Assembly (NCBI GenBank): GCA_933228675.1
Contig: OW121741.1
Span: 132,073,290-132,137,289, forward strand
Direction: 5' to 3'
DNA length: 64,000 nt
DNA from: Stomorhina lunata
Lineage: Eukaryota; Arthropoda; Insecta; Diptera; Rhiniidae
In this document: positions 1 to 64,000 of the stretch, piece by piece
Layout of the letters: each line of letters begins with the position of its first letter
Position numbering within the stretch: the stretch's first letter is position 1
Notes under the pieces: model-generated
Told to the model about the DNA's origin: nothing
The model's input: the letters and a program-made list of their open reading frames with translations, nothing else
Database searches by the model: none
Program-made: the position numbers and the translations under genes

Positions 1-3000
1 GTAAGCGATCGCTATAGTTTTCTATAGAAAAGTAAGCGATCGCTATAGTTTTCTATAGAAAAGTAAGCGATCGCTATAGTTTTCTATAGAAAAGTAAGCG
101 ATCGCTATAGTTTTCTATAGAAAAGTAAGCAATCGCTATAGTTTTCTATAGAAGAGTAAGCTATCGCTATAGTAAGCGATCGCTATAGTTTTCTATAGCA
201 AAGTAAGCGATCGCTATAGTTTTCTAAAGAAAAGTAAGCGATCGCTATAGTTTTCTATAGCAAAGTAAGCGATCTCTATAGTTTTCTAAAGAAAAGTAAG
301 CGATCACTATAGTTTTCTATAGGAAAGTAAGCGATCGCTATAGTTTTCTATAGAAAAGTAAGCGATCGCTATAGTTTTCTATAGAAAAGTAAGCGATCGC
401 TATAGTTTTCTATAGAAAAGTAAGCAATCGCTATAGTTTTCTATAGAAGAGTAAGCTATCGCTATAGTAAGCGATCGCTATAGTTTTCTATAGCAAAGTA
501 AGCGATCGCTATAGTTTTCTAAAGAAAAGTAAGCGATCGCTATAGTTTTCTATAGCAAAGTAAGCGATCGCTATAGTTTTCTAAAGAAAAGTAAGCGATC
601 ACTATAGTTTTCTATAGGAAAGTAAGCGATCGCTATAGTTTTCTATAGAAAAGTAAGCGATCGCTATAGTTTTCTATAGAAAAGTAAGCGATCGCTATAG
701 TTTTCTATAGAAAAGTAAGCGATCGCTATAGTTTTCTATAGAAAAGTAAGCAATCGCTATAGTTTTCTATAGAAGAGTAAGCTATCGCTATAGTAAGCGA
801 TCGCTATAGTTTTCTATAGCAAAGTAAGCGATCGCTATAGTTTTCTAAAGAAAAGTAAGCGATCGCTATAGTTTTCTATAGCAAAGTAAGCGATCGCTAT
901 AGTTTTCTAAAGAAAAGTAAGCGATCACTATAGTTTTCTATAGGAAAGTAAGCGATCGCTATAGTTTTCTATAGAAAAGTAAGCGATCGCTATAGTTTTC
1001 TATAGAAAAGTAAGCGATCGCTATAGTTTTCTATAGAAAAGTAAGCGATCGCTATAGTTTTCTATAGAAAAGTAAGCAATCGCTATAGTTTTCTATAGAA
1101 GAGTAAGCTATCGCTATAGTAAGCGATCGCTATAGTTTTCTATAGCAAAGTAAGCGATCGCTATAGTTTTCTAAAGAAAAGTAAGCGATCGCTATAGTTT
1201 TCTATAGCAAAGTAAGCGATCGCTATAGTTTTCTAAAGAAAAGTAAGCGATCACTATAGTTTTCTATAGGAAAGTAAGCGATCGCTATAGTTTTCTATAG
1301 AAAAGTAAGCGATCGCTATAGTTTTCTATAGAAAAGTAAGCGATCGCTATAGTTTTCTATAGAAAAGTAAGCAATCGCTATAGTTTTCTATAGAAGAGTA
1401 AGCTATCGCTATAGTAAGCGATCGCTATAGTTTTCTATAGCAAAGTAAGCGATCGCTATAGTTTTCTAAAGAAAAGTAAGCGATCGCTATAGTTTTCTAT
1501 AGCAAAGTAAGCGATCGCTATAGTTTTCTAAAGAAAAGTAAGCGATCACTATAGTTTTCTATAGGAAAGTAAGCGATCGCTATAGTTTTCTATAGAAAAG
1601 TAAGCGATCGCTATAGTTTTCTATAGAAAAGTAAGCGATCGCTATAGTTTTCTATAGAAAAGTAAGCGATCGCTATAGTTTTCTATAGAAAAGTAAGCAA
1701 TCGCTATAGTTTTCTATAGAAGAGTAAGCTATCGCTATAGTAAGCGATCGCTATAGTTTTCTATAGCAAAGTAAGCGATCGCTATAGTTTTCTAAAGAAA
1801 AGTAAGCGATCGCTATAGTTTTCTATAGCAAAGTAAGCGATCGCTATAGTTTTCTAAAGAAAAGTAAGCGATCACTATAGTTTTCTATAGGAAAGTAAGC
1901 GATCGCTATAGTTTTCTATAGAAAAGTAAGCGATCGCTATAGTTTTCTATAGAAAAGTAAGCGATCGCTATAGTTTTCTATAGAAAAGTAAGCGATCGCT
2001 ATAGTTTTCTATAGAAAAGTAAGCAATCGCTATAGTTTTCTATAGAAGAGTAAGCTATCGCTATAGTAAGCGATCGCTATAGTTTTCTATAGCAAAGTAA
2101 GCGATCGCTATAGTTTTCTAAAGAAAAGTAAGCGATCGCTATAGTTTTCTATAGCAAAGTAAGCGATCGCTATAGTTTTCTAAAGAAAAGTAAGCGATCA
2201 CTATAGTTTTCTATAGGAAAGTAAGCGATCGCTATAGTTTTCTATAGAAAAGTAAGCGATCGCTATAGTTTTCTATAGAAAAGTAAGCGATCGCTATAGT
2301 TTTCTATAGAAAAGTAAGCGATCGCTATAGTTTTCTATAGAAAAGTAAGCAATCGCTATAGTTTTCTATAGAAGAGTAAGCTATCGCTATAGTAAGCGAT
2401 CGCTATAGTTTTCTATAGCAAAGTAAGCGATCGCTATAGTTTTCTAAAGAAAAGTAAGCGATCGCTATAGTTTTTTATAGCAAAGTAAGCGATCGCTATA
2501 GTTTTCTAAAGAAAAGTAAGCGATCACTATAGTTTTCTATAGGAAAGTAAGCGATCGCTATAGTTTTCTATAGAAAAGTAAGCGATCGCTATAGTTTTCT
2601 ATAGAAAAGTAAGCGATCGCTATAGTTTTCTATAGAAAAGTAAGCGATCGCTATAGTTTTCTATAGAAAAGTAAGCAATCGCTATAGTTTTCTATAGAAG
2701 AGTAAGCTATCGCTATAGTAAGCGATCGCTATAGTTTTCTATAGCAAAGTAAGCGATCGCTATAGTTTTCTAAAGAAAAGTAAGCGATCGCTATAGTTTT
2801 CTATAGCAAAGTAAGCGATCGCTATAGTTTTCTAAAGAAAAGTAAGCGATCACTATAGTTTTCTATAGGAAAGTAAGCGATCGCTATAGTTTTCTATAGA
2901 AAAGTAAGCGATCGCTATAGTTTTCTATAGAAAAGTAAGCGATCGCTATAGTTTTCTATAGAAAAGTAAGCAATCGCTATAGTTTTCTATAGAAGAGTAA

Positions 3001-4192
3001 GCTATCGCTATAGTAAGCGATCGCTATAGTTTTCTATAGCAAAGTAAGCGATCGCTATAGTTTTCTAAAGAAAAGTAAGCGATCGCTATAGTTTTCTATA
3101 GCAAAGTAAGCAATCGCTATAGTTTTCTAAAGAAAAGTAAGCGATCACTATAGTTTTCTATAGGAAAGTAAGCGATCGCTATAGTTTTCTATAGAAAAGT
3201 AAGCGATCGCTATAGTTTTCTATAGAAAAGTAAGCGATCGCTATAGTTTTCTATAGAAAAGTAAGCGATCGCTATAGTTTTCTATAGAAAAGTAAGCAAT
3301 CGCTATAGTTTTCTATAGAAGAGTAAGCTATCGCTATAGTAAGCGATCGCTATAGTTTTCTATAGCAAAGTAAGCGATCGCTATAGTTTTCTAAAGAAAA
3401 GTAAGCGATCGCTATAGTTTTCTATAGCAAAGTAAGCGATCGCTATAGTTTTCTAAAGAAAAGTAAGCGATCACTATAGTTTTCTATAGGAAAGTAAGCG
3501 ATCGCTATAGTTTTCTATAGAAAAGTAAGCGATCGCTATAGTTTTCTATAGAAAAGTAAGCGATCGCTATAGTTTTCTATAGAAAAGTAAGCGATCGCTA
3601 TAGTTTTCTATAGAAAAGTAAGCAATCGCTATAGTTTTCTATAGAAGAGTAAGCTATCGCTATAGTAAGCGATCGCTATAGTTTTCTATAGCAAAGTAAG
3701 CGATCGCTATAGTTTTCTAAAGAAAAGTAAGCGATCGCTATAGTTTTCTATAGCAAAGTAAGCGATCGCTATAGTTTTCTAAAGAAAAGTAAGCGATCAC
3801 TATAGTTTTCTATAGGAAAGTAAGCGATCGCTATAGTTTTCTATAGAAAAGTAAGCGATCGCTATAGTTTTCTATAGAAAAGTAAGCGATCGCTATAGTT
3901 TTCTATAGAAAAGTAAGCAATCGCTATAGTTTTCTATAGAAGAGTAAGCTATCGCTATAGTAAGCGATCGCTATAGTTTTCTATAGCAAAGTAAGCGATC
4001 GCTATAGTTTTCTAAAGAAAAGTAAGCGATCGCTATAGTTTTCGATAGAAAAGTAAGCGATCGCTATATTTTTCTGTAGAAAAGTAAGCGATCGCTATAG
4101 TTTTCTATAGAAAAGTAAGCGATCGCTATAGTTTTCTATAGAAAAGTAAGATATTGCTATAGTTTTCTATAGAAAAGTAAGCGATCGCTTAC
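1..4192. repeat. 31-bp satellite DNA with 326/295-bp higher-order repeat
   Basis: The basic monomer is 31 bp. It begins GTAAGCGATCGCTATAG and continues into the 14-base palindrome TTTTCTATAGAAAA. Variant monomers (CTAAAG, ATAGCAAA, ATAGGAAA, GATCACTA, GCAATCGC) recur in a fixed order. A truncated 16-bp monomer (GTAAGCTATCGCTATA) marks each higher-order unit; its preceding GAAGAG lies at 151, 446, 772, 1098, 1393, 1719, 2045, 2371, 2697, 2992, 3318, 3644 and 3939. The spacings are eight of 326 bp and four of 295 bp, which differ by exactly one monomer. The last monomers (from about 4040) are degenerate and the array ends in a perfect 16-bp palindrome at 4177-4192. The array runs off the left edge of the window. 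No coding potential. Confidence 0.98.
4177..4192. repeat. 16-bp perfect palindrome closing the satellite
   Basis: GTAAGCGATCGCTTAC reads identically on both strands. It is formed where the last monomer start (GTAAGCGATCGCT) is followed by TAC instead of the usual ATAG, so the right edge of the array is a small inverted junction. Confidence 0.9.
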
Positions 4193-4199
4193 TTGTGCG

Positions 4200-5872
4200 A
4201 TTGTATAAAAATTGTTAAATCAAAAAAATCTTTAAAAAAAATTTTATAGAAAATTTTTTTGTTATAAAATTTCTATAGGAAATTTTTAAATTAGAAAATT
4301 TCTGTAGAAAATTTAATACAAAAAAATTTCTATGGAAGATTTGTATATAATTTTTTTATGCGAAAAAAATTCTTTAGAAAATTTTTTTATGAAAAAAATT
4401 TTATAGAAAGTTTTTGTATGAAAAATTTCTATAGAAAATTTTTTTGTTACGAAATTTCTTTAGGAAATTTTTAAATAAAAAAATTTCTGTAGAAAATCTA
4501 ATACGAAATAATTTCTATGGAAAATTTGTATATAATTTTTTTATGCGAAAAAAATTCTTTAGAAAATTTTTATATGATAAATTTCTACAGAAAATATTAT
4601 TATGAAAGAATTTCTATAGAAATTTTTTATATGAAAAAATTTCTAAAGAAAATATTAATATAAAAAGATTTCTTTAGAAAATTAACATATAAAGAAATTT
4701 AATATGCAAAAAATTCTATACAAAATTTGTATATATAAATATTTCTATAGAAAATTTTTATATGAAATTCTTTGTATGAAAAAATTTCTCTAGAAAATTT
4801 TTATATGAAAAAATTTCTCTAGAAAATTTTTATATGAAAAAATTTCTATAGAAAATTTTTATATGAAAAAATTTCTATACAAAATTTTTATATGTAAATA
4901 TTTCTATAAAAAATTTTTGTATGAAAATCTTTGTTTGAAAAATTTTTCTAGAAAATTTTATTTGAAAAAATTTCTTTAGAAAATTGTTATACGAAAAATT
5001 TTCTATAGAAAATTTTTATATGAAAAATTTTCTATAGAAAATTTTTATATGAAAAATTTTCTATAGAAAATTTTTATATGAAAAATTTTCTATAGAAAAT
5101 TTTTATATGAAAAATTTTCTATAGAAAATTTTTATATGAAAAATTTTCTATAGAAAATTTTTATATGAAAAATTTTCTATAGAAAATTTTTATATGAAAA
5201 ATTTTCTATAGAAAATTTTTATATGAAAAATTTTCTATAGAAAATTTTTATATGAAAAATTTTCTATAGAAAATTTTTATATGAAAAATTTTCTATAGAA
5301 AATTTTTATATGAAAAATTTTCTATAGAAAATTTTTATATGAAAAATTTTCTATAGAAAATTTTTATATGAAAAATTTTCTATAGAAATTTTTATATGAA
5401 AAATTTTCTATAGAAAATTTTTATATGAAAAATTTTCTATAGAAAATTTTTATATGAAAAATTTTCTATAGAAAATTTTTATATGAAAAATTTTCTATAG
5501 AAAATTTTTATATGAAAAATTTTCTTTAGAAAATTTTTATATGAAAAAGATTTTAAAAAAAATTTTATTTTTAAATTTCTATAAAAAATTGTTGTATGAA
5601 AAAATTTCTATAGAAAATTTTTATATAAAAATTTTCTATAGAAAATTTTTATATAAAAATTTTCTATAGAAAATTTTTATATAAAAATTTTCTATAGAAA
5701 ATTTGTAGATGAAAAAATTTCTATAGAAAATTTTTATTTAAAACAATTTCTGTATACAATTTTTACATGAAAAAGTTCTTTAAAAAATTTTTATATGAAA
5801 AAATTTCTGTAAAAATTTTTATAAAAAATTTCTATAGAAAATTTTTAGATGAAAAAATTTCTGTAAAAAATT
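4200..5872. repeat. AT-rich 29-bp minisatellite
   Basis: Repeats of about 29 bp with the core TTTTCTATAGAAAATTTT followed by TATATGAAAAA. The unit is nearly perfect from about 4990 to 5530 (for example ATATG at 5047 and again 29 bases later) and degenerate on either side. The array abuts the 31-bp satellite and shares its TTTTCTATAGAAAA core. The short open frame at 5767-5961 is only this repeat translated (lysine and phenylalanine rich) and is not a gene. Confidence 0.95.
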
Positions 5873-7070
5873 TGGCTCAAATTTCATTGAATTATCTCCA
5901 AATTTACGACTATTTTAATCATTATAATATGGTTAGGGTTTCCCAGACAAAAAAAAAATAAAATATATTCCTTATCTGAGCTAACATAGAAAAATAAATA
6001 CCTCTATTGAAATCAGCGTTTCCGAATCATCTTTGGTAGATATATCTAGTCTCTGTCACTTTTTGACACTATCATAGTGATATTAACCCGGTACATCTAT
6101 AAAATTTACCTACAAAATATTTTGAGTGTAAGAGTTCAAACAAATTAATTTCTTTTATTTCATTTTCTAGCAACTTTTTTGTTTAATATTTGTTTCTATT
6201 TCATTATTGTTTATACTTTTTCCTAATGACCAATGCCCGCCGCCAACTAACCACAAATTTTTCCTTTTGGTTCTAATCTAATAATTCAAATCTTAAAGTC
6301 TTTTCAAGTATTTTGAGATTAGGACAAAACAAAATATTTTTTATAGCTCTTTCTTTTTTGAAACCAACATAAAACCTTAATAACTAAAATAACTCTTAAA
6401 AAAAGAACTAATAAATTTTTTAATAGTTTTTTAAACATTAATGATTTGTCTTCAAAATACTGTAACTAATTGTTACAATTCATTCATAATTGCTTGAAAA
6501 ATTGTTTTAAAATCTTTCGTCTTTAAAATATAGAACTTGAAATCTTATTGCGAGACCTCTAATTATACACATTTCAAGTGTTTTATAAACATTTTCTTAT
6601 TTTTTTAAGATTTTTTTTATTTTTTATAGTTTTTTCGTATATTCATGTATGAAAGAGACATTGATTTGAAAATGTTAATCATTTGTTGAGGGTATTAAAT
6701 TTCATAATTAAAAATATTGTCATCATAAAAAATTGTATTCATATTAACGCGACAGAATTTAAGTGTTTTTCGTTTAGGATGATAAATTTTCTGAATATTT
6801 TCTTAAGATAGAATGTTTTGAATATGAAAAGGGGAATGACCACAAAATGAGATTTTATGGATTTTTTTTAATTCTACTAAACAGAAAATTATAAAAATAT
6901 TAACCTTCTTAAGACCCCAATACAACGCTTTAACAAGACAAATTTAACTTAAGGATCACTTTCCCATTATTGGGTTAACGTTTAACAAATTACATTATTT
7001 GTTTAAATTTGAAATTAAAATTTTTAAATTATTACTTAATATTTCGTAATCTCTCTATAGAAATTTTAAA
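5873..7070. other. AT-rich unique sequence, no gene seen
   Basis: No open frame with protein-like composition, no inverted or tandem structure of note. Probably intergenic or intronic. Confidence 0.6.
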
Positions 7071-7420
7071 AAATCCAAATTTTGACATTTGAACCCGGTG
7101 AAGAAAGGGTTAGTCACGAATTTGGCCCAAAATTCTTCATTTTCGCGAAATTCTTCAATTTTAAATCTATTAAATCGGCAAAATTGTTCAAGAAATCGAC
7201 CTAAATTTTTCTGAGTTTCATTCTTCTATTTGTCTGTTTTAACACACTGATGAGTAAATTCTAAATTTGTAATATTTGTTGAACAAAATTTTCGAAAAAT
7301 TAAAAAATTATTTTTGAAACCGACCTAAGAAAAATGTATCATTTTCCAACATAAAAAAAGACTAAGTAAATTCGATTATATTTAAGCAAAACTGAACTAT
7401 TCAAGTCATTTAATGATAAA

Positions 7421-8817
7421 GTACCTGGTTGACCGAGCCTTGCTCGGAACTTTATGATAAGCAAATATTCAGTTAATTTCGAATTATTTTATTTATTTTT
7501 TCCGATCAACACATAGTTTGCATAGTTTACAGATTAACTCATTTTGAAAAATTTTGGAAATTGGTCATACCAACAGAAACCTCCGTCGACTCATGCGCAA
7601 CACCTTTGCTAAATATTATAACCTGATCAAATGCACAGTTTACGATATATTTAATTTTAAGTAATTTTCAGTGGCGCCACCTAAAGTTGTTCATACCAAC
7701 TAAGAAACCTTCGTCTGCTTATGCGTAACAACTTTTCTAATGATTATAACATGATCAAATGCACAGTTTACGATTTAATTAATTTTGAGTAATTTTCACT
7801 GGCGCCACCTGTTGGACTTTGGTCATTCCCATTAATAAACCTTCGTCGGCTTATCCGCAACAACTTTGCTAAAGATTATAGCATGATTAAATGTACAGCT
7901 TACGATTAAATTGACTTTGAGTAATTTTCAGTAGCGCCACCTGTCGGAAATTATTCACACCAACTAAAAAACCTTTGCCGGCTCATGCGCTACAACTTTG
8001 CTAAAGATCATAGCATGATCAAATATACAGTTTACGATTTAATTAATTTTTAGTAATTTTCAGTGGCGCCACCTAACGGAAATTAGTCTTACCAACTTAA
8101 AAACCTTCCCCGGCTTATCCGTAATATCTTCGCTAAAGAGCACAATATGATCAAATTCACAGTTTACTATTCTATAAAGAACATACATACAAACATTCAT
8201 TTGTTTAAAAGTTATAACATTTCCAATTTTTATCTACTACTTTCAAAAAGTTCCATATGCTTATTTGGTACTTCTTTGGTACCAATTGAATTCGGTACAT
8301 TTTATTAAAACGCAGTTAACATAATTCCTATTCATATTACTTTTGATATGTTAAGTTATCATTTTATCCCTTTTTACCCATTTTGGCCTCAAAATCAAAA
8401 AAGTACCAAGTACGTGTTCAATATTTCTTCCACATCTATTGACTGCAGTACAAAGTTTCTTTCTATATTCTTTGGTTTAATATATAAGAGTGGGTTAAAA
8501 AAGTATCAAAAAAAACTATTTTCACCCTTTTTTACCCCTTATCGGACACAGTTTCAAAAAAGTACCAAACACCTGTCCGCTTATTTTCATATTTGTTTAA
8601 AACGTAATTTTAATTTTATTTCTATACCTATTACTTTAGAAGATATGACGTTTTCGATTTTTTCCCCTTTTTACCCTCATAGAGGCAAAGGTTCCAACTG
8701 TCCAAATTTTATCAAAATCGTTAGAGCCGTTTTCGAGATAGCCATTCTATATATATAGATATATATATATACATACAATTATTGCTTGTTTAAGAATATA
8801 TATAATATAATGTCGAA
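7421..8817 (+). mobile_element. Dispersed repeat R2 (Helitron-like candidate) inserted in R1
   Basis: One end carries AAGTACCTGGTTGACCGAG followed by a CCGAG/CTCGG hairpin. A related copy lies in opposite orientation at about 28490-29000 and a partial one at about 29805-30065. The body has repeated AAAAAGTACCA and CCCTTTTTACCC segments and ends near a TATA-rich tract (about 8748-8775). Copy A carries 128-132-bp internal tandem repeats that the 28.5-kb copy lacks. The terminal hairpin and internal tandem repeats resemble non-autonomous Helitrons, but no diagnostic CTRR end or coding region is visible, so the class is uncertain. The open frame at 8348-8758 is low-complexity repeat. Confidence 0.6.
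7545..8190. repeat. 128-132-bp tandem repeats within R2
   Basis: About five diverged copies. The GGCGCCAC motif (AGCGCCAC in one copy) recurs at 7673, 7801, 7933 and 8065, each followed by a CCAACT...AAACCTTCG segment and a GATCAAAT.CACAGTTTACGAT segment. Confidence 0.9.
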
Positions 8818-9009
8818 CTTTGAAATTTCTTTATTTACAACATAAAATTTTTGGTGCATATCCTTAGGCGCATTTTCAGGGACATGAATTTTCAAGCGGA
8901 AAATGGAATAACTCCTGTTTTTGACTATTTGAAATAAAGCTGTGTTAGTTTTCTGTAATACTCCATTATTTTTTCTTGTAAAAATTGTTTATTTTTGGTT
9001 GAAATTTCT

Positions 9010-9520
9010 TAAACTTTGGACCCGATGCGTTGAAAAAGTTATAAAATTCGAAAAATCATTTTCTTTCATACAAAAAATTGTCACCCTAATATAAATTTTT
9101 TTCTGTCAAATATGAAATTAAAGTGGATAAAGAACAATGAAAAACACACAAACAAACATGCATTTCATGAGCACGTGTGTGAGCCTTAGCTTTCTCTCAT
9201 TGGATAATCGTCTCCATTAGTTGTTTCCGAATTAGAGTAAAAGCGTCATACTCTCTATTTATGAAGTTTTCAAAACTACCATACGGCAAATCATTAAATG
9301 GAAGTACAACATCTTTATATTATGGACTTTTCTATTACAGAAAATAAAAAAAAATTGCTCGAAATTGTCCTTTTTGGAAATATTTTCAAAAACAAAAGTT
9401 CTACTGAAATTTATGAGAAATCACCGCTGGAACTTCTTTAAAACGAAAAGGTAAAAGACTGATACCGAAATAGGGTTTTCAACAGATGAAGCTCTTTCTT
9501 TGTATAGGAGAATAGTTTTC
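9010..9520. other. AT-rich sequence, nothing recognised
   Basis: No coding or repeat structure seen beyond simple AT bias. Confidence 0.5.
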
Positions 9521-10250
9521 GTGCAATGACTTAAAAAATATTATATATTTTTTTTATAAAAAAAAGTAGGCGTGCCTTTGCGTGGAATTTTTTGTAAGGA
9601 TCTTTTTAGTTTACCTAAAAGAAATCACCAGAAATTCTCTTTTTTTTCAAAGTTATCACTTAAAAAGTAAGTGGCTTACATTTATATTTTTAGATAAGAA
9701 AAGTGGGCGTGTTTGTTGACGGAGCTTTTAAGAATTTGTATGGGAACCTAGCAGTTTGCATGAAATAATGCACAAACTATAATATTCCTTTTATTTGCGA
9801 AGTTAACATAAAAAAGTTATTTAAAAATTTGACAATTTTACCTATGAAAAGTGGGCTTGTCTGTATTTGGATTTTTATAAGTTTTTCAACGCTATCAGTT
9901 TTTTTTCGACGCTATCAACTATGTGGGACTTTGGTAGTCTACTTGTAAAAACTTATCATCATATGCCTTTCATTTTCGAAGTTATCATTTGATAAAAAAA
10001 GGCTTTAAAAATTTGTATTTTTTTTTTTCATAAGAAAAGTGGGCGTGTCTGTGGACGGAATTTTCCATGTTTTTATAAGGAAATTTTATTGGAGCCAAGT
10101 AGTTTAGGTGCAAGAAATCATCATCATATTTCCGTAGTTATCGATTAAAAAATAATCATTTAAATATTTACATAATAATAGTGGGCGTGTCTGTGGGTGG
10201 ATTTTCCTATTTTTTGTCAAAATTCTTAGCTCAAGGTTCAAAAAATAGAC
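9520..10250. repeat. Degenerate ~150-bp tandem repeat with AGTGGGCGTG motif
   Basis: Five diverged units, each opening with AAAAGTGGGCGTGTCTGTGG or a variant, near 9563, 9697, 9845, 10034 and 10179 (spacing 134-189 bp). Each also carries an 'AAGTTATCA' and 'GAAATCATCA'-like segment. No coding potential. Confidence 0.75.
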
Positions 10251-10299
10251 TTTATACGCCATATATATCTAAAAATTAGCTAATTTTTCGAAATTTTGT

Positions 10300-10605
10300 T
10301 TTTGAGTCATAAGCAGCAGCCGATGAATTTTTTTAATTTTCGTAAATACCACGATCATTAATAAAACTCGTGAAAACGAGTATTAAAATCATTCAGTTGG
10401 AATTTGGATGTTAACAAAGTTGGTTGTTAAAGAAAAGACAAAAACAAAATAGGCAAGAAACAAATCAAAAACCAATTTATAGCAACAAAATACATGGTTC
10501 GAGAGAACAAAGAATTATAATCTTGAACATTGTTGCCACGACAATATTATTTTTGTAAACATTGGGAATATTTTTGTAAATATTGGGAATTGTATTCAAA
10601 ACAGA
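10300..10605 (+). repeat. Dispersed repeat R3, copy 1 (empty site for mariner M2)
   Basis: Closely matches 62485-62664 joined to 63934-64000. In this copy the CCAATTTATAGCAACAAAAT segment near 10471-10490 is uninterrupted, whereas the second copy has a mariner element inserted at that TA. It runs directly into the minisatellite at 10605. Confidence 0.9.
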
Positions 10606-11235
10606 AATAAATTCTAATATATATTCTATAGAAAAATTGTCTATAGAAAAATTTTTGATAAAAAATTTTCCATAAAAATATTTCTGATAAAAAATTTTCC
10701 ATAACAAAAATTTTTGATAAAAAATTTTCTATAGAAAAAATTTTGATAAAAATTTTCTGTAATAAAATTTTGGATAAATGTTTTTTATAGAAAACATTTT
10801 TTATGAAAAAATTTTTGATAAAAAAAGTTTCTATAGAAAAATTTTTGATAAAAAAAGTTTCTATAGAAAAAGTTTTGGTAAAAAAAAAATATAGAAAAAA
10901 TTTAGAAAAAAACATAAAAACATCTATAGAAAAATTATTGATAAAAAAATTTTCTATAGAAAAATTTTGAATAAAAAAATTTTCTATAGAAAAATTTTTG
11001 ATAAAAATTTTCTATAATAAAATATTTGATAAAAATTTTCTATAGAAAAAATTTTTTATAAACAAATTTTTGACAAAAAAGATGTTTTATAGAAAAATTT
11101 TTGATAAAAAAATTTCTATACAAAAATTTTTGATAAAAAAATTTCTATTCAAAAATTTTTGATAAAAAAATTGTCTATACAAAAAAAAATTCTATATAAA
11201 AATTTTTGATAAAAATATTTAAAAAAAATGGAGTA
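10605..11235. repeat. AT-rich 29-bp minisatellite attached to R3
   Basis: Unit TTTTTGATAAAAAATTTT plus CTATAGAAAAA. Open frames read on the minus strand here (10477-10915) are rich in F, K and I and are repeat translations, not genes. The same unit recurs at 60150-60365, next to a reverse-complement copy of the 11235-11345 flank. Confidence 0.95.
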
Positions 11236-11345
11236 GAAAACTTTTTCTTTTGAAAATCTTAGAGGTACACATTGAAAAAAAAATACATGTTTTAGTTAAA
11301 ATTAAAAAAAACGGCAACTCTGCCGACTATTATTTTATTCTGTTA
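11235..11345 (+). repeat. Flank of the R3 minisatellite, repeated at 60036-60165
   Basis: The segment containing the ACACATTGAAAAA and GGCAACTCTGCC motifs is found as a reverse complement at 60036-60165, again directly beside the same 29-bp minisatellite. Array and flank therefore travel together. Confidence 0.75.
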
Positions 11346-11559
11346 TCTTTGCGCCGACCCGTGGTCATAACCCACCTTTTCCCTTTTCATAGACTGGGTC
11401 ACATATTATTTTTTGTATTGAGAACAATTTTAAGAACATTTTGCAATTAGAAAAATTAAAACAAAAATTTCAATAAGGAAAGTAGTTATAAAATTTTATG
11501 AAATTTAAAAATAAATTATGAAATTTTTCTTGATAAAAAATTTTGCACATATGCTGTTA

Positions 11560-12100
11560 CTAAAGCCTAGCACAGATACAATTTTTTTAAATATAAACCG
11601 ATAACCGAATTTGGGAACAAACGATCCAAAATTTACCCTAGCTCTCATATCAGACACTCTACAGGAAATTACATAAATTTATTTAAATCTCAAAGACTTA
11701 ATAAAAACATAAAAAGTTATTAATCCATATTTGACCTTAGTAGTAAAAGGTATCATATCGAGCCCTTAAATTTAAATAATCGTAAGCGATATTCCGTTAA
11801 ATATATCTTAAACTATTCTGCATTTGCAACATAATCCGCTCACTAGCTTAAAAGTTATTGAAGTAAAACCAAAAAACTTTAAATACAATACTTTGCACCA
11901 TAACTTCTAAACCATTTGGAAAAAATTTAATTAGTTTGTCGAAAGTAGCAGACTAACAAATAACAAAAATTTTATACACCAAAACATTACCCGTTTTTAT
12001 TTAATTAAGATTTTTTGTCGCTTACGATCAATATTTTTCCAGTCGCTTGCGATTATTCCAATCTAAGGGCTCGATATAATTGGTCTTGACTTAATTGTTT
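11560..12100 (-). mobile_element. Helitron-like (INE-1-like) relic, split by a MITE
   Basis: 11600-11757 matches the 61040-61200 part of the Helitron-like copy at 60607-61236 (ACCCTAGCT.TCATAT, then TTGACCTTAGT and an AAGGTATC block). After the MITE, the sequence at 12075 onward continues with TATAATTGGTCTTGAC, corresponding to TATGTTCGGTCTTGACC in the intact copy. Diverged and fragmentary. Confidence 0.7.
11758..12074. mobile_element. 317-bp MITE, TA target duplication
   Basis: Terminal inverted repeats of about 35 bp begin TCGAGCCCTTA and continue through AATAATCG.AAGCGA on both ends. It is flanked by TA at 11756-11757 and 12075-12076. The intact Helitron-like copy at 61192-61215 has a single TA at the equivalent point. 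No open frame, so it is a non-autonomous Tc1/mariner-type element. Confidence 0.8.
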
Positions 12101-14150
12101 TCATTTTAAAATATTTGTTAATATTTGCGATTACTGAAAAATAAGTAGTACGCCTCCCACACTACATCACAAAGCTCCTAAAAGTAGGCTATACACCTTT
12201 CTTCCACATTTTGAATGGTTTGAAATGTGGACCCTGTCGAATTAGTATCGTCCAGGTGATTCACAATTTTCTTAATTTGTAATTTTCAAGTGTCGCTAAA
12301 AGAAACAAGGACTTTGTTGTGAAAGGAAATAGGAGAAAACCCTAAAATTTAATTAGTGTTTGTCATCAACCAAGCCACCAACCAATTAGTCACAGTTTCA
12401 CAAAAACTTCTTAAGATCACACACTCAAAGGACCATCAACCACAAGTTTTTACCACAACCCATGTCCAAGAAAGTACTTAAATTTTTCAAAGATTTCCTG
12501 GTCACACGCATTTATCTGCTGATAACTTAATAGTTTCCCATTATATTTAATAAATGATTGGTTTTATGGTAACAAATTGTCGTAAATGTTAAATAAATTT
12601 GTTTGAAAATCATAATCTTTTCGAGATGAAATGAAGTGTGCGAAGAACAGAATTCGATGATAAAGATATTTTCTAGGATGTGAAACAATTATTGACTAAT
12701 ACTTCAAATAAAGTGAAAGTGTGTGATTTTTTTAAGGAAATATTTAAACATTTTTCGAAGGTTGAAGGAGTGTGTGTGTGTGTTGGAACAAGTATGATTA
12801 TGTATGTTTTGAGGGAGTTTGGTTGGTTTAAGTATGAGAACTAGCAAAAGGGGGGAGTGTCCTTTCATTTATTACGAAAAAAAAATATTGAAAATTGTGT
12901 AATTGGCCGTAAAATTTTTTCAAAAGCATATGTTGTAGAAGAAGAGAATGGCTTCAAAAATATTGCCATCGTCAGCAGTCATTTAAAGCATATAGCACAC
13001 GTCCGTCCGCTAAATTTAGTGTTCACATCACAGCTCGAAAAGAGAGCAAATCTAATGCGTTATTAACACACGATTTGTGTCTGTTAGTTTGAGATTGTAA
13101 TTTCTTCTTTAAAACCTTGAATTCTATGTGGATTTTGGCTTTTTTTTCAAATATCTGTGAAATAATATTTGTAAAGTGGATGGATGGATGAGATCATAAA
13201 TCATAATTTGAGTTTAATGCTCAAGTTCTGTGAGAATTGCCATGTAATATCCTTGGCAGAAGTTAAGGCACGGATTTCTTAATACACAAAGAATCAAATG
13301 CAAACCAAAACGAAAACCACCCACCCTCAGATTCAATTTCAAAATTTTTTTCTTTATCATTTCGTTGTGTTTGGTGGCTTCTTTTATAATAGAGTCAGCC
13401 ACAGAAAAAATTATAAAAAGGATACGACAATCTAAGGATATGAGTGTGTAATATAGCAGAAACGATTTTCAAACAATTTGTTTCATTTAGAGGATAATGA
13501 TGTTAATGCAAACGTTTAAATTTCACCCCAAATACACAGGCAAACATTCGAAATGTAGAAGGACGATTGTACAATATCGCAATAACGTTTGTTGTAGTCC
13601 TTAAATAATGTTTTGCCTCATGCATTTAATTCAATTTCACTCAAATTGCGCTCGCTCTCCTTTTTTGGTTCGTCCTGGCTACAAACATTTCATTCTACTT
13701 AAGGTCTAAGCAAACCATTGATTCTTCCTTCCGCTACGGATGTTTAAGTTCTTGTGTTCTTCTCTTTATTTCTGAAACGGTTTTTTAAATTTTTAGAAAA
13801 TTTTACAATTTGCTTCTGTCTTTAGTTGTTATTGTTGTTGGTTGGTCTCATTTGAAAGCCCTCACTAAAATTTTTACACATCTTTCGTCATTTGCACATT
13901 AAAATGAACGGAAATGCTATTGTGGTCTCGTTTGACATCTGTTTTTGGTGGAGGATAAGAAATCCTTAACATCTTCTTTATTAGAAATGCAAAATTTATT
14001 TTTAATTGCAATTTTATTATTTAAATTCTATTACTCAAAATTAAATAATTTTTAGCTAAATTAACTAAAGTTTTAGTTAAATAAAATAATTTTTAGTAAA
14101 ATTAAAGATTTTTTTTAAGTTAAAACTACAAAACAAGAAAAATACAGAAC
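12100..14150. other. Unique AT-rich sequence, no supported gene
   Basis: Less repetitive than its surroundings. Short open frames at 12857-13066 and 13214-13402 have no recognisable domain, and I do not call them. It may be intronic or intergenic host DNA. Confidence 0.5.
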
Positions 14151-14329
14151 CTATTGTAAATTGTTTAATTTATAGAACTCATACAAATATTGATCCTACA
14201 TTCATCAGAATAATCTTTAGTTAAATTAAGTAAATTTTAGTAAAATCAACTAAATTTTAGTTAAGTCACAAAATTTTTGTAAAACTAAATAAGATTTAGT
14301 TAAAACAACAAATTTTTCTTATAAAACAA

Positions 14330-15085
14330 TTTTGACGAAATTTTCCTAATAAAAAAGTTTTGATGAAATTTTTTCTTATAGAAAAATTTTGATAAAATTT
14401 GTCATTTTGATAAAATTTTTCTTATAGAAAAATTTTGATAAAATTTTTCTTATAGAAAAATTTTGATAAAATTTTTCTTATAGAAAAATTTTGTTAAAAT
14501 TTTTCTTATAGAAAAATTTTGATAATTTCTATAAGAAAAATTTTGTTAAAATTTTTCTTATAGAAAAATTTTGATAATTTCTATAAGAAAAATTTTGATA
14601 AAATTTTTCTTATAGAAAAAATTTGATAAAATTTTTCTTATAAAAAAATTTTGATAAAATTTTTCTTATAGAAAAATTTCGATAAAAATTTTCTTATAGA
14701 AAAATTTTGATAAAATTTTTCTTATAGAAAAATTTCGATAAAATTTTTCTTATAGAAAAATGTTGATAAAATTTTTCTTATAGAAAAATTTTGATAAAAT
14801 TTTTCTTATAGAAAATTTTTGATAAAATTTTTCTTATAGAAAAATTTTGATGAAATTTTTCTTATAGAAAAATGTTGATGAAATTTTTCTTATAGAAAAA
14901 TTTTGATGAAATTTTTCTTATAGAAAAATTTTGATGAAATTTTTCTTATAGAAAAATTTTAAAGAAATTTTTCTTATCGAAAAATTTTTATGAAACTTTT
15001 CTTATAGACAATTTTTAACAAGATTTTTCTTATACAAAAATTTTGACTAACAGAAAAGATTTTTCTTATACAAAAATTTTGACTA
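14330..15085. repeat. AT-rich 27-bp minisatellite
   Basis: Unit AAAATTTTGATAAAATTTTT then CTTATAG. It is well ordered between about 14390 and 14960, with TTTAGTTAAATT-type degenerate repeats upstream (14040-14330). Confidence 0.95.
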
Positions 15086-15089
15086 ACAG

Positions 15090-16450
15090 AAATAACTTTT
15101 TTATTATATTTTCTTGATTGGTATCATATGTATTTAAATATTTATGACATCACTAATTTTTTTTCAAAGTATCAATATCATTTTTTGACTCTGTTCATAA
15201 ACTGCCAATAAAAATTTTTTATGATCGACAGCTGCCAAAAAAAAAAAGAAATTTTAATTGACACATAAAAAACTCCCTTCATTTCATTTTTATGTAAATG
15301 AGCAGGACAATTGTTGCGCAAAGGATTTTAAAAATCATAGATTCAAATGTCAAGTAAATATCAAAACAGATGAACCATTTTTTGAGTTATTGACACTTCT
15401 ATGATACCGAATTAATAATATAATCTAATATAATTGCTTTGAGGATTTACTAATGTGACATTTCCTGATTAATATTAATTTTAAATATTCAAATTATTCA
15501 GTATCTACCTAAAAATTATATAAATTGTAAAAATTTGTAATCTCATTCTACATGATAAGCTGTGATATAGGCTATCGAATTTTTTATCCAAAATATAAAA
15601 CAAATAAATGTTCTATATGATTTTTGAATGATTTTAAACAGTCCTCAAATTAATAAATTGTGCTCCATTTCGAATTGCATTTTAAAAGGCAAAAAATCGA
15701 GATTTTGATTAAAAAAAAATGTTAAATAACAAAATCGACAACATTTATTCAAACAGGCCTCAAATACAGAAAATTATAGATATTTTTTATAACAAAATTT
15801 TCGGTATTGATTTTATTTGAAAAAAAAAAATACTAAAAGACCTCTTTTGCTACTTCAACTCTAAATCTGTTAACGATCATCCCAATTTCAATTTCATCCC
15901 AATTCTGTTTTTTTCAACAAAAGGAACAATTATGGGCTAAATATTCTCATATTTAAAAACACATTATGAAATAAATGAAATAAAGAAATAAATAAAATAA
16001 ATGTATGTTAACCACTAAAAACAAATTTTTATTACTCCTTGAAATGAGTTTTGTTCGAAAAAATAAAGAAATGAAATCATTATTTTCTTTTTTCGTTTTG
16101 AAGGGGGTTAAAGTGCGAGTATATGCAAATGTTCAAATGAATGTTCTTCAATTGTGTCATTTCTGAATATGAACTTATGGTATGAGAACTTGTAGTCCTT
16201 AAAAAATATTCCGGATATTCATAGAAATTGTGTTAAAATTGTAGAGACAAAGGGATCATTTACTGAGTGCATATGTATTTAATGTTGCACAAGTATTAGT
16301 ATCACATTTAAATTTTTGTTATTTATTATTCCCTACCCTCTTGGGCTCTAAGTATGTAAAAGTACTCATAATATTGGTCTATTGTTTTTATTGTTTAAAT
16401 GGGATTTATTTGAACTTTCAACCTTTTTCTTTAAATGTTCTCATATCACT
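15090..16450. other. AT-rich sequence, nothing recognised
   Basis: No coding, inverted or tandem structure that I can support. Confidence 0.5.
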
Positions 16451-16454
16451 TATT

Positions 16455-16560
16455 TTTTGCAATTCTCCCACAAAATCAAAAATATAAAACTCTCAATATT
16501 TTCCTTAAAAGGCCTCAAATCAAGAAAGGAAGCTTCACTTGGACTCTCTCCTGACATTTT
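16455..16560 (+). repeat. R4 repeat unit flanking the minisatellite on the left
   Basis: It contains AATATAAAACTCTCAATATT, GGCCTCAAATCAAGAAAGGA and an AAGCTTCACTTGGA segment. This matches units at 19850-20260 on the other side of the 16570-19850 arrays, in the same orientation. Confidence 0.7.
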
Positions 16561-16569
16561 ATAAAAATT

Positions 16570-18900
16570 TTTGTAATTTGAAAAATTATCAGATTTTTTT
16601 TTTTAAATTTCATAATTTTTTTTTTTTAATATTTTATTAAAATTCTCTCTTAAGACTAATTTTATCAAAATATTTCAGTAAGAAAAATTTTTCTACAAGA
16701 AAAATTTTATCAAAATTTTTCTGTAAGAAAAATTTCATCAACATTTTTTATAAGAAAATTTTCATCAAAATTTTTCGATAACAAAAATTTTAATCAAAGT
16801 TTCTCTATAACAAAAATTTTATCTAAATTTTTCTATATTAAAAATTTTAGCAAAACTAAATCAAATTTTTTCTATAAGAAATTTTTTATCAAAATATTTC
16901 AGTAAGAAAAATTTTTCTACAAGAAAAATTTTATCAAAATTTTTCTATAAGAAAAATTTCATCAACATTTTTTTATAAGAAAATTTTCATCAAAATTTTT
17001 CTATAACAAAAATTTTCATCAAAGTTTCTCTATAACAAAAATTGTATCTAAATTTTTCTATATTAAAATTTTTAGCAAAACTAACTCAAATTTTTTCTAT
17101 AAAAAATTTTCATCCAAATATTTTTAGAAGAAAAATTTCATTAACATTTTTCTAAAAATTTCATCAAAATTTATCTTAAAGAAAAATTTAGTTAATTTTT
17201 TTTATAACAAAAATTTCCTCAAAATTTTTCTATAACAAAAATTTTAACAAAAAAAAAAAAAAATTTCCCATAAGAAAAATTAAATCAAATTTTTTCTATA
17301 AAAAAAAAAATTTAAATTTCTCTTTAAGAAAAATTTCAGGAACATTTTTGTTTAAGAATAATTATATCAAAATTTTTTCTTTAAGAAAAATTTTGTCAAA
17401 ATTTTTCTTTGAACAAAATTTCATCAAAAGTTTTGTATAAGAAAAAATTTTTTTGAAGAAATATTTCATAAAATTCTTCTATAAAAATAATTAAAATGTT
17501 TCTTAAAAAAAAAATTTAATAAATTTTTCTTAAAAAAAAAATTTCACTAAAATTTTTCTATAAGAAAAATTTCACTAAAATTTTTCTATAAGAAAAATTC
17601 CATAAAACTATTTTTTTTTAATTTGACCAAAAATTTCATCAACATTTTTCTATAAGTATAATTTCACCTAAATTTTTCTTTAAAGAAAGAAAAATATCAT
17701 ACATTTTTTTTTTAATTTTATCAAAATTTTTCTATAAAAAAAAAATTAATTTAAACTTTTCTTATATGAAAAATCCATCAAAATTTTTCTTTAAGAAAAC
17801 TATAAAAAAATTTTCGTAAAAATTTTTCTATAAGAAAAATTTCATCAAAATATTTATTTGAGAAGAATTTAATCAAAATTTTTCTTTAAGAAAAATTTTA
17901 TACATTTTTTGGCTTTTTATCAATAAATTGATCTGTTACATTAATAAATAAATGTAACAGGTTTGGGATCAAATGCAAATACTCTTCTTTTTGAAAAAAT
18001 TTTCTTTAAGAAAAATTTCATAAACATTTTTCTATAAAAAAAATTCATTTAAATTTCTCTCATATTGAAAATTTCAATAAAATTTTTCTTTAAAAAAATT
18101 TCATCCAAAAAACTTTTATTAAAATTTTTAATCAAAATTTAAAAAAAAATCATTAAAATTTCATCAAAAACTTTTTTTAAAGTTTTTCATCAAAATTTTT
18201 CTAAAAAGAAAAATTTCATCAAAATTTTTCTAAACAGAAAAAAATTTCATCCAAAAAACTTTTATTAAAATTTTTAATCAAAATTTAAAAAAAAATCATT
18301 AAAATTTCATCAAAAACTTTTATTAAAATTTTTCATCAAAATTTTTCTAAAAAGAAAAATTTCATCAAAATTTTTCTAAAAAGAAAAATTTCATTAAAAT
18401 TTGTCTATAAAAAAATTTCATTAAAATTTTTCTTATATGAAAAATTTCATAAAAAATTTTCTTTAAAAAAATTTAATCAAAATTTTTTATAAAAAAGATT
18501 TTATCAAAATTTTTCTATAAGAAAAATTAATCAAAATTTTTCTATAAGAACAATTTCATCCAAATTTTTCTATAAGAAAGATTTCACCAAAAGTTTTTAA
18601 TATTTAAGAAAAATTGCATAAACATTTTTTTTAAGAATAATTTCCAAATTTTTCTACAAAAAAAAATTTCATTTAAATTTTTCTTATATGAAAAATTTCA
18701 TCAAATCTTTTCTTAAAGGAAAATTTCACCAAAATTTTTCTTTAAAAAAAAATTCACTAAAATTTTTCGATAAGAACAATTTCATCAAAATTTTTCTTTA
18801 AAAAAATTTCTTCAATATTTTTCTATGAGAAAAATTTAATTTAAATTTTTCTTATATGCAAATTTCATCAAAATTTTTCCTTAAAAAACATTTTTATTTT
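16570..18900. repeat. AT-rich ~28-bp minisatellite (AAATTTCATCA type)
   Basis: Degenerate units of TTTTTCTATAAGAAAAATTT plus CATCAAAA. It contains local duplications: about 226 bp (16661 versus 16887) and about 136 bp (18110 versus 18245). A small hairpin (CTGTTACATT / AATGTAACAG) interrupts it near 17931-17960. Confidence 0.93.
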
Positions 18901-19850
18901 TAGAAAGAAATTGTTGAAAAATTTCTTATTTTCTGAAAAGAAATTTCTTATTTTTATAGAAAATTTTTCAAAACTTTCTTATTTTTATAGAATTTTTTTT
19001 TTAAGAATTTTTTCAAAAATTTCTTATTTTTCAAAGAAATTTTCAAAAATTCCTTTTTTTAATGAAAATTTTTTAAAAATTTCTTATTTTTATAGGAAAA
19101 TTTTTTAAAAATTTCCGTTGTTTTTTGAAATTTTTCAAAAATTTCTTTTTTTTTAAGAAACTTTTTTAAAAATTTCTTATTATTTTAATAAGAAATTTAA
19201 AAAAAAAATCGTATTTTTATAGGAGATTTTACAAAAATGTTTTATTTTTATAGGAAATTGTTCAAAAACTTCTTATTTTTATAGGAAATTTTTCAAAAAT
19301 TTCTTATTTATATAGAAATTTTCAAAAAGTTTTTATTTATATAGAAATTTTCAAAATTTTTTTATTTTTACAGGAAATTTTTCAAAAATTTCTTATTTTT
19401 ATATTAAAATTTTTTGAAATTTCTTATTTTTATAGGAAATTTTTTAAAAATTTCTTATTTTTATAGGAAAGTTTTCAAAAATTTCTTATTTTTAAAGGAA
19501 AGTTTTCAAAAGTTTCTTATTTTTATAAGAAACTTTTAAAAAATTTCTTATTTTTATAGGAAATTTTAAAAAAATTTCTTATTTTTATAGGACTTTATTC
19601 AAAAGTTTCTTTTTTTACAGGAATTAAAAAAATTATATTTTTATACAAATTTTTTCAAAAACTTCATATTTTTAATGAAAATTTTCAAAAATTTCTTATT
19701 TTTATAGGAAATTTCTAAAAAAATTGTTATTTTGTGGGAAATTTTTTAAAAATTTATAATTTTTTTATGAAATTTTTTAAAAATTTCTTATTTTTTTAGG
19801 AAATTTTTCAAAAATTTCTTCTTTTTATAGAAATTTTAAAAAATTTTAAA
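18900..19850. repeat. AT-rich ~31-bp minisatellite (TTATAGGAAATTTTTC type)
   Basis: Units TTCTTATTTTTATAGGAAAT plus TTTTCAAAAAT. The small open frame at 18911-19108 is a translation of the repeat. Confidence 0.93.
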
Positions 19851-20270
19851 TCAAGAAAAGAAAGTTAATTTGGAATCACACTTAAATCTGAGCAAAAATC
19901 AAGTTCTAATGAAAAAATTTAAAATCTTCAAAATTATCTCAAATAAGTCTCAATCACACCAAATAATAAGAACAACTCAAGTTTTGATGAAAATTGTCGA
20001 AAAATATAAAATCTTTGATATTTGCTTAAATAAGCCTCAAATCAAGAAAAATAACTTAATTTGAAATCACACCTAAATCTGAATAAAAATCAAGTTTTTT
20101 TAAGAGAATCTTATAAAATAAAAACTCTTTAATATTTCTCTAAATAATAAAAATAAAGTTTTTGATGAAAAATCTTAAGAAATATAAAATCTCCAATATT
20201 TCCTATAATAAGCCTTAAATTAAGAAAAGAAGCTTTATTTGAATCACACCTTAAAATTAAAATAATCTTA
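19850..20270 (+). repeat. R4 degenerate repeats (right flank)
   Basis: Three diverged units of roughly 180 bp, each with a TCACACCTAAATCTGA, AAAATCAAGTTT, and AATAAGCCTCAAATCAAGAA segment. Confidence 0.7.
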
Positions 20271-21690
20271 AAGAACTCCCAAATTTCCTACCATTAACTA
20301 CAATTCCTACTCTTTTGTTATTTGAATTGAAGAAAAAGACCCAAAATTTTAGATAAAATCTATTAAAATTTCTTAAGATTTCGGTGTGAAAACAACAAAA
20401 GTCTTTTAATTATCTAACATTTGTCACAGTTCGTTTTCTTCTTTAAAATTGTCAAACTTCCAACAATATTTTAAAAGGTTTCCTTCCTTCAATTTCGTCC
20501 TTTTTTTATTGAAAATGCAAACACAATAAAACCGAGAAAACCAAAAACCATTAACATCAACTGTCGTCTGATGTCTAGAGAATAAATATTAGAATCTCGG
20601 AGTTGTATAGTTTTAAAGTGATTCACTTGCCAACAAACCGTAAATCATTTTACACAAGAAAACAAAAAAATCCTTTAACTAACAAGTTAAGGATCTAATC
20701 ATAAAAACAAGAAGCCCTAGAAAAATCTTTTCACTTCCTAAATTTAACTAGAGGTTAACTAATTGAGTTCACGTCTAGGTTATAACATAAATTATCACAA
20801 AGAGTTTCATTAAGACAAATTATTGTCTATCAATATGTTGCCATACATTTATTTAATTCGTTGTGTTAACTATATCCTGAAACAAAGGATAATATAAGAC
20901 TCACCACCCTCAGGACCCCCAACCATTGCCACTTACTTCTGTTGGAAAACAATTGGCATATCTTTCTTTGTAAAGTGTTGTAGCAAGTGTGTGTAGACAA
21001 ACCAAATACATTATAAGTTAACCTTCTATTAGAAATTTTATTGTTTTACCCTTCAGTCGACAAAGAGGACTTCGATGACTACAAGGAAGAATGTTGGCAG
21101 GATGCTGCTGCAAACGTTTGCTAATGTTATTGTTTTCGTTATGGTTTATAAGGAAATTGTAAACAATAATTGTTAACAACTTTACAACAAGTTACCTTAA
21201 AGGTATATTATTATCTTGTACAACTTGTAAAACCTGCCACTTTCCATCCTCTTCCCAATATCTCAGAAGCAACATCAAGCTAACCACCCTCCCCTTGTCA
21301 ATTTGGTTTATTATTTATGTTTTAGTATTATTTTCTTAAAAAAAATTAGTTGTCTAAAGGTTAAGGGCCAATAACTTTAAATCTCAATTTGTTATCTTTA
21401 AGAAGTAAATTTTAATATTTTTTTTAGTTAGACAATTGCTTTTATATCTCATTTCCTTTTGCCTTTTGTCACATTTCTTTTAAGTTTTCATTTATTTGAA
21501 TGAAAACTTTTGAATTTTGTTTTATTTTCATAATTACATTAATATTTTATGATTTTCTGCTAAACCTTCGCACAGGAGTCAATTCGTTAAATGTATTCTC
21601 TTAGCCCATACCCACCCCTTAAATTTGCGATTATCTAAAGCTGACCCCTCCAAGTGTTTTTGATTAGATTAAATTTGTTATACTATGTAC
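20270..21690. other. Unique sequence, no supported gene
   Basis: No open frame of note. Some stretches are less AT-rich (for example 21050-21130) but show no domain or splice signals I would defend. Confidence 0.5.
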
Positions 21691-21749
21691 TTTTAAGATA
21701 CGAGGATATAAGAGAAAATTTGGGAAAAATAAAAAGGAAAAAGTCTAAA

Positions 21750-24700
21750 CATAGAAATCGGATTAGGAATAGAACTAGGAACTGGATATGAAATAGGACT
21801 GGGAATAGCACCAGGTATAGGAAAAGGAATAGTAAAGGCACTAGGAATAGGACTAGGACCAGGACCAGGACCAGGACCAGGACCAGGACCAGGACCAGGA
21901 CCAGGACCAGGACCAGGACCAGGACCAGGACCAGGACCAGGACCAGGACCAGGACCAGGACTAGGACTAGGAATAGGACTAGGCATAGGACTAGTAATAG
22001 GACTAGGAATAGGACTAGAAATAGGTCTAGGAATAGGACGAGGAATAGGACCAGGAATAGGACCAGGAATAGGACTAGGAATAGGACTAGGAATAGGACT
22101 AGGAATAGGACTAGGAATAGGACTAGGAATAGGACTAGGAATAGGACTAGGAATAGGACTAGGAATAGGAATAGGAATAGGACTAGGAATAGGACCAGGA
22201 ATAGGACTAGGAATAAGACTAGGAATAGGACTAGGAATAGGAGTAGGTCTAGGACTAGGACTAGGGCTAGGACTAGGACTAGGACTAGGACTAGGACTAG
22301 GACTAGGACTAGGACTAGGACTAGGACTAGGACTAGGACTAGGACTAGGACTAGGACTAGGACTAGGACTAGGACTAGGACTAGGACTAGGACTAGGACC
22401 AGGACTAGGACTAGGACTAGGACTAGGACTAGGACTAGGACTAGGACTAGGACTAGGACTAGGATAGGACTAGGACTAGGACTAGGACTAGGACTAGGAC
22501 TAGGACTAGGACTAGAACTAGGACTAGGACTAGGACTAGGACTAGGACTAGGACTAGGACTAGGACTAGGACTAGGACTAGGACTAGGACTAGGACTAGG
22601 ACTAGGACTAGGACTAGGACTAGGACTAGGACTAGGACTAGGACTAGGACTAGGACTAGGACTAGGACTAGGACTAGGACTAGGACTAGGACTAGGACTA
22701 GGACTAGGACTAGGACTAGGACTAGGACTAGGACTAGGACTAGGACTAGGACTAGGACTAGGACTAGGACTAGGACTAGGACTAGGACTAGGACTAGGAC
22801 TAGGACTAGGACTAGGACTAGGACTAGGACTAGGACTAGGACTAGGACTAGGACTAGGACTAGGACTAGGACTAGGACTAGGACTAGGACTAGGACTAGG
22901 ACTAGGACTAGGACTAGGATAGGACTAGGATAGGACTAGGATAGGACTAGGATAGGACTAGGATAGGACTAGGATAGGACTAGGATAGGACTAGGATAGG
23001 ACTAGGATAGGACTAGGATAGGACTAGGATAGGACTAGGATAGGACTAGGATAGGACTAGGATAGGACTAGGATAGGACTAGGATAGGACTAGGATAGGA
23101 CTAGGATAGGACTAGGATAGGACTAGGATAGGACTAGGATAGGACTAGGATAGGACTAGGATAGGACTAGGATAGGACTAGGATAGGACTAGGATAGGAC
23201 TAGGATAGGACTAGGATAGGACTAGGATAGGACTAGGATAGGACTAGGATAGGACTAGGATAGGACTAGGATAGGACTAGGATAGGACTAGGATAGGACT
23301 AGGATAGGACTAGGATAGGACTAGAATAGGACTAGAATAGGACTAGGATAGGACTAGGATAGGACTAGGATAGGACTAGGATAGGACTAGGATAGGACTA
23401 GGATAGGACTAGGATAGGACTAGGATAGGACTAGGATAGGACTAGGATAGGACTAGGATAGGACTAGGATAGGACTAGGATAGGACTAGGATAGGACTAG
23501 GATAGGACTAGGATAGGACTAGGATAGGACTAGGATAGGACTAGGATAGGACTAGGATAGGACTAGGATAGGACTAGGATAGGACTAGGATAGGACTAGG
23601 ATAGGACTAGGATAGGACTAGGATAGGACTAGGATAGGACTAGGATAGGACTAGGACTAGGACTAGGACTAGGACTAGGACTAGGACTAGGACTAGGACT
23701 AGGACTAGGACTAGGACTAGGACTAGGACTAGGACTAGGACTAGGACTAGGACTAGGACTAGGACTAGGACTAGGACTAGGACTAGGACTAGGACTAGGA
23801 CTAGGACTAGGACTAGGACTAGGACTAGGACTAGGACTAGGATAGGACTAGGATAGGACTAGGATAGGACTAGGATAGGACTAGGATAGGACTAGGATAG
23901 GACTAGGATAGGACTAGGATAGGACTAGGATAGGACTAGGATAGGACTAGGATAGGACTAGGATAGGACTAGGATAGGACTAGGATAGGACTAGGATAGG
24001 ACTAGGATAGGACTAGGATAGGACTAGGATAGGACTAGGATAGGACTAGGATAGGACTAGGATAGGACTAGGATAGGACTAGGATAGGACTAGGATAGGA
24101 CTAGGATAGGACTAGGATAGGACTAGGATAGGACTAGGATAGGACTAGGATAGGACTAGAATAGGACTAGAATAGGACTAGGATAGGACTAGGATAGGAC
24201 TAGGATAGGACTAGGATAGGACTAGGATAGGACTAGGATAGGACTAGGATAGGACTAGGACTAGGACTAGGACTAGGACTAGGACTAGGACTAGGACTAG
24301 GACTAGGACTAGGACTAGGACTAGGACTAGGACTAGGACTAGGACTAGGACTAGGACTAGGACTAGGACTAGGATAGGACTAGGATAGGACTAGGATAGG
24401 ACTAGGATAGGACTAGGATAGGACTAGGATAGGACTAGGATAGGACTAGGATAGGACTAGGATAGGACTAGGATAGGACTAGGATAGGACTAGGATAGGA
24501 CTAGGATAGGACTAGGATAGGACTAGGATAGGACTAGGATAGGACTAGGATAGGACTAGGATAGGACTAGGATAGGACTAGGATAGGACTAGGATAGGAC
24601 TAGGATAGGACTAGGATAGGACTAGGATAGGACTAGAATAGGACTAGAATAGGACTAGGATAGGACTAGGATAGGACTAGGATAGGACTAGGATAGGACT

Positions 24701-26895
24701 AGGATAGGACTAGGATAGGACTAGGATAGGACTAGGATAGGACTAGGATAGGACTAGGATAGGACTAGGATAGGACTAGGATAGGACTAGGATAGGACTA
24801 GGATAGGACTAGGATAGGACTAGGATAGGACTAGGATAGGACTAGGATAGGACTAGGATAGGACTAGGATAGGACTAGGATAGGACTAGGATAGGACTAG
24901 GATAGGACTAGGATAGGACTAGGATAGGACTAGGATAGGACTAGGATAGGACTAGGATAGGACTAGGATAGGACTAGGATAGGACTAGGATAGGACTAGG
25001 ATAGGACTAGGATAGGACTAGGATAGGACTAGAATAGGACTAGAATAGGACTAGGATAGGACTAGGATAGGACTAGGATAGGACTAGGATAGGACTAGGA
25101 TAGGACTAGGATAGGACTAGGATAGGACTAGGATAGGACTAGGATAGGACTAGGATAGGACTAGGATAGGACTAGGATAGGACTAGGATAGGACTAGGAT
25201 AGGACTAGGATAGGACTAGGATAGGACTAGGATAGGACTAGGATAGGACTAGGATAGGACTAGGATAGGACTAGGATAGGACTAGGATAGGACTAGGATA
25301 GGACTAGGATAGGACTAGGATAGGACTAGGATAGGACTAGGATAGGACTAGGATAGGACTAGGATAGGACTAGGATAGGACTAGGATAGGACTAGGATAG
25401 GACTAGGATAGGACTAGGATAGGACTAGGATAGGACTAGGATAGGACTAGGATAGGACTAGGATAGGACTAGGATAGGACTAGGATAGGACTAGGATAGG
25501 ACTAGGATAGGACTAGGATAGGACTAGGATAGGACTAGGATAGGACTAGGATAGGACTAGGATAGGACTAGGATAGGACTAGGATAGGACTAGGATAGGA
25601 CTAGGATAGGACTAGGATAGGACTAGGATAGGACTAGGATAGGACTAGGATAGGACTAGGATAGGACTAGGATAGGACTAGGATAGGACTAGGATAGGAC
25701 TAGGATAGGACTAGGATAGGACTAGGATAGGACTAGGATAGGACTAGGATAGGACTAGGATAGGACTAGGATAGGACTAGGATAGGACTAGGATAGGACT
25801 AGGATAGGACTAGGATAGGACTAGGATAGGACTAGGATAGGACTAGGATAGGACTAGGATAGGACTAGGATAGGACTAGGATAGGACTAGGATAGGACTA
25901 GGATAGGACTAGGATAGGACTAGGATAGGACTAGGATAGGACTAGGATAGGACTAGGATAGGACTAGGATAGGACTAGGATAGGACTAGGATAGGACTAG
26001 GATAGGACTAGGATAGGACTAGGATAGGACTAGGATAGGACTAGGATAGGACTAGGATAGGACTAGGATAGGACTAGGATAGGACTAGGATAGGACTAGG
26101 ATAGGACTAGGATAGGACTAGGATAGGACTAGGATAGGACTAGGATAGGACTAGGATAGGACTAGGATAGGACTAGGATAGGACTAGGATAGGACTAGGA
26201 TAGGACTAGGATAGGACTAGGATAGGACTAGGATAGGACTAGGATAGGACTAGGATAGGACTAGGATAGGACTAGGATAGGACTAGGATAGGACTAGGAT
26301 AGGACTAGGATAGGACTAGGATAGGACTAGGATAGGACTAGGATAGGACTAGGATAGGACTAGGATAGGACTAGGATAGGACTAGGATAGGACTAGGATA
26401 GGACTAGGATAGGACTAGGATAGGACTAGGATAGGACTAGGATAGGACTAGGATAGGACTAGGATAGGACTAGGATAGGACTAGGATAGGACTAGGATAG
26501 GACTAGGATAGGACTAGGATAGGACTAGGATAGGACTAGGATAGGACTAGGATAGGACTAGGATAGGACTAGGATAGGACTAGGATAGGACTAGGATAGG
26601 ACTAGGATAGGACTAGGATAGGACTAGGATGGGACTAGGATAGGATTAGGATAGGACTAGGATATAGGATAGGACTAAAAGTAGGACTAAAAGTAGGACT
26701 AGGAGTAGGACAAGGACTAGGAATGGGAATGGGAAAAGGAAAGGGAAACGAATAGGAATGGGAATAGGACTAGGAATAGTACTAGGAGTAGGAATAGAAG
26801 TAGAAATAGGACCAGGAATAGGACCAGGAATAGGACCAGGAATATGACTTGAAATAGGACTAGAAATAGGAATAGAAGAGGACCAGGTATGGGAA
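21750..26895. repeat. 5.1-kb G-rich microsatellite: (GGACTA)n and 11-mer (GGATAGGACTA)n
   Basis: It opens with degenerate AGGAATAGGACT units, then a pure GGACCA block (about 21855-21960) and mixed 12-mers to about 22240. Long GGACTA hexamer blocks follow (about 22250-22915, 23645-23835, 24250-24370), alternating with 11-mer blocks (22916-23645, 23836-24250, 24371-26640). A paired variant CTAGAATAGG marks the 11-mer blocks near 23321, 24156, 24633 and 25029. The Pro-Gly frame on the minus strand (21693-21986) is a translation of the GGACCA block and not a gene. Confidence 0.98.
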
Positions 26896-27835
26896 TAGTA
26901 GCATAGAATTACAAGCAGTTAAAAATCAATGCTAAATATATTGCATTACCTATATCAGCAAATTCAATTGCCCCTCGTTAAAATTATTACAACACCTCCC
27001 CTAACCTCATATTTGATACACAAAGCCGTTTTCTCACACTCACACATATTATTCAAGCGTTTGCTGCACACGCTGACATTTAATTAAATGCGCCTAAAGC
27101 TATGTGTATAATATCCATCATTCTGCTACTAAAATCCACAAGATACACAATATCACACAATGCATACGCATAATACAACAAGTCCTTATGTATGTACTTT
27201 TCTACATTCCTCATATTATAAAGTACATACATAAATATCTATATTTAAATTTACTTACATACATATTTACTAGTAATATAGTAATAATACGTGTACTTTG
27301 AGTGTGTATATTTTTGTGGTTAGTTACATTAATGTTTACTATAGAACGAGTATGATTACACCCCCTAACTAACGGCCACTGAGTGCATTTTGCTAAATAT
27401 AAACATTAACCATCGACCTTTTAAATGTTTGCTGGGCATTTACTTTGCATTAAGTATGTGTGTGTGTTTGTGTTCGTGGCTTATTGTGATTTTCTATTGC
27501 CATTTTCGTTGCGAGAACATAGATTTGAACTTGCAAACATTGGTTTAACGTTGAGTTTCAATTATTTGCATTTTTGTTGGTCGGAGGTAAGTCAAGGCAG
27601 CAAATGCCGTCGGTTATTTTACAGGTTGTTATTGTTGGCAGTTCGTCGTCGTTGATTGTTTATGCAAAAAATTATTAGACAATTGTTACATAAATGCAAT
27701 TGTTTGCCTTTTTATGGCTGAAGGGAGAAAGGGGAATTGGTTTAACAATGATTTCATGTGCATTTAATGATTTTATAGATAATTTAATTTCCTATAGGTA
27801 ATTAAATTATAGAATAGAATGATACTGGAAGTAAC
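26895..27835. other. Unique sequence between microsatellite blocks
   Basis: Mixed-composition DNA that separates the main G-rich array from its decayed outlier. No gene supported; the frames at 27104-27301 and 27425-27655 lack recognisable domains. Confidence 0.5.
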
Positions 27836-28365
27836 ACTTTGTTTAGGACTAGAAATTAAACTAGGACTTTGAATATGAAAAAGGAATAGAACTACGAATA
27901 GAACTTGGACAAGGAATATGAAGGACTAGTAATAGTACTAGAAATAGGTCTAGGAATAGGACTAGAAATATTAATAAAAATAGGACTAGGAATATGACTA
28001 CGATTAGGAATAAGACTAGAAATAGCATTATAAATTTGACTAGAAATATAACTAGGGATAGTACAAGGATTATGACTAGGAATTTGACTTGAAATGATAC
28101 TTGAAACATGATGGAATATGCCTAGGAACAGGAGGAATATGACTTAGAATAGGACTAGTAATGAAACTGGGAATAGGACTGGGTATCGGAGAGGATTATG
28201 ACTACTAATAGGACTGGAAATATGAATAGGAATAGAACCAGGAGTAGAATTAAATATTGAAATTGGACTAGGAAAATAGGCAAATGATTAGTAGTGTCAC
28301 TAGGAATAGGACTAGAATATGACTACGATTTGGACTAGGTATATGACTAGGTATAAGAATCAAGA
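27836..28365. repeat. Decayed outlier of the GGACTA microsatellite
   Basis: Many degenerate AGGACTAG/GGAATA units (for example AATAGGACTAGAAATA near 27955) with frequent substitutions. The minus frame at 27861-28109 (rich in V, L, F) is a translation of it. Confidence 0.9.
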
Positions 28366-28406
28366 ATCAAAACATTACCTCATTATATTGTTTTGAACTT
28401 ACACGC

Positions 28407-28466
28407 AAAAGTTATTTATTATTACGTACCTAACTAAAAGTTATTTATTATTACGTACCTAACTAA
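28407..28466. repeat. Two direct 30-bp repeats
   Basis: AAAGTTATTTATTATTACGT followed by ACCTAACTA occurs twice in tandem. Confidence 0.85.
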
Positions 28467-28489
28467 GTTGGAAACAAAGTTGGGAACAC

Positions 28490-29000
28490 AGAGGTACTTT
28501 TTTGAAACTATGCCCGATATGATGTAAAAAGAGTAAAAAATAGTTTTTTTAGTACTTTTTTTTTCTTTTAAACCAAAGAATATAGAAAGGAACTTTGTAC
28601 TGCAATCAAAAAATGTGAAAAAAAATATTGGACACGTATTTGGTCCTTTTTTATTTCGGAGGGCAAAATGGGTAAAAATGGCTAAAACTTAACATATCAT
28701 TAAGTAATATGAATAAAAACAAAATGTTAACTGAGTTTTACAAAAATGTACTGAATTCAATTGGTACCAATGAAGTACTTAATAAGCGTATGAAACTTCT
28801 TTTGAAATTAGGGAATAAAAAGGGAAAAAAATGGAAACTTTATAACTTTTATATTGGTTATAGGGATGGAAACAAAAAGGCTTGTAGTTGGTACTTCTTG
28901 GAAAAAGTAATGTGTGAAAAATATTTTTGGTACTTTTTAAAATAAAATTTGCTTATCATTAAACTCCGAGAAAATCTCGGTCAACCAGGTACTTCAATGC
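28490..29000 (-). mobile_element. R2 dispersed repeat, copy 2
   Basis: It is the reverse complement of the R2 copy at 7421-8817. Shared landmarks are the GGTACCAATTGAATTC segment, the AACATATCATTAAG/CTTAATGATATGTT segment, and the terminal hairpin plus GGTCAACCAGGTACTT at 28979-28995. It lacks the 130-bp tandem repeats of the first copy. The open frame at 28709-28945 lies inside it and is not considered a gene. Confidence 0.8.
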
Positions 29001-29207
29001 GGACAAAATGAGCAGCGATTTGAACATGTACTTTTTGGTCAATAAATTACTTGGGGACAGGGATAGCAAGCATGGTACAATTGTACTTTTTTTGAAACAT
29101 ATGTAACCTGATTGGTACCGTGGTACTCCAGCGTCCTACTTGATACAATTTTCAATTCTTAATTTTTTACTGTTTAATAATGAAGTTTTTAGAAGACTTA
29201 AAATGTA

Positions 29208-30277
29208 CAGGGGTGTCATAGAAACCAAGTCAGTTTTTAAATTTCTCGGTTTTGAAAACCAATACTAGTTATATTTGGTGTCATGAAACCAAGTCGGTCT
29301 TGTTATTATTGGTTTTAAATCAAACAAAATGTTCGAATCAATTGTTTATTATTTCATTTGAAATTTTTTTGAAACATCAAAAATCAAATAAAACCAAAAT
29401 TATTCAAGAAAATTATTTGAAGAAAAACTTTCAGGTTTTTGCGATGTTTGTGGTATAGGTATAAAGAAAACGCTGCTATTTGGACAAATGAAGCTTGTAT
29501 ACCCCAACATCATGAAATGACCGAATTGTGGACTGGAAAAAATGTAATCTACCTACACCAAGAAACAAACCACAGCCAATCAAAGGACGATTGTCACTTA
29601 CATGCGATATTCGTTAAATTGCAAATAAAATATGTTGATATGAATTTGCTTCGCCAGTACCTCCACACAAAGAATATTCTACCCTTACAATTTTCCCCAT
29701 TTTTTAAATTTGTTATGTTTGATTTCAAAACTTGTTTTTATCTTATTACATGATTAAAAATGCTATGTAAACTTTTCACCCATCTCTTTCTATTTGAAAG
29801 TTAAAGCTAAAAAGTACCAAAAATATTTTTTCTCCTTTTCTCCCCTTTTTTTGAAAAGTACTTACTACTTGTACTGTTATTTTTTATTATTTTTGTAACT
29901 GATCCAAACTCGATTTCAATTTTGGTTCTATTGTTTTTAGTTTGGGAATTATATCGTTATTGAATTTTCCCTTTTTTATCCCCCACAGGGCCAAATTTTC
30001 AAAAATCTGTTCTTAGTGGATCTTTAAATCGAAAAAGGCACCAGTTGGACAGTAACGCCTTTGTTTTAAATTGATAGACCAATTTTGAAATGAAATCTGT
30101 TAACTGTAAGTTGCTTGGTTTATTTCCAATACTAAACCAATAATATTATTTTCTGTGACACATAAAACCAATAGAAAATGTAGTTCGAACATTAATATTG
30201 GAATTCATGACACCAATTTAATTTTTTTGTCGTTTTCAAAACCAATACCAATGAAATTGGTTTCTATGACACCCCTG
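29208..30277. mobile_element. 1,070-bp non-autonomous inverted-repeat element
   Basis: It begins CAGGGGTGTCATAGAAACC and ends with the reverse complement. Inverted ends extend about 90 bp and include a second TTGGTGTCATGAA motif on each side (29275-29287 and 30205-30216). Flanks share only GTA, so the target duplication is unclear and the superfamily is unassigned; the CAGGGG end is hAT-like. Inside, about 29805-30065 resembles R2. The open frame at 29439-29753 has no recognised domain. Confidence 0.65.
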
Positions 30278-30419
30278 GTAAACTGATTTTCATAAGTAGC
30301 TACAAAGCATGATTAATTTTCTATCCTATTGGTCTGATGCTTGTTACATGTATAAATGGGTGTGAGACTAACTTATAGTATTCCAATTGACTGTGAGTTA
30401 ATTTTAAGTTCAAGTGCAG

Positions 30420-30790
30420 AAATTTCTATTGAAAATGGTTTAAATAGGTTGATTATTTCAGGTACTGACTACAGGACCGAATTAATATGTGGGCTTATGA
30501 CCGCCACAACTTTTAGAAAATTTTACTTAATAATATACCGCTATAAGAGACTGTAACATATGTTCCTTGAAATGCTTCGTATTTGACCATACCTCTCATT
30601 TAAGATTTTCATTAAAAAATCACTTCAATATCCCGAGACAAGCGGTCCATACTTGACCCTAGCTATCTTAATGCAAGATATTTTTCTAAGCATTACAAAA
30701 TCTTCTTATTATGTTGGCAATCGTTTATCGGACCATTGTTTTTAGGGTACCAGAATCGGTCGAGCCAGACTATATTACTTTCTTACTTGT
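30420..30790 (-). mobile_element. Diverged Helitron-like copy
   Basis: It matches the 60850-61236 part of the Helitron-like copy: CTATTGAAAATGG, CGGTCCATACTTGACCCTAG, and the terminal GGTCGAGCCAGACTATA and CTTTCTTACTTGT. Fragmentary at the other end. Confidence 0.7.
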
Positions 30791-31109
30791 ATATTAAATT
30801 CTATTATTTATAATAATTTATATCTAATTGTTTTACAGGAAATTTGTCAAGAGGAATTTTAATGTTAACTTCAATTGTTAAATTTAAATCGATTTTTGGA
30901 TTAAAAGTGTTCAAATAAGATCGTTTAGAATTTTTGAGTGTATTTTTAAAGTCCAATTTTAATACAATATATTCCGTATAAAAAATGTTACTATCATGGT
31001 CTAAAAGTACAATTTGTTTCTATATTTGGTACAAAATCAAGAAAGCCATTTTCCATCCCTGCTTGGGGATATCAAATTGCTAGTGAATGGCTAAGGTAAC
31101 AGCGTATAT

Positions 31110-31229
31110 CAACCTACTCGAATCGGGTTTTTCAACAGTAACGCTACAAAAATACAGTGACAGGGACATATTTCTTGCTGCTCTTTTGACATTTCTCTTC
31201 AGTAAGGTTTGCCATTTCATGATGGAAAG
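31110..31229 (+). pseudogene. mariner M1, 5' part including start codon
   Basis: The segment GGTTTGCCATTTCATGATGG resembles the leader and start of mariner M2 at 62763-62781. It is cut at 31229 by hAT-A and continues after 34736: the ATG at 31222 and the codons after the insertion read as an N-terminus METRYT-like run (MERYTSQQRVEII). The left terminal repeat is not clearly recognisable; a weak match lies near 31063-31085. Confidence 0.65.
31222..31229 (+). repeat. 8-bp target duplication of hAT-A, left copy
   Basis: ATGGAAAG here and at 34729-34736. It fits the hAT consensus nTnnnnAn, and removing one copy with the element restores the mariner reading frame. Confidence 0.92.
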
Positions 31230-31478
31230 CAGTGTGGCCATATCCAAAAATATTTTACAGCTAAATCGGCTTTAAAATAATGCTAGAAAATGATAAACAA
31301 AATTCTATACTGCCAAAAAATAATGCTAAAATTATAATTGTATTATTTTTTGTTACTTTGATTAATATATCTTTATAGATGGCTTATTTTTCATAATTCT
31401 TCCCTATAAGCGCTTATTCCACATTATATTATTGAAACAAACTGATTAAAAAAAGTAACGGAATATGAATTGAACGAC

Positions 31479-31795
31479 ACATATCGTCGTGCGAAAGTTT
31501 ATATGCCCTATACGCCAAAATGCATTTTGAGAAAATCGATCTTGAAATTGTAACTTAATTTTTCTAAAAAATTATACAATAGAATTTTGATATTTTACAC
31601 CATATATTTGGCGTATAGAGCAAAACAGCAGGATATAGAACAAAACAGACACTATTTATCTCAGAAACTAGACGAGATAGCCGAAAACGGATTGCAGATT
31701 TGAAAAATTTAGGGTCGAAAAACTAAAGTGGCATCATTAACTCAAAATGTGTATAATGGCGGATAGAGCACATAAACTCCCGCATGACGATATGT
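31479..31795. mobile_element. 317-bp MITE inside hAT-A
   Basis: Inverted ends of about 50 bp: ACATATCGTCGTGCGAAAGT on the left pairs with the end at 31760-31795 (...CGCATGACGATATGT), including a CTCTATCCGCCA/CCCTATACGCCA block. An AATTGAA occurs near both ends but not flush on the left, so the duplication is unproven. Confidence 0.7.
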
Positions 31796-32387
31796 AATTG
31801 AAGTATACATGTAATTACTAATTTATATACATTTATGTACGAAATTTTGCCATTTGATACCAGTTATTATAGAAATTGCGTATGTAACAAATAAACTAAA
31901 AATTGTCATTATTTTCAGAGCATTTAAGTGATTTTTGTCTCATTTAGTGAGTTTTAACAAAATAGTTTGTATGGGAGCTATGTGCAAATATGGACCGATT
32001 TCAACGAAATTTGATAAAGTGATTTCTGTGTACATTAGAGCGTCTCGACTTATATGGGGAAAAAATAAAGTTCGCCGTACACCATCGAATATAAAGCATT
32101 GCTGTGAGACAGTTTCAAAAAATTTTTTTTTAATTTTTTTCGTTGCACATTGGGGTCGCCAAAATACATTTTTCGTTATATCTTCGGCATTTACAGTCGG
32201 ATCTCGAAGTGTGATATATCGGTGTTTTTGTCTCGAGGAGGCCAACATTTTTCTTTAATAGTCATTATTCTTGGGTGTCCGGTTCTAGTATTTATCTATC
32301 AGACCCCTGTTCCTACCACCCTAATGTACCACCCTAATATCAGAAAATTAAAGCTCTTAAAAAATCGTTAAACTTTTACTAAGGAAG

Positions 32388-32522
32388 TTTTTCGATTTTT
32401 CAAACCGATCTATTATAATAGATCGGTTTGAAAAATCGAAAAATCCCTATGTGCAGCAAAATAAGAAATTCCTTGTTTGTAATTACAAACAAGGAATTTC
32501 TTATTTTGCTGCACATAGGGAT
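32388..32522. repeat. Two abutting perfect palindromes (56 bp and 80 bp)
   Basis: 32388-32443 is a perfect 56-bp palindrome centred at 32415/32416, and 32443-32522 is a perfect 80-bp palindrome centred at 32482/32483. The matching right arm (33664-33735) has the simple, unduplicated sequence, so the left arm has gained about 67 bases as an inverted copy of its own flanks. Confidence 0.95.
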
Positions 32523-33149
32523 CGCCAAAGTACATTTTTCGTTATATCTTCGCCATTTACTGTCGGATCTTAAAGTGTAATATATCGATGTTTTTGTCTA
32601 ACGAAGGCCAATCATTGAGCTTAAATACATTCTTCTACATAGTACCTACCCAAGATATTTTAACTCATACAACAAGAATTATAAACATTTTAAATCTTTT
32701 AATCAATTATGTTTTAAAAAGATCCAAGTTTGCTGTATTTTTGACGGCTCTTAAGTTCTGAAAAAATGTGGCCCATGGGTTGCTCACCAGTGACAGCCAA
32801 GGCAGATTAATGTACTACATGAACAAAACGTTCAGTGTCTGTTTAAAGGCATAGATAAGCTGTGAAAATAATTAAGTTTAGTTTTTTAATCATTGACCTC
32901 AAGTACAATCTTCTAGTACTTTTTTTTGATAATAATCATTGATCTCAGATATCCGTTCTAGTATTTATTTTAAATTGTGAAAAAATATCATATAAAAATT
33001 CACAGTGTAAATACCCAAACAGTCTCTTAGTTTGTCTTGCTATTCGTTTTATCCACGAAATAATTGTTTGAATTTCGTCTGTGTCTGTATAACATTTAAT
33101 CGCGATGTGTTTAATTTAATTATAAACTATTAAAAATTAATTTAAATAA

Positions 33150-33413
33150 ACAACAGCCTCCCGAACTCTCCGCTTTTATTTTATCTGCCATTTTGGTTCT
33201 TGTGAAATCCAACCTCAAGCAATTCCAATAGATGATATATCTTGGGTTCATCAATTGCCGGACGACGTTCAAGAAATGCTTCGTCTGCCCATAGAAAATA
33301 ACGTTTACTTTTTCCACCCGGTCCACAATTTCAGAATTTTTTTGACTGAGCCGCCATGCTTGCAATTCTTAATGCAAGAACTGCTGAAGCATTACAGTTT
33401 TCCAAAGATGTAA
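33150..33413 (+). other. Unrecognised open stretch inside hAT-B (no start codon)
   Basis: Codons from 33150 to the stop at 33411-33413 are open, and the distal two-thirds has protein-like composition (includes IDDISWVHQLPDDVQEML, then a PHE/HIS-rich FFHPVHNF and LQFLMQELLKHY). There is no in-frame ATG near its beginning; an AACAACAG at 33150-33156 could be a splice acceptor. A minus-strand frame (33120-33365) overlaps. I recognise neither. It may be a remnant of a transposon protein or a captured host exon. Confidence 0.35.
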
Positions 33414-34389
33414 TGATGACGAAATACCAGCTAACATAAGGAAAATACTTTCTGTTGATGGTTTTATTTACTAAACTTAATTATTTTCACAGCTTATCTA
33501 TGCCTTTGTATGAGTTAAGATATATTGGGTAGAAGAATGTATTTAAGGTTAATGATTAATATCGCAAAACATTGGCCTTCATTAGACAAAAACATCGATA
33601 TATTACACTTTAAGATCCGACAGTAAATGGCGAAGATATAACTAAAAATGTATTTTGGCGATCCCTATGTGCGGCAAAATAAGAAATTCCTTGTTTGTAA
33701 TAGATCGGTTTGAAAAATCGAAAAACTTCCTTAGTAAAAGTTTAACGATTTTTTAAGAGCTTTAATTTTCTGATATTAGGGTGGTACATTAGGGTGGTAG
33801 GAACAGGGGTCTGATAGATAAATACTAGGACCGGTTACCTGAGAATAATTACTATTAAAGAAAAATGTTGGCCTCTTCGAGACAAAGACATCGATATATC
33901 ACACTTCGAGATCCGACTTTAAATGCCGAAGATATAACGAAAAATGTATTTTGGCGATCCCAATGTGCGACGAAAAAAATTAAAAAAAAATTTTCGAAAC
34001 TGCCTCATAGTAATGCTTTATATTCGATGGTGTACGGCGAACTTTATTTTTTCGAGACGCCCTAGTGTACATAGTCAGTATTTGTTTTAAATTTCATGAA
34101 AATATTCTGCTATTTCTGGAAAAATACAAATTCTGAGACCTAAATAATTGACCGATTTTGACGAATTTTAATAGCCATGGTCCCACGACCAAAATAACTT
34201 TTTGTATCAAAATATCTTTAGAATTACTACCAGTACTTTGATTATAAGGTTTGCATTGGTGTTCAGCTATCCCTCTAGATTGACAGACATCTTTAAATTG
34301 AGAGGAAGTGATTCTAAGTATTTTGGATATAACACTAATAGTTCTATGCGTTACATACAACAGCACTGTATTGTTAAAACTGTGCAAAA

Positions 34390-34728
34390 ATAACGATGTC
34401 TATGGGGCCCTTTATAATGTACTCTTCGGCAGTTGTAGCAAGTTAAATTTTTTTCTGACACATAAACAATGTGATGCCATTTCCATTCAGTTTAGTGACG
34501 GGGTTACAAATTTAAATGTGTAATCAACAAAAAATTGTGGTAGATTTTGAAATTAAGATTATTTATTTGATTAAATAAATATTTTGTATAAAAAAAGAAT
34601 GCTAAAAATGCTAAAAATATAATTGAAAAATGCTAAAAATAATGCTAACTGCAAAATGAAAAATTTGCAGCTAAATTAAAAATAAAAATGCTAAATCTAG
34701 CCGCAAAAATGCCAAAATGGCCACACTG
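34390..34728. other. Right subterminal region of hAT-A
   Basis: It carries several ATGCTAAAA motifs in the orientation opposite to those at 31277-31335, up to the CCACACTG terminus. No coding potential. Confidence 0.75.
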
Positions 34729-35313
34729 ATGGAAAGATATACGAGCCAACAACGAGTAGAAATTATTAAAATTTACTACCGACATTCGGAGCTAAATAGT
34801 GGCCTCAACGTGCAGATGGTGAGGAAAATTATCGAGTGATTCACGAGAAGCAAATGCATCCTCAACGTGTTACTGTGTGGTGTGGTTTTTGGGCTGGAGG
34901 AATCATTGGACCTTTTTTTATGAAAATGTGGCAGGTCAAGCGCAAACAGTCAATGGTGTTCGGTATCGTGAAATAATAACCAGTTTCTTCTTGCCTATAA
35001 TTGAAGAAATGAATGTGGAAGGCCAGAGAAACAATTCAATTGCTACATCAGTCATTTCCCGGTCGTGTTATTACAAGCTTTAAAAGAGGAAATTGGACGC
35101 TGCATTAATGAAAGACCGCAGCATTTATGCAAAAAGGTCATTGAAAATTTCATTTAAATATCGCAGCAAAGACCGGCGGCCATCTGCACGATATCTTGTT
35201 CCATATATAACTTCATTCTATCTACTTTACGATATAATAAAGTTCCACGATTTTTTTTAAATATCTGTGTTTTATTTAAAATTTAAAAATTGCTTTCAAG
35301 TTGGGACACCCTT
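34729..35313 (+). pseudogene. mariner M1 transposase, 3' part, internally deleted
   Basis: After the hAT-A duplication the frame resumes with RYTSQQRVEIIKIYYRHSE. It then jumps, by an internal deletion, to a segment matching the central catalytic region: IHEKQMHPQRVTVWCGFWAG, GGIIGPFF, then VNGVRYREIITSFFLP (about 34840-35010). Frameshifts and stops follow, and the end of the protein is recognisable near 35066-35200. The catalytic acidic residues upstream of the deletion are gone. The right terminal repeat reads TTGGGACACCCTT with TA at 35314-35315. Compare M2 at 62667. Non-functional. Confidence 0.8.
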
Positions 35314-35325
35314 TAGTTTATAACG

Positions 35326-35366
35326 TACTTCGTTGAGTACTATAACTTATAGTACTCAACGAAGTA
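35326..35366. repeat. 41-bp near-perfect hairpin palindrome
   Basis: Arms of 20 bp (TACTTCGTTGAGTACTATAA and its exact inverse) surround a single C at 35346, just outside the right end of mariner M1. Confidence 0.93.
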
Positions 35367-35629
35367 TTTATTGTTATTTTTAGTGTACTTCGTGAAAGTC
35401 GTTATGATTAAGGTTGAGTATTTTAACAGGTATTCTAAATTTTTACCTTAATTGAACAGTTTGTTTTGTATGTGATATTGTACCGAACTTGCCTAAGTAC
35501 AGTACGGTACCTTAATATATAGTATTTTAGAGTATTTTTTTCGAACCTTGATAAGAATAAACAATATTTTAAAATTATCATTATTTATCGAAACTTAAAC
35601 ACAAATTAAAATATTTAATACAAATTACA

Positions 35630-35931
35630 TTATGTGAACCGCCGTGGTATAGCAGGTTAGTCATCCGCCTAGCATACCAGAGGCCCAAGTTCGATCCCTG
35701 GCCAGACTCACTTGAAAAAATAAATTTTCAAAAAAGCGGCGGTTCACCTCATAACTCAGCTAGCCACTGGTTATTGAGTATTAGGCTATGTAAAACTTCT
35801 CTAACTAATGCATTTGCCGTTCGGAGCCGGCGTTAAAACGTAGGTCCCTTTCAATGAGTCTAAAAATAGAAACGGATGCAGCTCATTGTCTGAGAGAAGT
35901 ACCCCTTGTTCCAATTGGAATGTTGTCGGGG

Positions 35932-35965
<34 letters not shown>
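35630..35965 (+). mobile_element. tRNA-derived SINE with intact target duplication
   Basis: The 5' part is tRNA-like, with an A-box-like TGGTATAGCAGGTTAG at 35645-35660 and a B-box-like GTTCGATCCC at 35689-35698, giving an internal RNA polymerase III promoter. The body contains GTTCGGAGCCGGCGTTAAAA and GTAGGTCCC, followed by a TA-repeat tail (35936-35965). It is flanked by ACAAATTACA at 35620-35629 and 35966-35975. SINEs depend on a LINE for mobility; the partner is not identifiable here. Length 336 bp. Confidence 0.92.
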
Positions 35966-35968
<3 letters not shown>

Positions 35969-35973
35969 AATTA

Positions 35974-37915
35974 CACAGTACGACAGTGGTTGGTATACAT
36001 GAGAAATGTTAACAGAATATGAAAATAGAATAAAGAAATATGTGTCTCGGCGTTTTGCTGTAGTACGTCAGAATTTTAAAAAAATCGTTTTTAAAGATTC
36101 CAAGGACCGCACGATGGGCCGGCTAGAAGAAGTTAAGGCGAATAAATTAATTTTCTTAAATCGTTAAATGTTAACAAAAACCACTCAGTTATAATCACCG
36201 ATTCTTGTGCTATATTATGTCATAAAAAATTAATAACTTTGGTTGTTATCTTAGAAGTACGGCAACGCCAAAGGTAACAAATTTTTCGTTTCGTTTTTTT
36301 TGTCAACACATAGTCTTACAATTTTTCGGGGATTTCGACAACTTATTGAAAGTTAATTTTACATCGCCATACATCGTTGTTTTTCGCACAAAATTTTTTT
36401 AACGAAAATTTTAAATGTATGGAGAAAAATAAAAAATTGCAGACGATTGCATACTTTACAAACCACTATAAAAGTTAGACCATTTAGTGATGTTTAAGAT
36501 TAAAGAAAAAAAATTGAGTCAGCGCGCAACCTAAGGTCCATTTATATTACTTTTCAGAAAAATTACAGAAATTACTTATTTGAAGTTATTTGAAAAATGG
36601 TTTAAATTTAAGCATTTAACCTAGACTGAATATCTTGACTTACTGGAATTAAATGTTTATAATACTAGACGCTCAAAAAGCCAGGATATATATAACCAAT
36701 TTGCAAAAAATTTCATAAAATGAAAAAAATAAACTTTGTGTTCTAAAAGCGCCACAACTCGTTTGAAATTCAAGTGAACAATATCAGTTGATTATCTATC
36801 CTCGTCTTTGTATTACCATTCCTACTTCCGCACCAATTTTATGTGAAATCACATATGTATAATTATTTGTAGTAAAACCATATAAATAAATTTTGGTAAT
36901 TATAGTTCGAAAATATATAGATAATTTATTTTTGTATGGAAGGTGCCACGCCTACTATTTCTATAGCCTCCATTTTTCGCGTGCTTATACACTTTAAATG
37001 TTAAGATGTCCACAGCAAATTTGACTATCCTCGTTAAAATAGTGCTTCAGATATACAATGAAATATTTTTTTATATGGGCGGAGCATTAAGAGCCGGAGA
37101 TGCAATAAAACACGTTGAAAATTTCAGAGAAATCGATGAAATATATTTTTTTATATGGGCGGGGCTACTCCCACTATAAATATCAGAAAAGTTTATAGTC
37201 AGCATTAAGCGCCGGAGATGCAATAAAACACGGTGAAAATTTTAGAAATATCAGCTAAGTATTTATAAAGTTATGAATTTATTCCTGTTAAATATTCATT
37301 TCGGCCCATCGTGGACCGTGGAGGTTCACTTGTAACGTAATACTATTCTAAAAAGTTCTATAAAAATAGAATGGGAGAACCGACTTAAATGCTTGAGCCA
37401 GTTTTAAAAAGGGAATTCAATTTGGATTTGTAGGGGACGCTTTAATTTTCATGTAAAATTAAAAAATATCCAAAAAATGTAATGTAATTCAATGTAAAGT
37501 AAATGTAATGTTAAAATACAAAAATGTAAAAACACAAAAATTTTTTCTAATTGCAGAATTGTATTTTTGATGAATTTCGTACATTTTTTGAATATTTTTT
37601 AGTTTTACATTAAAATTAAAGCGTCCCCTAGCGGAAGATTTGTATAAAAACAAATCCACATTTAATTTCTTTTTCAAAACGGGTTTAAGCATTTAAATGG
37701 GTTCACCCATTCTATCTTTATAGAACTTTTTATAATAGTATTATGTTACAAGTGAACCTCCACGGTCCTTCGAATCTTTAATATCGATTTTCTTAAAATT
37801 CTGACGTGCTACAGCAAAACGCGGGGTCACGTATTTCTTTATTTTAAGCCTATTTTCATATTCTGTTAACATTACTCATGTGTACTCAAAAAAATGTGAT
37901 TTTGTCGTACTGTGT
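35974..37915. mobile_element. 1.94-kb inverted-repeat element, Harbinger-like candidate
   Basis: Ends read CACAGTACGACA and its inverse TCGTACTGTG. The outer arms (35974-36110 and 37778-37915) are inverted copies, sharing GAATATGAAAATAG and CGTTTTGCTGTAG. A second, inner inverted pair (37300-37490 and 37580-37770) shares GTGGAGGTTCACTTGTAA. The 3-bp TTA flanks both ends (35971-35973 and 37916-37919 region), consistent with PIF/Harbinger. Internal direct repeats of about 115 bp carry TATGGGCGG and GCCGGAGATGCAATAAAACA (about 37065-37240). No transposase; class is an inference. Confidence 0.6.
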
Positions 37916-37919
37916 TATA

Positions 37920-39355
37920 GGTGCATGAGAAATTTTTGTAGACTTATTCCCATTCCATGTGTAAAGTTCATAAAAAGATTTAGAAAAATTTATTTTCCAT
38001 TTAACACTCATTCAATTTTTTTGCTTTAAATTGATTTTCTATGTTCTTGACACCACAGGAAATTGATTACTGTTCACACTTTGACAAAAAAGATGACTTA
38101 TCAAGGAAATCAAAAGTCTCAATATCTAAAAAGCTGTCATAACGACCTTTTAAGTTTTAGATGACTTTGGTGTGATGATGTCGTCAACACTAATAAATAC
38201 TCCTTCCAAACACAGCTCATTAGAGAGAAGAGAGATGAAAAAGCAACGAAACATGATTATAAAAGCAGAGAAGTGGCTGGAGAGGGCAGCAAGATAAACT
38301 GAACTGAACTGAACAAATGTAATTAAAACAACACCACAGGTGTCCTTTGTATTAACGCACTTAAAATCATTAAAAAAAAAGAAACGAATGTCACTTGCAA
38401 GGTTTCCACAAACAGGACATTTAACTAACACACACAACAAACGAATTTAATGTTTAAATATTAAATTTTGTTAAGAAAAAAAACACACAATAAAACTAAA
38501 TTACAAATGAAATGAGGGTTTATTTAAAAGAAAAACATTTTGATAATATTTAATACAAAATATAATGGAAATAAGTAGCAAAAGAAACAATTATCACAGT
38601 GATAATTTAAAACAACAAAAAACCCCAAAAATGAAACATAAAATGAATTGAATTGAATTGAAAAGGCTGGCGGCACTGAATAAGGGAAATATGAGTGATG
38701 ACATTTAATTTATAATTTTATGTTGCCAACAACACATGGGATGGATGCAGGTTGCCAAAGGGATTCAATAGGAAACATTATGATTTATGCTCAACCATTA
38801 AATTTTTCTTTTTCGGATAGCATAACTTTATCTAATATTTGCAAATGACTAGGCGAGAATTTTTGACTCAGAGTCAAATTGAAATCAAAATCGAAATGTG
38901 TGTTAATGGAAGGAGGCCTAGATGAATGGCTCTAAATGTCTAAAATATGATATTTTGTGAATGATGGAAAACATATGTTTTGTTTGCCAAAATTAAAGGG
39001 TAAAAATCCTTTATACATGTAATGATAAAGTAATAATAAGTAACAAAATTGTTTTTGTATCACTTTTAAATCCGATACATTGTTTGTTTCGCTTAACAAC
39101 CCTTATTTTAAAGGAAAATTATTTATTTGCTGCCAGATAACATTTGATTATCACTCACTCGCTCGCTTGCTAACTTTTAAAAAACAAACAAATTGTACGG
39201 GTCTTTATCTAAAATTTTGTACATTCATACACTTTGGCATACCATAACATGACATCTCTATACTTATGACAGATAAAGGTTGGTAACGAAGAAATAGTCA
39301 CATTTTCTCGTTAAAATATTGAAGTTTCTTATCGTAATTTTACTTATCCGAAGAG
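37920..39355. other. Unique sequence, no supported gene
   Basis: The minus-strand frame at 38150-38440 has no recognised domain. The rest is AT-rich with no clear signal. Confidence 0.5.
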
Positions 39356-39359
39356 GGGA

Positions 39360-41690
39360 TAGTACTTGGAATAAAAATTTCTATCGAAAATTTTTTGTAC
39401 TAAAAATTTTCTATCCTTAATTTTTTGTACTAAAAAATTTCTATAGTCAATTTTTTGTACTAAAACTTTCTAAAGCCAATTTTAAAACTAAAAATTTCTA
39501 TAGTCAATTTTTGTACCCAAAATTTCTATAGCAAATTCTTTGTACTTAAAATGTCTATTGTAGTAGCTTTGTACTAAAAATTTCTTTAGTAAATTTTTTG
39601 TACTAAAAATATCTGAAGTACTTAAAATATTTATAGTAAATTTTTTGTACTTAAAATTTCTATAGTAGAAAATAGTAGAAAATTTTTTATACTAAAAATT
39701 TCTATCGTAAATTTTTTGTACTAAAAATTTCTATTATCAATTTTTTGTACTTAAAATTTCTATAATAAATTTTCTGAACTAAAAATTTCTTTAGTAAATT
39801 TTTTGTACTAAAACTTTCTAAAGCCAATTTTAAAACTAAAAATTTCTATAGTCAATTTTTTGTACTAAAAATTTCTACAGTATTTTGTACTAAAAATATC
39901 TATAGAAAATTTTTTTGCCCTAAAATTTTCAATAGTAAATTTTTTGTACTTAAAATTTCTATAGTAAACTTTTTGTACTAAAAATTTAAATCATAAAGTT
40001 TTTGTACTTAAAACTTCCATCATAAATTTTTGGTACTAAATATTTCTATAGTAAATTTTGTGTACTAAAAATTCTATAATAAATTTTTTGTACTAAAAAT
40101 TTTTTTAGGAAATTTTTTATACTAAAAATTTCTATAGTAAATATTTTGTACTAAAAATTTCTATACTAAATTTTTTGTACTAAAAATTTTTATTGTCAAT
40201 TTTTTCTACTAAAAATTTCTATCGTAAATTTTTTGTACTAAAATTGTCTATATTAAATTTTTTGTACTTAAAATTTCTATTATTAATTTTTTTGCAGTAA
40301 AAATTTCTTTAGAAAATTTTTTATACTAAAAATTTCTATGGTAAATTTTTTGTACTAAAAATTTCTATTATCAATTTTTTGTACTTAAAATTTCTATAAT
40401 AAATTTTTTGAACTAAAATTTCTTTAGTAAATTTTTTGTACTAAAACTTTCTAAAGCCAATTTTAAAACTAAAAATTTCTATAGTCAATTTTTGTACCCA
40501 AAATTTCTATAGCAAATTCTTTGTACTTAAAATGTCTATTGTAGTAGCTTTGTACTAAAAATTTCTTTAGTAAATTTTTTGTACTAAAAATATCTGAAGT
40601 ACTTAAAATATTTATAGTAAATTTTTTGTACTTAAAATTTCTATAGTAGTTCTTTAGAAAATTTTTTATACTAAAAATTTCTATCGTAAATGTTTTGTAC
40701 TAAAAATTTCTATTATCAATTTTTTGTACTTAAAATTTCTATAATAAATTTTCTGAACTAAAAATTTCTTTAGTAAATTTTTTGTACTAAAACTTTCTAA
40801 AGCCAATTTTAAAACTAAAAATTTCTATAGTCAATTTTTTGTACTAAAAATTTCTACAGTATTTTGTACTAAAAATATCTATAGAAAATTTTTTTGCCCT
40901 AAAATTTTCAATAGTAAATTTTTTGTACTTAAAATTTCTATAGTAAACTTTTTGTACTAAAAATTTAAATCATAAAGTTTTTGTACTTAAAACTTCCATC
41001 ATACATTTTTGGTACTAAATATTTCTACAGTAAATTTTGTGTACTAAAAATTCTATAATAAATTTTTTGTACTAAAAATTTTTTTAGGAAATTTTTTATA
41101 CTAGAAATTTCTATAGTAAATATTTTGTACTAAAAATTTCTATACTAAATTTTTTGTACTAAAAATTTTTATTGTCAATTTTTTCTACTAAAAATTTCTA
41201 TCATAAATTTTTTGTACTAAAATTGTCTATAGTAAATTTTTTGTACTTAAAATTTCTATTATTAATTTTTTTGCAGTAAAAATTTCTTTAGAAAATTTTT
41301 TATACTAAAAATTTCTATGGTAAATTTTTTTTCTATGGTCAATTTTTTATACCAAAAATTGTTATAGGTAATCTTTTTACTAAAAATTTTTAAAGACAAT
41401 TTTTTTAACCAAAAATTTCAATAGTAAATTTTTTTGTACCAAAAATTTCTATTGTAAATTTTTTTTACTAAAAATTTCTATAGTCAACTTTTGTACTGAA
41501 ATTTCTATAGCCAATTTTTTGTACTAAAAATTTCTATAGTCAATTTTTTGTACTAAAAATTTCTATACTAAAAATTTCTATAGTATAATTTTTGTACTAA
41601 AAATTTCTTTAGTAAATTGTGTATACTAAAAATTTCTTGTCAGTTTTTTGTACTAAAAATTTTTTTTAGTAGTCGTTTTAATACTACGAC
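39360..41690. repeat. AT-rich 29-bp minisatellite (TTTTTTGTACTAAAAATTTC type) with a 979-bp tandem duplication
   Basis: Units of TTTTTTGTACTAAAAATTTC plus TATAGTAAA. Landmark variants repeat at a constant offset: TAAAACTTTC at 39461/40442, TAAAACTTTC at 39809/40785 and TTTGCAGTAA at 40291/41270 (offset 976-981). Two adjacent blocks of about 0.98 kb are therefore duplicates. Confidence 0.95.
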
Positions 41691-42780
41691 CCAAGTATTT
41701 TGATTTTAAAGTGTAAAATCTTTTTCGTTTCCATCCTTGCCTTATGACAGATACTACTTAGATTACGACAGGCTGGGAAGGCAGGCAAACAGTCAACGAA
41801 CAGCCTGCCACCTTAAAAGTGATTACAAAAGAATGAATATACGATAGGACAAGTAAGTAAATAAGTTATAAATGTGTCTCTAAATGTGTTCAAAACACCC
41901 GTGACAATGTCAAAATAATATATAATTTTCATAATTTCTAATGCATTCACTTACAGATTCATTGCCTTTGCCAAGGATAAACTGTTGTATCTGAAGCAGT
42001 CACTTCCTTGTACGAATTTTATTTTCCTCTTTTAAATCTCCACAAAAAAAAGGTTGATTTCATGAATTTTGTTGTTATTATTTTCACCTTAACACGAGCT
42101 GCGCTTCATACTTCAAACTCCTGTCTCGCAAACACCCTAAAAGTAAATTTGAAACTTACGAACGAACGAAAAAAAAATTATTCAAGAAGATTCAAAAAAA
42201 AAACAAAATTGAATGTCAATAACTTCCGACAGATGTTAAACAGTGGTTGTGTATGTTTTAGTACGAGTTTTCGGTGAATTGCGACAAATCTTTCAAAATT
42301 TTCCTGCGCCAACACAAAAATCATAAAGAAGGAGTTTCTTGTTCTGTTCGTAGTCGCGCCCTCCTACCACCATCATCGTCGTCGTCGACGTCCTCATCAT
42401 TATCATCGCCAAAGCAGTTGTCATTGAAAGATAAGGCTCGAACGCAAGGGAAATTGTTATGCTTTAGATGAAATTAGCGAATAATGAAAAACACATTTTC
42501 TTAGATACGAGTACGAAAACGAGTATAACTAATACTTTTGCGTTCTATTATTCATAAATCCAGACGACCAACACCTTTTCCCAAAAGTTGTGATTATTTA
42601 TGGCAGATGACATATTGTCGGGTAAAAATTATTGGCTTTAAGACAAAGGCAATGTCTTTGGAATTATTAAAGTGGTTATTATTTGAATATGATATGGCAC
42701 GTGCAATTTAAAGGTGCATAAATTTGATTGAAAAAACGAATTTGATATTGGCGGTCAAAGTTCATAGAAATAATTATAGA
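41690..42780. other. Unique sequence containing a possible host exon or promoter
   Basis: 42250-42470 is markedly less AT-rich than the surroundings, with CGACAAATC, GCGCCAAC, and a serine-coding ATCATCGTCGTCG tract. The frame at 42274-42471 has no ATG start. No firm splice sites or domain. I cannot assign a gene. Confidence 0.35.
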
Positions 42781-44390
42781 TTTCTTTTACTTATTTAAGT
42801 AAAAAAATTACAAATTTTTTGTACAGAAAATGTCTATAGTAACTTTTTTGTACTAAAAATTTCTTTAGTAAATTTTTGGTACTAAAAATTTCTATAGCAA
42901 ATTTTTTGTACTAAAAATTTTTATAGTAAATTTTTTGTACTAAAAATTTCTATAGTAAATTTTTTGTACTACAAATTTCTATAGTAAATTTTTTGTACTA
43001 AAAATTTCTATAGTAAAATTCTTGTACTAAGAATTTCTATAGTCTGTTTTCTGTACTAAAAATTTCTTGTACCAAAAATAAATTTTTTGTACTAAAAAAT
43101 CCTATAGTCAGTTAATTGTACAAAAATTTCTATAGTCAGTTTTTTGTAATAATAGTAAATTTTTTGCACAAGCAATTTCTATAGTAAATTTTTTTGTACT
43201 AAAAATTTCTTTAAGTTTTTTATTATAAATTTCTACATTAAATTTTTTGTACTAAAAATTTCTATAGATTTGTTCTAAAAGTTTTTATAGTAAATTTTTT
43301 GTACTAAAAAATTCTATTGTCAATTTTTTATCCTAAAAATTTCTATTATCAATTTCTTGTACTAAAATTTTCTGCAGTAAATTTTTTGTACTAAAAATCT
43401 CTATTGTAAATATTTTGAACTAAAAATTTCTGTAGTCAATTGTTTGTACTAAAAATTTCTATAGTCAATTTTTAGTACTAAAAATTTCTGAGCAAATTTT
43501 TCTTACTAAAAATTTCGCCAGTAAATTGTTTGTACTAAAAATTTCTATAGTCAATTTTTTGTACTAAACATTTCTATAGTCAATATTTTGTACTAAAAAT
43601 TGCTTTAGTAAATTTTTGGTACTAAAATTTTCTATAGTAAATTTTTTTTGGACTAAAAATTTCTATAGTCATTTTTTTGTACTAAAAATTTCTATAAAAA
43701 ATTTTTTGTACTAAAAATTTTTATAGTCAATTTTTTGTACTAAAAATTTCTATAGTAAATTTGTTGTACTAAAAATTTCTATAGTGAATTTTTTGAACCG
43801 AAAATTTCTAAAGTCAATTTTTTGTAATAAAAATTTCTGTAGTCAATTTTTTTTACTTAAAATTTTTATAGTGAATTTTTTGTACTAAAAATTTCTAAAG
43901 TAAATTTTTTTGAGCTAAAAATTTCTTTTGTAAATTTTTTGTACTAAAAATTTTTCTAGTAAATTTTTTGTACTAAAAATGTCTATAGTAATTTTTTGTA
44001 CTAAAAATTTCTATAGTCAATTTTTTGTACTGAAAGTCTTTACAGTCAATTTTTTTGATAAATTTTTGTTGGTCTAAAAATTTCCATAGTAAATTTTTTG
44101 TACTAAAAATGTCCATAGTAAATTTTTGTACTAAAAATTTCTATATTAATTTTTGTACAAAAAACTTCTATAATATTTTTTTTTGTACTAAAAATTTCTA
44201 TTGTCAATTTTTTGTACTAAAGATTTCTATATTAAATTTTTTGTACTAAAATTTTTTTTATTAAATTTTTCGTACTTCAAATTTCTATAGTATATTTTTT
44301 GTACTAAAAATTTCTATAGCAAAAATTTCTTAGAAAATTTTTTTTACTAAAAATTTCAATAGTAAATTTTTTGCAAATTAACTTTTCATA
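42780..44390. repeat. AT-rich 29-bp minisatellite (GTACTAAAAATTTC type)
   Basis: Same unit as at 39360-41690. The open frame at 44055-44249 is a repeat translation. Confidence 0.95.
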
Positions 44391-45990
44391 CGAAAATTTA
44401 CTTTTTATAGGAAATTTTTCGAAAATTTACTATTTATAGGAAATTTTTCGATATTTGATTGTTTGTAAGAAAATTTTTCGATAATTGTTTATATATAGGA
44501 AATTTTTCTAAAATTTACTATTTTTAGGAAATTTTTCGAAAATGACTATTTTTAGGGAATTTTTCGAAAATTGACTATTTATAGGAAATTTTTCAAAACT
44601 TGACTATTTATAGGAAATTTTTCGAAAATTGACTATTTATTGGAAATTTTTCGAAAATTGACTATTTATAGAAAATTTTTAAAAAATTGTCTATTTAAAG
44701 GAAATTTTTCGAAAATTTACTATTTATAGAAAATTTTTCGAAAATTGACTATTTCTAGGAAATTTTTCCAAAATTTGCTTTTTATAAGAAATTTTTCGAA
44801 AATTATTTGTAGGAAATTTTTCGAAAATTGACTATTTATAGGAAATTTTTCGAAAATTGACTATTTATAGGAAATTTTTCGAAAATTTACTTTTTATAGG
44901 AAATTTTTCGAAAATTGACTATTTATAGGAAATTTTTCGAAAATTTACTATTTATAGGAAATTTTTCGAAAATTGACTATTTATAGGAAATTTTTCGAAA
45001 ATTGACTATTTATAGGAAATTTTTCGAAAATTGACTATTTATAGGAAATTTTTCGAAAATTGACTATTTATAGGAAATTTTTCGAAAATTTACTTTTTAT
45101 AGGAAATTTTTCGAAAATTGACTATTTATAGGAAATTTTTCGAAAATTGACTATTTATAGGAAATTTTTCGAAAATTGACTATTTATAGGAAATTTTTCG
45201 AAAATTGACTATTTATAGGAAATTTTTCGAAAATTTACTTTTTATAGGAAATTTTTCGAAAATTGACTATTTATAGGAAATTTTTCGAAAATTTACTATT
45301 TATAGGAAATTTTTCGAAAATTGACTATTTGTAGGAAATTTTTCGAAAATTGACTATTTATAGGAAATTTTTCGAAAATTGACTATTTATAGGAAATTTT
45401 TCGAAAATTGACTATTTATAGGAAATTTTTCGAAAATTGACTATTTATAGGAAATTTTTCGAAAATTGACTATTTATAGGAAATTTTTCGAAAATTGACT
45501 ATTTATAGGAAATTTTTCAAAAATTGACTATTTATAGGAAATTTTTCGAAAATTGACTATTTATAGGAAATTTTTCGAAAATTGACTATTTATAAGAAAT
45601 TTTTCGAAAATTGACTATTTATAGGAAATTTTTCGAAAATTGACTATTTATAAGAAATTTTTCGAAAATTGACTATTTATAGGAAATTTTTCGAAAATTG
45701 ACTATTTATAGGAAATTTTTCGAAAATTGACTATTTATAGGAAATTTTTCGAAAATTGACTGCTTATAGGAAATTTTTCGAAAATTGACTATTATTAGAA
45801 AATTTTTCGATAATTGTTTATTTATTGGAAAATTTTCGAAAATTTACTATTTTTAAAAATTTTTCCGTTATTGTCCTTTTATAGGAAATTTTTCGAACCT
45901 TAACTATTTATAGTAAATTTTTCGAAAATGAATATTTATAGGAAATTTTTCGAAAATTGGCTTTATAGCTAATTTTTCGAAAATTGACTA
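44390..45990. repeat. AT-rich 29-bp minisatellite (GACTATTTATAGG type)
   Basis: Unit GAAAATTGACTATTTATAGG plus AAATTTTTC, nearly perfect from about 44820 to 45780. Confidence 0.97.
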
Positions 45991-47170
45991 TTTATTTAAC
46001 TATAAATTTTTGTACTAAAAATTTCTATATTAATTTTTGTACAAAAAACTTCTATAATTTTTTTGTACTAAAAATTTCTATTGTCAATTTTTTGTACTAA
46101 AGATTTCTATATTAAATTTTTTGTACTAAAATTTTTTTATTAAATTTTTCGTACTTCAAATTTCTATAGTATATTTTTTGTACTAAAAATTTCTATTGTA
46201 AAAATTTCTTAGAAATTTTTTTTTACTAAAAATTTCTATAGTAAATTTTTTGCAAATTAACTTTTCATACGAAAATTTACTTTTTATAGGAAATTTTTCA
46301 AAAATTGACTATTTATACTAAATTTTTCGATATTTGATTGTTTGTAAGAAAATTTTTCGATAATTGTTTTTATATAGGAAATTTTTCTAAAATTTACTAT
46401 TTTTAGGAAATTTTTCGAAAATGACTATTTTTAGGGAATTTTTCGAAAATTGACTATTTATAGGAAATTTTTCAAAAATTGACTATTTATAGGAAATTTT
46501 TCGAAAATTGACTATTTATTGGAAATTTTTCGAAAATTGACTATTTATAGGAAATTTTTAAAAAATTGTCTATTTAAAGGAAATTTTTCGAAAATTGACT
46601 ATTTATAGAAAATTTTTCGAAAATTGACTATTTCTAGGAAATTTTTCCATAATTTGCTTTTTATAAGAAATTTTTCGAAAATTATTTATAGGAAATTTTT
46701 CGAAAATTGACTATTTATAGGAAATTTTTCGAAAATTGACTATTTATAGGAAATTTTTCGAAAATTTACTATTTTTAGGAAATTTTTCAAAAATTGACTA
46801 TTAATAGGAAATTTTTCGAAAATTAACTATTTATAAGAAATTTTTCGAAAATTTACTATTTATAATAAAAATAGTCAATTTATAGGAAATTTTTCGAAAA
46901 TTGAGTTTTTATAGGAAATTTTTCGAAAATTTACTATTGATAGGAAATTTTTCTAAAATTAAGTTTTATACAAAAATTCACTATTTACAGGAAATTTTTC
47001 GAAAATTGACTATTTATTGTAAATTTTTCGAAAATTGAGTTTTTATAGGAAATTTTTCGAAAATTTACTATTTATAGAAAATTTTTTGAAATTTACTATT
47101 TATAGGAAATTTTTCGAAAATTGACTATTTATAGGAAAATTTTCGATAATTAACTATTTATAGGAAATTT
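45990..47170. repeat. Second copy of a compound minisatellite block
   Basis: The GTACTA-type then GACTATTTATAGG-type succession at 44130-45300 is repeated here with an offset of 1,879 bp (unit ACTTTTCATA at 44381 and 46260). The copy has a shorter second array. Confidence 0.93.
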
Positions 47171-48500
47171 TTGGGAAGTTTTAAAGATTTCATTACCTTC
47201 GTTTTTTTTACAGCTTTTGGTTATATGCCCTGTCTATATATAAATCCATGATTTCAACACCTAATCCCTTAGTCTGTCTTTACTACTTTTTTAAACGTTT
47301 TAAAATTGCTTTTTAAAAGTCAAATAAATAATATGTTTTGCAAATAAAGTAATAAATAGTTTAAAGAAGGAACAATAAACAACAACAAAAAAAGGTTTTT
47401 GCATGTGTTGCAAAAATTGATAAATTGACAAACATTAAAATCCAAACAATTGTCGCAATGTCAAATGTGAAAAAGCGTTTTAAACATAAAAAAATCAGAA
47501 ATTCACAAATAAATAAATAGAAGGAGATTTGGCAAACGTCAACAGACAGGCGGACGGACTGACACACTTTTCAAACCACTAAAGGCACGTGACAGGGCAT
47601 CATTTGCTTTTGTTTAGATATCAATTTTAAGGTTTCGCAAAAGTTTTCCTTTCAGTCCAATTTCATGAGAATCAGCAAAAGGAGGAGTTGATGAAATAAA
47701 TTCACTTGTTCATACAAAAGAAAAAGTAACTTAAATTTCTATTTTAAATAAATGAAGATAACACACGCCCTTTGGAATTTAAATTCAACAGAAAAAAAAC
47801 ATAGAGGGCACGTGTTGAATTTAATTTTTTTTAAGCAAAAAGATTGACAGAAACCCAAAAACGGACAATGAGTTTCACAGTTTTGAAAAAAAAAAAAAGT
47901 GAGAAATTACTAGGGAAAAAAGCCTTAAAAGGTTCTGCTTGAGTGATAATGATGAGTAAATTAAGTGAAGGTTAGTTACTTTTGTGGCCCAATAGGACTA
48001 GGGATGAGTTTTTCATTCTTTTGTTTAAAATGATGATGGCAAGGCGAAACGAATTTGTTGTTGTTGCAAGGACTAAAATGTCACTGGGTTTAAGTTTTTT
48101 GTATGCCATGAGGGTGTCAAGTCAAGTGTAAGTGTTGACAATCAAACCAACATTATCTTTAATTGTGGTGCCAAACAAATTAATTTCTTTAAATTTGTTG
48201 ACAACAAGTGCATTTTATGGCTACTATTAATATTCACAAAAAAATCTAAAAGAGACTTAATTCGTTGGATATTACGGGAGGACAGTGGGCCCAGGTCTTG
48301 TTTTTTTTTTTACTTAACCTAAATATTTCTTTATTTCTAGATTGCAATACAAAGTTAATTTATATCCTAATTCTTCCGAACGGAGTGACCAAGACCATAT
48401 GATCGTGTTAGTGCATAAGCCAGAGTCTCTTCGTCTGGCGTAGGGGATGTTGAATACCAAGCAACGGTTCTGGTTTTAACTTGGTAAACCAAGGCCAATC
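47170..48500. other. Unique sequence, no supported gene
   Basis: Mixed-composition DNA. The minus-strand frame at 47361-47567 has no recognised domain. Confidence 0.5.
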
Positions 48501-48752
48501 TTGGTCTATGCTTCATCTCAATTGTGGACACTTATTTCCACACCAGATTTTCACACCATAATATACACAAAGCTACATGGGTGTCTCCTTATCAACTAAC
48601 GAAAAATCAAATAGACCAATAGGGTACCAAATCCCTAATGCTAAAACCTCTTGGTATGACGAGGAGTGTCACAACGCCACTGCTGAGAAAAATGCGGCCT
48701 ACAGGGCAACTCTGCAGTCAGCAGCTACTCAAGGATCTTTTAGAGAGAAAAA
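48500..48752 (+). pseudogene. RTE-2 retrotransposon, 5' fragment
   Basis: About 48540-48617 encodes the end of an endonuclease domain (NIHKATWVSPYQLTKNQID). A deletion then joins it to the linker region before the reverse transcriptase (TSWYDEECHNATAEKNAAYR, 48625-48690). The frame ends in GSFREK at the insertion point of RTE-1 and resumes at 51047 with REEKRLFRRKK. The left end of the element is not visible. Broken and non-functional. Confidence 0.8.
48742..48752 (+). repeat. 11-bp target duplication of RTE-1, left copy
   Basis: AGAGAGAAAAA here and at 51036-51046. Keeping one copy restores the RTE-2 reading frame exactly. Confidence 0.93.
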
Positions 48753-51028
48753 TCGACCATATTTTAATAAATTCTAAGTGGCGATCATCTTTACTTGATG
48801 TACGCTCAAGACGCGGAGCTGATATAAATAGCGACCATCATTTAGTTATGTGTAAAATTCGACTAAAGGTTACTGCTCTGATGTCTGATACGGCGAAAGC
48901 AGATCGGAAAATAGATGTAGGGAAACTGGAATCCGAAAGTCATCGGAATGCCTTTATTACTTCCATAAGGAATCGGCTTCCAGATGTAATAAACAGCAAC
49001 GGTGCCAGTATTAATGAAATCTCCAGGTGTGTCACACAAACATACAATGAAGTTGGCCAACAAATCCTAGGATTTAAAGATCACAAAAGAAAGATTTGGA
49101 TAACACAGGCAACATGGGACTTGATAGAACAACGCAGATCCCTTAAAGATGATGGAGCCCTCAAAGCAACATATCGTGATCTATCCAATAAAATAAAGAA
49201 GCCTGCAAGAAGGGACAAGAGAATGTGGATAGACGAGCAAGCGAGCCAAGCTGAATCAGCTGCAAGCAAAGGCGATATGAAGACCTTGTATAACATATCA
49301 AGGGTTTTGTGTGGCAAACCTACTTACAGTAACAGTCCTATCTTGAGTAGTAGTTTCACACTCCTTTCAACTGCGGATGAGCAACTAATACGCTGGATGG
49401 AGCACTTCAAGTCAACACTTAACAACCCTATTGGATTAACACCACTGGCTGAAGTGCATAATGAAACCAACCATGATAGTATATTCAGAGGAATTTCCGA
49501 CAGTCCGCCAACAATACAAGAAGTGAAGAACGCTATTAAAATCCTTAAACGCAACAAGGCCCCGGGCAATGACAATATTTCAGCGGAGATGCTTTTATGT
49601 GATGTTGAATTATCGTCGAGATTGTGGCACCCATTTGTGCGTAAAATATGGGAAGAAGAAGCTCTGCTAACCTCTTGGAATGAAGGTATACTAGTCAAAA
49701 TACCAAAAAAGGGTGACCCTAAAGACTGCAATAACTACAGGGGTATAACACTTCTGCCAATACCTAGCAAAATACTAAGTCGTGTAATTTTGAACAGAAT
49801 ATCCGACGCAGTTTCCTCTACACTCCGCGAAAATCAGTTTGGGTTTAGAGAAAACCGTTCTTGTGTTGATGTAATGAACACAGTGAGAATAGTATTAGAG
49901 CAATGTAATGAATTCCGCACTCCTATTTACCTAGCATTTATCGACTTTATGAAGGCCTTCGACAGTGTCAATAGAAGCTATCTATGGAGAATTTTAGAAA
50001 ATCGTAACATGTCGACGAAAATTCTCAACTTAATCCGGGCAATGTACGTTGATTTTAAAAGTCGAGTCCTACACAAGGGTAAACTATCAGATCCGTTCGA
50101 TGTTACTACTGGAGTAAGACAAGGATGCATATTATCACCTATACTTTTTATCCTCGTCATCGACAACATAATGCGTACGGCTCTAAAAGGTAGACACGGT
50201 ATCCAATGGACACCCTTTAAACAACTTGAGGACTTGGAATATGCCGATGACGTATGTCTTCTAAGCCAAAGCTCTGGCCGCCTTCAAGAGAATACTAACG
50301 CTATTACTGCTGAATCTCGTATAGCTGGTCTTGAAATTAATATTTCCAAGACAAAGATTATGCCTGGAGGCTATGGCGCAAACCCGTTGACACACATCAA
50401 TGTGAATAACGAGGTTATTGGGCGTGTAGATACCTTCAATTACCTGGGAAGCTTAGTAACTACAAAAGGTGGTGCAGACGAGGATATTAAATCGCGTATT
50501 AATAAGGCAAAATCTGCATTCGGCATTCTTCGAGCAATTTGGAAATCTCGGCAAATATCAACAACAACTAAGTTACGAATATATAACTCGAATGTCAAGT
50601 CCATCCTGTATTACGGCTGCGAAACATGGAAACGCACAAATGCCATCGATAAACGACTGCATACCTTTACAAACAAATGCTTAAGACAAATTCTTAATAT
50701 ATGGTGGCCGAATCGCATAAGAAATGAAGATCTACTTAATGCAACAGACCAAATCCCTGCTTCCACAGAGGTATGTCAACGGAAATGGCGATGGATAGGC
50801 CACACACTTCGAAGGCCAAATACCAACATTGCTCGACAAGCGCTTCGTTGGAATCCACAAGGAAGCGGCCGTCGTGTTGGTGCACCTGCTAGAACGTGGA
50901 GAAGATCAATTGATGCGGAGTTACAAGCAGCAAACTATTCATGGAATGATGTATGCCTAACATCTCGCAATAGAGTCCGATATAAAAGGATGGTTGAGGC
51001 CCTATGCTCCACTGGGAGTCAAGGATAA
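48752..51028 (+). CDS. RTE-1 endonuclease (partial) / reverse transcriptase
   Basis: One uninterrupted frame of about 758 codons encodes the polyprotein of a non-LTR retrotransposon, which nicks DNA and copies its RNA at the nick. The N-terminus keeps only the end of the endonuclease: IDHILINSKW and the SDHHL motif (near 48829). The reverse transcriptase follows: NKAPGNDNISAEML (near 49553), the A-block FIDFMKAFD (near 49934), GVRQGCILSPILF (near 50110) and the catalytic YADD (near 50240). A C-terminal region with WRWIGHTLRR and GRRVGAPARTW (50785-50910) is typical of this clade. The open frame extends upstream to 48638, but those codons are RTE-2 sequence out of frame. Catalytic residues look intact; the missing 5' part makes it a dead copy. 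Young by appearance, since 2.3 kb has no stop or frameshift. Confidence 0.92.
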   Translation: MDHILINSKWRSSLLDVRSRRGADINSDHHLVMCKIRLKVTALMSDTAKADRKIDVGKLESESHRNAFITSIRNRLPDVINSNGASINEISRCVTQTYNEVGQQILGFKDHKRKIWITQATWDLIEQRRSLKDDGALKATYRDLSNKIKKPARRDKRMWIDEQASQAESAASKGDMKTLYNISRVLCGKPTYSNSPILSSSFTLLSTADEQLIRWMEHFKSTLNNPIGLTPLAEVHNETNHDSIFRGISDSPPTIQEVKNAIKILKRNKAPGNDNISAEMLLCDVELSSRLWHPFVRKIWEEEALLTSWNEGILVKIPKKGDPKDCNNYRGITLLPIPSKILSRVILNRISDAVSSTLRENQFGFRENRSCVDVMNTVRIVLEQCNEFRTPIYLAFIDFMKAFDSVNRSYLWRILENRNMSTKILNLIRAMYVDFKSRVLHKGKLSDPFDVTTGVRQGCILSPILFILVIDNIMRTALKGRHGIQWTPFKQLEDLEYADDVCLLSQSSGRLQENTNAITAESRIAGLEINISKTKIMPGGYGANPLTHINVNNEVIGRVDTFNYLGSLVTTKGGADEDIKSRINKAKSAFGILRAIWKSRQISTTTKLRIYNSNVKSILYYGCETWKRTNAIDKRLHTFTNKCLRQILNIWWPNRIRNEDLLNATDQIPASTEVCQRKWRWIGHTLRRPNTNIARQALRWNPQGSGRRVGAPARTWRRSIDAELQAANYSWNDVCLTSRNRVRYKRMVEALCSTGSQG

Positions 51029-51035
51029 CAGAAGA
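48753..51035 (+). mobile_element. RTE-1, 5'-truncated RTE-like non-LTR retrotransposon
   Basis: The element lies between 11-bp target duplications. It starts within the endonuclease domain and ends 7 bases after the stop codon, i.e. with almost no 3' UTR, as is usual in the RTE clade. The same 3' end (GGATAACAGAAGA) is seen in a second insertion at 52060-52106, which confirms the boundary. Lacking the 5' half of the endonuclease, it cannot move on its own. Confidence 0.93.
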
Positions 51036-52059
51036 AGAGAGAAAAAGAGGGAAGAAAAACGACTATTCCGCAGAAAAAAAGAAAGATATGGAGGGACGTC
51101 TGTTTGAGGGGATTGAGTTGTATAAGACACAGAATGAAATTCATAAATTTTACCAAAAAATTAAGCACCAAACGGATGGTTATAGCAACTGTATACTTTC
51201 CTGTAACGACGACCAAGGAAATCTGGTTACAGATACAGAAAGCGTATTGAAACTGTGGAAGGAAAACTTTTGCAAGTTGTTGCTTGCAAATGGAAGCGAC
51301 CAAGATGACACGCCTTAACAATTCAGCGATGACGGCGTTATATGTCCGCCACCCAAACTGAATGAGGTTAGAACTGCAAAAGAGCGATTAAAAAATAATA
51401 AAGCTGCTGGTGCCGATGGTTTGCCAGCAGAGCTTTTTAAGGCTGGAGGTAATCAGGTCATTAAGGTGTATGTCCCGGCTCCTAAAATACATATGGTTAG
51501 AAGAACGCATGCCGGACGATTGGAATATCAGTGTCCTTTGTCCAGTGCACAAAAAAGGAGATAAAACTGTTGACTACAAAGCAGCTTTTGACAGCCCGAT
51601 ATGGAAGAAGGTTTGAAGCAATGTCTAAGTTCGGCATCCCTACAAAGCTAATAATGGTATGCAGGATGACACTAACTAATACGATCATGTTGTTGTTAAG
51701 ATAGGCAAGAACCTATCAGAGTCCTTCATAACTAAATGGGAATTCAGACAAGGTGACAGTCTATCTTGTGACCCCTTCAATATTGTGTTAGAGAAAATCT
51801 TACGAGACGCAGCAGTCGCGTTTGCCGATCACATTGATATTATAAGACGCACTCTACGCGAGGTAACTGCCGCCTTTTCCAATATCGAGAAGGAATCAAA
51901 CAAAATGGGTCTAGCTGTAAATGAATCAAAAACAAAACCGATGGTTTCTACAGGCAGACAAACCACTAGAATTCGATGACATGTGTCCGTTGAGAACTAT
52001 AGCTTCGAGGTTTTAAAAGAATTTGTATATCTTGGTACCGCTGTGAATATCAACAACGA

Positions 52060-52106
52060 TTCTTCTGTTATCCTTGACTCCCAGTGGAGCATAGGGCCTC
52101 AAAAAT
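52060..52106 (-). mobile_element. 47-bp dead-on-arrival insertion of an RTE-1 3' end
   Basis: Read on the minus strand, the last 40 bases of RTE-1 (50997-51036, from GAGGCCCTATG through GGATAACAGAAGA) are reproduced. It is flanked by a 12-bp duplication TATCAACAACGA at 52048-52059 and 52107-52118 and interrupts the RTE-2 frame. Confidence 0.9.
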
Positions 52107-52674
52107 TATCAACAACGACATAAGCTTCGAAATCAAACGTAGAATCATACTTGCCAATCGCTGCTATTTTGGACTAAGCAAACAGCTGAGAAACAAAGTC
52201 CTCTGCGTAAGAACTAAAATTACGCTCTATAAAACGCTTATACTACCCGTGTTACTGTATGGTGCAGAATCATGGGTACTTGCACAGGCAGATGAAGCTA
52301 TCCTAGGAGTGTTTGAGAGGAAAATCCTACGGAAAATATTTGGACCAGTCTGCGTCAACAATGAGCATCGACATCGAATGAATCATGAGCTGTATGAGTT
52401 ATACGCTGACATAGACATAGTAAAACGCATTAAGCAACAGCGGCTGTGCTAAATAGGACATGTTGTGCGAATGGATGAAAATACTCCGGCAAGAAATGAT
52501 CCTGAGGGAACTCGTAGAAGAGGGCGTCCAAAACTTCGATGGAAAGATCAAGTAGAAGAAAATCTTTCAAAACTTGGCATAAGAAATTGGAGAATATGCG
52601 CACAAGATAGAAGCGCATTGAATTCTAAAATATGTTCGGCATTTGACCTAAACAGGTTGTTACTATAGGCCATT

Positions 52675-52694
52675 TAAGTAAGTAAGTAAGTAAG
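52675..52694 (+). repeat. (TAAG)5 tail of RTE-2
   Basis: Five tandem TAAG units follow the RTE-2 stop codon; RTE elements commonly end in short tandem repeats. Confidence 0.85.
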
Positions 52695-52749
52695 TTTGAC
52701 TCAATGCTTTGTTTTCCGTAAGCTTTCGGGCAAATTTGTGAAACTAACT

Positions 52750-53122
52750 TCCGAAGACTAATCGTTCTCCATCACAACCATTCAAGCTTACACAAATCCC
52801 GTCAAACAAGTAAAGTTTTGAGCAGTTCAAATATTGAAACATCCTCTATACATTCCTGACTTGGCACTTTATGACTTCTTTTTGGTGCCAAATGTCAAAG
52901 GTAAACAGCTTGAACCTCGCCGAAGAAGCAGTTGAAGCGTTTAAAGATCGTGTATTGCAAGGGTCTCCAGGGATATCGAAAAACTGCTATGATAAATTGT
53001 TTTAACGAATGCAAAAGTCTGTTGAACATCAAGGGGAATATGAAAATATTGAAAATCAATGAAGCCATTTTATTTTCAAATGTTGGTTATTATTCCCGAT
53101 ACTTAAATAGTACCACCCGTTA
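52750..53122 (+). pseudogene. mariner M3 transposase, C-terminal relic
   Basis: The sequence matches the last part of a mariner transposase in several shifted frames. Recognisable are a PDLALYDFFLVPN segment near 52857 (the region holding the third catalytic aspartate), EEAVEAFKDRVLQ near 52924, and RMQKSVEHQGEY near 53010. The right terminal repeat GTACCACCCG lies at 53111-53120. The 5' part and left end are missing. Distinct from M1 and M2. Confidence 0.75.
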
Positions 53123-53415
53123 AATAAAATTGCATCGTTACTCGGCTTTTTTAGGCACTTGGTAGAATTTAAACCTAGGCTACTAATTTGAACATACTTT
53201 GTCTCTAAGACACTTCTTTTTTAGGAGAATTACACTGAAAAAAGTTTAGATCGATATCTTGAAGAGTTTGAATTTGTTAAAAATGGCAATTTATGGGCAT
53301 AATTTGAGTAAATGCTCGGTAAGTTTTACTTGTATTTAATTCTAATAAAAAATAATATTACCGCTTAGTTTATGGAAAACCTATACTGAAAGGTTTTTTT
53401 AGCATTGGACGAGAT
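53122..53415. other. AT-rich sequence, nothing recognised
   Basis: No gene or repeat assigned. Confidence 0.5.
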
Positions 53416-54725
53416 TAACCCTTTCTTCACCGGGGTCAAAGGTCAAAATTTTGGTTACCTAAAATTTACGTTTTCGTGAAATTCTTCAACTTTAAATTGT
53501 GCGGGGAAGCGGTTCAAAATATCGGCCTAAACTTTTTTGAGTTTAATTCTCCCATTTGTCTGTTTTAACATACTGATGCGGAATTTCCTAATTTTTATTA
53601 TTTGTTAACCAAAATTATCAAAAAACAAGTAAGAAAGTGCTATAGTCGGTCAAGCCCGACCATACGATACCCTTTACCACTAAGGTCAAAAGTGTTATTT
53701 TTCCTGTATAAAGACAAATATTTGCTAAATTTTGCCATCATACGAACATTTTCTCAAAACTTACATATTTAAGCTGCTTCCGACATTTGAACTTATATGA
53801 GAGCTAAGGTCAAATGTGGACCAATAATCTCGAAATTTTTCAAATTTATTACAGATGTTACAAAAATTATGTTATCTTCAGATTTACGAGCGTTTTAGTG
53901 AGTTTTTAAAGAAAAGTTTGTACGGGAGCTATGTTCAAATGTGGACCGATTTTAACGAAATTTAGTACAGTGATTTAGGTTTACATTAGCAGTATTTGAT
54001 TTAAATTTCGTGAAAAAATATTGATATTTGTGGCCAATATATCAATTACGGGAAGTGGGACCTATGGGAGGTACCATAAATAATGAACCGATTTTGACGA
54101 ATTTCAATAGCCATAGTCCCATTATCAAAAAAATTATCTGTCCTAAATTTCATCAAATTATCTTTAGAATTGCGACCTGTAGTTTGATTACAAGGTTTAC
54201 ATGGGGGTCCAGCCAGCCAGCCTGAAGGACGGACGGGCGAACATCGCTAAATCGACTCAGAAAGTGATTCTAAGCCTATTGGTATACTAAAAGGTGGGTC
54301 TAAGACAAATATTTCCATGCGTTACATACATCAGCACAAACTTATAATACCTATTCCACCTATGGTGGTGAAGGGTATAATTAAAAACATTTTTTTTGAA
54401 ACCGACCTGAGAAAGATGTACCATTTTCCAACATGAAAAAAACTAAGTAAACTCTATAATATTTTAACAAAACTGAACTATTTAAGTTTTTTAACTGATA
54501 AAACATGTTTAACTTTCGAATTTCTTTATTAACAAAAAAAAGTTTGATACATATCCTTAGGCGCTTTTTCTAGGATATGAATCTTCGGGAACAATAACTC
54601 CAAAACTACTTTATGAATTTTTGTCCTTGACTATCTGAAATATAGCTGTGTTAGTTCTCTTTTATATTCCATTATTTTTTCTTGTAAAATTTAATTACTT
54701 TTGGTTGGAATTTTGTAAAAACAAA
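53415..54725 (+). repeat. Dispersed repeat R1, copy B, split by a Helitron-like element
   Basis: 53415-53625 and 54381-54725 match copy A at 7080-7420 and 8815-9010. The Helitron-like insertion lies at 53626-54380; copy A is continuous there. Conversely copy A carries R2 at a position (near 54500 here) where this copy is continuous. Confidence 0.82.
53626..54380 (+). mobile_element. Helitron-like (INE-1/DINE-1-like) element, intact copy
   Basis: About 755 bp. It begins ACAAGTAAGAAAGTGCTATA followed by the GGTCAAGCCCGACC hairpin, and ends with a CACCTATGGTGGTG hairpin inside ATACC...GGGTATA. Insertion added no visible target duplication, in keeping with Helitron-type insertion. The layout resembles Drosophila INE-1 elements (an actively conserved end with GACTATAGC.TTCTTACTTGT). 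The frame at 54028-54225 is not a gene. Confidence 0.8.
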
Positions 54726-55190
54726 AAAAGAAGCAATTTTCCCAAACGTAGGCTCTTAAACTTTGGGTTACATTTTCAGATCTGAACTTTTAGACCTATT
54801 GTTACAATATTTATCCAAATTGATCTCAAAAAACTGAGTTCTTGATATTTACATCAGTATCCACCTCATCGTGATAGGTTATACCTCTAATGTACATATT
54901 ATTTAGGTTATCCTAAAAGTATGCTACACAAATGTTTATGAAATATCTTATGTTTGAATCGATATCGAAAGTGAAGATTTGGTCCCAAAATTATTATATT
55001 CTACTTTTTAAGTTTTATTTGACTTAAAACAACTACAAATTTCATACGAAACCTTCCAAACTTTCAGATTTTTTTGAAGAAAAATTCCTTTTGCGACCAC
55101 TGTGCCTTAAGACAATTCTGTTGTGTAGAAAAACTACTCTAAATTTAAATTTTATTACAATTCAGAAAAACTCATAATTATTTTAATTAA
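54725..55190. other. AT-rich sequence downstream of the host gene
   Basis: No feature seen. Confidence 0.5.
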
Positions 55191-55195
55191 CACAG

Positions 55196-55201
55196 TTTAT
55201 T
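55196..55201 (-). terminator. Polyadenylation signal AATAAA
   Basis: It lies about 240 bases downstream of the stop codon at 55442 on the minus strand, in an AT-rich 3' UTR. Confidence 0.55.
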
Positions 55202-55441
55202 AAATGCAAAATCTATCTATATACAAAAGAACTTAAAACTAATTTAATATATTTTTTTTTTTTTTTTGTTTTTTAACTTGGGCCGTAAACTACATCACTA
55301 AGGGTCCTGACTAAATAACACTTAAAAAGCGCTTAACATGGAATTAGATATAGTAATAGGTGGGGGTGGGTTGTGCTGGATGCAAAAGCCAATAATGAGT
55401 GAAGAATTTATGAAGAATTTTGAAAACTTATTTTAAAACTA

Positions 55442-55984
55442 TCAACAAAAATGTAAGCTATTAAATTTATCACGATCATCGCGCACCATCTTATTATACT
55501 GCCATTTCTCGCCATCCGAGGCATTTTTGGACCAGGCGCTATTGGAATGATTCGAGCTCGAGGAGGAGCTGGAACTGGAGCCAAAAGAGCTTTGGTACTT
55601 GGAGCCGGTGGCCGAGCTTTTGGTGTTGTTGGGTTCCTGAGAAGTCAAACACTTTTCGGTGCGATTAGTATAAACCATTTTGTCAGAAATTTTAAAAAAA
55701 GTCTCTCTCAAAAATAATCCGTAATCAAGGGGTAATCCTTTTTCAAATAAATTGAGAAATCTCAAAGGGAATTTCACGGCACGTATTGTATGAAGGTGAG
55801 AACTTTAAGCTCTAGATTGTTGGCGGCGTTACCAGTGCGTGAGCCTCGGTAGCTGGCAGGATCCTTGGTTAGACTGGAATTTTTGAAAAAAAAAGTTTTA
55901 TAAAAAAATTGAATTTGGTTGATTTAATAAATCTTAAACTTACCGTTGTTTACGTTGTTGTTTTGCTGACAGGGGTCTTAACAT
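55442..55984 (-). CDS. Small spliced host gene, product unknown
   Basis: On the minus strand an ATG at 55984 opens MLRPLSAKQQRKQR. A strong donor (CG|GTAAGT, 55944/55943) and an acceptor (TTCCAG, 55874) define a 70-base intron, and the frame continues across it as LTKDPASYRGSRTGNAANN to a stop at 55774-55776 (46 aa). A second acceptor (TTCTCAG|GAACCC at 55637/55636) leads to a serine-rich tail (SSFG then nine S, then KNASDGEKWQYNKMVRDDRD) ending HFC with a stop at 55442-55444. Joining these needs a weak donor (TAC|GTGCCG, 55783/55782) and would give 108 aa. Alternatively, translation starts at the ATG at 55678, which has a good fly-type context (CAAAATGG), giving a 78-aa protein. I do not recognise either product. 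GC content is well above the surroundings. No signal peptide or membrane segment seen. Confidence 0.6.
55874..55943 (-). other. 70-base intron of the minus-strand gene
   Basis: GTAAGT donor at 55943-55938 and pyrimidine-containing TTCCAG acceptor at 55874. The reading frame is preserved across it, which is strong evidence that it is real. Confidence 0.75.
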
Positions 55985-56049
55985 TGACACCAAAAATTAT
56001 ATCATTCCTTTAAGATGAAATTAGGCCAAATCTTTTTAAAAAGTTGTGG
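55944..56049 (-). other. Candidate exon with 5' UTR and start codon
   Basis: An acceptor-like CTAACAG|CCACAAC at 56050/56049 precedes the ATG at 55984. It would pair with the donor at 56345 to give a 295-base intron. Confidence 0.45.
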
Positions 56050-56344
56050 CTGTTAGGTTCCGAAATTGTAAAAATTTTTAATCCAAAATGTTTTATTTTT
56101 TAGTAATCCTCAATTATTTTAAAGAGAGTTGCTTTAAATTTTTTTGTTAAAATTTTTTTTTACTAAATAAATTTTTCCTTTAATTTCCGACAACTTTCTT
56201 TCTTGAATTTAGTTCCACAACTAATGCACTCTCTGTGTAAAATTGTTGTTTAAATACTTAAGTCGCTTTGAAGAATTTAATTTTATTTAAATTTATCAAA
56301 TATTCTAATGAAATGCAGTTGAAACACCTGCCTTATCTGCTTAC

Positions 56345-56420
56345 CTGACTAACTAATTCTGCCGTTGCTGCCGCTGCCGTTCGTTTATTTTTTTAACGTC
56401 TGCATATGTACGTATGTCTG
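56345..56420 (-). other. Candidate 5' UTR exon
   Basis: On the minus strand GGCAGCGGCAGCAACGGCAG is followed by AATTAGTTAGTCAG and a near-consensus donor GTAAGC (56344). The GC-rich CAG-repeat leader is typical of fly 5' UTRs. The transcription start is not defined; a TATAAATT sequence lies upstream near 56510. Confidence 0.45.
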
Positions 56421-57117
56421 TCTGTCTTTTCTTCTGACTCTTTGGTGTAATTTATTAAGTATATTTTTTTTAAATTTTCTGTTTTTGTGCTAAAAACTGG
56501 TTCATATAAAAATTTATAATATTTTCGCTCACAAATTGTCTAAAAAAAAACCCGCTTACTCATGTATCACGTACCTACTAACTCTTTTTTCTTCTCGAAA
56601 CAAAATCTTTATAAAGTTTAATTACGTCGAGTATCTGCCACAGACTTTTTTATGGCAAATTTTACTGGTTTTGTTTGGTTATCTTTAGCGCAAAAAAAAT
56701 ACCTGTAGGAATATTTTTCATCGGATTTTTGACAAACGAATTTGAAAATAACCGGCCCTCGAGATCTTATCTAATACCATACCCCTAAAGCCTTCATAGT
56801 ATTTTCTTGGAACTATTCTACATCTAGTTTGTAGCTTCTGTTTTTTTAGTTAATGGGAGCAGATGGCGCGTGTTGTTTACATAAGTTTTTTATCTTATTT
56901 TTTTTTAAGATTTTGAAAATATTTACCTCTCGTTGTGCTTTGTCATACTTTAATCTCCTAAAATAGTTCATTCACTTTTTTATACTTTTTATGTTTATTA
57001 TTTTATTTGTTATTAGAGACCATAAAAATGGAAACTTGTGACGTTAAAAGTTTTTGCTAAAATTTTTTAAAATATCCCCTAAAAACTAGAAGGCTACTAG
57101 AATTATTACAAATACAT
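56420..57117. other. Possible upstream region of the host gene
   Basis: AT-rich, unassigned, ending at the CTGT microsatellite. Confidence 0.4.
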
Positions 57118-57167
57118 TTGTATATACCATTAAAAGATGGACATTCCCATAATGTTGGCTTAAGCGA

Positions 57168-57815
<648 letters not shown>

Positions 57816-60020
57816 CAAAAAATTTATTAAAGAAATTTTATGTATATGGAAAAATTTATTAAAGAAATTTTTTGGAAACAAAAAATTTACTAAAAAAATT
57901 ACCAAAAATTTTACTAAAGAAATTTTTTGGAACCAAAAAATTTAGAAAGAATTTTTTTTTGGACCAAAAAATTTGCTAAAGAAATTTTTTGAAACCAAAA
58001 AATTTACTAACGAAATTTTTTGGAACCAAAAAAATTACTAAAGAAATTTCTTGGAACCAAAAAATATGTTAAAGAATTTTAAAAAATATTTACTAAAGAA
58101 AATTTTTGGAACCAAAAAAATTTACTAAAGAAATTTTTTGGAAGCAAAAAATTTACTAAAGAAATTTTTTTGGAACCAAAAAAATTTACTAAAGATATTT
58201 TTTTCGGAACCAAAAAATTTACTAAAGAAAATTTTTGGAACCAAAAAATTTACTTAAGAAGTTTTTTGGAACCAAAAAATTTACTAAAGAAATTTTTTGA
58301 AACCAAAAAAATTTACTAAAGAAATTTTTTGGAATCAACAATTTGGAACAAAAAAATTTACTAAAGAAATTTTTTGGAACCAAAAAATTTAGAAAGAATT
58401 TTTTTTGGACCAAAAAATTTGCTAAAGAAATTTTTTGAAACCAAAAAATTTACTAAAGAAATTTCTTGGAACCAAAAAATTTGTTAAAGAATTTTATTTG
58501 GAAGCAAAATATTTAGTAAAAAAATTGTTTGGAATCAAAAAAATTTACTAAAGAAATTTTTTGGAACCAACAAATTTACTAAAGATTTTTTTTGGAAGCA
58601 AAAAATTTACTAAAGAAATTTTTTGGAAGCAAAAAATTTACTAAAGAAATTTTTTGGAAGCAAAAAATTTACTAAAGAAATTTTTTGGAAGCAAAAAATT
58701 TACTAAAGAAATTTTTTGGAAGCAAAAAATTTACTAAAGAAGTTTTTTGGAACTAAAAAATTTACTAGAAAAATTTTTTGGAATCAAAAAATTTACTAAA
58801 GAATTTTTTTGGAACCAAAAAATTTATTAAAAAAATTTTTGGAACCACAAAATTTACTAAAGAAATTTTTTGGAACCAAAAAACTTACTTAAGAAATTTT
58901 TTAGAACCAAAAAATTTACTAAAGAAATTTTTTGGAACCAAAAAATTTACTAAAGAAATTTTTTGGAACCAAATAATTTACTAAAGAAAATTTTTGGAAC
59001 CAAAAAATTTACTAAAGAAAATTTTTGGAACCAAAAAATTTACTAAAGAAAATTTTTGGAACCAAAAAATTTACTTAAGAAATTTTTTGGAACCAAAAAA
59101 TTTACTAAAGAAATTTTTTGAAACCAAAAAAATTTACTAAAGAAATTTTTTGGAAGCAAAAAATTTACTAAAGAAATTTTTTGGAAGCAAAAAATTTACT
59201 AAAGAAATTTTTTGGAAGCAAAAAATTTACTAAAGAAATTTTTTGGAAGCAAAAAATTTACTAAAGAAGTTTTTTGGAACTAAAAAATTTACTAGAAAAA
59301 TTTTTTGGAATAAAAAAATTTACTAAAGAATTTTTTTGGAACCAAAAAATTTATTAAAAAATTTTTTGGAACCACAAAATTTACTAAAGAAATTTTTTGG
59401 AACCAAAAAACTTACTTAAGAAATTTTTTAGAACCAAAAAATTTACTAAAGAAATTTTTTGGAACCAAAAAATTTAGTAAAGAAATTTTTTGGAACCAAA
59501 AAATTTAGTAAAGAAATTTTTTGGAACCAAAAAATTTAGTAAAGAAATTTGTTGGAACCAAAAAATTTAGTAAAGAAATTTTTTGGAACCAAAAAGTTTA
59601 CCAAAGAAATTTTTTGGAACCAAAAAATTTACTAAAGAAATTTTTTGGAACCAAAAAATTTACTAAAGAAATTTTTTGAAATCAAAAAATTTACTAAATC
59701 AATTTTTTGAAATCAAAAAATTTACTAAATCAATTTTTTGGAACCAAAAAATTTACTAAAGAAATTTTTTGGAACCAAAAAATTTACTAAAGAAATTTTT
59801 TGGAACCAAAAAACTTACTAAAGAAATTTTTTGAAATCAAAAAATTTACTAAAGAAATTTTTTGGAACCAAAAAATTTACTAAAGAAATTGTTTTGGAAC
59901 CAAAAAAATTTACTAAAGAAATTTTTTTGGAAGCAAAAAATTTACTAAAGAAATTTTTTGGAACCAAAAAAATTTACTTAAGAAATTTTTTTCGGAACCA
60001 AAAAATTTTTTTAAAAGATT
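57816..60020. repeat. AT-rich 31-bp minisatellite (GGAACCAAAAAATTTACTAA type)
   Basis: Unit GGAACCAAAAAATTTACTAA plus AGAAATTTTTT, with GGAAGC as the main variant (GGAAGC at 58625 and 58656 gives the 31-bp period). A block of about 527 bp is duplicated (CTAGAA variant at 58765 and 59292). Frames in it (58222-58413, 58778-58984, 59831-60025) are repeat translations. Confidence 0.96.
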
Positions 60021-60035
60021 TTTGAAACCAAAAAA

Positions 60036-60165
60036 AACAGAACAAAAAAATAGGCAGAGTTGCCGCATTTTTATACTTTTAACTAAAATAGGTTTTGTTT
60101 TTTCAATGTGTAGTTCTAATGTTTTAAAAAGAAAAAGTTTTCTAGTCCCTTTTTTGTCAAATATT
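60036..60165 (-). repeat. Reverse copy of the R3 minisatellite flank
   Basis: Reverse complement of about 11220-11345, including GGCAGAGTTGCCG and TTTTTTCAATGTGTA. Confidence 0.75.
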
Positions 60166-60365
60166 TTTATCAAAAATTTTTCTATAGACAATTTCCATAG
60201 AAAAATTTTTGATAAAAAATTTTCCATAGAAAAATTTTTGATAAAAAATTTCGCATAGAAAAATTTTTGATAAAAAATTTTCCATAGAAAAATTTTTGAT
60301 AAAAAATTTTCCATAGAAAAATTTTTGATAAAAAATTTTCCATAGAAAAATTTTTGATAAAAATG
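60150..60365. repeat. AT-rich 29-bp minisatellite attached to R3
   Basis: Unit CATAGAAAAATTTTTGATAA plus AAAATTTTC; same as the array at 10605-11235. Confidence 0.95.
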
Positions 60366-60539
60366 TAATAAATGTTAATCCATATTGTTAAAAACAAAAG
60401 ATTAAATGTATCTGCCTAAATGTTAAGACAAATACAATTTAATATTTGAAATAAAATGAAGATTACCCAAGATTGCTACCTTTAATCCCCATGTGATCAT
60501 GTTTTGAAACTATTTTTTATCTTACTATTTTTTAACGGA

Positions 60540-61345
60540 CTTCAAAGAACTTTTAGTTTCAGAGTGAGGGCACACCGAATATGATTTTAGATTTAAGTTA
60601 ATTTTTGTACCCTTCACCACCATAGGTGGAAAGGGTATTATAAGTTTGTGCTGATGTATGTATGAAATATTTGTCTTAAACCCACCTTTCACTTTCTGAG
60701 TCGATTTAGCGATGTTAGTCCGTCCGTCCGTCCGTCTGGGCGGCTGGCTGGACCCCCCTGTAAACCATGTAATCAAAGTACAGGTCGCAGTTCTAAAGAT
60801 AATTTAATGAAATTTGCACAGATCATTTTTTTGATAGTGGGTCCATGGCTATTGAAATTTTTCAAAATAGGTCTATTATTTATGGTACCTCCCATAGGTC
60901 TCACTTCCCGGAATTGATATATTCAAAAATCACTAAAACTCTCGTACATCTGAAGATAATGCGAAATTTAAGTTTATTTTTTGCCAACGTAATTTTTGTA
61001 ACAACTGCAATATCAATTTGCCAAATTTCGAGATAATCGGTCCACATTTGACCCTAGCTGTCATATAAGTCCAAGTGACGGAAACAGCTTAAATATATAA
61101 GTTTTGAGAAAATATTTGCATTATGGCAAAATTTAGCAAATATTTGTCTTTATACAGGAAAAAGAACTCCTTTGACCTTAGTGGTGAAGGGTATCGTATG
61201 TTCGGTCTTGACCGACTATAGCACTTTCTTACTTGTTTTATTCAGAATTTCTTTATACCTTTTACTATGATCACAGTGAAAGTCATAAAGAAATTCTGAA
61301 GATATCTAAAATAAGTTTCCGAGTGCCCTTACTCAAACTGGAACT
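60540..61345. repeat. Inverted repeats flanking the Helitron-like copy
   Basis: 60540-60595 and 61296-61345 share, in opposite orientation, ATCTAAAAT, GTGCCCT.ACTC and AACTTTT/AAAAGTTC blocks. A further hairpin (CAGAATTTCTTTAT / ATAAAGAAATTCTG) lies at 61242-61298. The Helitron-like element therefore sits in an older foldback-type repeat. Confidence 0.5.
60607..61236 (-). mobile_element. Helitron-like (INE-1-like) copy
   Basis: A 630-bp relative of the element at 53626-54380, in opposite orientation. It starts GTACCCTTCACCACCATAGG and ends CTATAGCACTTTCTTACTTGT; the TACCCTT/AAGGGTA hairpin is at 60608-60638. The frame at 60845-61036 is not considered a gene. Confidence 0.85.
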
Positions 61346-62480
61346 TTTCCACTTATCTAACATTTAATTTAGAACCTACATAATTACCGAAATTTCTCCT
61401 TGAACTCAAAAACCCAGACAGAATTTAGAATTTTATTAATGCAATTCTAAAAAAGAAAGAAATTATAAGAATTAAAAAATAACTGGATTCTGAACATTGT
61501 ACTCTAATATTCCTAAACAATTTTATCGGTTAAAATCCCAATTAAAAATAATCTTTGTCTCAAGGCCATTTACTTAAAAAAATTAAACCGGTACCAACAT
61601 TTCACAAACATCTTCCCAAAAAAAAATTTTTTAAATGAACCCAAAAAAGTACTAAAATATGATAATTAAAGTTCTCAAACATTTCTATTTTTTTCAGGCG
61701 CAATAGAAATTTTCTTAAGCGTTTTCCTCTAACATTGATTTGATTTTAATAAATTAAAAATATAACTTTGTTTTAATTATTCAAATTCAATATTTTCCTT
61801 AAAACCAGTTTTTTTCGTTGATTGGGCTTTATAAGTTCGTTATTGCACTGCTTTCATTTCAATGTAATGAATTTTTTTAAATTTTTGTAATATTTTATAG
61901 TTTATGCGAATATTTTTTTTATATTTTATACAATATTTACGAGTATCACCTGTTTTGTACCTGATATTGAGACGATCGTCAATACACGTCGTCTCAGATT
62001 GTGTAAGAGAATTGGCTGATGCAATGAAACTTGTACTTTTCATCAGTTCTCACCAGAAACAAGTCGCAAATATATTTTTTGTTTTGTCGTTTTTTTAATT
62101 GATATGCTAATTTTTTGATAATACCTTGCAATCGCTTGGATATAAGTTCGGATGCAATGACCGATATTTTTGTGGAATCTAATTTGATAACAATGTGACA
62201 TTTTGATATGAACTTTTGAGAAAGATTCCTAATCGTTCCAAGTACTAAGTTAAAAAAATATACTACAGGGAAAATCATTCCAATGCCAAAAATTGGGTCA
62301 TCCCTCAGTTCAATTATAAAAATCTGACTCAATCTATCAAATCTTCAAAGAAGTAACATCTAATTTTGACATTTTAACCTATTAGATTAAGTACGGCTAA
62401 TGTGGTATACCTATTTCTTTTAATATTGCCAAACTTTTAATTTTATCTAATTTAAAAACATATGATTAAACCAGGAGTAG
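61345..62480. other. AT-rich sequence with unassigned minus-strand frames
   Basis: Overlapping minus-strand frames at 61840-62043 and 61994-62332 have somewhat protein-like composition (for example ELRDDPIFGIGMIFPVVYFF), but no motif I recognise. I do not call a gene. Confidence 0.4.
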
Positions 62481-62664
62481 GCAGCCCATGCCACCAGTAG
62501 CCGACGATTTTTTTTATTATCGTAAATACCACGATCATTAATAAAACTCGTGAAAATGAGTATTAAAATCATTCAGTTGGAATTTGGATGTTAACAGAGT
62601 TGGATGGTGTCGCTTTGTTAAAGAAAAGACAAAATAGGGAAGAAAAAAATCAAAATCCAATTTA

Positions 62665-62666
62665 TA
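62665..62666 (+). repeat. TA target duplication of M2, left copy
   Basis: Paired with 63932-63933; the uninterrupted target is seen once in R3 copy 1. Confidence 0.9.
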
Positions 62667-63931
62667 TCGGGTGTTTTTTATTGAGGTATAGAACTTTAAG
62701 TTGGCATCACTTTTTTAACTGGCGGCCATTTTGTCAGCTGTCAAGTGATTAATATTTAGTTTGGTTTGCCATTTCATCATGAACAGGTTGACAAAAGAAC
62801 AACGCTTGCAAATCGTGCAAATTTATTTCGAAAATAATGGTTCAGTTCTCGAAGTTTACCGCAAGCTCCGTCCATTTTATGGTCGACATAATCGTCCATC
62901 AGAGCAATTAATTCGGTTAACCATTGATCGTTTTCACACTACGTTTACTCTATGTGATAATACGCATCCGCAGCGACGTCGAACAGTGCGCACCGAAGAA
63001 ACAATTGCCGCTGTAGAGCAAAGTGTTGAAGAGGACCCGAATGAATCGATTCGCCACCGTGCACAGCAATTAGAGCTTTGTCCATCAACTTTATGGAAGA
63101 TTTTGCGCAAAGATCTTGGCTTGCGACCTTACAAGATCCAGCTTGTGCAAGAATTAAAGCCGCGAGACCATGCAATGCGTCGTGATTTTGGTGTATGGGC
63201 CGAAAATGAGATTGATCTCGATGCTGATTTTCATCGCAAAATTTTGTTCAGTGATGAGGCTCATTATGGTTGAATGGCTACGTCAACAAGCAAAATTGCC
63301 GCATTTGGAATGAAGAGAATCCACATGAGACCCTTGAGACGCCATTACATCCACAAAAACTGACTGTTTGGTGTGCTCTATGGGCTGGTGGAGTCATTGG
63401 GCCATACTTCTTCCGAAATAATGCTGGAGAGTCAGTTACCATAAATGGAGACCGGTATAGAGCCATGATAATCGACTATTTTGTTCCCCAATTGGATGGC
63501 ATGAATGTGGATGAGTTGTGGTTCCAACAAGACGACGTTACATGCCACACAGCGCACGTCACAATTGATTTATTAAAGGAAACATTCGATGAGCGCATAA
63601 TTTCGCGGAATGGACCACTGGATTATTTTCTTTGGGGATATGTGAAGTCGCTCGTCTACGCCAACAAACCAGAAACGTTAGGGGACTTGGAAGCCAACAT
63701 TCGTGGCGTTATTGCCAACATACGGCCATATGCTCGAAAAAGTAGTTAAAAATTGGACCTGTAGAATTGGCTTTATTCGAGCCAGCCGCGGCGGCCACAT
63801 ACCCGAAATCATATTTAAACATTAATGGCATAAAATTATCCTTCCAATAAAGCCAAATTGATGGACATTAAAACGATTTTCTTGTGTTTTATTTCAATTC
63901 GAAGTTCTATACCTCTAAAAAAAACACCCAT
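62667..63931 (+). mobile_element. mariner M2, 1,265-bp Tc1/mariner element
   Basis: Terminal inverted repeats of about 28 bp read GGGTGTTTTTT..T.GAGG and GTATAGAACTT at each end. TA flanks at 62665-62666 and 63932-63933, with a single TA at the empty site in R3 copy 1 (near 10478). Encodes one broken transposase. Confidence 0.93.
62779..63749 (+). pseudogene. mariner M2 transposase, frameshifted and lacking a catalytic residue
   Basis: The enzyme would bind the element ends through N-terminal helix-turn-helix motifs and cut and join DNA through a D,D,D triad. Frame 1 (62779-63273) starts MNRLTKEQRLQIVQIYFENN and includes RHRAQQLELCPSTLWKIL and the first-aspartate block ILFSDEAHYG. A one-base loss near 63266 (ATTATGG where a longer T-run is expected) shifts to frame 2, which continues LNGYVNKQNCRIWNEENP, VWCALWAGGVIGPYFF, and WFQQDDVTCHTAH (second aspartate; the following residue is D where G is usual). 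A deletion after ISRNGP joins directly to LDYFLWGYVK, removing about a dozen residues that normally contain the third catalytic aspartate (inference from the family). Stop at 63747. Start chosen at the ATG before NRLTKEQ. Non-functional but recent in appearance. Confidence 0.9.
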
Positions 63932-64000
63932 TAGCAACAAAATACATGGTTCGAGAGAACAAAGAAATATAATCTCGAACATTGTTGCCACGACACTATT

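What the first reader, a model, noticed from the sequence alone, without database searches (positions are those of the whole stretch)
31110..35313. Four-level transposon nest with base-exact junctions: mariner < hAT-A < Helitron-like < hAT-B
Seen directly: hAT-A (CAGTGTGGCCA ends) splits the mariner start codon region with the 8-bp duplication ATGGAAAG. A Helitron-like copy lies in hAT-A. hAT-B (TAGRGCGTCTCGA ends) splits that copy with the 8-bp duplication GTGTACAT. Both duplications fit the hAT pattern nTnnnnAn. The intact Helitron-like copy at 53626-54380 provides the empty site for hAT-B. The order gives a relative timeline of element activity.
Basis: partly seen in the sequence, partly recalled or inferred. 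Interest (0 to 1): 0.75.

Follow-up and report, generated by a model that had tools for sequence, protein, structure and literature searches.

The report
Nested transposons that moved together
A stack of jumping genes in an insect-like genome turned out to hold one jumping gene inside another that travelled as a single package, so the order of the stack cannot simply be read as the order of events at this spot.

Summary
Both hAT-type insertions are real and base-exact; the four-level timeline is not supported.

(1) hAT-A 31230-34728 has the 8-bp duplication ATGGAAAG; hAT-B 32036-34064 has GTGTACAT. Other genome copies give uninterrupted sites for both.

(2) The "Helitron-like" layer is not a separate insertion here. 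The DINE-1-like fragment lacks both ends and lies in 26 of 28 other hAT-A loci fetched: an old passenger of the hAT-A family.

(3) The outer "mariner" is two fused elements: 5' part from one DD41D family (X), 3' part from another (Y), joined near 34811-34818. None of 29 other Y loci carries X sequence.

(4) The package hAT-A[hAT-B] also sits on contig C12 with a different 8-bp duplication (7/8). It differs by 4 substitutions and a 73-bp deletion over 3.4 kb, and homology stops at the hAT-A ends. So the package moved as a unit. Which copy, if either, is the donor is open; hAT-B may have entered hAT-A before hAT-A reached this site.

Net: ordinary transposon nesting, with a recently mobile two-element composite.

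The parts
31123..31229 (+). 5' end of DD41D element X (terminal repeat, leader, start codons); its last 8 bases are the left target duplication
   Evidence: 37 of 40 other genome matches start at 31121/31122; continuous with 34737 onward in X copies L002-L008
31222..31229 (.). left target duplication ATGGAAAG of hAT-A
31230..34728 (+). hAT-A copy, 3499 bp with hAT-B inside, 1462 bp without; 11-bp terminal repeats CAGTGTGGCCA
   Evidence: 18 loci with both ends resolved including C12, 14 with an 8/8 duplication, 2 with 7/8, 1 with 6/8, 1 with 2/8
31475..31795 (.). 321-bp hairpin element (arms about 80% complementary) with flanking AATTGAA at 31468-31474 and 31796-31802; present in one hAT-A subfamily
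   Evidence: present in 11 of 28 other hAT-A loci, site runs through in 9 of 28, not seen in 8
31840..32035 (-). DINE-1-like fragment, left part; passenger of the hAT-A family
32028..32035 (.). left target duplication GTGTACAT of hAT-B
   Evidence: single copy in L014, L017, L031
32036..34064 (+). hAT-B copy, foldback element with long inverted arms, high copy number
32388..32522 (.). two abutting perfect palindromes (56 and 80 bp) with 70 bases not found in three other hAT-B copies; shared with the C12 composite
34065..34072 (.). right target duplication GTGTACAT of hAT-B
34073..34366 (-). DINE-1-like fragment, right part
34729..34736 (.). right target duplication ATGGAAAG of hAT-A
34737..34811 (+). 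rest of the X piece: N-terminal transposase codons, P0040-like
   Evidence: 21 of 22 residues as in P0040; DNA match to L003 and L007 into this stretch; exact end uncertain by a few bases
34818..35313 (+). 3' part of DD41D element Y (P0009-like C-terminal coding, right terminal repeat, then TA); frame-shifted and internally deleted
   Evidence: 121 of 131 residues as in P0009; all 90 other listed genome matches start at or inside 34818

Best explanation
The site is a remnant of two fused DD41D Tc1/mariner-type elements (5' part of X, 3' part of Y). A composite package is inserted in the X start codon. The package is a non-autonomous hAT-A copy whose family long ago acquired a piece of a DINE-1-like element and, in one subfamily, a hairpin element. 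A high-copy foldback hAT-B inserted into that hAT-A copy at GTGTACAT. The hAT-A ends then carried the whole roughly 3.5 kb as one unit, so that two copies are known: here (target ATGGAAAG) and on C12 (ATTACAAT/ATTACAAA). Shown: ends, duplications, empty sites, the second composite, the DINE piece in most other hAT-A copies, the X/Y fusion. Inferred: that a hAT transposase encoded elsewhere moved it, and that a deletion made the X/Y fusion. Open: which copy, if either, is the donor, hence whether hAT-B entered hAT-A here or before arrival.
For: Second composite on C12: 4 substitutions in 3426 aligned bases plus one 73-bp deletion; homology ends within 3 bases of the hAT-A ends; flanking 8-mers match at 7 of 8 and differ from the window's. 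A 131-base query across the hAT-B/hAT-A junction matched in full only at C12 and here, 2 of 40 scored from 1600 first-look candidates. The 70 extra bases of the palindromes are shared by both composites and lacking in three other hAT-B copies. 28 other hAT-A loci: DINE piece in 26, hAT-B in 0. Uninterrupted sites: hAT-B in L014, L017, L031; hAT-A in X copies, exact ATGGAAAG once in L002, L003, L006, L007 of six aligned. hAT-A duplications 8/8 in 14 of 18 loci, T at position 2 in 10 of 15 and A at position 7 in 11 of 15. X/Y: of 147 full-length homologues only P0040 reaches 18 of 22 at the N-terminus and only P0009 reaches 105 of 131 in the C-terminal pieces; 0 of 29 Y loci (27 distinct places) carry X.
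Against: No hAT transposase was found in the nest or the loci fetched, so the machinery is inferred. The C12 duplication is 7/8, not perfect; L017 is 6/8 and L032 2/8. Five of eight other hAT-A copies shown at the hAT-B site have a deletion, change or gain beside it. Two of 28 hAT-A loci (L023, L029) match only the right arm and show no DINE piece. Searches scored only the best 40 candidates each, so a third composite or a second X/Y fusion could be missed.
Confidence: 0.88

Rival explanations
1. Local stacking, then export: hAT-A entered X here, hAT-B entered hAT-A here, and the pair was later copied to C12. This keeps the first reader's order minus the Helitron step, and is compatible with the composite moving as a unit.
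For: The window keeps the 73 bases that C12 lacks and an 8/8 duplication; in hAT-B it has 0 private substitutions against 2 on C12.
Against: None of this fixes direction: at 31550 the window is the derived copy, at 31980 C12 is; a donor and a daughter both go on mutating.
Confidence: 0.4
2. The C12 copy arose by segmental duplication or by gene conversion of an older hAT-A on C12, not by transposition.
For: Two near-identical long stretches can arise so.
Against: Homology stops at both hAT-A ends and the flanks are unrelated; other hAT-A copies compared differ from the window copy by 4.4 to 10.2% (8 loci), so conversion would have had to cover the whole element to its ends.
Confidence: 0.05
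3. One reading: four successive insertions at this locus, mariner, hAT-A, Helitron-like, hAT-B.
For: Homology of 31943-32035 plus 34065-34366 to 53626-54380.
Against: The DINE piece lies in 26 of 28 other hAT-A loci and has no end of its own here.
Confidence: 0.02
4. X/Y is a natural recombinant DD41D family rather than a fusion made at this locus.
For: Both ends are of one superfamily and a chimera could in principle be mobile.
Against: All 90 other listed Y matches start at or inside 34818; 0 of 29 Y loci contain X; the seven X loci fetched fit P0040 better than P0009 downstream.
Confidence: 0.05

Closest known systems
Non-autonomous hAT elements of flies such as Mar (passages of PMC3517528 read)
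   Same: 11-bp terminal repeats beginning CAG, 8-bp duplications, no coding capacity
   Different: Mar has the Buster-type target nnnTAnnn; hAT-A has that in 0 of 15 and leans to nTnnnnAn. hAT-A carries a DINE-1-like piece and is longer
hobo/Hermes-type (Ac family) hAT target choice (passages of PMC2803484 and PMC11226609)
   Same: 8-bp duplications of the pattern nTnnnnAn; the hAT-B duplications read (GTGTACAT, GTACCCAT, CTGTACAT, ATGTACAT) all have T2 and A7
   Different: no transposase found; hAT-B has long inverted arms of a foldback element
DD41D/VS Tc1/mariner elements (passages of PMC8472432)
   Same: 41 residues between the last two catalytic positions in 84 of 87 parsable homologues
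   Different: the copy here is a fusion of two families and lacks the catalytic middle
DINE-1/Helentron-associated elements (passages of PMC4067079)
   Same: copies 53626-54380 and 60605-61245 show subterminal inverted repeats and a terminal stem-loop, read by eye; sequence likeness to Drosophila DINE-1 is recalled, not tested
   Different: the piece inside hAT-A has neither end and travels as hAT-A cargo

Membership tests
hAT (hAT-A) | 8-bp target duplication | tested here: met
   8/8 in 14 of 18 loci with both ends, 7/8 in 2, 6/8 in 1, 2/8 in 1, and 8/8 here
hAT (hAT-A) | short terminal inverted repeats (5-27 bp per PMC3517528) | tested here: met
   11 bp exact, CAGTGTGGCCA
hAT (hAT-A) | target pattern nTnnnnAn (Ac family) | tested here: inconclusive
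   both positions in 7 of 15; T2 10 of 15, A7 11 of 15; Buster pattern 0 of 15
hAT (hAT-A, hAT-B) | moved by a hAT transposase | not testable with these tools
   no such coding region was identified in the nest; the mover is inferred
hAT (hAT-B) | 8-bp target duplication | tested here: met
   8/8 in L073 and L076, 7/8 in L075, the three of five stretches that hold both ends, and 8/8 here
DD41D Tc1/mariner (X and Y) | transposase with 41-residue spacing | tested here: met
   met in homologues, 84 of 87 parsable; the window copy itself lacks that region
DD41D Tc1/mariner (X and Y) | DUF4817 N-terminal domain | tested here: inconclusive
   window stub E = 0.0089, 16.1 bits, below the 22.6 cut-off
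DD41D Tc1/mariner (one single element) | both halves of one family | tested here: not met
DINE-1/Helentron element inserted here | own termini (subterminal repeats, 3' stem-loop) at the boundaries | tested here: not met
   it is a homologous fragment only (79.6% over 387 columns)

The most novel reading that the evidence does not exclude
hAT-A[hAT-B] is a new, recently mobile two-element transposon: one non-autonomous hAT has taken another, a high-copy foldback hAT, as cargo and spreads it, and the double palindrome inside records a hairpin-type break and repair of the cargo before the package moved.
Probability: 0.35. Interest if true: 0.45.

Novelty: new member of a known kind. Interest (0 to 1): 0.3.

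Why it matters
Nesting is often read as a clock. Here genome copies change the reading in three ways: one layer is family cargo, the outer layer is two elements, and the inner pair exists as a unit elsewhere. It is a clean case showing that stack order equals local insertion order only if the layers do not travel together. It also gives a near-identical pair of composites (4 substitutions in 3426 bases) for studying how nested packages spread.

Tried and rejected
Rejected: a separate Helitron layer here; one single mariner; DD34D mariner; Buster-type target choice for hAT-A. I first took 32673-32844 for an insertion in the hAT-B left arm; copies L073, L075 and L076 align through it, so it belongs to the family.

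An early dating argument compared the Y half (d about 0.034, range 0.016-0.062) with the DINE piece (0.239 to 53626-54380). It pointed the same way as the later result, but the X stub allows up to 0.11, so I do not rest on it. The three-way DINE distances using 60605-61245 are distorted by an internal deletion in that copy.

Led nowhere: Rfam and tRNA scans (none); exact patterns in viral contigs and genome contigs: none; the search for related loci with P0009 in viral contigs (12 stretches, none confirmed); protein search with the open frame inside hAT-B (none); a paper search on composites (listing only, nothing useful). The genome search with the hAT-A left arm did not complete.

Full report
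WHAT WAS CHECKED. The window (64 kb, 29% G+C) lies at C2:132073290-132137289 of an unnamed assembly of 728 Mb in 104 contigs. The host is probably an insect, perhaps a fly; this is inference from element types and the arthropod names on homologues, not a test.

OUTER LAYER. Protein homologues have 41 residues between the last two catalytic positions in 84 of 87 parsable cases, as in DD41D/VS (passages of PMC8472432). The N-terminal stub fits P0040 at 21 of 22 residues, but P0040 fits the C-terminal pieces at only 56 of 131. P0009 fits those at 121 of 131 but the stub at only 11 of 22. Of 147 full-length proteins among the 162 collected, none passes both 18 of 22 and 105 of 131. Each search lists only its best 120, so an unlisted exception is possible. 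At DNA level the seven X loci fetched (L002-L008) fit P0040 better than P0009 downstream, at 47 to 88% identity by piece, with frames broken in several. The Y query gave 91 matches from 40 scored of 1082 candidates; all but the window's own start at or inside 34818. Of the 29 Y loci (27 distinct places; L043/L064 and L047/L060 overlap) 0 hold X sequence, and 22 show a P0009 match beginning within its first 40 residues; in one of these, L062, that match is only 39% and P0040 fits it at 45%, probably a different element. So X and Y were fused here, between about 34811 and 34818.

hAT-A SITE. In six X copies aligned through the site, ATGGAAAG stands once in L002, L003, L006 and L007; L005 has one change and L004 lacks four bases there. 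A third DD41D copy in the window, starting at 62779, is also continuous there.

THE HELITRON-LIKE PIECE. It aligns to 53626-54380 over 387 columns at 79.6%, but neither end of that element is found beside it. The right-arm query gave 41 matches from 40 scored of 265 candidates. Of the 28 other loci cut out (L011-L038), 26 hold the DINE piece, 11 the hairpin and 0 hAT-B. The two without DINE, L023 and L029, match only the right arm. All 17 of these loci with both ends resolved contain it. It is therefore family cargo. The hairpin is a later insertion in one subfamily: 9 of 28 loci run through its site, with a diverged single copy of the flanking motif.

hAT-B. The right-arm query gave 43 matches from 40 scored of 1606 candidates, most at 95-96%. 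Of five stretches fetched, three hold both ends, with duplications GTACCCAT (8/8), ATGTACAT (8/8) and CTGTACAT/CTGTGCAT (7/8). Their lengths are 1989, 1980 and 1940 bp, and they differ from the window copy by 2.6 to 3.1%. The empty site TGATTTCTGTGTACATAGTCAGTATTTG is read in L014, L017 and L031; of the other five copies shown, L011, L012 and L019 lack bases beside it, L016 is changed, and L027 has a 5-bp gain.

THE COMPOSITE. L039 (C12:161000-170900) holds hAT-A with hAT-B at 2777-6202. It differs from the window copy by substitutions at 31550, 31980, 32760 and 32900 and lacks 33833-33905. It is flanked by ATTACAAT and ATTACAAA, and the match to the window ends within 3 bases of the hAT-A ends. 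A 131-base query over the hAT-B/hAT-A junction matched in full only on C12 and here, 2 of 40 scored. At 31550 the window is derived, at 31980 C12 is. In hAT-B, 21 of 1834 gap-free columns are shared by window and C12 against three other copies, 0 are private to the window and 2 to C12. Most of the divergence of this hAT-B from its relatives thus predates the copying of the package; how much of it arose inside hAT-A is not known. Direction cannot be told from these data.

PALINDROME. At 32388-32522 the hAT-B left arm holds two abutting perfect palindromes. They add 70 bases that are missing from L073, L075 and L076 but present on C12. The inverted piece carries the C-to-T change seen in the window and C12 but not in those three copies, so it was made from this copy after that change and before the package was copied. 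Hairpin-type break repair or a template switch would do it (inference). PMC2803484 (passages) says that hAT excision leaves hairpins on the donor ends.

VERDICT. Partly confirmed and reinterpreted. It is ordinary in kind, and useful as a worked case of how a nest can mislead as a clock.

Noticed in passing
window 62779-63820: A third DD41D element with a nearly full transposase reading (two frames, one internal gap) and matching ends near 62660 and 63930 by eye; it also serves as an empty site for hAT-A.
   Followed up: partly
window 32388-32522: Two abutting perfect palindromes in hAT-B, overlapping by TTA at the join, shared with C12 and lacking in three other copies: a possible hairpin-repair or template-switch scar.
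   Followed up: partly
window 36006-37878: Element-like stretch with long inverted ends (TGTTAACAGAATATGAAAA and complement); nature not determined.
   Followed up: no
window 35641-35720: Sequence resembling a tRNA-derived SINE (B-box-like GTTCGATCCC), seen by eye; ARAGORN finds no tRNA.
   Followed up: no
window 48623-51028: Open frame of 801 codons that reads like a LINE-type reverse transcriptase, judged by eye only.
   Followed up: no
window 21752-26898: About 5 kb of TAGGAC/TAGGAT-type tandem repeat; several other arrays at 1-5873, 14310-19846, 39372-46960 and 57173-60035.
   Followed up: no
L035, L036, L038: hAT-A subfamily of about 1.62 kb in which further sequence of some 0.8 kb lies between the DINE piece and the right arm.
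   Followed up: no
L063:415-842: A short hAT-B relative at about 86% lying at the left end of a Y element.
   Followed up: no
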